In this document: piece by piece, positions 1 through 64,000 of the stretch | Numbering within the stretch: position 1 is the first letter of the stretch | Layout of the letters: each line of letters starts with the position of its first letter | Assembly (NCBI RefSeq): GCF_001522545.3 | Contig: NC_031781.1 | Coordinates: 9,801,487-9,865,486 of the forward strand | Source of the DNA: Parus major | Taxonomy: Eukaryota; Chordata; Aves; Passeriformes; Paridae | Direction of reading: 5' to 3' | DNA length: 64,000 bases | Notes under the pieces: generated by a model | Databases searched by the model: none | Seen by the model: only the letters and a program-made list of their open reading frames with translations | Told to the model about the DNA's origin: nothing | Position numbers and translations under genes: made by a program

Positions 1-3000
1 GAGTCAGTGCGTGTCTTTGGTGAGCAATGGAGGGAGGGGGACCACAAAGGCTGGAAGTGTTGGTTTGTAGGTTTCTGAATAGGACATGTCTTTACCAGGT
101 GAAACTATCTGAGACAAAATTTTATGTTAAACATGTATTTTCATATAATCTTTTTCACTTAAAATAAGAGAGGGCCTCTTTTCTAGAAAAAATAAAAAGG
201 TTAAATAATAACTCAGTTTAAACAAAATTCCTGTTAAGATCGAATGACTAATTTGTAGTTGTCCCACACTGAATGCTGTTTTGTTTTACTTCCCCCCCAA
301 AGCTGAGATTTTAAGCAAATCATACTCAGTTTATGCATCATACTGTTTTCTTTGGTCCAAATCTTTTAGTTTCCCCTATTGAAGTCACCCCACATTGTGT
401 TTGTGCAGCTCTTACAAAGGAGCCAGTTCTCATAAACACCCAGCTTCCAGCAGTGATGATTATGGAGCTTACTAATACATGGAATGGGTTTATCTCTTCC
501 TGAGAACACATCCATAATGACCTTCCCTTTTCTCTGTCTTTGGGATGCTCGTAGAGCAAATTGTGGATTGAGAAGGCTGGAAAATGGTGACCAACCACTG
601 ACCTCTCTGAAATGATTGCTGGCTCCAAAGCTTTGTTTGAGGAAGTGGTGAGGGAAGGGAGTGGGTTTGCTCCTGTACTGTTGGGACATGGTCTTCCCTG
701 TCGGCTGCAAGCATGGGGCAGCTTTCAAATAGCACAGACAGCACTGTTTGAAGAAGTACTGCCTAATTACCCACCTAACTGATGAGAGTGACAGTGGCAG
801 TCCCAGCTGTAATGCTGCAGGTCTCCCATCACCCCTGGAAGCTGAACTGGGCAGTGGGATGCAGGCTCTGGCATTCCCTTCTCCCTCCTTCACGTGGAGG
901 ACACGTGCTGCCCCCCTCACGTGTCCCAGCAGCCTCAGCTGACAAAGCCTGAGTACAGACCCAGCTGTAGGTTAGGTATGACACTACCTGTGACGTGTTT
1001 TGGGTTTTGAAACACATCTGAGACAAGGGAAGGGAGAGAGGGTGGGATGGGGCTTTGTTTCGGGTAAACCCTCTTGTAGGGTTGAATCCTCAGAACTGCT
1101 GAGGCACGGAAAAATATGTCCACAAGAGCAATGTTTACTTGGTGTACCAAAAAAATTGCTCTATCTGGTTGTCCACAGGACCTTGGATCACCTCAGCTAG
1201 TTGAGAGAGACAAACACACATACAGGCAAACTCATTCTTTTACCCTATTCTCAAAGTGATGATGAAGCAGGAGCAAGGCTTTAAGTGAATAAGTGATGCT
1301 GAAAAGTGGGGTCACAGCAACTGTTTACCAAATTAACTCTGTCTGGCCTCATATTTTTTTAGCATCTGCTTCAGCATCTGCACCAGTCCTTTGCTGGAGA
1401 TCTCTTCAGCTGGAGGGGGTAGCTATGACTGAGGGCAAGAATCTCCTCATATCACTGCCAGTTCTCCCTGTCAAGGCATTTTTTCATTGAAAATGAGACA
1501 GGGGCATATCAAAAATACTCCTGAGCCAAAAAAAGCACCATAGATAGTTTTGAGCGGTGAGAAGTTCAGAAGGTTTCAGTGTTCTTTTCCCCTCATTTCC
1601 AGTTAGAAGTTATAGACTGGAGACTCCCCACAAGTCATTAAATCTCCTACATTTAGCATCGATTCTTCCAAAACACTGTCTTCCCCAAAGGGTTTGTTCA
1701 TCTTTTGGAAATGCTTCTCTTGGTAGTTTCTCTTGCCTCTCCTGGAAGCTGCTCCTTTATGTAATTGCTCAGCAAGGGCAGAGCTTTCCCTGCACCCCAT
1801 CTCATCTTGGTGAGCTATGGTTTAAGATTGTCAGGCTTGTGAGTCTGCAGTAATAGTGGATTCTTTAGAAATCTGCAGTCAGTGGGTCCAGATCTTGTGT
1901 GCTTCTCCAGACTTGCTGGCCTCCAGACACTCACCAGTTCAGTGTGCTCAGGTATCCTTGGCCATCCTTGGGTACAAAAGGGCTGAAAGTCCCGATCTCA
2001 GCTGGGAGAGTCCCCAGTGCCTGCTGCAGGAGCACAGTGTGGGACATGCCAGCCCAGCCTGACGTGTGCCCTTTGTGCCACCACGTGCCAGAGCCAGAGC
2101 AGCTCTGCCGTATGCTGGGGAAATCCTGGTGCAGTCTGGGGACTGGCTTTGCAGGGATGCTGTACCCAGATGCAGAGAGGAACAGGGCCTCACCATGGCC
2201 ATAAAGTTGTGCTTGATGCCCCTCTCCAGTAGCACATGGGTGTATCTGGGAATGCATTAAAGCTGTCAGAGGGCTCCTGACTCTTTATGAAAGACACTAC
2301 CCTCTCTTCTCCTGATTCCCAACTCTATCAGAATTAAGGGGATCAGCAGCACTTGTACATGGCAGCACCATGCCATTCCAGTACTTGCTGGCTTTTTACT
2401 AGTCCAGCTCAGATCTCTTTTGTCCAGCAGCGGGGGCTGCAGGACCTTCCTAGCCCAAAGGAAGACTCCCTGGCTTGAACTGCAGACCAGAAGGAAGGAG
2501 AGTGTTTGTTTAATGAGCATGTGCCTCTTGCTCAGGAGGATGAAGCTGTAAATGTCACCAGGTTGTGGATCATTTCCCTACTGTGTCAAAAATGACAGGC
2601 AGCTGCTGACACATGAAGAAAAGATGGATGGGAAGGACATGATGGAAAGAGTCACCTTGGATGGGGTGACGTGGCACAGCCAAGAGCCTTTCCTCCAAGA
2701 GGACCCGAGATGGTGCTGCTCAAGATGCCCCCATCTACAGAACTCCTGCTTTCTCCTTGTCTTGGCTTAAATGGTAGAAACTCCATGTACAATTTGCTTT
2801 GCAACATGCCAGCCTGGCAACTGTAGTGAGAGAAATGGGGAGTGAGGAAGAAATATGTAACTAGGTCAGTCTGCTTCACATTACAGCTTCATCCTTTACC
2901 CAGGGAGGAGTTGTGGTCTTTGCCTGCCCCTTGCTGTTCCCATTCAGTCAGTTGATGGGGTTTCCAGCTACTTTGAGCCTGCAACCTTCACATCAAGACT

Positions 3001-4390
3001 TTCTTTCTTTTTTTTTTTTTTTTTTTTTTCCTTCCTTAACTTGGCTTTCACGTTCAGCTTTACTTCTTTCAACCTGTGTTCAGAGGCTCACAGTGGAAGA
3101 AACCTTTTGCTGTATTTAATTGTAAAAGTTCCTTCCCTATAAAAGTCTTGGCAAACTGGGCTGGCTCAGTGGTTATTTCTTTGCTCTCCTCCTTGCAGGG
3201 GCAAAGGTCAGTTACTTAGTATCTGGCTGCTTGTTCCTTAATCCAAGAAGGAGTTTTTAATCACAGTAGGACTGGATGGTTTGGCTTATTCACAGCAGGG
3301 CTACAATGCCAATTGCCATTAGGTCTCTTGTTCAAATATGGCCTGGATTGCTAGCAAAGTTTTAACTGTTTTGTGTCCAGTGGTGAGGAGTTTCTGGGCT
3401 CAGCCTGTGTGCTGATGGGTGGATGTGCCTGTTCAGTGAACACATCCATGCAAGGAGCATTTCCCATTGCCCTTTCTGTACCCACCCCCCCCTTAGCTGG
3501 GGCTATTTGCTAAAGACCAAGGAATGCATCAGTTGGACAAGGCCAAGCCCTTGCAGACGGCCTTGAAGGCTGAGGGATGCAGACAGGGACTGGTGTGTTC
3601 TCCCTGTGCATCCAGAGGCAGAGAGCATCCTGCCTCACTTATCCCTCTGCACACTCCCCTGTGGCCAGATGAGCAGAGCTGTCCCACTGCAAACTTTTCC
3701 ATCTCCCTTGTGTAAAGCCCTCTCTTGCAGCATTCTGGCTCCCCCCACTGAGGCTACAAACTCCCCCTTCCTTGTGATAATCCTCACTGATGCCTTCCTG
3801 CCTTGTCCTCCCTTTCTTCTGCCTTGTTGGACCAAAGCTGGAAAGACAAAGCAGCCCAGCCAGGCTGCCTTAATTGGCTTTGGAAACACTTCTGGCTCGG
3901 TATCGTTAATACTATCACCAGTATGAAAGCAGAGATGGCACATATGGGCTGTTAGTAAGCATGTTAATTATGGAGAGGTGCTGCATTACTCACTGTGGGC
4001 TGGATCCTGCCCTCTGGCAAGTGGCACTGTCATCACTCTGTCCTCTCTGCAAGTGGGTGCCGCGGGCAGAGCGGATCCTTCCGCTCCATATGTGCACCTG
4101 TGCCTGCGTGGGGAAGCTTTGTTCTTCTCTGGGCCTGGGTCTGACAGCAAAAGGCAGTGATACTTTGGGAAAGGCACTGGAAATCATCAGGAAGAGGAGC
4201 TCTGTTTCTCAAATATTAGTGAGGATTTTAGAGGCAAAACTGATTTTTTCTTGTTCTTAATGATTCTAGAACAACTCAGGCTCAGACAGTATTTGCAAAC
4301 CATGGGGAGAAAAAGATTTAAAAACAACAACAAAAGAGCATTAACAGGAAATAATCTCATCAGCCCCAACTCTCCAGCAGTGCTGAAGAC
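1..4390. other. Unique non-coding DNA, no gene recognised
   Basis: Mixed-composition sequence in which I recognise no exon, RNA gene or repeat family apart from a poly-T run at 3008. The part around 1900-2260 is GC-rich (41 of 60 bases in 2041-2100) and holds several overlapping short open frames on both strands. That pattern is expected when stop codons are scarce and does not indicate coding. It could be intergenic or intronic. Confidence 0.6.
3008..3029 (+). repeat. Poly-T run (22 T)
   Basis: An uninterrupted run of about 22 T preceded by a TTTC-rich lead-in and followed by CCTTCC. It could be the poly-A tail of an old minus-strand retrocopy, but I see no recognisable element beside it. 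A plain homopolymer is the safer reading. Confidence 0.85.
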
Positions 4391-4570
4391 AAGAAAATGA
4401 TGCCTTTTTATTAGCCTTATTGTCTTTAATTAAAACATTCAGCAGAACCCTCTGATAATGGACTGCGAGTGAGGTTGGCAGCATTTGTAATAACACAATG
4501 CAGAGTTCAATTAAGTTGCACTTTCGTAGCTTTTCATCTCCAGTTTAAACAAGCTTGTGATATATACAGA
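4391..4570. promoter_or_regulatory. Possible conserved non-coding element
   Basis: A short AT-rich stretch with several homeodomain-type cores (TTATTAG, TTTAATTAAAA, CAATTAAG, GTAATAAC) in sequence free of obvious repeats. This texture resembles deeply conserved vertebrate enhancers, but conservation cannot be seen from one genome. The call is inference only. Confidence 0.25.
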
Positions 4571-7500
4571 ATGATTACCTTCCTGAGCCAGATGAAAAGA
4601 GGGGGGGCACAGGGGCTTGGGAGACAAATCACTTGTTGCTGTATAACTGATGTTTTAAACCACCTCCATTTCCCCACAGCATTTTCATGTGTTCAGCCAG
4701 CTTGTAGGGCTGTTTGTAATTTGGCTGCTATACTGCAGCCATTAGGTATGGCTTTCTATACCACAGTTTCCTATCACTGTGGGCAACCACTGCAGGTTTC
4801 CTAAGCCTGAACTTTTAAAAAATATGTTTTGGTGGTTGCAGTACCTAAAGAACTCCAAACAAACATGGGGATCAGAGATGGCAGAAGAAAAGGTCAGAGG
4901 TCCAGGTATAACCATTTGAGCTGAAAGACTGTGGATGATTGACAAGCAGTTGATATTTGCTGCTCCTTCTTTTCCCTGCTCTTTTGAATTATTGGTCATA
5001 AAACACCCTGCAGTCACACTCTTGCTGTGTCAGAGAGAGGGAAGCCAAGAAAAGACCCACATGGCTAACAGTTAACTTTATCTTCACCATTAAGTAACGC
5101 TAAATTAGAATGAAATCACTCTGGTAATACAGGTGACAGCTATATGGAGACCAAATGAATTCCCTATGATCAGTGCTGTTAAAGAGGCACACTGGCAGAA
5201 TTCATGATGATGGGACACTTACTGTGCATATAATTCATGTGCACACACAGGAAACTCATGGTAAATCTATGCCAGGCTTTATAAAATAAAAAAAAAGTGG
5301 CTTTTAAAGCCTCTGCTCAGTTTCTCTAGTCTCCAGCCATGATGTAAATTTGCAATAACTAAATTGCAGTGCTAACCTACTAGGTTAGCATTGGGTGGGG
5401 AGGAAGGGATGGGAAAGGGAAGCAGGGACTATACTGAGGCTTTTGGAAGAGATTCTGGGTACTTCCATCTCCCATGCTGAGGCTGCCTGGTATGCAGCCT
5501 CCTGCTGCCACCCAGAGATGGTCCATCATGGCCTGGGACAGGAGCCAGCACCAGTGGGACTGTGCTCCATGGATGGCAGTGGCAGCTCAGCCAACAGCTC
5601 CCTGTGTGCAGGCAAAGAGCTGAGGCTGACCTGGGATGCCTACAGATAGGGATTGTCATGAAGTTAATGTGGGACTGTTTCTGGGACACTTACGGCCCCT
5701 ATTGATTGTTGTAGCCTTATATAAAAGAGAGGATTGAACTGTGATTGGTCTCCATCACAGCTGTCCCCACAGACCATGTCACTTGCTGCTTCCATCACGT
5801 GAAAAAAAGCAGATTTTGGATAGGGGTCTATGCCCACAGAGCTTTAGTGTGTAGGTTGTCCTTGCTGGGATGCTGGGGCCTGCCAAGGTGGTATTAATCA
5901 GTCTGTATTTATGGCACAAGAAAGTCCCTTCCCTTGTGCTGACTGCTATGCTGTGGTACCCCATGCTTTGTCACACAAGGACAGTACCCTCTGCATACAG
6001 GCCAAAAATTACAGCAGGATGTAATTATCTCTGCCTCCTTACATCCTGGTTATACCTGAATGCAGTTGATGTTTTGTTTTTTTACCATCTCTCACGCAGT
6101 GCAGCTATGTACTGTTAAACAGCTGTTCAGCTCCACCCTAGAAAAATAGCTTCAATAAAGTGCATTTCCCATACAGGTTAATCCATCCTTTTGGGAGAAC
6201 TTCCAGACAGGAAATGTGGAGGCAGAGGAAGTTGTCCCAGTAGAGCACAACAACAGTTAAATTAAATCCAACCCTGGCTCTCACTACCTGCAGTTGTTAC
6301 TGAAATTAAAAGAGAAAGCAAAAGGACTGAGCTGCACTGGGGCTGTGTCACTGCTGCTGCTGGCTGCTCCATCTCATGGGGTAGCTATTGGCAGCTTTAT
6401 CCTGGAGAAGGTGAGTCAGGTTTTATATGGTAACATCTGTGATTCAACAACTGGTCTTTTGTGGTATTCTTTGTTTAAAAGAATAAGGCAGTGCCATCCC
6501 TATGCTATATTCTAGGCAAGGCATGATAGATGGGTAAAGGGGGACACTGATGTGACCAGCCCTCTTCATTCGTGATGCCAAATGAAACAGCAAAACGGAA
6601 GAAAGAAAACACATTGGAGCTACCTAGGAGCAGAACTGACCTCTGGTAGATTTTAGAGTTCAAGGAGGTGCAAAAGGGGCCTCCCTTGACTGTTCCCCCT
6701 GGATCACGTATTTCACCAAACCCATTTGGGCCTGTGGATGTGACTTCATGTGGTCATGGCAGGAATTACTGCTGTGCAGACCCAGCCTGTTGTGTGCTCC
6801 ACGTGGCTTGGCTGTTATTGCACCCTGACTGCTGCTGAGACAATTTCTTGCCTATTAAAATGCAGTTAGGGCCTGGAAAGCGATAGTGTAAGAATGGCTT
6901 ATCAGTGCTCCATTGCTATTTGTTCCAATCATCCGTACCAAAGGCCTGAGAATGCTCCCACAGAAGCCAATAAGACTTTTACCACTGACTTCAAAGGCAG
7001 CAGAGAGCAATTTAGCTGCTGCCACCAGACAAAGCAGGTTAGGCTACAGCTGGTACTTCCACAGCTAACTTGGCTCAGAAATCCTGACAATCTAAATGTA
7101 TTTTTGCTACATGGGATGTTTAAAAATAGACAAGACGAAGTAGCGGGGAAAACATATTGCTGGGAATATTCCCTCCCTGGTAGGAGAAATGGACTAGCTG
7201 CAGCTAGCAGGGCTTTTCCATCTCCAATGTGTACAAGTCTATGATTTTTGTCAGCAAACTAAGCACTTCTGAGCCCGAGGCAGCGCAGAAAGCCGCTAAA
7301 AGCAATTTAGAAGTATCATAATTTCTCAATCCAAGAGTAACTTCTGGTGTTGCATGTATTGTAGGGCTCTGGAAGATTCCCCTGAATCCAGTAAAAATCA
7401 GTGTCTTAAGTGGAGGTGAATCCATGGATGGGAACTGTAAGTCACAACAATGGCAAAGTCTTGAAAGGGCTGCTGTCCCTGCTGCCTCATGGGAGCAGGA

Positions 7501-8320
7501 TATCGAGTGCACAGCGTTGGAGAGGATCAAAGAGGCAGCTCCAGCTAATAAATCACCAATAATGGGTGACTTTGCCTGCCCACATATGAGCAGGCCAACA
7601 ATGTTTAGTGAATCAATGTCTCAATACTTTAAATTATCCTCAGAACAGTTGCTTTGAAGGCATGAAAGGCTAAGGGTGATTAGGTGTTTTTTAAAATTTT
7701 GTCTTGAGCAACATGGAGGATGCAGATCAGGTCAAATAGCTTCCTACATACAAGTGGTCATCTTCTAGCTGTTTGTTACCCTCATGGACTTCATGGAAAC
7801 TTGTTCAGGAGCTCCAGTGTTTGGAAAGGAGAAGCTAAAAGGAACTGCAGAGTAAAAAATGAAGTTCAAAAGTAAAACCCCTCAGACTATACATAAAGAC
7901 GGTTTACTCAGCCTGTGTGTGTTTTCCTGGTAAAGAGTGCTGTGTGAATGATAGAGAGAAGGAATGCATAAGCTGGATAATAAATACCATTTGCTAGAAG
8001 TGGAGCCAGTCTGGGGTCTTCAGGAGAAAGGAGCACAGACCTGGTCAGAGCTCTGCTCTCTGCACTCTCTCTCCAGTGTGGGATAATTCAGGCAGGAGAA
8101 TGCCCTGGTTGAAAGTTGGAAGTGCCCCATCATTTCAGCAGGTGATTGCAGATCAGCCCCTGCCCAGCCTTTCTCCTGCAGCCTGGGCCAGGGCACCCAC
8201 CTCAGCTCCTCAAAATGCTCTGCTCTCACACTGAAGTGGACTCAACACAGACCTGAGTGTTTCATTAGCCAGGTTTTCCAGCTGGGAGGAGAGGCTTTGA
8301 TTGCATTGACCTTAGTGTGA
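4571..8320. other. Unique non-coding DNA with a palindrome pair
   Basis: No gene recognised. Open frames are short (up to about 116 codons) and overlap in conflicting frames. The only structured feature I can point to is the pair of neighbouring inverted repeats at 5351-5390, listed separately. A 14-bp perfect palindrome at 7194-7207 is also present, but a palindrome of that size is expected a few times by chance in a window this long. Confidence 0.55.
5351..5390. repeat. Two adjacent inverted repeats
   Basis: The first has arms TGCAAT (5351-5356) and ATTGCA (5363-5368) around a 6-base spacer. The second starts two bases later with perfect 10-bp arms TGCTAACCTA (5370-5379) and TAGGTTAGCA (5381-5390) around a single central C. 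The second is effectively a 21-bp palindrome and could bind a dimeric protein or extrude as a cruciform. The role is unknown. Confidence 0.8.
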
Positions 8321-8520
8321 AATTAGAGCTGTTTAAGCAGGTAGCAGGCAGACAGCTGGGTGCAGCCATGCAATGGAGGCGTTTGTCTCTATTTGCAGAC
8401 AAGCTGTGTATGTGTTTCCGTTTTGCTCAACTTTTGCTGCTTGTTTATTTAGTTAATAAGAGATAGCAATCTGCCTCATAGAGCCATGCAAACAGCAGAG
8501 CAGAGAGCACCAAAATAAGG
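8321..8520. promoter_or_regulatory. Possible conserved non-coding element
   Basis: The stretch carries AAATTAG, TTTAGTTAATAAG and a mix of AT-rich and GC-balanced words, without repeats or open frames. The texture resembles vertebrate enhancers. There is no direct evidence of function. Confidence 0.2.
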
Positions 8521-11500
8521 GCTTTTGTTAAACACTTGCTGGCCTTATGGCACCAGTTGTGTTTCACCTGCCAGGCAAGAGAGCTGGAGGGAGATACTTG
8601 CATCTAACAGAGATTTTCCCCTGGTGCAGCACGTCCTGTCCTTCTCCATCAGTCTGGGTGCAAGGCTGCTGTATTCCCATCCCTGTGCTGGGCTCAGTCA
8701 CTAGCGAGAGACTGGGCAATGTGCCCCATCTGCTGCTCCTCACATGCAGCTCCATGTACAGGAGTTGCCAAAATTTTGGGTGGCTGTCCCTCAAGAGGCA
8801 GACAGGAGGAAGTGACCAGATCCTCCTGTCCATGTTAGTCTTTTAGAGAAAGAAAGGAGAAAGAAGGCAGCATGGACAGCTGCTGCAAAAAATCTCCCTC
8901 ATCCATCTCCACAGGAGGACTAATGTTGCTTTTCAGGAAAATGCTCTGCCACTGTCTTGTCCTCCGTTTCTGCACCCAGCAATCCTTTCTGAGTTTTTGA
9001 GTGTCAGTCTTATGGCCTCCTGCTTTTATTCATCAACCTTAAATGTCCCAGATGCTGCTAAGGACTGAAACACAGCTGCTGCTTTCTTGAGTTACCGATC
9101 TTCCCCTTTGGTGTTGCTGACGTTGTTCCCCAGCATCACCAGCTGTCCTGCCAAGGACTGGTGCTGAAGGCTTTTAGTAAACTGGACTGAGATGCATGAA
9201 CTCATTCTAGGGGTTATCAGGCAGGCAAGAGATCACCCCTGATCCTGGGCCTGTATTGCAGGCATATATTAAGGGGCTCTGTGCTTGCTCACGCTGATAT
9301 AAATTGTTGTCTCCTCTCCATGCCTCTGCTGCCCATGTTTCAGTGTATTCTCTGGATGTCTGTGTTGCTGGCCTAGGTGCATCATTTCTAGCACCATCCC
9401 CAGAAACATTCTTTTTACAGAGCAGGTATTTTTACACATCTGCTTTTACTTTCCCCGTGCCTTCACTGCTCATATCTGGACCATTTCTTCCCCTGGCACT
9501 CTGAGTACTTTCCTGCAGTGTGAGGGGCTTGAATAGTAAATGAAAGAGCAAAGAGAGGGGATCTCCTTGGGAGCTGCCTGAAATTAGCCAGGGGAGGCAG
9601 TGGCAAACATTTCCCAGTGGGCCTTCACCCAGAGACTGCTGGAGGCAGCAAAAGTCTCCCAGAAAAGGCTCTGTGTAGTTTTCAGGTTGGGTCCCAGCTG
9701 TGTAGAGAATGCATTAGGGAGCCCAGCCCCTTGTGCTGGATGCTGCACGGACACAGCACAGGACAGAACGGGCACACACATGCACACATCCCTTCTTGCT
9801 TGTGTACACATTAAATCAGATGCTTTGGGATCTTCAGTTAACTGTCTGTTAACTATTGGCTGGTCCTCTTGGAACACAAATGAACACATACTACTTAGTT
9901 TATCCTGCACTTAGCTGCTAATTAGGAATTTTTTAGGACATACAATTGGAGGTGTTACCAATTAACTCAATTGTGGACCAAGACCAAAGCTGTTACTGGC
10001 TTTTTCATAGCTATTGAAAGCCAAATAAACAAATAGTAGTGTCTTTTCAGTCTTTCCCCTGCGCTTTAGCACAGCTGTTCAGCACAATAATAATAATAAT
10101 TTCATTGTCTACTTTCCAAAACTTTATGTTTAAAGCAGATCGTAAAGAATCTCCACATGGTTTACTTTGTCTAATTGTTACAAACTCAGGCTGTAAATCC
10201 CAGAAGAAAGAATATGTCTTACTTTTTCCAACCAAAAGGAAATAAATGAAGAACGAAATATGATGGAGTTTGTCTGACTGTGGTTTATGATCTGAAGTTC
10301 TGAAAAAAGCCATTGGAGAGAAGTGCTTGATGTCCACGGGACTTTAGAGGGGCTTAGTGTTCATTTCACTGTGGCTCTTCTGAAAACCGAGTATAAAAAA
10401 AATCATTGTTGCAGCAAATTAGCATACATTTGAAGAACTAATATTGTTCTATCTTTTTAACTTCAGAAGTTTATTTTCCAGTTTCCCAGGAAGCCGCCAG
10501 CCATGTGATCTGGGCTAGCTTGCTTGTGTTGTACATTCTCCTGGTGGCCAGTTCCTCTTGGAGATGGCCTTGGCCCTCAAAGGCCTCTGTTCCCTGGGAG
10601 AGCAAAGGACGGGAAGGACAGGAGCCAGCTGATGGGAATGAAGTGGACCAGGAAAAGCAAAATGAAGGGTGTCAAATGCCAGACAGAATACTGACTGTGG
10701 ATCTGAAACTGTGGAACTTCACAGGTTTGCCCTCCTTCACCCCCATCCTTCTCTTTCATAAGCCTCCTTTCCCTTCCCCTCGGTAGCGTGAACAGGAGTT
10801 ACAAGGCAACAAATGGAAATAGAAATGCCTGTGGTCGTGGTGTCCCCAGCAGGCAGGGGTAAGCTGACAGAAGCAGGTGAGTTCTCAGCCTTCAGCAGTT
10901 CCCTTCAAAGGTCACATCTAATTAGGACGATCCTGGATTTTGACATTATTGATGTTTTTAGCAAGTTGGGCTCTTCCAAGGCGGCAAAGAAGTCCAGCTG
11001 GGAACCCATATGGAGAAAAATATATATATTCCATAAACTTGTTATCCCTAGAAAACTTCTTGTATGTACTATGTGTGAGCTCATTCTATACACCTACTCT
11101 TCTCCACAACCTGATTTTAGACATTGCATGACAGATAGCTGATACCTGTCAGCATTTTAATATTTCTACTTGGAATCTACTGTAAGGCAGGTGATGGCCT
11201 CTTTCAGAGAGGAAAATATTTTCCTGGTCTTCCCATAAGTTTTTTGGTCACCCACCGCAGTCTCAGTCATCAGTGAATTTCCACGTGGCTTTCATGGGTG
11301 GAAGATCAAATTCACCCTAATCTGATTATTTGCTGGAAAACACAATGCAGGTGCTTGGAGATTATCACCACTGAGTTCCTTTAACACCCTGGCAGTGGCA
11401 ATACTTGGGCATGGTCCAAGATTCAGTGTTGAATCAGTTTGAGTTCTAACTTTAAAACAGTTTAATTTGGCACAGCAGATATATGTCCAGTTACTTCAGC

Positions 11501-14500
11501 ACAGATGGTGGGGAATAAGTTATAAAGGTATTGGAATGCTGCCTGAGGTAGGTACCCATATCCTCAGAAACACAGATTGGGTGAAGCAGACAGATCTTCT
11601 TCCAGTTCTAATAGAGGAGGACTAATGGTGGCTGTGGGGGTGCATCCTGGCCCCTGGATGTCTGATCCGTAGCTGAGGTGAAGCTACAGGCACATGCACT
11701 TTACACCCAGGGGTGGCAGGTGGATGGCAAAACTCCATTTCAAGCCTAGTTCAAGGTGGCTCCTGGGGAGGGGCACTGCCAGCACTGCCTGAACAGGCAC
11801 CTGCATCTCATCCCACGCTAATGCAGCCATGCACTGATGTGCTCCAGGCTGAGCCTGCCCACACCAGAGGGAGGGTGCCCCCAGCCCACCAGAGATGCTG
11901 TCACCCTGCCAGCTGGGTGCTCTCTTCGACAAAACTGTATCCCCTCACTTCCTACATTCATTCACTTGTCAAGAGCAGGCTCATTTTAGCACTGTGGATT
12001 CTAAATTTTCTCTGATGTAATTATTGTTTGACACTGCAGCCTTTCCAAGCACCTTACATAAGGAAAACGGGAGAATTAAATATGAGAAGCCTAAAAATAA
12101 AACTATTAAAAGGAGGCAGAAGCTGTTTTGTGAGCAGCAGGAATGATGTGGTGCCTCTGGGAGATGGTACGTGGAGCCAAAGGAGATGTTCTGCTTTTAG
12201 GCAATCCCTTTTATTGTATTTCAGTGAAGTTCTGCACTTTTCTGAAGTTCTTAGGTGCAGGGATTTTAGAAATGAGTCTGTTCTTTCTCTTTGCTCTTGC
12301 AAAAACCATGACTTTCATACTATTTCCCAAGTCAATCTTCTTGAACAGACTGCAGCCAAAATTTCCCTTCCCTAATTAACCTGGAATGGTTTTTGAAGAA
12401 GTTTTAGCCGCAGAGAACATCAAATTTAGCTCTTAGCCTGGAGCCAAGCTCTGGGCTAAAGAACACATGTCATTTTAGGAATTCATGCAGATGCACCTTG
12501 ACATCTGGGATGTGATCTGTCGCCTGCACACTTCCCTGCTGAGCTAACAAGCAGGAGTGGGCACTGCTGATGCTGCAGGTGGAGCGCAAAAGGTTTTTCC
12601 CATTCATTCCAGCACTTTTGTCCAAGGTATGTAAATAATTGTAGGAGACTTTTTTGACAAATGTGAACCTCTTCTACTGGTATTTGTCCATGTGTAATTC
12701 AGTCACCTCATTTTCCCCTCTGGGTTGATTCAGAGGAGTGCTGCTGCAGTATTTCCTCAGTTATGGTCCCAGAAAGGATGGAGCTCTCCACTGAGCCATT
12801 GTTCACCAGAGCTAACTCCTCTGTCATGTGAAAAGGCAGCCAAAAGAAAATAAGGCATAGGTTTTTATTGTGTGATTTTGGAATGACCTTAATAGAGCCT
12901 GGTTTACACACATCTGGTGATGAGTGCATGCTGAAATGCAGGTATGGAGATTGAGCTGGAAGGGTTCACGTGCCTCGAGTCAGGATTGGCCAAGTTCCTC
13001 TCTCTGCAGCGACTGTAGAAAAGCTAACTGACTGCATTGGGCAAAAAGAGAGGAAAATGCAGTGAATATCTTATTTACATCAGGTCCCTTTATGACTTCA
13101 TTGTTTGGGCACTCAGCATCAGAGGCATCAGTACCACAGCACTGTGATCCTTGATGTGTTCTTGAGCTTTCCCTTTGCAAAGCTGTGACTCATTTTCTCC
13201 ATTTGGAAGACACACTGAGCAACGACAGGAAGAGATGTGCCCATGATGGTATCTTTCACAAAATCTAATTCAGACTGAAAAAAGGTATAGTATTGATGAA
13301 CTGCTTGTGTATCCTGTCCAGAACATCTTTAAGAATAATTGAATACGGGTTGTTGATGACTTTGAAATGCTGAACCATCACCATTCATTCCTGACATCTC
13401 CTTAGGATCCCACTCAGAATCAAAGCAGAAACAATGATGCAAAGTCAGGCTACTTTGAAGCCTCAAGATTAATTTTTTGCTAAACTGTCTGTTGTCCAAG
13501 AAATATTTGTGGAAAATAACTGGGAGAATAATTTAGACTAGAGGTACTTTGTGGTAAATTGTAAACATCTGGGACACCATTCCTGAGAAGGAGAAAGTAG
13601 GCAAATTTGTTATTTTCTGTGACTTACTACTTTAGTTCTGGTAGCTGCATTGCTTTTGGTTTGATGAGGGTTTTTATGGTTCTTTTGAAAGAATTTACTC
13701 AAGAAAGAAGACATATTTTCCCTCTGGGGTAAATAACCTCCCATAATTGCACAGCTCCACTGGTTTTTAATCAAGTCTGTGTGCCCATAGTAAGTGGTCT
13801 TTGGTTTTCTGGCCAAACACCAGTGTTTGCAAGCTGCATGGAAAACCTTTCCTCTGGAGCTACACAGCACCATAAGGTTTGTAGCTCCACAGGGGCTGAT
13901 TTGTGCCAACAGGCAGCAGGGCACCATGTCAAATTCTGCAGAGTATAAGCCTTCACCCATAGCAATACAACATGAATTTTCTAGCCATTGTATAACAAAA
14001 ACCCTCTGAATACAAAGAAAGGCTGGCTTGGTTTCCTGAATTGCCTCTCAAGAGGGAGGAAAGATGGGAAGTAAGAGTGATCTTCTGTGCTTGCTTGCCT
14101 GTTTGTTCTTAAACCTACCGAGGCCCAGTTAAATAGTAATGCTGTTCAACTCTTCCTTCTGTCAATGAACTCCAGCTACTCTCAAAATGTGGTAGTTTCC
14201 AGACATGAGGGACTTCAGTAGTGTATTTTAAACCTGAGGAAGTCCTAAGAGCTTCCCCATTAACTGCTATATGATCACAGCTATACCCAGCGTTAAGTTT
14301 CCCCCCAAGCCTATGGCACAAGGTGGAGCCAAGCTGTCATCTCACACTTAACCTAAGATGACCCTGGTAAGGCTGCCAAACCTGCAGGTCACAGAGCTCC
14401 AAAGGGAGCACAGCCCATGTGCTGAGATGCTTTCATTGCAGGGAAAGGGCACAAGAGGAGCACAGAGAACCCTGTCCCACTTTTCCCCTTTTCCAACTAG

Positions 14501-15999
14501 TTTCTAAAGGGATGATGCTGAGAATGATTTTGCTTCCACATTAATAAAATGGAGCAGTTTTGGCCTGAAATCCCTCAAAGTGTCATTTTTACTCTACTCT
14601 GCTCTTAACTTTAAGGCTTTGGATTTTTTTATTAATTACCAGTCAACCACTCTTCAGCTGCAGTTTGAGCATGCCGGACAGAGTTGCCTCCAGAGGCAAT
14701 TTAAATTAAACACAGACCTACTGAATAGACACCATGTGCCAGAAGATGTCTTTTGGAGGGAGAAGAGAGGAGAAACAGCTTTCCAGTTCACATTGCCAAT
14801 GTGTTTCTGAACCAAAGGATGACACCTTTCTGATTTCAGGACACCATTGTCTTTCTCTGGCAGAACATGTGTTCTGAAAGCCTATAGCCATGTCATCTTC
14901 AAGCTGACATTTCATGGGGATACTGCAAGCAAGGTACGGCCAGCCTGGCTTGGGATTGCACAGGAGACATCCAAGACAAGTACATGCAATTCAGCTGATA
15001 TTACAACTCTGCCAGAGGCAAGGCTGACTCCAGACCCAGCCAGGGCTCTGTGCAGGTTTGCAGGTGAGGCCAACCAACCTTGTGAATGATGCACAGCCAG
15101 GGCAGACTCTGGGAAGCAGCTGAATTTTTAAATACAGAGAGGTTGTGCCTGTGAGCCCCTTGGATATGTGTGATGGCAAGTTTGAAGCAGGCCAGGGAAG
15201 CTGAGCTGTCCCCACTGCAGTGCCTCTGTAGGCTATACATGGAGATTGTCTGAAGTTTGGGCAGCAGTGGTGCAACAACAATCTCATATCTCTTTGTCCC
15301 CTACCTCATCCAGCCCTCCCCGCATCAGCAGAAGCACCAGAAAAAAGAGGGCTCTGTAAAGGCTGAAAAGGCTCGGTGGCTTTGGGAGGAAGGGCAATCA
15401 GTGCCCAGCAGCAGGTCTGTGCTCAGGCTGGTCCCTTCACACAGTTTGTGTGGCTGCTTCCCAGCTCAGCACAATGGCTCAGCTCAGCTCCTCAAATGGG
15501 TGCAGATGGGATGTTGGCCAGGCACTGGGGGCTGTTTCAACACAAGGATTTATAGTGAGCTCAGGGAGGCTTGGAGGGGGCTGTGGCTGGGAGAGAGTGG
15601 CCCCTGGGGAGAGCAGCAGATGCATTGTGAAGCCCTGCTGTTCTGGGCCAGCATCTCCCTTCCTTGCCCGTGCTGGATGGATGCCACAGAGCAGGAAGCA
15701 TCAGTCAAACCTGCTCTCACACATCCATACCACTCCCTCCCTCCATGCATGCATTAAACCTTCACTGGAACAGAATTCCACCATTTTATTCATCCCTCGG
15801 GCTGCCAATTCAAGTAGCATCTCCCAGCCTGGGCCCAAGGGGTTAAGGTGGGTTGTTAACTTCAAAGCTGGGCTCTCTGGGGATCTGAGCAGTGTGGGTC
15901 ATGGACATCCTTCCAGGCAGGTCCCTTCTCTCCATGCTGTGAAGAGCAGATGTGGCGTAAAAACTTCCTTTTGGGAAGGGCATGATTAATCTTTGCTTC
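8521..15999. other. Unique non-coding DNA, no gene recognised
   Basis: I find no exon with convincing splice sites and family similarity. Between about 15250 and 15990 two plus-strand frames of 166 and 179 codons overlap each other, and other frames run opposite them. The region is GC-rich and the first frame opens at a TTG rather than ATG, so I read these as chance open frames. A curious frame at 10505-10786 is discussed under findings. Confidence 0.5.
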
Positions 16000-16330
16000 T
16001 TAGAGGATGACAAATATATTATATTCGCTGACATGCACACACATTCTCCTCTGCTGACGGGTGACCCCTGTCTTAATGCCAAGCGTGTGAGATCCAGCTC
16101 TGTAAACGAAGAGGAGAGCTTTGCAAGCTCATTAATGCTTTGAAGTCGCTCATTAGGAGCAGATTCCTCGGGAGCTGGCGAGCACAACACCCTTTGTGAG
16201 CATGACTTCATTTGATATTAATGTGGGTGCTGCAGCTGGAGGCATCCAGGGATGCTGCGCTGTGATTCTGCACACACAGACCAGCACGGCAGATTTCTGT
16301 GGCTGTAATGAACAGGGTAAAAAGGGAAAG
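16000..16330. promoter_or_regulatory. Possible conserved non-coding element
   Basis: This stretch combines homeodomain-type cores (GATTAATC, TCATTAATGC, TGATATTAATG) with more CpG than its surroundings and no detectable repeat. Such mixtures are common in enhancers of developmental genes. No conservation data are available here, so this remains a guess from sequence texture. Confidence 0.3.
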
Positions 16331-16827
16331 TTTCTGTCCCCTCTTGTGAGTTTTCCTCCTGGCAGCATATCAATAGGTTGACCCGGTCCTCTCTGCTGAG
16401 CTGAGGATGTGCAGCATTCTCTCATGGGATGTCTGGAATATTGCTGCCTTTCTCCTCAGTACCTGTGAATAATCTCTGGAGGCAAGGATGAACCCCCCAG
16501 ACTGAGGAGCTCTGTGTAGGACTCTTTTGAGGCCTGGAAATATCCCTTTTTGGTGCCTCTCACCTTTCCATCAGCCAGTCAGAAGCCCTCCATATGGCTC
16601 AGCTACCCCAGGGCACAGTAATGAGCAGTCCCTGTGGAAGAAAGGAGGAAATTTCTCTCACCCTGGAGCAGGACAGGACCAGGACAGCCTGGCTGAGAAT
16701 ATCTCCAGCAGGCAGAATCTTCTGGTGAAAGGGCCTGGCAGGGTTTCTCTGTGTGATGATATCCCTGTGGGAAGGTGCTGGCTTGAGAAGATTGAGGGTG
16801 GCTGAATTCAGGAACAGAAATTACCAG

Positions 16828-16905
16828 GTTCCTGTGGCTTAAGAGCTAAAGACTTCCTGCACATGGGCACCTGGGGGTTGTGGGTTTGAATCCCATGAGG
16901 TTCAG
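16828..16905 (+). repeat. tRNA-like relic, possibly a SINE head
   Basis: A well-formed T-arm is visible: stem GTGGG (16880-16884), 7-base loop TTTGAAT (16885-16891), stem CCCAT (16892-16896). It contains a B-box-like GGTTTGAATCC (16883-16893). About 48 bases upstream lies an A-box-like TGGCTTAAGAG (16835-16845). I cannot build a complete cloverleaf with a matching acceptor stem, so this is not called as a tRNA gene. An old tRNA-derived SINE head or tRNA pseudogene is the likely origin. Confidence 0.4.
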
Positions 16906-17458
16906 TAGTGATGTTTGGGTTTTTTTCTTCCCCCTTTATGATGGAAACAAAGCTTTACCTCATCCAAAAGGAAAAATAAAGGCCCTCCTGTACCACTGTC
17001 TGTCCCAGCTAAATGCCCTAGCAGGCTGTATGCAGACAGGAGGGGGTAAGGAGCGGAACCTGGGGTACAGAGCCAGGGCTTTAACTGTGTGCTGTGTCTG
17101 GCTGAGAACTGCCAGGCTCTCAGAGCTGTTCCCTTCCCCTGAGGACCCAGTGTGGTCAGGAGGGACTTCCCAAGGATGTCCCCCTCAGTCTGGGGTCCCT
17201 GTTGGTATCACAAGCAGTGATTGTGGTCCTTGCATGAAGATCTAGGGTGGCACACAGGGGCTGTGCCACTCCTCATGGCCCATGAGACCTGCTCTCTCCT
17301 AATGAGATGTTCCAGCAGTTGCTGGGGACACTAAAGAAATCGGTGAGGAGGGAAGAGTGTCACTGGGCTTGGGAAGTGTCAGGGTTGGGGCCCTGAGGTT
17401 TTGGTGAGGTGTGAGGTCTCAGGGAGGAGCTGGTGGGCCAGGGGAGAGCCCAGAGCCC
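16906..17458. other. Non-coding DNA upstream of the tRNA gene
   Basis: No gene recognised. Short open frames run into the tRNA gene but are shadows of GC-rich sequence. I see no external TATA-like element needed for the tRNA, whose promoter is internal. Confidence 0.5.
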
Positions 17459-17541
17459 ACCAGGATGGCCGAGTGGTGAAGGCGTTGGACTTAAGATCCA
17501 ATGGGCGCACGCCCGCGTGGGTTCGAACCCCACTTCTGGTA
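17459..17541 (+). tRNA. tRNA-Leu, anticodon TAA
   Basis: A complete type-II cloverleaf of 83 nt is visible. The acceptor stem ACCAGGA (17459-17465) pairs with TTCTGGT (17534-17540) through six Watson-Crick pairs and one G-T wobble, with discriminator A at 17541. The anticodon stem TTGGA/TCCAA (17485-17489/17497-17501) encloses loop CTTAAGA, giving anticodon TAA (17492-17494), which reads UUA leucine codons. The long variable arm typical of Leu is a hairpin GGGC-GCAC-GCCC (17503-17514). The T-arm is GTGGG/CCCAC around TTCGAAC. The internal RNA polymerase III promoter is intact: A box TGGCCGAGTGG (17466-17476) and B box GGTTCGAACCC (17520-17530). There is no intron and no encoded CCA. I judge it a functional cytoplasmic tRNA gene. 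The wobble pair and GTGGTGAAGG in the D-loop are small departures from the vertebrate form I remember. Confidence 0.95.
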
Positions 17542-17550
17542 GGAGCCTCC

Positions 17551-17554
17551 TTTT
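17551..17554 (+). terminator. Pol III terminator of tRNA-Leu
   Basis: A TTTT run begins 10 bases after the last tRNA base, the usual distance for RNA polymerase III termination. It supports an active tRNA gene. Confidence 0.8.
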
Positions 17555-18359
17555 CCTCCGGGTCCACAGTTCCCAGCCCAGCTTTTGGAGCATCACTTCA
17601 GAGCAGGGATGGGACCTCTGGCCCTGTGCCTGAGGCCGTTCCATGCTCCAGTGTGAGGACCCTGGTGGGAGTGGGCCTCCCTGCCATGCAGGCTGCATGT
17701 GTAGAGGGACACGAGCCAGTCCCTCTGGCACACAGGCTGTGGATCTCCTCTTCCATGCAGGGAGTGCTGAGACAGTCACAGCCTTGAATCCCACATGCTC
17801 CCAAAATAGCAACTTGTTTTTCCCATGGCAGAAATAGAAAAACCTGACTACCCAGAAGGGGGGAAAAAAAAGGTGTTGAGCACTAAATATTTTGGGCAAG
17901 TCACAAGGGGAAACCAGTGAGAACAAGTGGGTTCAGGGAAACTGGTTTGGGGTTTCTGGAGTTTGTTCCTTTTATCAGCCGTGGCCCATGACCCCAGACC
18001 CATTGCAGACTCACCCAAAGCAGCATTTGGCACTCTCTGAGGGCATTTGGCAGTGTCACAACCCCCTGGAGGAAGCCAGCACTGCAGGAAGGAGCTCCTC
18101 ATGCTGCTGGTTGAATTTGGGAGATGCATGAGGAGCTGAGATCTGCTCATGCACAGTGTCACTGTGCCATGGTCTATTTTGGGTCAGTGCCTAGAAATGC
18201 TCACAAGACTTTTGCTCCCTTCCTTGTGTGCATGGATGGGCAGTAGATATTTCCCCCAGTAGAGGGTTAGGCTGCTGGACTCGCAGAGATGCTGTCAGGT
18301 TTTCATTTGGCTGCTTTGCTCCAGCCCGAGGCCAGTCGGAAATGTCCTACTGCTGGGAC
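17555..18359. other. Non-coding DNA downstream of the tRNA gene
   Basis: No gene or repeat recognised. Open frames on the minus strand that cross the tRNA gene (for example 17360-17926) are the antisense of its stems and of GC-rich flanks. Confidence 0.5.
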
Positions 18360-18560
18360 ATGATTTGAAGTGATGGTGTTAATTTGGTTAATTAGGATTC
18401 CTGGGAAGCGTGCGCTTCCTGCAAATCAGCTTACCATTGTAGTATCACTGCAAAGAGTTATTTGCTGGTGCATGGGGTTATGTATGAATTTATGATTATG
18501 ATGTAGGACCATTAATTTTATGTTTGTGGCAGATGATACAGCTCAATTAAAAGTTGCACA
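18360..18560. promoter_or_regulatory. Possible conserved non-coding element
   Basis: The stretch contains TTAATTTGGTTAATTAGGATT, a cluster of TAAT/ATTA homeodomain cores, then CCATTAATTTTATG and a short inverted GGAAGCG/CGCTTCC (18403-18417). It has no repeat and no open frame of note. Enhancer-like texture only. Confidence 0.3.
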
Positions 18561-19374
18561 TTGAGATCTTTGGCTCTCTCTGATACGTGAGAATCAGACG
18601 GTGGCCTCCAGGAAGTCTTAAAGGGCCTTTTGAGTGGCCATATAACAAATGGGGCAAGACCCAGAGGAGAGGAGAGGGGAGGAATTACTCTGCTCCTCTC
18701 CCATCTGATTAGTGCTGGGAGGGAAATTTTATGCATATCTGCTATAGTTGACTTGCTGCAACTAACCTCAGTGGTTAAGTGACGCAAAGAATGACAAACA
18801 CATCTCTGAGATATCCCAGGAGGTCTCAGCAGCACTGGGTCAAGTCCTTTGCCTCTGATGGCTTGGAGTCAGACTCCTGTCTTGTTCATGTGTCAAAGGC
18901 ATTTGGTGGCCTCTGCTGAGTTCAAAACTGAAATCTCCTTATTTGAGCTTCTCTGTTGATCCATGTTCTCACAAAGATTGTGTTTTTACAGCCCAAGGGG
19001 TATGGGTTCTGTGTGCTTCAGCTCCCTCAAGGGTGCTTATCCACTTTGCAAAGCTATTGGGCAGGCAGAGCATCATCTGGGGGCAGCAGGAGCTGAATTA
19101 ACAGCCTTTGTATGGCACAGCCCAGCAGAGGTGTAGGGATGGCTGGGGCCAAATGTTAATATGAGTCAGAACTGAGACCAAATGACAGATCCCTGTAAGA
19201 GTGAGGGGCTGGAAATTTGGGGGTTGAAACAGCAAAGAGTCCAGTGACCAGAGTAGGGGAAGGCTGTGGGGACTGATAAGTGAACTGCCTTATACCAGGC
19301 CATAACTTTCCCCCTTCCCACCCCACATCCTCCAAGGGTCTGACAGAGCTGTAAAAAGAGCAGCTTGTTCAAAA
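18561..19374. other. Unique non-coding DNA
   Basis: Nothing recognised beyond short, overlapping chance frames. It separates two AT-rich enhancer-like stretches. Confidence 0.5.
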
Positions 19375-19745
19375 GCCATTTCCATGCATCATATTTATTA
19401 AGACAGTTACTGCAGGTTAAATATCAATAGTTTATTGCAAATATATTTATTATAGATTAACTATGCAGTATCCGCATCAGTTATGTTGTGGTTAAAAGTA
19501 AGCCTCGGTGAAAGGTTTTTAATAATGAATTTGTGTTGAAGTAGTGTATAATAATTATCTTTGGCAATCTTATTCTCAATTTCATATGACAGTTTTATGT
19601 TCAATAAATATTTGAGATTATTAAAAACATATTTATCAAAGATTAACAGTGATGAAACAGATACAAATCTAAGCTGTTAAGCTCAATATGCATACTTATA
19701 ATAATCAATTCCTATATTAAACCACAATAATGGCCTTGTTTAATG
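19375..19745. promoter_or_regulatory. AT-rich island, possible enhancer
   Basis: About 370 bases that are markedly more AT-rich than both flanks and lack CpG-rich or repeat sequence. They are dense in ATTTATTA, TAATAATG, TATAATAATTATC, AATAAATATTTG and ATAATCAATTC words, which fit homeodomain, forkhead and POU/SOX-type sites. It has no tandem period and no poly-A tail, so it does not look like a simple repeat or retroelement. A deeply conserved cis-regulatory element or a matrix-attachment-like region are both possible. Confidence 0.35.
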
Positions 19746-20254
19746 TAAATGGAATGGTTTTTTTTGGCTCTTTGTAAGTCTGTCTTTTGCTGTGTGGTCC
19801 TGCTTGCAGGTTTCAGATAGATCCTGGGATATTTGGACGTGAAATAAATCAAATACTTAGGTAAAATCAAAACAGTCCTAGAATAAGGCAGGCTGTTTCA
19901 GGAACAGGGAGCCAGATCTTCAAAGGGTGTAACTCAAAGCCAGTCCACAGACACCAAAGCAGCTGGTCTAGCTTGTCTCCACTCCATATCCCTGAGAAAT
20001 CCCCATCTTTAGTCTAACCTACAGCTCATACCACTGCACCATTTCCAGGTCTGGGGATCTGGAGCAGCAACTCTCCACTTTACAACCACAGATGCACCCA
20101 CACAATTTTAGATACTGAAAGCTACTGCCTGCCTTGTATCCTGTTATTACCTAGCACTTGGAGGCAGAGTGCTAAAAATGAAGTAAGTGTTTGGGAGATA
20201 AACAAAATGTTATTGTTTTAGTCTTGTATTGCTGCTGCTCTAATTGCTGGCTGC

Positions 20255-20601
20255 TAAGGATCTACAACTTCCTGAAAGGTGGTTGTAGGCAGGTGGGGGT
20301 CGGGCTCTTTCTCCAGGCAGCAGCTGACAGAACAAGAGGACACAGCCTCAAGCTGGGTCAAGGGAAATATAGGCTGGATATTAAGAAAAAGTTTTTCATG
20401 GAAAGAGTGATAAAACACTGGAATTATTTGCCTGGAGAGGTGGTGGAGTCACCATCCCTGGATGTGTTTAAAGAAAGACTGGATGTGGCACTCGGTGACA
20501 TGGTCTAGTTGAGGTGTTAGGGCATGGCTTGGACTCAGTGACCTTGAAGGTCTCCTCCAACCCAGCAATTCTGTGATTCTGTGTATTCTGTGAATTCTGT
20601 G
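20255..20601 (+). mobile_element. CR1 LINE, 3' end
   Basis: This is the 3' end of a chicken-repeat-1 (CR1) non-LTR retrotransposon, the dominant LINE of bird genomes. I recognise the ordered hallmarks: a TACAACTTCCTGAAAGG-like start, GGTGGGGGTCGG, GGCTGGATATTAAGAAAAA, GTGGTGGAGTCACCATCCCT, then GACCTTGAAGGTCTCCTCCA. The terminal tail has four copies of ATTCTGTG (20568, 20576, 20585, 20594) instead of poly-A. Only about 350 bases of the 4-5 kb element remain, a typical 5' truncation. The ATTCTGTG version of the tail suggests a passerine-type subfamily. Confidence 0.93.
20260..20508 (+). pseudogene. CR1 ORF2 C-terminal remnant
   Basis: About 82 codons of the end of the CR1 ORF2 polyprotein (endonuclease/reverse transcriptase) are readable without a frameshift, ending at the TAG at 20506-20508. 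Recognisable pieces are YNFLKGGC, a DIKKKFFMERV-type segment, HWNYLPGEVVESPSL and VALGDMV just before the stop. The endonuclease and polymerase domains are missing through 5' truncation, so it is not functional. The intact frame suggests a moderately recent insertion. Confidence 0.88.
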
Positions 20602-20626
20602 AGAGCTGGTACCTGTGCCTATGCTT

Positions 20627-20653
20627 CCTCTGCCTCCTCTGCCTCCTCTGCCT
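20627..20653 (+). repeat. 9-bp tandem repeat, three copies
   Basis: Three perfect copies of CCTCTGCCT lie shortly after the CR1 tail. It is a small minisatellite-like array with no evident function. Confidence 0.85.
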
Positions 20654-22631
20654 GCACCTGTCTGCAGATGCTGTCAGCTCCACCCCAGACACTCACAGAC
20701 TGTGAAAAGTGTCAGGGGCTGTGAGGGTGCATTGTGGAGTATTGGTGGCCTTTGGCCCACAGGAGGATTTAGATTCCTGAGTCCTTCTGACAGCTGGCTG
20801 GACACTCCAAAAGGCATCTCCCAGCTGGTCTGGATCCAGTGCCCCATCCCAACATGTGATGGTGGCTAAGTCTTATTTTTGAACTTGCACTTGTACATCA
20901 GTGGAGCTAAGTGTCAAATAGTGTCAAATCCAGATGAGGGTGCAAATCATAGGAACCCAAAATTGAGGGAAACACTGTGTGTCTGAAACAGGAGCTGTGC
21001 CATGACACAAGAGGGCTGTGGTGTTGTCCTTATATATTGAGAGGTATCTGTCTCTTCCAATTACAGGATCTCAGAAAACAATCTGAGAGGGATAGACAGC
21101 TCTTCCACTGCTGCTCAGCAGTGTCTCAAGTATAGAGTGATTTTCCATCACCAAATTGTCTGTTGATTTCTTTTCTTTAGGAGTTTGAAAACCAGACTCA
21201 GGCACTGCTTTAAGGGATGCTAATTCTCCAAGTTAAACACTACGGAGCAGCTCTGTAGGATCAGGTGTGTGCATGGGGCTATCAGGAAGCTCTTCAAAGG
21301 CAGAGCAGAGTCAGGAGATGATGAAGGCAGCTGGGCAGCCTTCTGGAGGTGGACAGACCTGTTGGAGAAGTGGTGGCTGAGAAGAAGTAGGGAGCTTCTA
21401 GCCTGTATCAGCCACCTGGTATATGGAGATATGTGTGTTTATGTGTATCTCTCTATCTCTTTCTCTGTCTCCTGTTATGGGAGTCCCATCTGTGCTTGTG
21501 GCACCAGTGTATGCTGCAAGTGTCTGCTTTGAGGGATGTATTTGACTTGTAAGATGGCCCATATGACCAGGGAAGATCTTTCTGTGCTTAGCTGGGCAAA
21601 GACAGTGCTGGCTCCATTGGATGCTGTAGGGATCCATCATCATATTTTGTCAAGGTCTGGTCTTCATGATGCTTCCAGTGACCATCTGTGTCAGGAGTCC
21701 CTGGCTTCACTTTTTGGCCCATCTGTGAAATGTGACCTGAGCAGCTCAGAGGCTTTGTGCATCCCTGGTGTGATCTCCGTGAACATCAGAGCAGTTATTT
21801 CTGATTATATCCCAAGTGAATTTGTCTCCTGCATTTGTTCCTCATCCAAACACTCCCAGTGGAGGATGCTGAGCTGCTAGGGCAGTTTCACATCTTAGCA
21901 ATGGGCTGCAATTACAGAGGTGGCCAGAGAAAAAAGACAAGCAGGCACGCACCACTGCCTTTAATGGAAGACAATGATTCTTGTGGGCTCCAGAGTAATA
22001 CAAGAGTTCTGCTTTTAATAAATTAGCAGCCTACAAGTAACAATCTCAAGCAATTAAACACTGAGACGAAGGTGTGCACTATGAATGTATTCTGGAGTCA
22101 ACAAGGGGGTGGCAAAGACAGTTTTTGAACAGTAGAGAAGGTAAAAATATAACGAAAAATTCCCCAGAGAGCATAGGAGAGCTCTTCTCCCACACTCATT
22201 TCTATTGTGCATGCATGTGGAAGTCTCATCTTGCTCCCCATCACCCCTCCTTCCTCCACTGGCTCCCAGGGACCTGATTTGGAGCCTCCCTGAGCTCATT
22301 CAAGTCTCTGTCATCGTTATCACCCTTATGCCTGCTCTCATCCATGTAGGTAAGGAAATTGCCATGATGAGGAGGGGATGTTGGTGGGAAACATGGGAAG
22401 TAACTGGGAGTAGTGAAGATAGCTATGAGCTGAGGAGGGGAACAAATAAATATGAAATAAAACTGTTAAGCTCCTTGTCTTATATTAATAGCCTGTATGG
22501 AATACTCTTTGCCATAGAATTCAATTTATTTCCATTTAAAGGCTGTTCTTCTCAATCAATGCTGCTAATAAATAGCTGCTGATGGCCATGACCCCCTGGG
22601 CTGAGCGAAGAATTTATTTTCTGAGCCAATT

Positions 22632-22653
22632 AAAGGAATTGAACAATTCCTTT
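22632..22653. repeat. Inverted repeat, 10-bp arms
   Basis: Perfect arms AAAGGAATTG (22632-22641) and CAATTCCTTT (22644-22653) around AA. The symmetry extends outward to TTAAAGG/CCTTTTAA with one extra T. It lies in AT-rich sequence and could bind a dimeric factor or form a hairpin. Confidence 0.85.
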
Positions 22654-22681
22654 TAATAATTATATGGGAATTTAATAGAAT

Positions 22682-22724
22682 AAAAAACCAAAAAACAAAA
22701 AACAAACCACCCACAAACCCAACA
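22682..22724 (+). repeat. A/C-only low-complexity run
   Basis: Forty-three bases containing only A and C, mostly A-runs of 3-6 broken by C. This is the same character as the minus strand of the large 15-kb T/G block. Confidence 0.85.
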
Positions 22725-23540
22725 GGAGAGGGAAAGAAATCCTTCCTCTGAGCATTGCAGGAAAGGGTCAGGCAAGCTTTGCCAGGGTCAGGATTAGATG
22801 CTTTAACTTGTCTTGTGAAACTGGAAGGGGAAATATAGCATTTCCTGTGAAAGCACAGGATTGCTTTTCTTTTCTGGTGTCTTAGAAAGACCCACAAAAA
22901 AACAACCAGAAATCAAAAAGCATAATTGCAAATTATGTTTCCTTGTTTACAGAGCTGCAAAAGTCTTGGAGATATTAGCAAGCTCCTGTAGCCTGGTGGG
23001 AGAGAAGGACAGGTGGTGCCAGCTGTGATACCTCTTGCATTGCTGTGATGGGCAGGACCCCCTTCCTGAGTGGGGAATTATCTGGGTGCCCCACAGGCAC
23101 AGGGGCAGCAGGCCAGGGAAGCAGAACATTTCACCTCAGGCTCTTTCACACTCATGGGGTAAGACAGGCCTGGCCTCTCCATAGCTATTTCTGAGACTCA
23201 CATAACTTTTTTTTTAATGCCCAAAATCCTCACTGTTACATTTCCTCTCGTGGGATCATCCTCTGAGACACGTGGGTTCCCACAGCTGGTGTTGGAGCCA
23301 GTGCTCGGTCAGGAGAGCATTTGTGCCTTGTAAGACAGACAGGTGTGAAGCAGGTGGCAAGGGAAGCAGAACAGATACCTATTGAGTTTTCACAAAGCCA
23401 CATAACCCCACATGGCAGTGGGTCTTCTCCACTCCATCACTCTCCTGTCAATGAAATCTCATGACTCCTGTTGGCATCGGATGAGAGCATCTGTCAACCG
23501 CACAAGTCTCCTTCGAGCGCTCCTGTGCTGTAGGGAAGTC

Positions 23541-23686
23541 TCTTATCTCCATTTTACAGATGGCAAGCAGAGGCACAGAGAGGTTAATTGACTTGCCCAA
23601 AGTCAGCACAGGAGGTCTATAAGTGACGCCAGGTCCCTTGAATCCTTGTCCTCTGGCTTAATCATAAGACCATCCATCTTCATCCT
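23541..23686 (-). mobile_element. MIR-like amniote core-SINE relic
   Basis: Read on the plus strand, the order of words is that of a reversed MIR/core-SINE: CCATTTTACAGATGG, then AGAGGCACAGAGAGGTTAA, GACTTGCCCAAAGTCA, CACAGGAGGTC, CCCTTGAATCC (reverse of the tRNA-type B box) and GGCTTAATCATAAGACCATC (reverse of the A box). These elements spread in early amniotes and survive in birds only as degraded copies. The order is complete from core to tRNA head, which is unusually good preservation. Exact subfamily cannot be assigned by eye. Confidence 0.8.
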
Positions 23687-24500
23687 CCTTCCCCTCAGGA
23701 TTCCCCTGCATCTGTGACAGCTTAGGAACTCGTGTTGGCAAACTGCAGGTGGAGACAGAGCTGGGAGATGGGCATTTCCAGCAATGGTTTCTCAACCCCA
23801 TATCCCAACAGAACATCAATTTTGACCCAGAAAGCTAAGGGATTTTTAAAACTCTAGTCTGCTTTGGGAACGGTGAGATAAATGTGCTTGAGTGTTTGCT
23901 CTTTAAGGAGGCTTTTCAGAGATTCTAAAGTAAAAGGATATTACATCACTGCTTTGATAGAGAAAGGAACCCTTTCCTGGGTTTTAATGAACTCTCCACA
24001 TCAAAATGATAAGCAGATTGAAACCACAGTTAGAAAACAAAGAGTTACCTTTATTTGTAAGTGATCACTGGTGATAGATCACCACTGGACTATGGAGATT
24101 TGTCCTTGACAGCCATTCCCCATCTGTTTGAGCAGGTCTGCTCATGCTGGGCCATTGAGAAGTGTGGCAGGGCGTGAACATTTCCATCACAATGTCTCTT
24201 GTTCCAGAAGTGTGAGTGGAAGAGGTGGAGAGTCTGGAGTCAGTCACTGAGGAACATGGAGCACGTGTGAAGTTCCCTCTGAGACTGGGGAGGCATCACA
24301 ACTCTAAACCCTCCTCTTTTAATTTGCAGGCTTTCTGCAACATCCCTGTAGTTCTTGCTCTCTCACTTTCATTTTTTATTAATTACCCGGTGACGATTTT
24401 CCCAGAAGACTCTATTTGTCCATTAATTATTAGGAAAACTACAAGGGAAGCGTTGAGCTGTTGGAGAGCTCACTTTAGGAGCATCAGGTGGGAGCATTTT

Positions 24501-25133
24501 CTAATGCCTACATGTGTATCTTTTTGTCATTCTCCTTGCACAGGAGGCTAAATGACCTGCCTGGGATGCACAACAACTCTTTTTATTGCAGCATGGCACA
24601 CTGAGCAAGGAAACTTTATTTAAGTGCTGGTTTGTTGGCCCTGGAGACCAACGTACTGCTCGGGCAGAATCGATCAGCAGGCTCTGTGTATGATTTATTA
24701 TCATGTCCTGTGTGTAGGGGAATTCACAGGCAGAAACCAGTGTCAGTGGAAGACTGTGCTGCATTTGCATCCTGTTTTCCACAGCTGAAGGTGTAGATAT
24801 GGTAAGAGAAGGATTAATGCTGGGCTGAAATCTCAGGTCCAAGTGGTGACCTGTTCCCAGTGCACATGAGTAATGAAGGTGGAGGAAGAGCATCTGCTTT
24901 TTCTCTCCTCCTAAAACCATGGCTTTTATAGCTGTACCTTCTACAGTCCCCATGGAATACTGAGTTTCATGGGAATGTCTTGAGAGAAAGCCAGGAAGCT
25001 CAATGTTAAAATGTAAACCTCCTCGGTATGGAAAATCTGAGCACCACAGGCATTCAACTTCTGTTTGACAGAATAGAAGCTGATATTTTTGTGATGGTGA
25101 TCTGGGAACCTGCTCCTGCAAGTTACTGGACAT
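24501..25133 (-). other. Unassigned open reading frame, probably not coding
   Basis: A 210-codon frame opens with a true ATG. The protein has no motif, signal peptide or domain that I recognise, and its composition looks unstructured. There is no neighbouring intact gene, promoter or poly-A signal that would support it. A chance frame is most likely; a fragment of a retrocopy cannot be excluded. Confidence 0.1.
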
Positions 25134-26662
25134 TACTGAATACCACTGTTTCTAGGATATCTCATATTTAAGTACTTCTGTATAATTAGAAGAGTGTTCT
25201 CCATACATGAACAAGCTTTGGAACAAGCCAAGAAGAGACTGAATTTACTTCAAAAAAATCTGGCAAGACTTGCAGTGTCCTACATGTGCTCATAGGATGT
25301 TTTAGTGAACACGGCCTTAAAGCTGTGTGGGGACATGGAGCAGAGATCAGCATCACCTGCTCCCCTCAGAAATGGAAGGAAAAAGTGTGCAAGGATAATG
25401 GGTTTCTGGGCTTTAATTAAAGGACTTTAAGATGGTTGGTGCCAGCCTTCCCATGCTAACTCTGTCCCACAGGACACCCCTCTGGAGCCCACAGCAGTGC
25501 ATCCAGAGGGCTCCTCCTGGAGGGCTCTGCTCAGGCAGTACCACTTCATTGCATGTTAGCTCCCGTGGGGTTTCACAGCATGCTTTCTATGGTTACCCAC
25601 CACCCTCCAGAACCCACAGAGCCTGGAAAGAGGCAGGATTACATTCCACAGCAGCAAGACCTGTCAGGTACAGTGATGGGTGTGATACCTGATGGAGTGC
25701 TAGCCCATAGCCAGGTTCTGAAGGGAAGCTGCTGCCCTGGGAGTTGTTCCTTGTGCTGGGAAGCTCCAGGGTTCAGAGCCAGGGGTGGGCAAAGGGAGGA
25801 CACCTTGTCAAGCCTCGGGTAATTGTCATGCTGCTCTCAAGCACCCAACTCCTCACCTTTGTGCCAACAGGCAGCTGGGACCTGGCACTTGCTGGAGGTC
25901 ATGGCAAGGGTGGGATGGGGAGGAGTTGTTGCAACAACAGGAGATTTTTTGCTAAGAAACACCCCATAATGGCTAACATGGACCTTTTTGCCCACAGAGG
26001 TTTTCTGGAATGAATTTACAAGCATGGCATGTAATTGGATTTGGCCTGTAAAAGCTTTTTTTTTTCACAGAATAATGGGTTGAATGCATTTCTATTTCAT
26101 GATCTGGCATAGCTTGTTTTAATGGTGCTTGTGTGGGATATTCTAAGATATTTTTACAGAAGAACCAAGGATTTGATCTGGATAATGTGACCATGATGGA
26201 GAATAAATTTGATGAGAATAATTATTTGACAGAACTCTTTACAGTGCTTAGCTGTCTGTCTGGTTGGACCAGATCATGTCCACAAATCCATTTCTGTAAT
26301 GTGATATTTACTTTCTGGTAAACCTGCCAAATATGTGTATGAACAAGAACTCTACCCAAAAGAGTTGGGTACTCAACTCACTCACAAAAAGAAGAGCTTT
26401 GGAAGGTCTCAAAGTGAAGAAGATTACAATCTTATTCCCCTGGGGAGAAAAGTGTATTTATTGTTAAAATAATTTTTTGTAATCAAGTTCCTTCTACTAG
26501 AAATTATTCATCAAACCATAAATTGTTTTCAAAGGGCCCCTTTCCCCTCCAACTATATCAGCAATTAACAGTTTTGACAAGCTATTGTCTACCAGTTCCA
26601 GGTAAAGCATGGGGGTCCTTGAAGTGCCAGTGGATGACAAATTGGAGATCAATTTGAACTAA

Positions 26663-26683
26663 TATATTATTGCAAATAATATA
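26663..26683. repeat. AT-rich hairpin, 9-bp arms
   Basis: Arms TATATTATT and AATAATATA enclose GCA. It is AT-only in the arms, so chance is a reasonable explanation. Confidence 0.75.
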
Positions 26684-29600
26684 GTCTGCTTCCACAGAGG
26701 CAAATTGTGCCATGGGAAAGAATCAGCTCTTCCCTTTTGTTTCTGATTTGTCCTTGAAACAAATCACATTCTTGGTCCTGACCATCACAACGTGACCAGA
26801 TAACAGGACCTGGGAGGAAGATAAATGAAGAGCAACCAGACCACCCCTCTGCCTTCTGATCACTAAATGATCAGATGTTAGGGAAAAATGATTTATGTGG
26901 GAAGGCTCAAACCACAAAACGAGGCTATGAGATGACAACGTGTAGTTCTGCATGTGGAAAAAAAGGTCTAAAAATATCTGAAGGGTGTAAACATGACTGA
27001 GAGAGCTGTGGTATCAAAGGGACAGCGCTGAGTACAGGACTCAGAGCTGGCAGCTTTCCTTGCTGTTCAGAGCAGTGGATGGGAGATAACTGAGAGGCAG
27101 AGCATCATCAGATACTTCACTTCAGCCTATCCCCCTGTGACTTGATTTGTCATGTTCTGCTGCAGCCCTGTGGCTGGCATCAGGGCCTGTCCCACAGAAA
27201 TACTGCCTGGACACAAAGGAAGGCAATGGAATATTTCTCCCTCCTCTTAAACCTGGTGACTACCAACACCGTGGGGCAAACCCCATCCTGCTGAAATAAA
27301 AAAATCTTTCTCTGTTGGGCTGTTAAAGCTGCTCTCACTTGTCAAACATCATCTGTCCTTTTAGTCTCTACCTTCCTTTTGAAATAATAATATGACATAT
27401 GGATTATCACTGCCATACCCCAAGACTTTAAAGAAATATTTAGGTATTTCCTGTGGCTCTCTTTAGATGTATGGTTGGATTCTCAGCTGATGGGAAGCCA
27501 CGCTGATTCATGGCAGCTGAAGACTCAGCCTTTTGTGTTTTGTCTTGTCTTCTCATCTCACTGAACTTTCCAAGGATCTAAATTAATGCAAAGGAAATAC
27601 GACCTTGCCTCAATGAATTGTTTTGAGGGCTAATGTGCTGAGAGATTTATGGGCAAAGAGGCATTTTTTTCCTCTTTCTTTAATAAAAAGTGCTTTTATT
27701 CAGCAGCTTTGATGGAAAGCCTGCAAGGACCCATGATAAGTATGTAACTGGAACAGACTCATATTAGCTATCACTGTTACAAATCTATTAGTCCCACACA
27801 TTAGAGCATGTGCTGGACCTGATGAGCTACACTAGTGGGAACAGGAGTAATTTTGTGAAATAGATGTAGCTTGCAAATCTTTTAGACTGTTATCCAATTC
27901 CTTTTGTTTCAGTTTAATTAGGATATAAAACATGGCCTTAAGAACTTGCATGAGTGGAGGGAACTCCATGTGAAGGACAGGGAATCAGCTGCAGGGGATT
28001 CCCAGCTGCTCTGCTGCTGAGCCTGGTGGCTTTTGTCTGCAAGGAGGTTTTGCTGTTCCACCAAGGACTGATGGATGCAAAGTTTCTTGAAGCACTGCAG
28101 GAGGACAGAGCTGCTCTTACTCACTCACGGATGATTTGCACAAGGTAGGTTGGCCGTGGATTTTCTCACATCCCTTCCCCGTGCTGCCAACACCCAGCGT
28201 GCTGGGAGGTTCTGGGCTGTGTCCCAGCTGTCAGAGCTGCTCTGCTGCTGGGACACCCAGCACCCAGCAGGGCTGTGCCAGAGCCCAGCAGAGCTCCTGA
28301 TGCCAGGCAGGGGCTGCCAGCAGCTCCCAAGGAGGACAACACGGCCACAGCAGAGAGCAGCAACGAAGCAAATCAGATGGTGGTTCTTTTCCAACCACGT
28401 ATGCAAAGCACCTATAATGAGCAGAGACAAGCCCCTGAGACTGGTGATGCTGCTGATGAATTAATATAAAATCAAACCATACACTTTAAAGACAAGAGCA
28501 TCCAGCCCTTCTCATAACTGATGCAGGACATGTTTCATCCAGAGCATATCTGCTATCACTGGCGCACTTTCTGTTCTTGAATTCATCTGTTCTGTACATT
28601 TGGGGACTGGCATGATTAGCATTTGGCTGTGTAGAATTCAGAACCTAATTCCTATGAGTTTTCATGTCTTCCTTTTCCTTGTTTTGATTCTTGTTTGTCC
28701 ATTTGTTAGTTTGTTTATCAACATATTTCCTGTTTGAAACAAAAATAAATGAGATGGGCACTTGCTTTCTTCCTGGACAGATTCCTTTGTATACTGATTT
28801 ATTTCGTTTTTTAAAGATGGACACCTGGTTTCCTTATAAATGAGTGTTGGCAGGCTGGGAAGCTTGGGGGGAGGAGGGGGAAAAGGAGAAATGCATCTGT
28901 TTAGAACAAATGCAACACTGAAGGAAAGCTTTATAATATCATCCAAGATTGGCCTGATTGTCTGATGCTTTAAACATATGGTATTCTCCTATATATATAT
29001 TATGCATGAAAACTAGCTGCATGCAGTCATTCTGCAATGCTTTACACAGATTCTGCCAAATCCTGAACTTCTTATTCAATCCCAGCTCCTGGTGAAGACA
29101 ATGAGCTTTTATCTAAGCCTCACTGCCTTTGGCATGCTCCATTCCTTCTCCCCTAATTTAATCTCAACTGGAAGAGGATTTCAACATTTCATCCTTTGGC
29201 ACTGAGCGCTGACCTTCCTGCTGCCCAGGGCATGCAAATTTGGAGCTGGAAGGGAGTGGTGGTGTGGCAGTGAAAGAAGTGCCAGTGGGAAGGAAGAAGA
29301 ACCCTCCTGTGAGCGCGGTTAGCAGGCTCTGAGGCAATGCTGACACACCTTTGTGCATTCCTTGGCTCATGCCCACGCGTACACAGCATAGACTGTCTTT
29401 GTCTGGGATCTCCAAGGCAGCTTTCCAGATCCTGGGCAGGGCAGGCACTGGGATAGACTAGGGTAGGAGCTGAGGAAAAGCTGTAGCAAGTCCTGAGGGG
29501 TTTGTCTTACCACAAATTTCACTATCATCACGTGTTTCCTTGCTGTGTTGAAGTGTTCACCCCTTAGTGGAGGTGACAGGCCAGAGAAGCTGACCAGCAA

Positions 29601-30559
29601 GTACCCACTTTATGACTTCATATTTCTTGTGCCTCTGTAAGGGTGGCACTGCTGAAGTGCAAGGGGGGTGGACTTTTGCAGGTGAAGAAAAGCAAAGATG
29701 CTTCAAATTTCTTAGTCCCACACCACTTGTAGTTGAAGCAGGGCCTCCTGTTGCACAGCAAGATGTCATCATCCTGTCAAAATAGTTCCTGAAGGCCTGA
29801 GGCATCCAGAAATTATTGTGGAGGGTTTTGCAAGAGTCCCTCTGCCATTAGCTCTGCAACAGAAAATCTCCAGGAGTATGTTATCTTTGACAGGTGTAAT
29901 TATGACTAATGCAGAGTCAAAACTTCACAGTTTTGAAGAACTTACTGTCAGTCTGAACCCTGTCCACCCACAGTTCCATCAGAGAGGGTCTGAAAATGGT
30001 CAATACTTCTAAGTTGGCAATAGTTGGAAGCCTGCAGGAATTCTAGGAATTTAATTAGAGAGATTATCCTTCCCCTTTTCCCATTTTTAACATATCACAA
30101 GAAAATCTGTTTTTTCTGTCTTTGAATTTCATTTTCTTCTCCGCCCAAAATGTTATTGAAATCTCCTGGGCTCCAACCTTTGAGGAATTCCTGTCCTCTT
30201 CTTCCTGCCAATACACTCTGGGGCCCTGCTGCACTGTCACCAAAATCCTATGCAATTAGACCCCAAAGGATGATTCAAATTCAGATTTAATCTTGGGCAA
30301 AGAGAAGCCTTTAGATCAAACATCCCCACTACTGTGCAAAGCAAAGGCTCTGAATGCACCACCATGTAACAATCATTAGAGGAGCCGAAGATCTGAAATT
30401 TAACACTCACGTAGATGAGTGATGGATAAACATCACTTTCCTAAAAAAGCACTTTCTCAGGCTCTTTAATCCATCCAGAATTTAACAACTGGGTGCTGAC
30501 TGAGGCACAGCTTGATTGGGGAGAGATGAAGGGACAGAGAGGAAGCTTAACACAGAGCC

Positions 30560-30710
30560 AACTCAAAGCAAACGCCTTTAATGCTGCCAATCTCAGAGGC
30601 TTTGAAGAAGAAGCCCTTGTGTCCTCGGTGGTTCTCTGTGGCAACTTTTTGGCATTAAAGTTTGTTGAGAGAATTATGAGTTTCCCATTATCACGTATGG
30701 AGATGTGATC
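30560..30710. promoter_or_regulatory. Possible conserved non-coding element
   Basis: Contains GCCTTTAATGC, GCATTAAAG and AATTATGAG in otherwise balanced, repeat-free sequence. It resembles other enhancer-like stretches in this window. Inference only. Confidence 0.2.
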
Positions 30711-33700
30711 CATTGTGCTGGTTCCCACGCTGTGGAGATTTAACATTCACCACACTTTGTCCTGCAGATATACTGTGATGTGTCCTTTACAAGCCGCAGC
30801 CGACTACATTGAAATCTTGACTGACATTTCTTATCTGATGGGGGCTGCTTTTCCACTGGCTGCTTTTTAGAGTGATAAATGTCAGGAGTTTGGGAGTTTG
30901 CTTGTATCTAGGCTCTCCATCTGAGGCGTTGGGCAGGTAATTATCCTGAGACCATGGGACTTTGTCATGAAATCCACTGCCATGCTCATGCAGGGAATGA
31001 GTCAGCCAAGGGTCATGGATTTGGTGTATCCGGGAATTGGGAAGCATCCACAAAGATAAGGAGAGAAGGATAGAATCTGAGCAAAGATTTTCCCCAACCA
31101 AAGATGAAAGTGGACGTTTTCTGATATTGTGGGGTTTTCTGTCTTGATCATCTGGGAAGGCCACAAGTTAGGATTGACCCAGTAGCCTCCAGATTTGAAG
31201 CTTCAGTCAACCAAGCAAAGCAACTAACCCTTGCAGGCTGGTGTCACAGCTGGAGCAGAGTGATAAACCTCCTATGTGAGGGCACTGGTAAAGAAAGCAG
31301 AGATCTATGGCACTCGGGGACTCCAAACAGAAAACTTTCTTCCCCTAGAAATCCTTAACACATTTTGTCCTGGTGGCAAGTGCAAGGAGAAAACATCTAG
31401 AAGCATGAAAGTTTCTTCAGTCCCTTCCTTCTCCCGTGTCTTGCTTTTTCTCCTGGGTCCACTTTTTTCTTCAGTTTCAGTATTTATCACCTGGAAGCTG
31501 AAAACAGGATTCACTGCAATCCAGGACCTTTTTAGTACAACATTTCTCAGTGCTCATGAGATCTGAGAAATTAAGGTTGACATTTATTGGAAGAAGGAAG
31601 AGATGGGTGTCACCTTGCTTATTCTTCTCTTTTCCCAGTGCCAGGATGTTCACACCAGTGTGGCTGGAATATCTACAGCCGGAATTAATGTCAATCTGTT
31701 TTTGTCCCAGAAAACGCAGCCCAACCAATCTCAGTGAGCTCTTTACATCCCCATACACCACAGAAGGAGGTAATAGAGGTGTTTTCATCCCAGCCATGGT
31801 GACTCATGAGGTTACTGTGAGAAGCTGCCTGGCTCTGGCTGATGCCAGCAGCAAAGCCTGGAACAGATGAGCTGGGGTGACTGTGGGGTGGCACTAGAGG
31901 ATGGAGAGGCTGCCACAGTGCTCTCCACTACCCTGGAGCCACAAGCAATTTTTCTTCCATTTGGGCACAACAGCTCTGCTGTGAGTTGTAGCTGTGATTA
32001 AAACATTTGCTGCTGTCCTCCCTCCCTTGCTCAGATGCCATGGCTGGTGGGTCAGCTGCAGCCAGGGCCCTGCCTGCCCATTCCCCAGGTGTCATGAAGC
32101 CACGCTAAGGAAAACTGCTTCCCCTTCCCCACCTGATAGCTGGGACAGTGTTTTTGTGAGCACTCACCACCTTGTACCTGGCTCCAGGTTCCCTGGGCAG
32201 CTTGTCCAATTTGGAGGGACAGGGTGAGGAGGGCTGGCCCCTTGTTCAGATACCTGGCTCAGATCATTTAGATGCTTGAGGGTAACAGTGGCTTCATCTG
32301 GTTGGCTTTTTTTTTCTGCTGTTTGTGCCTTTGTTTGCTTCCCCCTCCTTTCCCCTTAACATACCCTTTGAGCTGTTCTTTAATTGAAGTAAACTGGAGC
32401 AGCTGCTATGGTGTGTGCTGTTTTTCCCATTTTCCCCAGTGAGTCACACATTTCCTTCCTTAATGTCTCTATCTTCAGTCGGTCTGTACTAATGAGGCCC
32501 CACATCTCAGCTGCTGAATGCTCAAGCTCATCTGCCTGGAATTTTATATGTAATTTCAATTCACTTCCCACTTTTCCCTCTCATCCCTGCTGCCTTTCTC
32601 CTGTTTCCATCCCACCTTTCTTTATCTCCTCTCCCTGACTTTGACTCTTCTCCCACTCCTCCCTCCATGTGTCCCACCAGCCTGCCTGCAGCCCCTTTGC
32701 TGCCTGCTGCCCTCCCAGATGGAGACAAGACCTGAGCATCTTTGGAGATGCAGGATGTATGTGCTGGGAGGTGGCACAGTGTGCAGGGAGTGGGCAGCAT
32801 TGCCACAGATGCCAGGGAAAAGAGAGCCACAACAGCTCTCTCCGCTGCAAGGGTGCTGGAAAAGCCCCTCCTGGGGTTGTGGGAGTTAGGAAACACTAGG
32901 AATAGGCATTGTCCTCAACCCAAAGCACTCAGTAAAGAGCAAGCAAGAGCAGCAGCAACATCTCTGCTCTGCTTTGCTCGGGAAGGTAATTCTTTGCACA
33001 GTTTTTGCTGCTATGAGGAAAGAACAGCACTGTGGGGTGCAGAGATGATTTATCTGGTGTGCTCTGCATGCCCTGGAGGTCTGAGGCACAGAGATGTGAC
33101 CCGAGAGGCTCTGTCCTTAACAAGATCAGGAGTGTCCTGTGGCACCTTTGCTTGGTGCTCACTTTCATTGAAATGAAGGCATGTGCTGATGTCTGCTGAG
33201 AAGGGTGACACTGCTAGTCCTGCTTGTGTTTTTTTTCTTCATTATGACTGTTTTTTGTGGGTTTTGTTGGGCAGTTCTTACTTAAACACTAAGCCCTCCT
33301 CTCTGTTGTATTTACATCCTTACTCTTGCAGAAGACAGAGACTGTTCTTTCCTCTCTTAAGCAGGTGTGGAACTGAGACACAAAGAGGCAAGGACCCCAT
33401 TTAAAATTTAGGCTCAGAGCTTATCACCTGTGACATGTCAGCAGCCCTTGCCTGGAGGGGCCTTGGACACATCAGCACTGCAGTCTCAGCAATGTCAAGG
33501 GAGCCAGAGAGACCCACAGGAGTCCGAGGTTTTGATAGCAGTCCCCACAGCAAACCTCCTATCACAACTGGATCAGACCAGACCCTTTCTTGGCTTCCAC
33601 TCCTTTATCTCTTCCACTGGGAACAGCTGTCTTTTCATCTTAGGAATATACAGAACTGAGCCCTTGAGATTTAGCTGCAGGAATCTGATTCCAGACCTAG

Positions 33701-36085
33701 AGCTCTGCAGGTTAATTCCATCCTTACCAGCAAAAACCTGACTCCCCCAAAAGAAAAAAACAGATCAAGATAATTTTAGAGCCATAATAGAGCAAATAAA
33801 TGCAAATCTTTGCCAAGAATAAAAAAATCCACCATGATAGAGATCAGACATTAGTTTGTGCACTCCTTGGAAAACCAGCAGAAGAGGCTGGAGTTATGAG
33901 CACTGGATGGCTGGAGGAATTTTGATCTTGCTTCAAATTTTGTTATGCTGTTTTTGCTTTAAAATCCAGATTCAAAGGAAAAAAACCCAAAAACATGACA
34001 AAACAAAACACGCCAGTGCTTTCTTCTTTGGCTTCAGGGCCTCCTGTTGAGGTTCCCTCATCACCATAGAGATAATATGGCTTGTTAGGCCTAAGACTAG
34101 CAGTTGGAATTCAAGTGGAAAAAAAGACCTAAACAAACCCATTATAAATCCCCAATTACTTTCAAACTGTCAGGCTTATTAAAAAATGTAAATATTCTTC
34201 TCATTCTTGCAGAGAGTGTATAAAAATGCATGAAGCTAAAACTCAGCTGAGCTGAAAGAAGTTGATTTCTGAAGTAACTTTGCTGGGAAAATGACAGACA
34301 TTGGTCTTGGATGGCAGAGGGAGGAAAAAGTACACTTCCCTGGGCCAGTGGTCCCAGTAATCCTTACTGTTGGTGTGTTGTTGGTGCTACCCTGCCTTAG
34401 ACCATTGGTGTAATAAAACTTTTTAGGCTGTTTTTCAAGAAACAGTCATGCAGATCCAACAGAGGGAATTTCCACCAGCTGATGATTGCTGCACCCCAAC
34501 TGTGCATGGCAGTGCCAGTTTTTGGTATTTACTACTCACCTCAATGGAACTGTTTGTCTATTAATGTTTTTCTGGTTTTTCCTCTCTTCACTTTTCTGCA
34601 AATGGGAAGGGCACTTATCTTGCTCTCAAATTTGATCTTGCTCTAACTGCACAGGAGTTTGTCATGAGTCTTTCTTTAGTGGAAAGCCTTTCTTACCATG
34701 ACCTACACCTGGATTCAAGCAGGACTTGCTCCAGAGTCTGGGATTTCCCAGCAGTGCTGCAGACCTGGTGCTAACCTTGCAAAATGGTGAGGTTGTTTCT
34801 AGAGGGGAACAGATTTCCTTTCATTTTCTTCAACATGAGTTACATTGAGGACTTCCTTCCCCACTGGTACCCCATCCACAGTTAACCACGACAGTTTTCA
34901 GGAGGGAATGTTGTCAGGCGGAGGGAGTTTAAGGTGTTAGGCAGTCAAGTGTCATCATGCTGATGGTAGGGAGTGCTGGCCAGGGCTGTTCAGTGCTGGC
35001 TGCAAACTGGGGAAAAAAGAGCAATATTTCTTCCACTGGACTCAGAGCCAAACACTTGTGATGCTGGCAGAAGGGTAAAATGCTCCCTGGGGAGCCCTGA
35101 AAGGCAAACTGGTGTGTCACAGCAGGGGAGCTGGATCTTGGTGTGCACTGGGTGCTGATGTGGCACTGGTAGTAACTGGGGAAGGGAAAAGGAAGACAGC
35201 CCTTCAAAGGAAGGTAAGGAATTTAAACATGCCATTACGACACTGCTACATGCATACCAATACATGATACAGGACTGCCATATTTTATCCAATAACCTGC
35301 ATATACCTCAGAGGTGTATATATTAAAAGAGGAAATGGTTAGCTATTTAATTAAGGAAGCAAAATTGAAGTGATAATATAAAAAAGGAGCATAATTGCTA
35401 TTCTGATCAATCATCAGCTGGGACTAGCTTAAAATGCAGCTACTTTAAAATCTCACTAGAGACTTTACAAGGATTGCTGAACTTGGCACTTCTGCCAGTT
35501 CTCTCTGGAAAAGCCAGATAGTGGAATCCCCCATTTCCACCCATTTGCAGGTGCTTTGGCACTAGTTATACTTTTTGTCTGTATGCTTATGAGAATCCAT
35601 GATTTTAATTTCTGCATATTTGAAGGCATCCCCAGAGCCTTGGCAGCAGCATTTTCATGGCAGGGCATGGGGAGGGTGGAAGGGGGGAACTCCTCTTTGA
35701 GGGAAGAGTGCTGTGGAAGATGCAAAGGCAAAGGCTGGCCTTCCCCTGCAGTTCTGCTCCACATCACCACGGCTGCCTGCAGTCAGTTCCTGATGTGGAG
35801 CTGTTTGTAATATCCCAGTGAACGCCCTCTCAGCCTGGCAATCCTGCAGGGACCTGCCATCACCTCTGGCTTGACTGAGCAGCTGAGAGGTTTTCTGCCT
35901 TGAGACTTTGGACGATGTGTTTCCAGAGCCAAAGGACAACAAGAGTTGACTCCGTATTAATGCCAGACTTTAAATGTTTTGACTATAAAACTGAAACACC
36001 ATTACCTATTCCCTGCAGAGCTCCACTCTCTCCCTCTCTCTCCTTGCCTTCTCCTCTCCACACTGTAGCCTTTTGTATGTCTCAG
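30711..36085. other. Unique non-coding DNA with a pyrimidine-rich tract
   Basis: No gene recognised. The plus strand is strongly pyrimidine-rich between about 32570 and 32720. A weak MIR-like fragment occurs near 33345-33395. The AT-rich part at about 35280-35470 has several ATTA cores and could be regulatory, but nothing decides this. Confidence 0.5.
33345..33395 (-). mobile_element. Possible MIR-like SINE fragment
   Basis: The plus strand reads GGAACTGAGACACAAAGAGG, close to the reversed MIR core word for which the 23541 copy is the better example. The flanking words do not continue the match well, so this may be a short relic or coincidence. Confidence 0.35.
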
Positions 36086-36370
36086 GCATTAATCCCTCGC
36101 TGCCGGGTTGTGTAAATTAAAGAATAATAGAGCTGCAGAGGCATAAGCTCGCAATGATGGGGAATGTGTTTGTATGCTAAGAAGCAATTTCAGCGAAAAT
36201 TAACTCAATTTCATCTGAAATAGTGAAGACCGGCATAAGCTGGCAGATCCCCGAGGATGGTAAAATTACTTTGTCAAAGCTCTGCTTGCTTAAATTAACC
36301 AAGCAAGCACTCCAGGTTATTGGCAAGATGCAGCTAGTAACTAGGTTTTAATAAACAAAAATAGCTTTTT
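36086..36370. promoter_or_regulatory. Possible conserved non-coding element
   Basis: Repeat-free stretch with GGCATTAATCCC, GTAAATTAAAGAATAATAG, GAAAATTAACTC, GCTTAAATTAACC and GTTTTAATAAAC, plus scattered CpGs that are rare in the surroundings. Dense homeodomain-type cores with retained CpG are typical of vertebrate developmental enhancers. The call depends entirely on sequence texture. Confidence 0.4.
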
Positions 36371-37955
36371 GGATAAATAAGAAAAGTGCAAAGCATCTTA
36401 TGCATTCTGCTGATGTGTTCATCTGTGTGTCCTCAGCAGCAAGACCTTCACATTCATTCAGGAGCTTCCGTCAGGTCTCTGTGTCTGGCTGGTCTGCCTT
36501 CAGAGCCTTTGCAAACGAGTATCAATGAGAAAATGCTTTTGGAGATAATCTTAGATAAGTCTTTTCCCAACACCTAACAGACTAAATGGCTCAGTCTGCA
36601 ACACCAAAGTGCGGTAACAGCAACTGCTTCTAGAGACGTTTTATTTTCATATCAGAAGATGTCTGTTGCTGGGTTTATGACTATTAAATTGCTCAAAATA
36701 AGATGTGGTGTCATAACAAAAATTGCTCTACACTGTCACTGATACAGCAGATTTCCCAGATGAATACATTGATGCCAAAGGCCAAGTCAGGGTGTGAGCT
36801 TTCTCCTCCAGCTGGGAACTCAGGTCCAAGTGAAGTGAAAATTTCACCATGACAGCAAGAGTGGCTCAAGGACCAGCTTAGAGGGTTTGTGAATCAGTTG
36901 AGAATGTGCTGTTTTGTAGAGTTTATTTTTGTTGGGTTTTTTTGCAGTTTGTTTGTTTGTATTGCTGCTAATTGCATGTCTGAGGATCTTGTTCTGCAAA
37001 CAGGCTTTTTTGTTGGAAGTTGTGATCTTTAGGAAGGATCCTCTGAAAATGCTTATTCTTTTGCCTCTTAGTCCACCACTGTCATGAAAGAAGATTGTTT
37101 CTTTCTGATCCCATTTCACCAGGTATTGTGATTTTGGTTCTAAGTATTTAATTAGAAATGACATTAATTGGACAGAAGGATAAAGAGCTTGGGAACGTCT
37201 CCATTGGAGGAGAATATGGAAAAGCTCAGAACTGAAAAAATACATAATCTCAATTGATTCTGTCTCTGTCCAAATGAGGTCTTCAGTATTCAAAGAGCAC
37301 TCCATATTTGAAGTCTTTGGGTACGCGTCATCAGTACCCCCGTCGGAAGGATGGATTGTTCCTTCTTTCTTAGCCAAGTCATGATTCCTGGCACTGGGAG
37401 CTACTTCCATTCCTGTCCCAAAGACCCCAGCAAATGGGACCATTAATGCTTTTACCAGGGAGAATTGTAGCAAGATCAGACCAGTCAAATGGGAGCATGA
37501 GGTGGAACCCCAGCATACAGGAACTGCAGTTCCCTGGTTGGTTGTTAACTCCCCTCCCTTCCTACCATAAATCTCAGTGTCTGCAGCAGGGAAAGCAGCT
37601 GCATATAAGATTTGCTGAGCCATCCACTCATTAAAGTGTTTCACTGGTAAAGAAATACTTTCTCTCACTGTTGCATATTTACAGTTTGGAGATTGCTCGT
37701 TAGGACAATCTGAGGTTGTATTTTTTAGCTGTGCTGCTTTCAGATGTCAGGAGGAGACACTTGGTTAATAACCCACAGTTCCTTTCCATGAACTCTAGTG
37801 CCCAGACTTGGGAGACAGCTGGCAGCCCCTCTCCTCATAAACAAAAACACAGCCTAGGAAATATGGGACCAGCTCTGTGTAAAATCACCTCCCTTTGATA
37901 GGATTAATTGCAGAAATGCCACCAACTTGTCGTTAAATCCAACAAATGCATTTGG
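36371..37955. other. Non-coding DNA with a long minus-strand open frame
   Basis: Contains the longest open frame outside the T/G block (listed separately) and a T/G-rich patch at about 36918-36962. No exon structure recognised. Confidence 0.45.
36844..37623 (-). other. Unassigned 259-codon open frame
   Basis: Starting at the first ATG (37623) this frame runs 259 codons; it can be extended 15 codons upstream to a GTG. I see no signal peptide, zinc finger, reverse transcriptase motif or other family hallmark. The C-terminal part is lysine/asparagine-rich because it reads through an A-rich patch. Length is unusual for sequence of this composition, but without homology it cannot be called a gene. 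Chance, or a decayed retrocopy, are the alternatives. Confidence 0.12.
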
Positions 37956-37959
37956 AGCA

Positions 37960-38480
37960 AGGAATAAATCGTGCAGGGAGGCAGTGGCTCATTTGGACAA
38001 ACGCTCCCCGCTGAGACCTTTCATCACAGCACTGCTCCATTGAGTTGTCCGTCACTTTTGCTTCTTTTCCCCATTAATGCAGTGGCTGTGGTCAGAAAGG
38101 TGCCAGCTTTGAGACAAGGGCCTCAAAACCAGGCAGGAAATAAAAGTGATACCTTCCCCCCGCCCTGCACTATCAGCAGCCTGTCTGTCTGCTCTCGCAA
38201 AGCTGCTATCTGCTCCCTGCACGCTGCTCCCGTGTTCTATCTGCTCCCTCCACTGATAAGACCCAGTTCATCCATTGTCAGCCCTGCTGAGCCAATCTAG
38301 CTGCATTCGAGCGAGCTGGATTTTGTTCTGCATCACGTATCAATGACAACTTCCAGCGACGGCCTTGCTTTTAAAACCTGGCTGGTGAGGGTGCACGGAG
38401 CTCGAAGAGCAAAGCACATCTTTAAACACAAAGGGAATTCAAAGCCGCTTAAAAAGGGGCTTTGAAAATAGAGGAAATAT
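37960..38480. promoter_or_regulatory. Possible conserved non-coding element cluster
   Basis: About 500 bases with more CpG than neighbouring DNA (for example ATTCGAGCGAGC, CAGCGACGGCC, GGAGCTCGAAG), CCATTAATGC, and TCF/LEF-like TTTGAA and CTTTAAA words, without repeats. Retained CpG in a CpG-poor region can mark unmethylated regulatory DNA. It is too CpG-poor to be a classic CpG-island promoter. Confidence 0.35.
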
Positions 38481-38886
38481 GTTGTGGAAGCCATCAGGAG
38501 AGACTAGATAAACATGGGACACCAGGATAGCCTCAGGCAGAGTGCTGTACTGTGCCACACCTGGAACAGGAGTGCTGGTGGGCAGGGAGCACGGCAGTGT
38601 GCTGCTAGGAAAGCAGAAGGGGGATATTTGTGATTAAGGCACGGCAGTGACACTGAGTGGCTGGAGACTGTCGCAAGCGATCTGAGCTCTGGCCTCCCTC
38701 TCCTGCAGTGGCATGTCAAAAGTAGTCAGGAGGGCAGGGGAATCAACAGGATCCCCCACATAGACCTCTGTGCCCTCTGAAATGCCCCTGTGATGTGGCT
38801 GGAGTAGGAGCAGGAGCCTCTCAAGTTCTAAGCAGGGCTGTGTTGCAGCCAAGGCCTCAAGGAGCTACTGAGTAATTTGAATAATA

Positions 38887-38918
38887 AATAAAACGTAGCC
38901 TTCAACTACGCTTTTATT
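38887..38918. repeat. Hairpin with 12-bp stem
   Basis: Left arm AATAAAACGTAG (38887-38898) pairs with CTACG-TTTTATT (38906-38918) with one bulged C at 38911, leaving a 7-base loop. The two CpGs in the stem are conspicuous in AT-rich sequence. It could be a structured site within a regulatory element; it is too short for a typical microRNA precursor. Confidence 0.8.
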
Positions 38919-38990
38919 AACTGGATGACACATTTTAATATCAAATTACTTCGATACTCTTGACTCAGAAGGCTTGGAAGTGTCAAGATG

Positions 38991-41900
38991 CAGGGGAAAA
39001 GCCAATTGCAGAGATGCTTTGCTGAGTATGAAACTGCTCAAGTTCTAGTTTGTGTGTATTTCACCTTTAATGAACCTGACATTTTATGAGTCAGCACTGA
39101 TGGGAAATATGAAGGTTGTCTTTCAGGAACACCTTACTCCTTGTCTCTGCCTGCCAAGATGTCACCTTCTTGCTCTTTGCTCTCTTCGGCTGCCATGCTT
39201 TTCTCCAGCCCTTTTAACTTTCCCTACTCAAAAGATTAACCCTACAGTCTCACACTGGAGAACTTACTTCAGCTGCACAGAAACAGCAGTACAAGACAGA
39301 TAAGAAAGCAATTGTACCCTGAGGAAGCACGAGGAGTGTCTGCATCGTATACACTTGCTTTACAAAACAGCAGCTACTTATGCAAAGCAAGTGGCCTTTT
39401 AAAACCAAGACAGGGTACATGGAAAAGCTGTCATGGCAGATGCCTCATTAGACCTCTATCATGGCTACTTGGAGCAGTTTCTGTCCTATCCTTATTTTAG
39501 TTTTCCACTATGGGAGGTGGTGTGTCTCACTGCTTGCCTGCACCGTGTTGTGGCCATAATCCTGGGGCAGGGCAGACAGATTGTGAAAATCCAGTTTGAG
39601 AATCCTGAGGGGAAGGGAAGGGGAAAGAGAGCTGGAGTGAAGTGTCTTCATGTGAGGAATTGGTGTCAGATCCAAAGTGGGATTTAGACCTGATCTATGC
39701 TTTTTTCCCCCCAAGACATCTCCCAGCACTGCCCAGAAGAATCACATGCTTTGCTTCTGTTTCCAAGGGTCTTAATACGGAAAGCTTCAAACTAAATATT
39801 ACAAAAAGTGGCTTTGTAGGCACTCCTAGAGATCAGAAGCTTGTGTTGGTCCTTCAGCCTTGCTCTGGAAGGGCTGTGATGGTGCAGAGAAAGATTGTGG
39901 ATATGCAGAAAAAAAAAAGATCAGATGATGCCATGGAAGAAAATCCATCAAAGTTTATTAACTGTAGAGAGCCATTATTTCAGGTGGGCAATGCCTGACC
40001 TGAGGTTGGGGGGAGCAGGTAGTGTACCCAGAAAAGCAGACTCAATATCCTCATCCTTTCTGTGCCCTTTCCTTGCTGCCTTCAGCAGCAGGGCAGCAGG
40101 CTGGATGGATGCTTGGCTTTGTTCACTGCAAAGCTCTCGTCTTTGAACCTCAAAGGTAAAAATAGCCAGAGATCTCTGACTCGGTTCACACAAGTGTCTT
40201 TGAGATGGGAAAAGCTTTCAATTGCTTCCAGCCTGGGGCCAGAGCAGTACCAGTGACCATGAAGTAGAAGGCTCCACATCCCATATTAACCAGTCACTGC
40301 AGTCCTGTTCTCTCTTCTTTTCCTTGCCTTGACTTTGGTTTTTTTTAGCCTCTAATGAAGCACAAGTATCCGGAAGGAAGGCATGCCAGGGGTGACAGGG
40401 AAATGTCCTTCTGATCTCTCCTCTTGAAGGAAGATTTGGAACATTTTAATAAAGTGAATTAAGAACTTGGACACAAAAAGTAACCTGTTTCTCGGTGACT
40501 GGTGCTTTAATCTTCTCCCTGAGCATCTGATAAAGGCTTTCCTTAAAGAAACCTCCGGAACACAAAAGGGAAAATAAAAGAATGGGAGAATAGACTGAGA
40601 AGTGCAAGATGTTTAAAGGCACCCCAAAAAATGAAGCTGCTTGGGTGTTAATTGTGTTCTCTTTTCCCAGAGCCTATTTCTCTCTTTCGTTTCTGATTTT
40701 GGATCAATGCTAGAGGCTGCAAAGCTAAACCAAGGAAGGAAAAAGCCTTTGATTAGACAATCTGAGTGGTAAAAAAGGTATTGAACAGAAAGTGCAGTCA
40801 ATGAGCTACTCAATACAACAATTAGAAGGTGAAACTTTTTCTTTCCCTTTCGTAGCAAGAAACACCTCTGCTCTGCTGGAAGGAGGTGGGAGGGAGGAAT
40901 TCTCCCCATTCTGGTTCCCAATTGTCTTCTGGACCTATTCCATTTCAAAGAAATATATGACCTATAAAACTGGCCCATTTTCATATCACCCAATACAATC
41001 TGTAACACTACCTGGCATTTAAAGGGACTCTTACCGTATTTACAGTGACAAGATTACTGTTACAAAAAATTAATAAAAGTATGAAGAAAAAATGTTGCCT
41101 CTACAAGCATTCCAGGAATTTTTCTAATTATAGAATCTTTCCAACACTGCTGGCTACATAAATGGTTACACAGCTGAATCTTTGTCCAGCCAGGGAACTG
41201 CCCTGCTCTTTGGAAATTACATGTGAAAAAAATCCGAGAAAGTTGAGTGGACTGGTCTGAAAAAGTAATACAGTAACTCATGGATTTTTTTTTCTAGTCC
41301 TAATGATTGGAATTACTGCTATCAAACTGGGTATCTTAAAGGATGGTGTCCTTCCCCTAAGCATTTTGAAGCAGGGGAGGATCTCAGGGTGCTGCAATTA
41401 GCTCAACATGTGTTATCCTGAATTCCTTCAAGCAGGTCCCTGGGAGCCAGTGGAACTTGGAAGAAGGTCCAGTTAAGCACCGTGTGGGTCTTTGCAGAAT
41501 CACTGCTTTCACCAGGGCCTGCAGCATTCAGAGCACTGCCAGCCTCTTGGGCTACATTTTGAGCTGAATTTGGTTCAAGAATATGGTGTCTCCTTCAGCC
41601 TGGATGGCACCTACCCCAACACAAGGCAGGCCCTGAGCTGCCTTTGCTGTGGTTGTGCCAGCAACAAAGGGTGGCATCAGAGGCTCTCTCAGAACATGTG
41701 CAAGCAGAGGGAATCTGTGACCCAACTCTTCCACCCATCAGGCAGCTTCAGATATCAAAGCCACACGAGTCCCAGGGGAGCCTTATTTATTCCTGATGCT
41801 TCAATTTAAGCTTGTCTTTGAAGCCTAGATCTCACAGCAGAAGAGGAATTGAAAAGCTTCTGCCTCTCTCTCCCTCACAGTTTCAGACACATCTACAGCC

Positions 41901-42984
41901 ATTTTTAGCCACAGACCATACCAGCAAAATAAAAGTTGGGTTCATATTGCAGCAGCATCCAGTGCTGTAAGATCGAATCTCTCATTTTTGCCCCCTCACC
42001 TCTGAGAGGCTGCAGACATTCCCTCCAGTCCCTGAGACAGTTTTGCTATCTGGTTTTCCCTTCAAGCATCGACTGCCCACAAACAGCTGGGGCAGGAAGG
42101 GTTAACCTCCAATTCCCTCACTCCTGACCACACAAAAAGTTACAAATCCTCCTCTATGCTGCTGCTGCCCTTGATCTGCAGTGTAAAGGGAGAAAAAAAA
42201 CAACCCAAACAAACCAGAGATTAAAAACCAGGTAGGTTTTATAGATCAGCTGCAAAAGGAAAAGCAGAAAGATAGAGCAGAGGGGCTGGGAGGGAGCAGC
42301 CCTCAGCTGGCACTACATAGGCTTTGCTGTTCACCTCTTTTACTACATCCTTTACTGTCCTATAAACATGGCTAAGCCCTAGCAGCATCCTTACATCTCA
42401 CAGAGCCCTGTGCCTCCTTCCTGGGAAGTGCCAGATCTTCATCTACCAGCCATGTACTACCTCTTGTCCCACTGGGAGCTTTACAGGGCAACTACCATCC
42501 CCACTGCCAAATAGCACCTTCCTCACACTGCTCCTTTTGTGCTCTTTTTACCACAGATTCACAAAATACTCATTTTTCTTATGCTTTTCCTCCTTTCTAC
42601 TGACCCTGTCCCTCCCCATCTGCTAATATTCTGTCTCTCCCCATCTTGCTTCCTATGCACTGTTGCTCTCCAAATTGTTTTTTCTTTGGGTCCTATTTTT
42701 TCTGATTAACAAAAAAATAGAATGAGTCCAGGAGCTTTGTGATTTTTGTTTTCAAGCACACATTTTGTTTTGATAAACTGCATTGTTTTGTCTATAGAAA
42801 AGTATTAACTGCTTACATCTATTTTCTCAAAGACCGCACATGAATATTAAAAGGGATTTATTCCTACAATGGCTTCGGGCAGTTGAGTAATCCATTATAG
42901 GCTGTCATATCACACTGTGGTAATGTGAAAAGCTGGGAGTCCCTCCAATAATATTTATTAGCAATACAGGCACATTTTCACTTT
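38991..42984. other. Unique non-coding DNA up to the T/G block
   Basis: No gene recognised. An A/C-only run lies at 42193-42216. Composition becomes more pyrimidine- and T-rich after about 42540, before the abrupt change at about 42985. Confidence 0.5.
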
Positions 42985-43087
42985 ATATTTTTTTCCCCGT
43001 TCTTGTGATCCGTTCGCTTTTTGGTGTGTTTTTTGTTTTCTTTCCGTTTTTTTTTTCTTTTTCTTCTGCTTTTTATTTTTTTGTTTT

Positions 43088-43088
<1 letters not shown>

Positions 43089-43139
<51 letters not shown>
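43089..43139 (+). repeat. Poly-T run (51 T) near left edge of block
   Basis: An unbroken run of 51 T about 100 bases inside the left edge of the T/G block. It has the same polarity as the run at the right edge. Confidence 0.9.
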
Positions 43140-46100
43140 CTTTTGGTATGTACTTGCTTGTTTATTTTAGGTTCTATAGTCTTCTTTTTTTGTGTTTGTT
43201 CCTTTTTTCTTTTCCTGTTCAGGGTCTTCTGTGGCCTTGTGTTGGGGTGGCCGGGCGTAGTGTTCTGTAGTTGTGTCGTTTGTACATCTGCTTTTGGCCT
43301 TGGTGTGCGGGTTGTGGTGGGGTTGTGCCTTGTTTTTTTTGTTTGGCCCTTCACAGCTGCGCTGTTTGCCGCTGTTGGGTGGTTTTTTTGTCCTGCTTGT
43401 CGGTTTTTGCTTTTTGTTTTGCTTCTTTTCCTCGGGTGTGGTTTGGTTTTTCGTCATTTTTTTTGCGTTTTTCTTTTTTTTTTGTTCTTTTTATTTTTTT
43501 CTTTGTCTTGGTTGCCCCTTCTTGGTTTGAGGTTTTGCGTTCTGGATTTCTTTGGTGTGTGCCCCTGGTGTTGGGTTTTTCCCGAGTTTTGGTGGTCATC
43601 GGATGTGTGTTCTCCCTGTGAGTTTGTGAGATCGTGGTAATTGCTTTGTGTTGTTCGTGTTTGGTTCGTCTTGTTTGTTTTTCTGGTCCCTGCGGGTGGT
43701 TTCCGTTCCCTTTTTTGTTTTTTTGTGTGTTTCTTTGTTGTTGCCCATCGCGCGGGGGTTTTTTGGTGGCCTTTTTTTTTTTTGGATTGGGGGGTTGGCT
43801 TCTGCTGGTTCTTTATTTCTGTGTTGTTGAGTTGTTGCTATAGGTTCTTGATTTTTGTTTATCATTTCTGTTTGTTTCTTTTTTTTTTATTTTTGGGAGG
43901 TTGCTGTCTTTTTTTTTGCTGTCGTGCTTACTTCCTGTCATGTTTTCTCTATTCTCCTTCAGTTGGATCTTGGTAGGTGGTGTATTGGTGTGTTGTTTTG
44001 GTGCTCTTGGGTGGTTTTTTCTCATGTATGACACTTTTGCTTCCATTTTTTGGTGGTTTTGATTTTGGCTGTTTTCCATTCTTTGCCTGCCCTGTTGGTT
44101 TTCGTATTTTTTTGTTTGTTAGTATGTTTTGGACATTGTTTTCTGTTGCATTGTGCTTTTTGGTTTGTCTTGTTGTGGTGCCGTTGGTGGGCGCCTTTGT
44201 TGTGATGCGTTTTTTTCCATTCAGTTTTTTCTTTGTTTAACTTTTGTTTGAGTTTGAGTTTGTTTGGTGTTCGGTTATTTTTTTTTTTATTGCTGATGAG
44301 TCATGGGGTTTTTTTTTTTTTTTTTAGTTTCCCTGTTTTACGTATTGCTTTGTGTTTAGTGTGTTTTTTTCTGGTCCTTTTTGTGGTGAGTTGCTCTCGA
44401 GTGGGTGGTGTGGAGTAGGTTTTGTAGCGTCATTGTTTGCCTTTTACTCCGGCCTTGTCTTACAGTTTTGCATTTTGTTTCTTGTCTCCTCGGGTGTCAC
44501 TGCCGTGTGGTTGTGTATTGCTTTGAGATTTTATTTGTGTTAGTTCGTTCGTGTTTGTACTTTTTCTCGTGTTGGTTTTTCATTTTCGCGTGGTGTTGGT
44601 TTTTTTTGTTGATGTTGTTGGTGCTTGTTTTGAGCTTGCCGATTGTAGTGTTCTGTTTGGCCTTTGGGCTGTCCTGCAGTGCCTTTTTTGACTTCTTTCT
44701 GGTTGCCGATGTCTTGGGCCTCCGTTTTTGCCGTATTTATTGTCTTGAGGGTTTTCCTTTATTGTGATTTAATTCCTTTTTCTATGATCTTTTTGCAGTG
44801 CCTCTTGGTTTGTTGTCTAGTTTTGGGTATCTGTTTGGTTCTGTGGTTAAGGTGTAGTTGTGTAGATAGTTTTTGATATCTTTTGTTGGTTTTTGATTTG
44901 TTTGTTTCGTTAGATTGTCTGGAACCTGGTTGTTTTTTCGATGTTCTTGTTTGTTGCTGTCAACTTTTGTTATGCGGTTCTTTTTTGTTTCGAGTTTGTT
45001 GTCCTGCTTTATCACTTTTTGTCCCCTGTATTGGTGTTTATGCTTGTCCATCAGACGTAGGGTTCTGTTTTTTTTTTTGTTTCTTGGCTACATGTGGCTG
45101 GGGCTTGTGTACATGCTGTCTTTTGTTTTGTGTTTTTTGTGTGTTTATTTTTATGAGTGTTTTGTCTTTGGGTGATTTTCTTTGGCTCTGTGTTGCAGTG
45201 TGGTTAGTTTGTTCTTGCTGAGTATCTTGGAACGGAGTTTTGTTTGTTTCTCGGTTTCTCTTTGGGCGTTTGTTTGTTTCTCTTTGGTTGTTTGTGCTGT
45301 TGCCATGTGGCGTTTTTGTGTGCTTTTTGAGTTGATTGTATTGGGTGTTTTTTTGGTTTTTTTTTTCTGTTTGTGTTTGGTGTGTTTGCTTGGGTTGTGC
45401 TTTTTCTCTGTGCAGTGATGTTTTCATGCCCATTTTTGTTGATTTTTGTGTGTTTGTTTTTGTCTTTGTTTACCTTGTTTGTTTTGTTCTGCAGCCTGGT
45501 GTAGCTTGTTCACCTTGGTTTGCTTGTGGTGGCTGGCAACCTGTCTGTTTTTGTGTTCCTTCCTGTTTTTGCGTGGCTTCTTGTGTCTCACTGTCATTTT
45601 TCTTTTCCTTCTTATCTCTTTTTTTTTTTTTTTTTTATTTTTTTTTAGTGTTTTTCGCTATGTGTATATTCTGGCGTTTCTTTTTTTTTGTTCTCATCCT
45701 TTTCCTCGTGTGTTGCTTGGTTTTTTTTGGCTTCTTCCCTGTGTGTTGTTTTGGTTGTGTTTTTTCTTCTTTTGTTTATTTTGTGCTTTGTTCCTGCTTT
45801 GGCTGCTGCAGTTTAGCTGTTTTCTCAGCTTTCTTTTTCTTGTTGTGAACATTGTGGTTTTTTTTTGCCGTGTGCTGTATCAGTCTTTTTTTGGTGGGGT
45901 TGGTTCCCTTTGCAGTGGTGTTGGTGCTATCTTTGTCTTTTTGTATATGGCGCGGGTAGTCTCCTGGTGGGAGCTCTGTTCCCGCAGTCGTTTTTTAGGG
46001 GTTCATTTGCGGGCATCTTTTTTGGCTGTTGCATTTCTTTCACTTTGAGTCTGGAAGGTCTGATTTGTTTTGGTTGCTTCTTCGCACTGTGCCTTGAGTT

Positions 46101-49100
46101 TTCTGGAGTCTCTTTCTTGTTTGTTTTCTTGATTCTTCTCCTCCTTTTTGGTTATCTTTTTCCTTTTTCAGTTGCTTTCTTTTATTTTGGGTTATAGCTA
46201 TGGGGGATGTTTTAAGTGGGGCTGGTGTGCTCAGTTTGGAGTTAGCCGTGCTTTTTGTGAAGTTTGAGGTCTTGGTGGTGGGTCTTTGAGTGTCCTGTGG
46301 AGTGGTTGTGTTCATTAGAGCTTTTTGTTCTTGGCGTTTTTATGAGTTAGATACCGCATGGCTCTTTGTGTTGGTGGGGTTGCTCCTGTGGTTTAATGGG
46401 GGGCGGGTGATTACATTTTTGGCAGGGACTTGTTATCTGGTTGTTTTTCTCTTTCTTGTGCAGCCTTTGGCTGGGTGGTTTTTTCGTTTATTTTGTTTTT
46501 TTTGCTGGTTAGAGTGGGGGTACTATTTTTGCACTGAGTGTGACGGGTCTTTATGGTTTCTTGTTTCTTCTGTCTGTTTCCTGTTCCCTTCCGTTCTGTC
46601 CTCTGTTGTTCTTTTGTTTTTTGCTATGCTTTTGGCTTTTCCAGTCTGTTAGTCATGTCCGTTTTTTGGTGTGAGTTTTCTTGTGTTGGGAGTGTTGCTT
46701 CTGTATTTCTGTGTGTGTTTTCGTGCTGCTTGTTCTTGTTGTGTTGTACAAACTGTTATTGTTTGATGGTCTTTCTTTATGGTGGTTCGCTCTTGGTTTT
46801 TGTCGGCCATTGTGTTTGATCCTTTATTTTGTCTTCTGAATGTTGGTTTTTGTCCCTTGTGATTGTGTCTCTTTGTTTCTTGTTGACAAGTTCAATTTTC
46901 TTTGCGGCTGTTTAGTTGTGTTTGATTGTGTTTGCAGTGTGCCTGAGACTTGTTTAATTTTGTTGTTTTTCTTTCTTTTTTGTTTTGTTCTTTCTTGCTA
47001 GGGCGTTGGTTTGGTTTTTTGTTTTTGGGTGCTTTGTTTTGTGTTTTTGCATGTAGCTCCCTGACATGGTGGTGGGTTGGGTTTATCGTTTGTGGGTGTT
47101 GCTTTATGTTTTTTGTTTCTTGTTTTGTGTTGGCTGTTGGTGTGATTGTGGTGTCTTGCCAGTGTTCTTTGGTTTTGTTTTTCTTGTGTTTTGTAGTTGG
47201 GCTGCGAGGTGTGTTTAGGGATTCCTTGGGCCAGTTGTTTGTGTTTTTTGTGCTATGTTTGAGGCTTTTAGGTTGTGTTCTTGGAGAGTGGGGTGGGTCG
47301 TTCTTTATGAGTCTAGTAGCTTGTTCATATTTCTTTCTTCCTTGCTTCTTGTTTTTTTTTTTTGTTCTGTGGCTTTGTTTGCTGTCATTTTTTTCCTTGC
47401 TGCTTTTGTTTGTTTTTCTTCTGTGCTTTTGTTCAGGCTCTTTATTGTGTCAGGCGCTGTTTTTGCGGTGTTTTTTGTTTTCTTTTTTTGCTTTCAGCTT
47501 GTTTCATCTGTCTTGTCGTGTCTGTGCCTTTCCCTTTTTTTTGCTGTTGTGTGGGATGGGGCTGGTTCAGCCCTTGTGTTTTGCTTTGTTTGGTTTTTGT
47601 GTTAGGTGCACCGTCTTGGGGAACCCTGTTGGTCTTTTTTTATCAGTGTGTAGGCAGTTGTTCTTCTTTTTGATTTTGCTTGTGTTCTCTCATGGTATCT
47701 TTTAGTTTGTTGTTTTTGTTCGGTTGTTGGTTTTTCATTTGCTTTTTCCGCTGCTGGTTCAAAGTACCTTCTGGAGTCTGGTCAGTGGTTGCTTTGTTTA
47801 CTGGTGCTTTTTGGTCTTTATCCGTACAGGCGTTCCTTTTTGGTTTCTTTTGGCTGTCTCCTTTTTTTAGTGCCTTGCTTCCCGGTTTTTTCGGAGTTAG
47901 TTGGGCATGGACTTGTTCTTTTTTTGGCGTCTCATGTGGAGTTTTCATGGTTTCTGGTATTTTTGGTTGGGGCCAGTGGGTCTGTTTTTTTTGTGCCTCT
48001 TGTTGGATATTGGGAGCGGTGTGTTTTCCTTAGCTTTTGCTTGTTACTGTTTCAGTTTGCTGTGTTTTGTGTTCTTGGGTGCCGGATTGATTTTTTTTCC
48101 TTTGAATTTGTGTGTAGCCTTCGTGTTCTTCCTTTGTTTGTTTGTCTTCTGGGGTTGGGTTTTCTTTTCCGTTCTTCTAGGGGGTGGTGCCCTGGTGTTT
48201 TTTTGCGTATTGAAATGATGATTTTTATTTTTTGGTTGTTTTTCTTTTTTTTTTTTTTTTCCCTCTGCAGTTGTTGTGGTTTTCGATTTCTTTCTGTCCT
48301 ATTTCTTGTTTTTACTCTAGTTTTCTGGGAAAGGTCTGTCTTTTTCTTTATTTTGTGTTGTTATACGTGAGTTCTTTTTTCTTCCATATTTTGTGTTCGC
48401 TGTAGTTTTGTCCCTCCTTTTATTTTTTACTGTATGAGCTCTTTTCCTTCGTGTTTTTGTCCTGCGCTTTTTTTTTTTTCTCTTTTTTTTTTGGGTCTTC
48501 TGGATAACCATTGTGGGTTTTTTCTTTCTTTTGGGTCCATTAGGTTTCTTCTGTATTGTCTTTTGGCAGGGGTGTTGGGTGTCAATCGTGGTTGCTCGTG
48601 GTGTTTTTCTTGCTGCTAGTTCTTGGTCTGATCGCCCACTTTTTTAGTGATGGAGTTTGCTTGCATATGTGTAGCCAGTTTTTTGTTTCTATTGGTTTTC
48701 AGCTTGTCTTTCTGTTTTGGTTTTTTTCGGTTCTGGTGTGTGTCTTGTCGTGTAAGCTTGGTGGTTGTTTTTGGGTTTATAAGGTTGCCTTTGTTTCAGT
48801 TGTTTTTGTGAGTTCATTGAGTTATTTTTGCTGGGTCTTTGATGCTTTTTGTTTTGTGCTGGGTAGGGGTTTTGTTTGGTGAGTTCGGGCTTTTTTTAGT
48901 TCGCTTGGCTAGGCTTACTGGTTTTGGATCCTTTGACTTTTAGTGACATTTTTTGCTTGTCTTGGTGCTTATTTTGTTATTCGGACTGTGTGCTGGGGGT
49001 TGAACAGTGTTTTTTTTTTTTACTTTTTGAGATTTCTCATGTTAGTTTCCTTGCTGTTTCTTGTTTGTTTTTATGTTTCGTTTTCTGTTACTTTGGTGAG

Positions 49101-52100
49101 TCCCTGTGGATGGTTTTTCCCGTTTTGTTTTGCTTGGGTTTTTGTGTTGTGTGTGCTTCTGCTTTCGCGTGAGTCTTGGTATTTTGGTGTTGTTTCGGTG
49201 TTTGTCTTTGAAGGTTGGAGGTTTTTGTGTGTGCTGGCGGGAGTTTGGTCGTGTCTGTTTTTATTTTGCTTTTGTTCACTTGGGTTTGTTTTTGTTTTTT
49301 GTTTTTTTTTTTTTTTCTTTTTTGTTCTTCTGTGGTTTTTGCCTTCCCTTTGGTGTTGCCTTTTTGTTTGTTTGGGTTCTGCTGTGAGGCCTCTGCACTT
49401 TTTGTTCGTACTTCCTGGTCTCCTTGGCTGTCTCGGGCTGTGCTTTGTGGTTGCCCGTGAGCTGCTCTTGATGGCTACTTTTGCTGGGCTTTTGTTCAGG
49501 CCTGTGTTTAGCTGATGGCTCCTTTGGAGGTGTTCCTCATTACACCATCTTTTTCTGGGTTTTTTACATTGTTCTTGGTGCTTGTTTCACGTATTTGTCT
49601 TGATACTCAGTTCCTTTCTGCTCTTTTTTTCTTTTTGTTGTGGTCGTGTTTTGTTGGGCTTTCTTTTTTTAAGGTGAATTTTTAGTTGTGTGTTTTTTTT
49701 TCGTTTTTTTTCTTGGTAATGGTTTCTTTCCTGGTTTTTGTTTTCCTTTCCGCCTGTTTGTTCTTTGCCGTTCACAGTTCTTGGTTGTTCTTTGATTTTG
49801 CCTTTGTTTTCTTGTTTTGTTGTTTGTTTGTTTCTTTGTGCCAGCTTTTTGTTTTTCGTTGGTTGTTTTCGTTTTTCTGATTCTGTTCGTGGTTTGTTGG
49901 TCTGCTACTCTTTATTGTTTTCTGGTTTCTTTTTTGTTTGAAACTGGGGTTTCCTGTTGTGTTTTGTGCCATTGTGCGTTGTTCTCATTTGTGCGGTCAA
50001 AGTTATCGGTTTTCCTTTGCTTGTGTGTTTTTCGTAGGGCTGTGTTTTTGTTGGTTTTTTCCTTGCATTTTTTCTGGTGTTTTTTTTTTGTGGGTGTTTT
50101 CGAGTCGTATGATTTGTCTCAGCTGGTATTGCATTGTGTCCAAGAGTTTTGGTTTGGCCTTTCTTGGTTTCTGTTTCTTTTTTCCTTTTGTGCTTTGTTG
50201 GTTTTTGGATTAGCGCTGTGCATCGGTGGTTTGACTTTCTGCTGTTGCATAATTGTTTCTATGTGGGGCATGTTCATTGAACCTGCTTGTTTGCTATTCG
50301 TCCTTCTGCCTGTTGTGCTGGTTGGTGCTCTTTTTGCCTGTTTATTTGGTTTGTGTTTTGGTGTTTTCTGGTTTTTTTTTTATTTAGCTGGTTAATTTTT
50401 TTTTTTTTGCTGTGTCTTTTTATTATAGTTTGACTGGTTTCTGTTTTCTGTGATTGTGTGTTTGGCTTTTGATCTGTTTTGTGGGATCTTATGTTTCTTT
50501 CTTTGCTTGCCTTTCTTTCCTTGTGGGCTGAGTTTCCTTTTGGTGACAGTGGTGTCGATCCGTGTGTTTTTTGATTTTCCTTGGGCTGTTTTGTTTTTTT
50601 TTTGGCAAGTTGCTGGTTTGGTTTTTTGTTTTATGTTCTGGAGATGTTTTTAGTGTGTATTTTTAGTGTGTGTTCGACTGGAATCCTGTTTTAGCCTCCT
50701 GTTTGCTGGGTTTTTCGTTTTTGTGTCCCTTTTTTGTCTTCTCCTTTGGTGTTTGTTTTGCTTGGTTTTCGCTTCGTCGGTGCTTTTTTGGGTTGGTTTC
50801 CTTGAGGGTGGTTTTCGGTTGTTGTATTTGTTGGTTACCCTTTTTTGTTTTTATGAGTCTTTTTTTGTGTGTGTGCTGGCTTTATTTTTCTCGGATCTGC
50901 AGACACCTGTCTTCTTTGTCTGGATTTGGATTCTGCCTGTGTAGGGCTCTTGGTAATTTCCCGGTGATTTTTGTTTTTTTTCTTGCCGGTTGCTTTCTGT
51001 TCTTTTGGTTTCCATCAGCTTGACTTTGTTGTCTTCATCCTGTTTGTTATTTTTTTGGTGAATGTCACATGGTGTTGCTTAGGCATGGTCTTCTGTCCCT
51101 GGTCCCTGTGTTTCGTTTTTTGCTTGGCAGGAGGCAATGTGTCCGTCAGGTTGGTGTTTGGTGTTGGTGAGTTTGCTTTTGCGTCCTCCTTTGGTTGTGG
51201 GCTGTTTTTGTGTATTTGTGGGCATTGTGGTTTTTTTTTGTTTCTTTCTTGTCGTTTCCTTTTTTTCGTCCCTTTTTGTGTGTTTTCCCTTTTGATTGGT
51301 CCTGCTGTCTGAGTTTTTTCGGTTTGGGCTTGTGGGGTGATGTTTGCCCTTTTAGTGATATGTTTTTCTCTTTTCCTTGAGTTGTTTTTTGCTGTGTTTG
51401 ATTTGTGCCTTGTGTTTTCTTTCCTCAGTTTTCTTTTTGTCGTGCTGTTGACGGCTTTTTCTTTTTTTGTTGGGTGGGTTGTGCTCCTAGGTCGTTTTCT
51501 CTGTTTTTTTTTGTGCTTTTGTTTGGGGAGATTGTGAACTTGTAATTTTCTTTGAAATCTGGTTTTTCTTCTCGTCCTCTTTTGGTTCAGTTTCTTCTGA
51601 GCTGCTTCTGTGTGCCGTTTCCTTGCCTTCTTATCCTGCACTGCCTCTGTGTGTTCGTTATTGCCTCGGAGGCGGGTAGTTATTTTCCTTTGGTATTTCT
51701 TTTTTTTGTCGGTCTGGTGTGACTCCCTTCCTTTTGTTTGTTTGGGTGTTCTGCTGATTCCGGTGGGCATTGGTGTTTTGGCTAGTTTTCAGTTAGTTCC
51801 TGTTTCTTCCTGGGTTTTCTAGTCTGCGGGTTGGCTTTGTTTGTATGTTTTTTTTGTTTTTTGTCAGGGTTGTTTTTGATTTGTCTTGTCGTTATGCCAG
51901 GCTGGGTTCCTCCATTTGGCATTGGATTATTTTGTTTGTTTTTTGCGTTTGTCTTTTGGTGCTTTCTTTTTTCTTCCATGCTTATTTCCTTTACTGTTGT
52001 GTGGATACTTCTTGTTTTGTCACTGCTGATGTTGAATTTTTTTCTTGTGTTTTCCTTTATTTATTTTTCTGTATTTGTTGATTTATTCAATGTTCTATGT

Positions 52101-55100
52101 CTGTTGTTATCAATCTCATGTTTTGTCTTTCATCGTGTTTGTTTTCGTAGTCCTTTTTGCCCTTGTCTTGTGGTGTTTCGATGATCTTTTTCCCCAGTCT
52201 ATATTGGTTCATGCTTGTTCAGAGGTTCGTACTTCTGTGTACTCAAGGGGTGTTGTGGGTGGTTGTTATGGGACGTTTAATGCTTTGGGTTTTTTTCGTT
52301 TTTTCTTTCTCTTTTGTTTTGTTTTTATAGTAGTCCTTGTTTTTGTTTTGTCCATTGCCGCAGTCAGGTCTGGTATTGTTTCGGTGAGTGGCGTTTGCCG
52401 TGTCTAGGTACAACTTTTTTTTTGCATGGGAGATCTTTCCTGTTTTTTTGTTGTTGTTGTGTGCTGGGCTTTATTGGTTTTTCTTGTTTTGCTGTTTTGG
52501 GGGCTGGCCTGTTTAGCGGGGTTCCGCGAGTTTTTTGGACTTGTTACTGCGTTTTGTGTGGTCAGGTTTGTTTTTGTGTGTATGTTTTTGTTTGATTTCT
52601 TTTTGTTTTGTTCTGTTTTCTTTGGCTTGGTGACTTTGAACGCCTTTCTTTTTGGGGGTGCTTTTAAATCTTTGCTTTGCTTGGTTTTCCTTCCACTGTT
52701 ACTCTTCTGACATGTTTTGAGTGTGTTCTTGTTTCTCTTCCTTGTGTTTGGTGCTTTATTTTGTCTTCTTTTTTTATGGGAGGGCTGAGATTTTTGTTCA
52801 GCTACATTGTGGCCGTTTTTTTGCTCTGCTGCTCTTTTTTTGCTGTGGATGATTTATGGTTTGGTGACTGCTTCTAGATCGAGTGCGTGCCTTTTGGTTT
52901 TTGTGAGTAGGTTTTTTTGTCTTTTTTTGGTAGCCTTTATGGCTTGTGGTTCTGCTTTGCTTTTTGTTTCGTTGGATTGTGGTCTTGGGTGTGTTCTGGT
53001 CTTGTTTCGCTTTATTTACTTTATGGTTTTCTTGATGTGGTTTTTTTTTGTTTTTTTTTGGTTTTTTTTGATTTGGTCCATTGTTTGGTCTTGTTGTCAA
53101 GGTTTCGATGTGTTGACTGTTTGTACTTATGGATGTGCTTGTCTATTTGGATTTTTTTTGTTGGTAGTTGTGTTTCCTGGTTCGTTTGTTTTTCCCCGGA
53201 GTTCCTTTTTGTGGTATGAACTTTTTTTTTTTCCTTTCCTGTTTTTGTTTGTCCTGCCTTGTTTATTCTGATCTGTTTGTTTTATTTGTTTGGTTGTGTT
53301 TGCTGCTGTGGGATGTGTGATTCTTTTCTCTTGCTTCTTTTTGTTTTCATTTGCTTTGTTGTGTGGTGTTCTGCTCTTGTTTTCCCCTCTTTTCTGCTTT
53401 TGCTGATGGTGTCAGTGGTTTGATGTGGCGGTTGGGATTTTGTATATTTGGCCTGGTTACGTGTGGGTCATTGTGTTTTTCTGGGTTTTTGCTTGCTTGG
53501 GTTCTTCCTTTCCTGAGTGTTTGTTGTTTTTTGTGCTTGTAATGTGTTTTGTTTGTTTTTTCTTTGTTTTTTTCCTTTTGTTTTTTTATTCTTTGTGTAT
53601 TGCTTGTGACATCAGTTCTTTTTGAAGCTGTTTTGAGTTGGTTTGGTTTAGTAATGTGTTCGTATGGTCTATTCGCCTCTCTTTGTGTTTTCCTTGGGGC
53701 TTGTGGGCGTTTTTCGGTCTTTCCCATCATGGTTGGCTGTGTTTCGGATCCTGGTGGATCAGCACCTTTCCCGTTTTCGTTTCTCATCACTGAGCGCTTG
53801 GTTTTTGTTTTCACTGCATGGTTTCAAGCAGCTGGCTGGCAGCTTTTCTTTCGTGCTTTTGGTTTTGTTAATTTATATGGAGGGTTTGTTTTGCTGGCTC
53901 GCATTCTTTGCTTGGGGTTTGCTCAGGAAGTGGGTATGCAGGGTCATCTTTGACTCTTGCTTTTATCTTTCGCCTGATTGTTTCAGCTTTTGTTTAGTTT
54001 TTTTTATGGTCTTGTGTTGGAGCAGTTTGGGGGACTGGTGCTTGTTTTTCCTTTTTTTATTTGTCTGAGTAGTTGGCCTATGTTTGGATGATTTCTCCTA
54101 TTATTTTTTGTTTCTGGCTGTTTGTGTTGTAGTATTGAGGAGCTCGGTTTTTTGCGTTCTTTTTTTTTTGTGTTTGCTATGTCTGTCAGATATGTGTTTT
54201 AGGCTTTTTCCGCTGTTCGGGGTCTGGGGGTCATTGTTTCTTTTTCATCTTCTCTTTCTTGTTTTTGTTTGCTTTTTTGTGTGTTCGGTTTGGGTGGGAG
54301 GAGCTCCGCTGGGGTTGCTTGCCTGTTTCTGTTCCTATAGAGGGTTTTTGGCTTGGGCCTTTGATATTTGGTAGGCTGCCTTTTGTTTGTTTTTCCTTTG
54401 TTTGGTGTTGGTTGTTTTTTCTTTCCGCTTGTCTTCTTTGTCCTTTGTTTTGTGTTTGTTTGTGCCATTCTCGTGCTATTATTTTGTTGCTTTTTTGGTA
54501 GTTTTTTTTGGTTGATTGTGTTGTGCAGATTCTCCCTTACGGTTTGCTTTTTCTGTTTTTTGTCTTCTTGTGCTTGGTTTCTTAGGTTTTAAGGTCTGCT
54601 TGAAGGCACGTTTTCTTTTATGTTTTGAGAAACAGTGCCGTGCTCTGGTGGTGTGTTGTCGGGAGGTCTTTGGTCTGGTACGGGAGCCCGAAATCTTTTG
54701 TGTTCATGTGCTGACTCTCTTTGGCTTTTGTTCTCTTGGCGAAGTGAGTGTGCATTTAGCCTCGTTTGTTTTCTCCATTTTCCTTTTGATTTTTTTGCGA
54801 GGTGAACTTAGCATGTCTTTGCTGCTGCTTTTGACTCATGTCTTGTTTAAGTACGCTTTTTGAGGAGTTTTGATTCTTGTGATGACGTGTTGAGTTTTTC
54901 TTCTTTGCTGTCCTGTTTTTTGCTCTTCCTTTGCAGGATTGGTTTTGTGGTGTGTTGTGCTGTGGTTTTCACTGTGTGGTTTGAGGCTTTGAATGGTGAG
55001 TGTGTGGTGATGACCTCTTTGGATTCTTATAGTGGTTTCTTTGGGGTTGTTTTGTGTGTGCTTTCATTGTTTTTTGTTATCTTGCTATTTGGCTTTTTTT

Positions 55101-57929
55101 CTTCTTTTATGGACTGTTTTTTAGCTGTCTCTCTTTTCTTGCTGAATTATTTTTAGTGTTTGTGGCCATTTCTTTCGTGTTCGGTTTTTTCTTTTTTTTT
55201 GTATGGAGTGTGTTCACTTGCCTTTTCTTTTGCTTATGCTTCGATGATGCTGATCTTCCGTTTGTGTCTTGGATGTTGCAGTCTCGTTTTAATTTGCTGA
55301 TCTTGTTGTTTTGTTGGATTTTTCTTTGTCTGCGTCCTTTTTTATTTGATTACCCTTTTTCTTTCTTTTTGTTTTTCTTCCTGCGTGGTTTGTTTTGAAG
55401 TTGATGGAGGATTATTTCGTTAGTTTTGTGATTTCTTCTTTGTCTTTCTTCCTTTCGGGTTTTTTTGGGTTGGTTTTTCTTGCCTTGTCCAGATCCCTGG
55501 GATTTTGCGCTTTGTTGTCTTTTGTTTGTGTTGTTGTTTGGGTGGCTTTCTTTTTTTGTGGATGAGGGTATTTTTAGTGGTGTTGTGCATTTGTTGAGTC
55601 ATGTTGCAGGTGCTTTAGTTGCTTGTGAGTGTTCTGTGAAAGAAAACATGGAGGTTTTGGGTCTTTGGTTGGTTAGTGGTTTTTTTCTTTTTTTCCCTTT
55701 AGTAAGTTGCTTATTTATTTGTTTTTTCCTTTGTACCTTGGGGTACTGGTGACGTTGTGTTGTTGTTTGCTTAGCTTGGCTGTGTTTTTCTTCTTTTGTG
55801 TTGCTTTTTTTGCTGGTTGGGTCTTTGATCCTCCTGTTGTGGTGCACTATTTTCCTGGCTTTGGCTTGGATTCTAAAATTTTATGCTTAGGTTGCCTTCT
55901 TCTCTTCGTGGTTTGCTGGATTATTTCTTGTAAGCATTTGTTATTGCTTGGCTCTTGGGCTTATTTTTAGTTGTTGTGTTGGAAGGAATTCTGGCTTTGG
56001 TTTCCCCTGTTCATTGAGTTTCTTTTCTCCCTTTGTTATTTCCATGGCTTTAGTATTTTTTGTGGTAGGGTCCTTGCAGCAGGGTCTGTGATTGTGCTGT
56101 CTGGTGGTTGGCATTGTGGGGTATTTCTGGTGTTCGGATGTTTAATTCTTCATTTGTGCCTTGCTGGCGTTTTTTCCTCCTTCGTGTTTCGAGTTTGCTG
56201 GCTTTTTTTCCCTTTTTATTTTGTTTGGTTTTTTTCTTTGGCTTTTTATGATTTAGGATGGGCTGTTGCCTGTTTGTTTTTCATGATAAAGGTGTGTTGT
56301 GCTGGTTTTTGTTCTTTTTGGTTTGTGTTTATTTTTTTTATTACCTTTGTTTTGTTTCTTTTAGCGTTTGCATTTTGTTCTTGACTCAGCTATCCTTGTT
56401 CTTCTTGTCAGAGCTGCCACTACCTCATTCTTATCTCTTTGTTATTGTTTCGTCCATTTCTTTCGTTCCTTTGCTTCTTTTGTTTGGTCTTATGGCTGGT
56501 GATAATGTAGTTCGTGTTTTCTGTGCTAGCTTGCTGTATGCTGTGGTTTGATGGGACCCTGTCTTTTCTGGTCTTGTTTATGTGGCCCGGTTGTTTCAGC
56601 TTGTGCCTTTGTTTCGGGGGATTGTTCTGTGCTTTTGTTGCTTGTCTTGGTTTTTTTAATCCTGAGATTGTGTTTTGTTTTCTGTCTGTTGAATTCCTTT
56701 CTTTTTTCCACCTTGCTTCTTGGCGTGTTCCGTGTTTTTGTATCTTTTTATTTTTATCTTTCTTTTGTTTTGTTTCATTCTGGCATTTTGATTATTTTTG
56801 CTGTGGTGTTTGTGTATTTGTTTTCTGATTTTTTTGAGGTTTTTTCAAGTTTTTGCAGTGCTGGTTGCTTTGGTTTTGTTGGGATTTTCCGGCTGACCGG
56901 ATTTTTTGTGGAGTTTTTTTGTGTGGAGCTTCTGTGGTCTTTCCTCTGCTTTTACGTTTTTTCGTTGCTGTGGCATGCATGCGGTGTTTTTCCTTGTTTT
57001 CTTTGTGATGTCTTTGTTTTTCTCTCTTTCTCCTTACCTCTTCTGTGGTTTTGAAGAGTTGTTTTGTGATTTTTTGTCAAGTTGTGCTTTTCCAGTGTGT
57101 TTTTGTCTTTTTTTCTGTTTGAGTGTGACAGAATAGTTACGGTTTGTGCGGGAGTGAGTGAATAGTATGTTCTTGGGATTCTAGGTTTTTTTGTTGTGTT
57201 TCGGTTTTCCTTTTGCTTGCGGTTTTTGTATTTTTCACCCTTGGTTCTTATTCTTTTTTGGCGTCTCTTTTTTGTCATTGTTGTGTTTTGTGCCTTGACC
57301 ATTTGGCTGCATTTAAACCCGGGGCCCTGGTCCCTTTGTGGGTTTTTCGATTGTTTCGTTCGCTCTTTGTCGTCTGCGGATGGGGTAGTTTTTGCGATGC
57401 GTTATCTTTGAGGATTGTTGTTTTTTTGTTAGTTCTCGATGGCTTTGGTGCTCGTGATTTTTTCCTGCGCACTTTTGTCTCTCTCTGTTGTCTTTGGGTA
57501 GGGTAGTTGATTCATTTTGGGCTTACAGTTCTTGGGGTGCCTGCTTCGTCCATTTTTGTGTTTATCCTAAGGTTTGTTTTCTTTTTTTTTTATTATTTTG
57601 AGTTTTTCGAGGTTAATTTTGATTTGCAGATTGTTTTTCTTTTTGAGCTTTTTTTCTACTCTGTTTTACCTTTTTTTGGACTCCTTTTTTCCATTGGTTT
57701 TTTCCTGCTTGTTTTCTTTGGTTGTCAGTGTTTTCGCCTGATCTAATGTGGTGTGTTTTGTTTTTTGTCAGTGTTATGTTTTTGGTCTCTGTTTGGTTGT
57801 GCGTGGTTGTATGGGGGTCTTCTTTCTCCCCCTTTTTAGTTATTTCCTTGGATTGATGGGGTTATTTTACATTCTTTACCTGCTCTTTGCTGTGATCTTT
57901 GCTGATTTCGTTCCTTTGCTTTTTTTTCT

Positions 57930-57931
<2 letters not shown>

Positions 57932-58022
<91 letters not shown>
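57932..58022 (+). repeat. Poly-T run (91 T) at right edge of block
   Basis: An unbroken run of about 91 T that ends exactly where ordinary sequence resumes (AATGTCAAGCC). Homopolymers this long are rarely stable or sequenced accurately, so its true length is uncertain. Confidence 0.9.
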
Positions 58023-58025
<3 letters not shown>

Positions 58026-61000
58026 GTCAAGCCTGTCCCCATCTTCTTCTGTCTGCTTTGGTCTTTAAGATATATTGTACAATTTTAGTACTGTTTCTCT
58101 TTTGTTCTTTATCCCTATTAAAAAACCCCCAAAACCAACACTTTTTAAATTGCATCTAGAAGCCCATGGAATGAAATGCCCTAAAAAGTGCTAAGTGTGA
58201 AGCTGGATAACTTTTCTAGACTGAAAAGGAAATTTGAACGTCTTTAGATATTTGAAATACTGCTCTTTGTTCCTAGGAGATGTGGACATGGGGAGGATGT
58301 AATGAGCAAAGGTGATTGTTTGAACTTGATAGAGTGGCACTATTTGAAGGCTTCATAAAGACTAAGAAATTATGATTATGGGAGGAAAATCTAAATTTAC
58401 TTCACTGAGCTTGTTCATGTGCCTGTTCATTGTGCTCTGTCGACAGATCACTGAGCCCCACTGAGCCCAAGACCTTTGCAAGACTCATGACATTGCACAA
58501 AAAAATTTGTGACTTTTTTTTGTGGCTCCTTTTGCTTTTTGATCCAGTCACCTTCTTGGCTAAAGGAAAAGGGGAATGGTCCTTCCAACTGAAAAGAATT
58601 TATTAAAAACTACAAATGTAATCTCTTTCCTAATTCCATGGTGATTTTTCTGGGCTGAATGCAGGTGATACTTCAAGCATCTAAAACACTCACGTATTTC
58701 TTCTTGTTCAAGCTAATTTACAGAATCCTGTGCAATTGCTAGAGTATGCTGCTTTATGTCTTTTCCAGTCTAATTTCACATCTTCAGTGACACTTTAAAT
58801 ATTACAGCTTATTTATTTTCCAGTTTGTGAACCAGCTTGAGAATCATATTGGTTGCAGCTCCTATATTCCACATTTTTCTAGCTTGAAAAATTAGTAAAT
58901 ATTATCAGCAGCCTGTTTACTGGCATTCTTAATATTAGAGGAAGGCAGAATTAGAAGTAAGCCCGTAGGAAGATTTTTTTAATATTAAAAGCTTATACTG
59001 CCACATTGTGTTTTCAATTCCTGATTGGCATTGAAATTGTATTATGTTTCTGAGTTAGTAGAGTGTTCCCATTATGCTGAGTTCATCTGGGTCTTGCTGT
59101 TGACTGTGATGAAACTGAGTTGGGTTCGATTCTTTTGGCCATCAAAGTTGAGGTAATTGTTTTAAGGTGCAAATACAAGTAATAGGTACTTTACTGTGTG
59201 TGCATCTGTAGCTTTTTCTATATTATAAACATCTTAGCAGGATATCTGTATGTATATATTTCATATATAAATGGCTTAAGACTTCAAACTGGGAACTCTG
59301 CCACTGATGTGCTGTGCAACATCAAACACTGATCTTGCTTGTCCTCAGTTTTTCATTGGTAAGTGGAAATTATGGTTGATATCCATAGCATTAGGCAGAA
59401 GTTGATAATTCATGGCAGTCCCTTCATTGGCTGAGAGAACTTTCTTGGATAGGAATAAAAAGTATCTCCCATGTGAAAGAAAGTATTTTATGGCTGAAAG
59501 TCTATCTTACTTCAAAACTCATTGTTTCCTTGTTTGCACATGGAAACCAGACATTTTCCCACTCCTTCTTAAATAAGTTAAAGCCAGAAGAATTTATTCT
59601 TGTCACCATGAACTTAAAAATGTCTAAATGTTCTGAAGATATTGTCCCCTGAAGTATAGACTCATGTCAAAACCCATTTGCACCTTACTTTGTTGTCATG
59701 TCTGAACATATCCAAATATTCAGAAGAATCTCAGATTGTCTAAATTGTAAGTTATTTTAAATTTTTTCCTGTAAATCAGAAGGAACATTGCCTATCTAAT
59801 TTCACTCCAAGCAAAATGCAAGTTGCAATGATATAAAGAGGATAATAGACTTTAATGTTATGTTTGTGCCAATACCCCCCATCTTCAGTCTTCAATACAT
59901 TATCTTCATGTCAAACGTCTTTAACCAAGATGAAGATGAAAGTAAGCTTTAGTTCAGTTAAACTATTTCAGAGGTGGTTGGCAAATGAAAAACCCCAAGA
60001 AGTTTTCCTGTGCAATGAAAATCCTATTTTTGTCCAATGTTTTTGGAAAAAATGCTAAAAGGAATCCGCTATCCTCAGACAACTTTGTGAGACAAAACAA
60101 AGATGCATGTAAAAGTATAACTAGACATACAATTTGTATGATATGTAAACAAGAGTTCTACTAAATGCATTTTGACTGCAGTCTGATTAGCCTTGTTTAT
60201 ATCTCTAATGCTCTCATCCAGTCCTTTCCACAAAATATTATGAATTATAATAAATGGAAATAAATCTTAATTGTGGATATCCCTGAATCCAAGGGATTGA
60301 TGTTGATTTAACTTACTTGACATTTAGTTTAATTTAATTATGTGAAGTCTCTGTTGGTAACTAGCAGAGACTGTACATGGTTGCCTCATTATCTTGCTGT
60401 GATAGTGTGTGGCTGTTGTGTTTGCTCATTGTCATGATGCTTGTTTACTCAGGGCCCTCAGAGAAAACCATATTAAATAATTCTGCAATCATTTTTCCAG
60501 AAACAACAGCAAAAAAATCTTAGTGTTTTCATGTTTTCAAAACTGACAAAAGCCAGTGAAATCGAACTATCTTATAGCATGGCTTCAACACAAGTGGAAT
60601 ATATTGGTTTGGATTTGGAAACCCCAACATAAGTTCTTATGAAACAAGGATTTCTAGAAATAACATCCAGATATTCTCATATAATATCTAAACCAGCATT
60701 AGAACTTTTTTTGGCAGTCACTGAATCATGATGTTCTATGGGGAAGCTGCAGCAGTGTGCAGCAGCCACATGTGGGTGGCATGGTGTGGGAACAGAAAGC
60801 TGTATCTAATGAAAAAAGTTAATGCTGCATTAATTCCTGTATGAGAAATCTGTGCCAATGTACCTGGCTAAGTTAGCCCACTGTAACTGTTGTCAGTCTT
60901 GTAATTTTTGTTAGGTTGCAATACAAGACAGAAACTTTCAACAATTGCAGTGTGGTTACCTGTATTCCAAGGTGACTCACGAACTAATTAGAGATATGAG

Positions 61001-61245
61001 GAGGGCTGTTCTACTGATAAAAATACTTTGTGTTCCCAGTTATTGCAGTTAAAATCAGTCTGTCATGAAGTGAATGACATGAATTATTGAAGAATCTTCT
61101 GGTTTTCAAGTGAGTAGTATGACACGATTCTAGAATGCTTAGAGGTGCACAGATATCAGCATTTGCTACACACGCATCTATAACAAATGGAGTATGTTTA
61201 CTTAATAAGATGGATTTTTTTTAATTTCAAGAGCCATAAAGAGCC
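58023..61245. other. AT-rich unique non-coding DNA
   Basis: Typical AT-rich intronic or intergenic sequence (for example 18 of 60 G/C in 60121-60180). Open frames are at most 67 codons. A 22-base A/C-only run occurs at 58120-58141, close to the block edge. No gene or repeat family recognised. Confidence 0.55.

Positions 61246-61280
<35 letters not shown>
61246..61280. repeat. (TA)n microsatellite
   Basis: About 35 bases of alternating TA interrupted once by TACA, preceded by a duplicated AGAGCCATA. Confidence 0.9.
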
Positions 61281-64000
61281 GCAAAGCTCTATCTAACATA
61301 AGCTGAACAATAAGCATGTGTCTTGAACTTGGTTATGAAATGTAGAAAGCCAAGCATGTTTATCAATTTGCTTTTGAGGAACTAAAAGTTCTTACTGTTC
61401 TGACCAGAATGTCATCTTTGGCTCATTTGCTTTTAGCCTTTTCTTGAATGTATTCAAGTAATCTTGATCTACAGCAGGTATCTTATATTAGAATATGATT
61501 TAGAGGTAGACCAAGAAATTTCTATCAGCAACTGATTTTTCAGTTCTAAGATTTGTAACTGTAATTGCACTTGCTCACTAAAGGAGTGGAAGATAAAACA
61601 TACAAACGAAAAATGATAAACATTGCAAATTAGTGTAAGAGGTGAGACCAGCCTTTCAAGCAAATCTGGATGTGATTGTGGACTGCAGCACCAAATTAGT
61701 GTTGCTCCTAGAGACTTTTTCTGTGGTGTATGGGGGTTTGCTTGTTTTTGAGCTGTAGAAGTAAGTATGCATTTGTCCTGTTGTGGTTTACTGTGGTCTT
61801 TCTAAGGAAACAGAGTAGGTTTTACCTGTACATTCCCTGAGCATGAATTTGTATTTAGTATGGCACTGTTCTGCACAGCTCCCACCCCACCCACCCACCA
61901 CCCCACCCAAAATGCCCCAAACCCACACCTAAACTTCAAATCCAAGGAATTTCTCATTTTACACTAGTGTTGGGCATTAAAGTTTTAAATGAGAGGAAAT
62001 CCTAGGTCTTGCCTGGTTTCCTTCATGATGGTCTAAAATGAACACACAGACTCCATTCTAGATGAATACAGATGAGCATGATGGTCATAGGATGCAGCTT
62101 TGTGGCTTTTTGTGGTCATTTAAGGCAACATACCCTGTCTGTTTCTGACAGCTGTGAGGTCATAGAAAGAGTTTCATAGTTTTTTTGCTTTCAGCACCCT
62201 TGAATGATGTTTTCTCACACATCACTGTGCTATCATTTCCTATGGCAGGCTGCAAGAACGTTTTTTTGATAAGAGTTTTTCCTGACTTTTTTCAAATTAA
62301 GCTTTATCATTGGCATAAGGCATCATCCCAGTAAATGCTATTTATTCTTAGACTGAGAACTCATTGGACCCACCCTTGGCAACCCCTTAAACAACAATAA
62401 AATAAAGATCAGGGCAAGTAGTGCTCTGTTTCACTTGGGCATGGTTTTTGTTGACCTTTCTCCTCATTGTGTAACTTTTATCTTGATGTGCCCAAGACCA
62501 GAATAACAAGAGAGGGCCTCCAGCTGAAAGGGGTGTTTTGAAAGATGTCTTATCTAAAATGGTGTTTTTTAAAAATAATATTAGCTTTTCTATTAGTGTA
62601 AAATGTAGAAGAGGGAATTCATCCAGTATTGTTTCAATTATGACAACCTGACTAGATTTCATGAAGTATCTTTTTCAGTGACCATATCAAAAAAGAGACC
62701 TCACCAATTAAACTTTTAAAGCAACTGAAACCAGTACTTAACAATGTAAATGGCTCCTTTTGTAGTGCCTCATGTTTTTGTTGGTGAAAGATTAAGTCTG
62801 TGTAAAACCTGTTTAGAGTGAGGTAAAGCAGGAATAAAAGGGTATATGAAAGAAATCAGTGAAAAAACATAGACTAGGAGGACTAATCCAGATAACTTCT
62901 TGCCTAAAAACTATCTGAATAATAGGTATGATCATTTCTTACTGCTTTTTACAGGGGTGATTTTGTGATTAATGGGCAGCTGAAATTACTACTGAAAAAC
63001 AGGATCTCCAAGGATAGCAGGGTTTAAAGAGATCTTTTCATTTTCAAAACTAGTAGAAAACATTTTTTGGGAACTGGCCAACAGTGTTTCCATCTCTATA
63101 TTTTATCATGTTTTGTATTTTAAACCAGGAAGTGTTTTGCCCTAATAGTTGACAGTACCTAAATCCTAGGGCTCAATATTATGAATTTCTTGTTGGCAAC
63201 TGTGTTCCTAACAGCACAAAAGCCATTCTGTTCTCACTTTCAGATTGCCTACAAAAGAAACAAATCCCTATTTCTATGATTTCAGGATTTTGTTTGGCTT
63301 ATATAATGAAGGACTGTTGACTAGCAATTTGGTTTTATGATTTAAACCACTAGCTCTTTGCAGATCACCCAAATCAATTGCTTCTATATGATCTGGAAAC
63401 GTCCCTCATTACTTGTTCATGTGAGATTGTCTTTTAACATCATCCTACCAGAAGCATGTTAGAGATCCTATATTAGACACAGTATAATGTGCTAAATAGT
63501 GCATTAAAATGACAGCATAAATGTTAGTTGGAAGCAGTATTCACTATTTCAGAACAAATTCAGTTTGGTTATTGCTGTTTGTCATTGAGTGAGTGCCACA
63601 ATTTGATCCCTCAGTTATTTGTCGCCCATCATTGGCACTGCTGCCAGTGGTTTGGCACAAAGCAAAGAGGTTCATCAGAACATTAGAGCATGTGGAAGTT
63701 CAGGAAATAAAATTCTCTGAAGTGTACATGCAGTCTCTCTGAAAGTTAGATGGTTTCAGTATGTAACTGAATCTTTGTCTTCTTATTGTGATATTAAAAA
63801 GTAATTTTATTTAATCTAGCACTATGATTGTATTAGGTCTGAGGGAGGAGTGTTCAGCTCTTGACATGCTGGTATGTATGTGCAAATCATCAGACGTCAT
63901 TGTTAACTTGGTGAAGGTTTGGCAATGCTCATACTGGTGCTCTTTCTGAGGATCTCAGGCAGGGAATGAAAATTTTAACTGCTGAAAAGTCTTGTTAGGA
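61281..64000. other. AT-rich unique non-coding DNA
   Basis: No exon, RNA gene or repeat family recognised; the longest open frame is about 91 codons on the minus strand. Contains the C-rich tract at 61881-61908. Confidence 0.55.
61881..61908 (-). other. Potential G-quadruplex tract (minus strand)
   Basis: The plus strand reads CCC/CCCC runs separated by single A or ACCA; the minus strand therefore has six runs of three or more G with mostly one-base loops. This satisfies the usual G-quadruplex pattern and stands out in AT-rich surroundings. Confidence 0.75.

What the first reader, a model, noticed from the sequence alone, without database searches (positions are those of the whole stretch)
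42985..58022. 15 kb of DNA that breaks strand symmetry: T and G rich, A nearly absent
Over 15 kb the two strands have opposite composition, which ordinary nuclear DNA does not show at this scale. There is no visible tandem unit, so it is not a normal satellite. Candidate explanations: (1) a channel-biased, low-quality read segment used to bridge a gap; (2) real expansion of poly-T that has accumulated G and C; (3) one-strand hypermutation (C to T plus A to G). I favour (1), but (2) or (3) would be a new kind of locus.
Basis: partly seen in the sequence, partly recalled or inferred. Interest (0 to 1): 0.8.

Follow-up and report, generated by a model that had tools for sequence, protein, structure and literature searches.

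The report
Assembly error: two contigs overprinted
This 15,000-base stretch is most likely not a real DNA sequence: it behaves like two unrelated pieces of genomic DNA laid on top of each other by software that kept the alphabetically later letter at every position, so it matters only as a database error with a recognisable signature.

Summary
In detail: 42985-58022 is 7.7% A, 14.3% C, 24.4% G, 53.6% T between strand-symmetric flanks. It is not a biological locus and probably not a noisy read. A channel fitted from flanking DNA to the block came out triangular in alphabetical order A<C<G<T: block = position-wise alphabetical maximum of two sequences. With nothing fitted to the block, the maximum of left-flank-like and right-flank-like DNA predicts its base frequencies, its 16 dinucleotides (G=20.8, 15 df; next-best letter order 1,559) and its odd CpG value, and scores better than Markov models trained on the block. 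Among 400 mock blocks made from real flank slices the block is ordinary on 12 of 13 measures; its T content is unusually even. Each of 5 nearby N gaps abuts a homopolymer or simple repeat; so do the block's edges (T51, T91). Best reading: one contig's end and the next contig's start were overlaid over about 15 kb without alignment, and each two-vote tie went to the later letter. Which two sequences were overlaid rests on context; neither was found, and the program is not identified.

The parts
42985..58022 (.). Overlay block: position-wise alphabetical maximum (A<C<G<T) of two unrelated genomic sequences; not a real sequence
   Evidence: Composition; k-mer prediction with nothing fitted; 400 mock blocks; pair-HMM likelihood
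42985..43139 (.). Left edge: T-rich 104 bases (67% T) then 51 T; inferred start of the right-hand contig in a low-complexity tract
   Evidence: Runs and composition; edge likelihood; nearby contig ends are of the same kind
57932..58022 (.). Right edge: 91 T ending where normal DNA resumes; inferred poly-T end of the left-hand contig
   Evidence: Run limits; a nearby gap reads poly-T/N545/poly-T
1..42984 (.). Left flank, 44-47% GC per 10 kb, strand-symmetric DNA (left contig)
   Evidence: 40500-42984 has one match in the assembly, itself
58023..64000 (.). Right flank, about 36% GC; first 6 kb of a 42.7-kb AT-rich stretch that ends at a 100-N gap outside the window (right contig)
   Evidence: 58023-60500 has one match in the assembly, itself

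Best explanation
An assembly artefact. During scaffolding or merging, about 15 kb of the end of the left contig and about 15 kb of the start of the right contig were placed on the same coordinates without a valid alignment. At each column two unrelated bases voted, and the consensus routine kept the alphabetically later one (A<C<G<T), as a two-vote tie resolved with '>=' would, or an ambiguity code resolved to its last letter. Hence A survives only where both sequences have A (about .28 x .28), and T wins in over half the columns. The poly-T runs at the two edges are the low-complexity ends where the two contigs stopped. Shown statistically: the maximum rule, the letter order, that two sequences suffice, and that they are not one sequence shifted or inverted against itself. 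Inferred: that they are the two contig ends, and that the cause is a tie rule. Unknown: the program.
For: Free 4x4 channel fits from four sources (each flank, each strand) all came out upper triangular, to two decimals, in the order A,C,G,T. With nothing fitted, max(left flank, right flank) gives G 6.8 (3 df), 20.8 (15), 89.9 (63), 307 (255) for k=1-4; best other letter order G=1,559 at k=2, bitwise OR 979, independent bases with the block's own frequencies 412. CpG o/e .51 against .54 +/- .03 in 400 mock blocks. Pair-HMM of order 2: 1.6536 bits/base (order 3: 1.6533) against 1.6572 for the best Markov model trained on the other half of the block; the order-2 advantage of .0036 matches 12 mock blocks (.0043 +/- .0011); next-best letter order about 743 bits worse. 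Each of the 5 N gaps in the 264 kb examined abuts a homopolymer or simple repeat on at least one side, like the block's edges. GC is 44-47% per 10 kb in the left flank, about 35-36% in the 40 kb right of the block, and 44-47% again beyond the next N gap.
Against: T content per kb is too even (variance ratio .64; 97.8% of mock blocks are higher), and T runs of 8 or more (93% higher), C content (92%) and CpG (87.5%) are on the low side. As plain chi-square, k=3 and k=4 are marginal (p about .015), though ordinary against mock blocks. Which pair fits best depends on the flank used: left x right wins with the window's own flanks and with 15 and 40 kb, but with 6 kb the left flank's complement x right is better (G 35 against 57 at k=2), and with 100 or 140 kb right x right is better (63 against 215; 78 against 315), the right side then including DNA of 44-47% GC. 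Two sequences of pooled left+right composition are only .0005 bits/base (about 7 bits) worse than left x right. So 'left end x right end' rests mainly on context. No second block of this kind was seen (no genome-wide screen for one was run), and no empty or alternate copy: each flank matches only itself.
Confidence: 0.95

Rival explanations
1. A low-quality, channel-biased read segment (nanopore or PacBio junk) used to bridge a gap.
For: Errors in long reads cluster into low-quality 'junk' segments and cause misassemblies (PMC6833143, abstract and passages). The block is stationary with memory of only a few bases.
Against: Real sequence plus independent noise gives trinucleotide G 583-746 and CpG .87-.95 against .51 seen. 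A noise model does not predict that two ordinary genomic sequences reproduce the k-mers to k=4 with nothing fitted, nor the exact alphabetical order. A basecaller with learned sequence preferences was not modelled.
Confidence: 0.03
2. The same maximum rule, but the two sequences are not the two contig ends: for example two unrelated reads or contigs used to fill a gap.
For: Pooled composition fits only about 7 bits worse than left x right, and the best pair changes with the length of flank used.
Against: Left x right in the + orientation is the best of the pairs. The edges coincide with low-complexity tracts like neighbouring contig ends, and GC differs on the two sides. This is a sub-case of the best explanation, so its probability overlaps with that one.
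Confidence: 0.2
3. A real locus that evolved extreme strand asymmetry (expanded poly-T that diversified, or one-strand C->T and A->G hypermutation).
For: Genome-like dinucleotides: CpG o/e .51, TpA .68, correlation .86 and .81 with the flanks.
Against: Purines at 32.5% rule out pure transitions; no repeat structure; one 3-kb query from the block found, besides itself, 6 hits of 51 bases or less in low-complexity DNA of the 1.02-Gb assembly (that search skips simple repeats and common words); the fit of the two-sequence maximum would have to be coincidence.
Confidence: 0.005

Closest known systems
False overlap or forced merge of contig ends at a low-complexity gap (assembly error)
   Same: [quoted passage not shown] base composition differs across the join.
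   Different: As I recall, such joins usually leave Ns, a duplication or a deletion; here both sequences seem fused letter by letter into text that exists in neither. No description of this was seen in the search listings (open-access papers only; searches list the top 8-10 of 63, 27 and 92).
Low-quality 'junk' segments inside long reads
   Same: Long stretches of wrong sequence inside otherwise good data (PMC6833143, abstract and passages).
   Different: The block does not look like noise: it follows a rule on two genomic sequences.
RIP- or APOBEC/ADAR-like one-strand hypermutation (recalled)
   Same: Strand-asymmetric composition.
   Different: Those are transitions and preserve the purine fraction; here it falls to 32.5%.

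Membership tests
Alphabetical-maximum overlay of two sequences | k-mer frequencies equal those of the maximum of two independent genomic sequences, nothing fitted | tested here: met
   G 20.8 on 15 df for dinucleotides; G1-G4 ordinary among 400 mock blocks
Alphabetical-maximum overlay of two sequences | Letter order A<C<G<T and no other | tested here: met
   24 orders tested: best other G 1,559 at k=2; best other about 743 bits worse by order-1 HMM
Alphabetical-maximum overlay of two sequences | A source sequence lies in register with block >= source at every position | tested here: inconclusive
Alphabetical-maximum overlay of two sequences | The two sequences are different, not one sequence shifted or inverted | tested here: met
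   600-base windows: best G 43 direct and 42 inverted with self-mirror pairs left out, against 192-214 for the top five windows of the shifted positive control (no inverted control). Whole block: best G 34 direct and 37 inverted
Contig join of this assembly | Boundaries in homopolymer or simple repeats | tested here: met
   Each of 5 N gaps in 264 kb abuts such a repeat on at least one side; block edges T51 and T91
Low-quality read segment | Raw reads show low base quality and single-read support | not testable with these tools
   No reads available
Satellite or tandem array | Periodic unit | tested here: not met
   Poly-T and short low-complexity arrays only; lag signal at chance
One-strand hypermutation by C->T and A->G | Transitions only, purine fraction kept near 50% | tested here: not met
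   Purines 32.5% against 49.8% and 49.2% in the flanks

The most novel reading that the evidence does not exclude
This is one instance of a systematic class of database errors, not described in the searches made here: wherever one assembly program overlays unalignable contig ends, it writes the alphabetical maximum of both, leaving kilobase blocks with 7-8% A and over 50% T (or the complement on reversed contigs) in public genomes. Each block hides two real sequences and can be recognised from composition alone, without reads.
Probability: 0.45. Interest if true: 0.35.

Novelty: not a real feature. Interest (0 to 1): 0.15.

Why it matters
It removes a tempting 'new kind of locus' and shows from the sequence alone how it was probably made. 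The signature (P(A) close to the product of two ordinary A fractions, alphabetical order, diluted CpG depletion) gives a simple screen for similar blocks in other assemblies. Such blocks would spoil skew, motif, poly-T and repeat statistics, and this one would hide about 2 x 15 kb of real DNA.

Tried and rejected
Rejected readings: bitwise OR of 2-bit codes (G 979) and 23 other letter orders; one sequence against its own shift or inverse; real sequence plus independent noise; tandem repeat; transitions only. I first thought that the poly-T runs might be empty (N) columns turned into T. But N gaps survive elsewhere in this assembly, and poly-T/A of 53 or more occurs elsewhere without a block like this one: at 15 of 15 sampled sites, taken from the top of a capped list on C1 and C2, the 400 bases on each side are ordinary, GC-rich or (L037) a short CTTTT repeat beside a gap; 5 of the 15 hold an N nearby. 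The whole count was 1,390 overlapping start positions, 723 forward and 667 reverse. So natural low-complexity contig ends are the simpler reading. Pfam gave 0 hits for 10 flank ORFs, out of 174 ORFs listed, many of those inside the block. The compliance scan was faulty (N counted as compliant, so its control meant nothing) and was replaced. In some searches the inverted comparison counted mirror pairs twice; one search removed that. Ranges used: on 43141-57930; on 43140-57931; on 42985-58022. The intermediate-GC set is L003-L007 and L029-L043 (L002 left out as GC-rich) with A or T runs of 30 or more removed. Nine literature searches listed nothing on this artefact; only listings were seen, except passages of PMC6833143 and PMC7757076. 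A note gives the early version of the argument.

Full report
Observation. Bases 42985-58022 hold 7.7% A, 14.3% C, 24.4% G and 53.6% T, between flanks whose strands are symmetric. The window lies in a 1.02-Gb assembly of 1,669 contigs, at C14:9801487-9865486. Poly-T of 51 and 91 bases lies at 43089-43139 and 57932-58022.

Texture. Inside the poly-T edges the block is nearly stationary, with memory of only a few bases: correlation over lags 10-4999 is at chance (mean G 9.01, 9 df; two left-flank slices 9.32 and 9.63); A rises slightly along it, from 5.5% in the first kb to about 9% in the last. Yet its dinucleotides resemble the flanks: CpG o/e .51, TpA .68, CpA 1.56; correlation .86 with the left and .81 with the right flank. 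Real sequence diluted by independent noise does not do this: it predicts CpG .87-.95 and fits trinucleotides badly (G 583-746).

The clue. I fitted a free 4x4 substitution channel from flanking DNA to the block. In all four fits (each flank, each strand) every entry leading to an alphabetically earlier letter came out as zero to two decimals: A goes to anything, C to C, G or T, G to G or T, T only to T. The channel itself fits only moderately (G 203-296), but its shape is that of the alphabetical maximum of two sequences.

Test without fitting. If block = max(X, Y) with X like the left flank and Y like the right, base frequencies should be .080.151.247.522; they are .078.145.247.530. Dinucleotides: G 20.8 on 15 df (p .14); k=3: 89.9 on 63; k=4: 307 on 255 (both p about .015). 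Other letter orders: G 1,559 or more at k=2; bitwise OR 979; independent bases with the block's own frequencies 412. Using 40 kb of each flank: 22.0, 82.7 and 288.1 for k=2-4.

Calibration. I made 400 mock blocks by taking the letterwise maximum of random 14.8-kb slices of real DNA from 83 kb on the left and 42.7 kb on the right. Fractions of mock blocks at or above the observed value: G1-G4 .49.57.42.40; CpG .875; longest T run .735; T runs of 8 or more .93; base frequencies A .65, C .92, G .63, T .13; 1-kb variance of A .43 and of T .978. So the block is ordinary except that its T content is unusually even. A pair-HMM with two hidden chains trained on the flanks scores 1.6536 bits/base (order 2; order 3: 1.6533) with nothing fitted to the block; Markov models trained on the other half of the block reach 1.6572 at best. 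The order-2 advantage is .0036; in 12 mock blocks it was .0043 +/- .0011. The next-best letter order is about 743 bits worse.

What X and Y are. They are not one sequence shifted or inverted: in 600-base windows the best G is 43 direct and 42 inverted, against 192-214 in the top windows of a shifted positive control; over the whole block the best is 34 direct and 37 inverted. Neither lies in the window or in about 100 kb beyond each end: fewest violations per 300 bases are 18-25 on the four strands scanned, 25 in the control, 0 in the positive control. Left x right in the + orientation is the best pair with the window's own flanks, in the HMM and with 15 and 40 kb of flank; with 6 kb the complement of the left x right is better, and with 100 or 140 kb right x right is better. 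Pooled left+right composition is only .0005 bits/base worse than left x right. So composition alone does not prove that the two are the contig ends.

Context. The AT-rich right side (about 35-36% GC) runs only 42.7 kb to a 100-N gap, after which GC returns to 44-47%, as in the left flank. The 264 kb examined hold 5 N gaps; each abuts a homopolymer or simple repeat on at least one side, one being poly-T/N545/poly-T. [quoted passage not shown] The block's edges are of the same kind: a T-rich stretch with T51 where the right contig would begin, and T91 ending where normal right-hand DNA resumes. At 15 of 15 sampled poly-T/A tracts of 53 or more elsewhere there is no such block, so poly-T is a natural feature and a plausible contig end here, not the artefact itself. 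The left flank (40500-42984) and the right flank (58023-60500) each match only themselves in the assembly, so no empty or alternate copy was found.

Mechanism. Inferred: a scaffolding or merging step placed the two contigs with about 15 kb of overlap that does not exist, skipped alignment, and took a consensus from two votes per column with ties going to the later letter. Resolving ambiguity codes to their last letter would look the same. Which program does this is unknown.

Verdict. Not a real feature. Biological interest is low; as a recognisable error class it deserves a screen of public assemblies.

Noticed in passing
58023-64000 and on to C14 about 9902232: A 42.7-kb stretch of about 35-36% GC lies between the block and a 100-N gap, with 44-47% GC beyond the gap and in the left flank; it may be a contig placed in the wrong spot.
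   Followed up: partly
C14:9701487-9965486 outside the window (L008-L027): Five N gaps of 545, 100, 170, 30 and 135 bases: all lengths are multiples of 5, and each abuts a homopolymer or simple repeat. Three gaps at sampled poly-T sites (L034, L035, L037) are 30, 25 and 140 bases.
   Followed up: partly
17459-17541: A tRNA gene on the + strand, tRNA-Leu with anticodon TAA by ARAGORN.
   Followed up: no
20182-20508: An open frame that recalls the 3' end of a CR1 retrotransposon reverse-transcriptase frame; from memory only, no Pfam hit.
   Followed up: no
L031 and L041: In two of 15 sampled poly-T sites a single N lies in or next to the T-rich tract.
   Followed up: no
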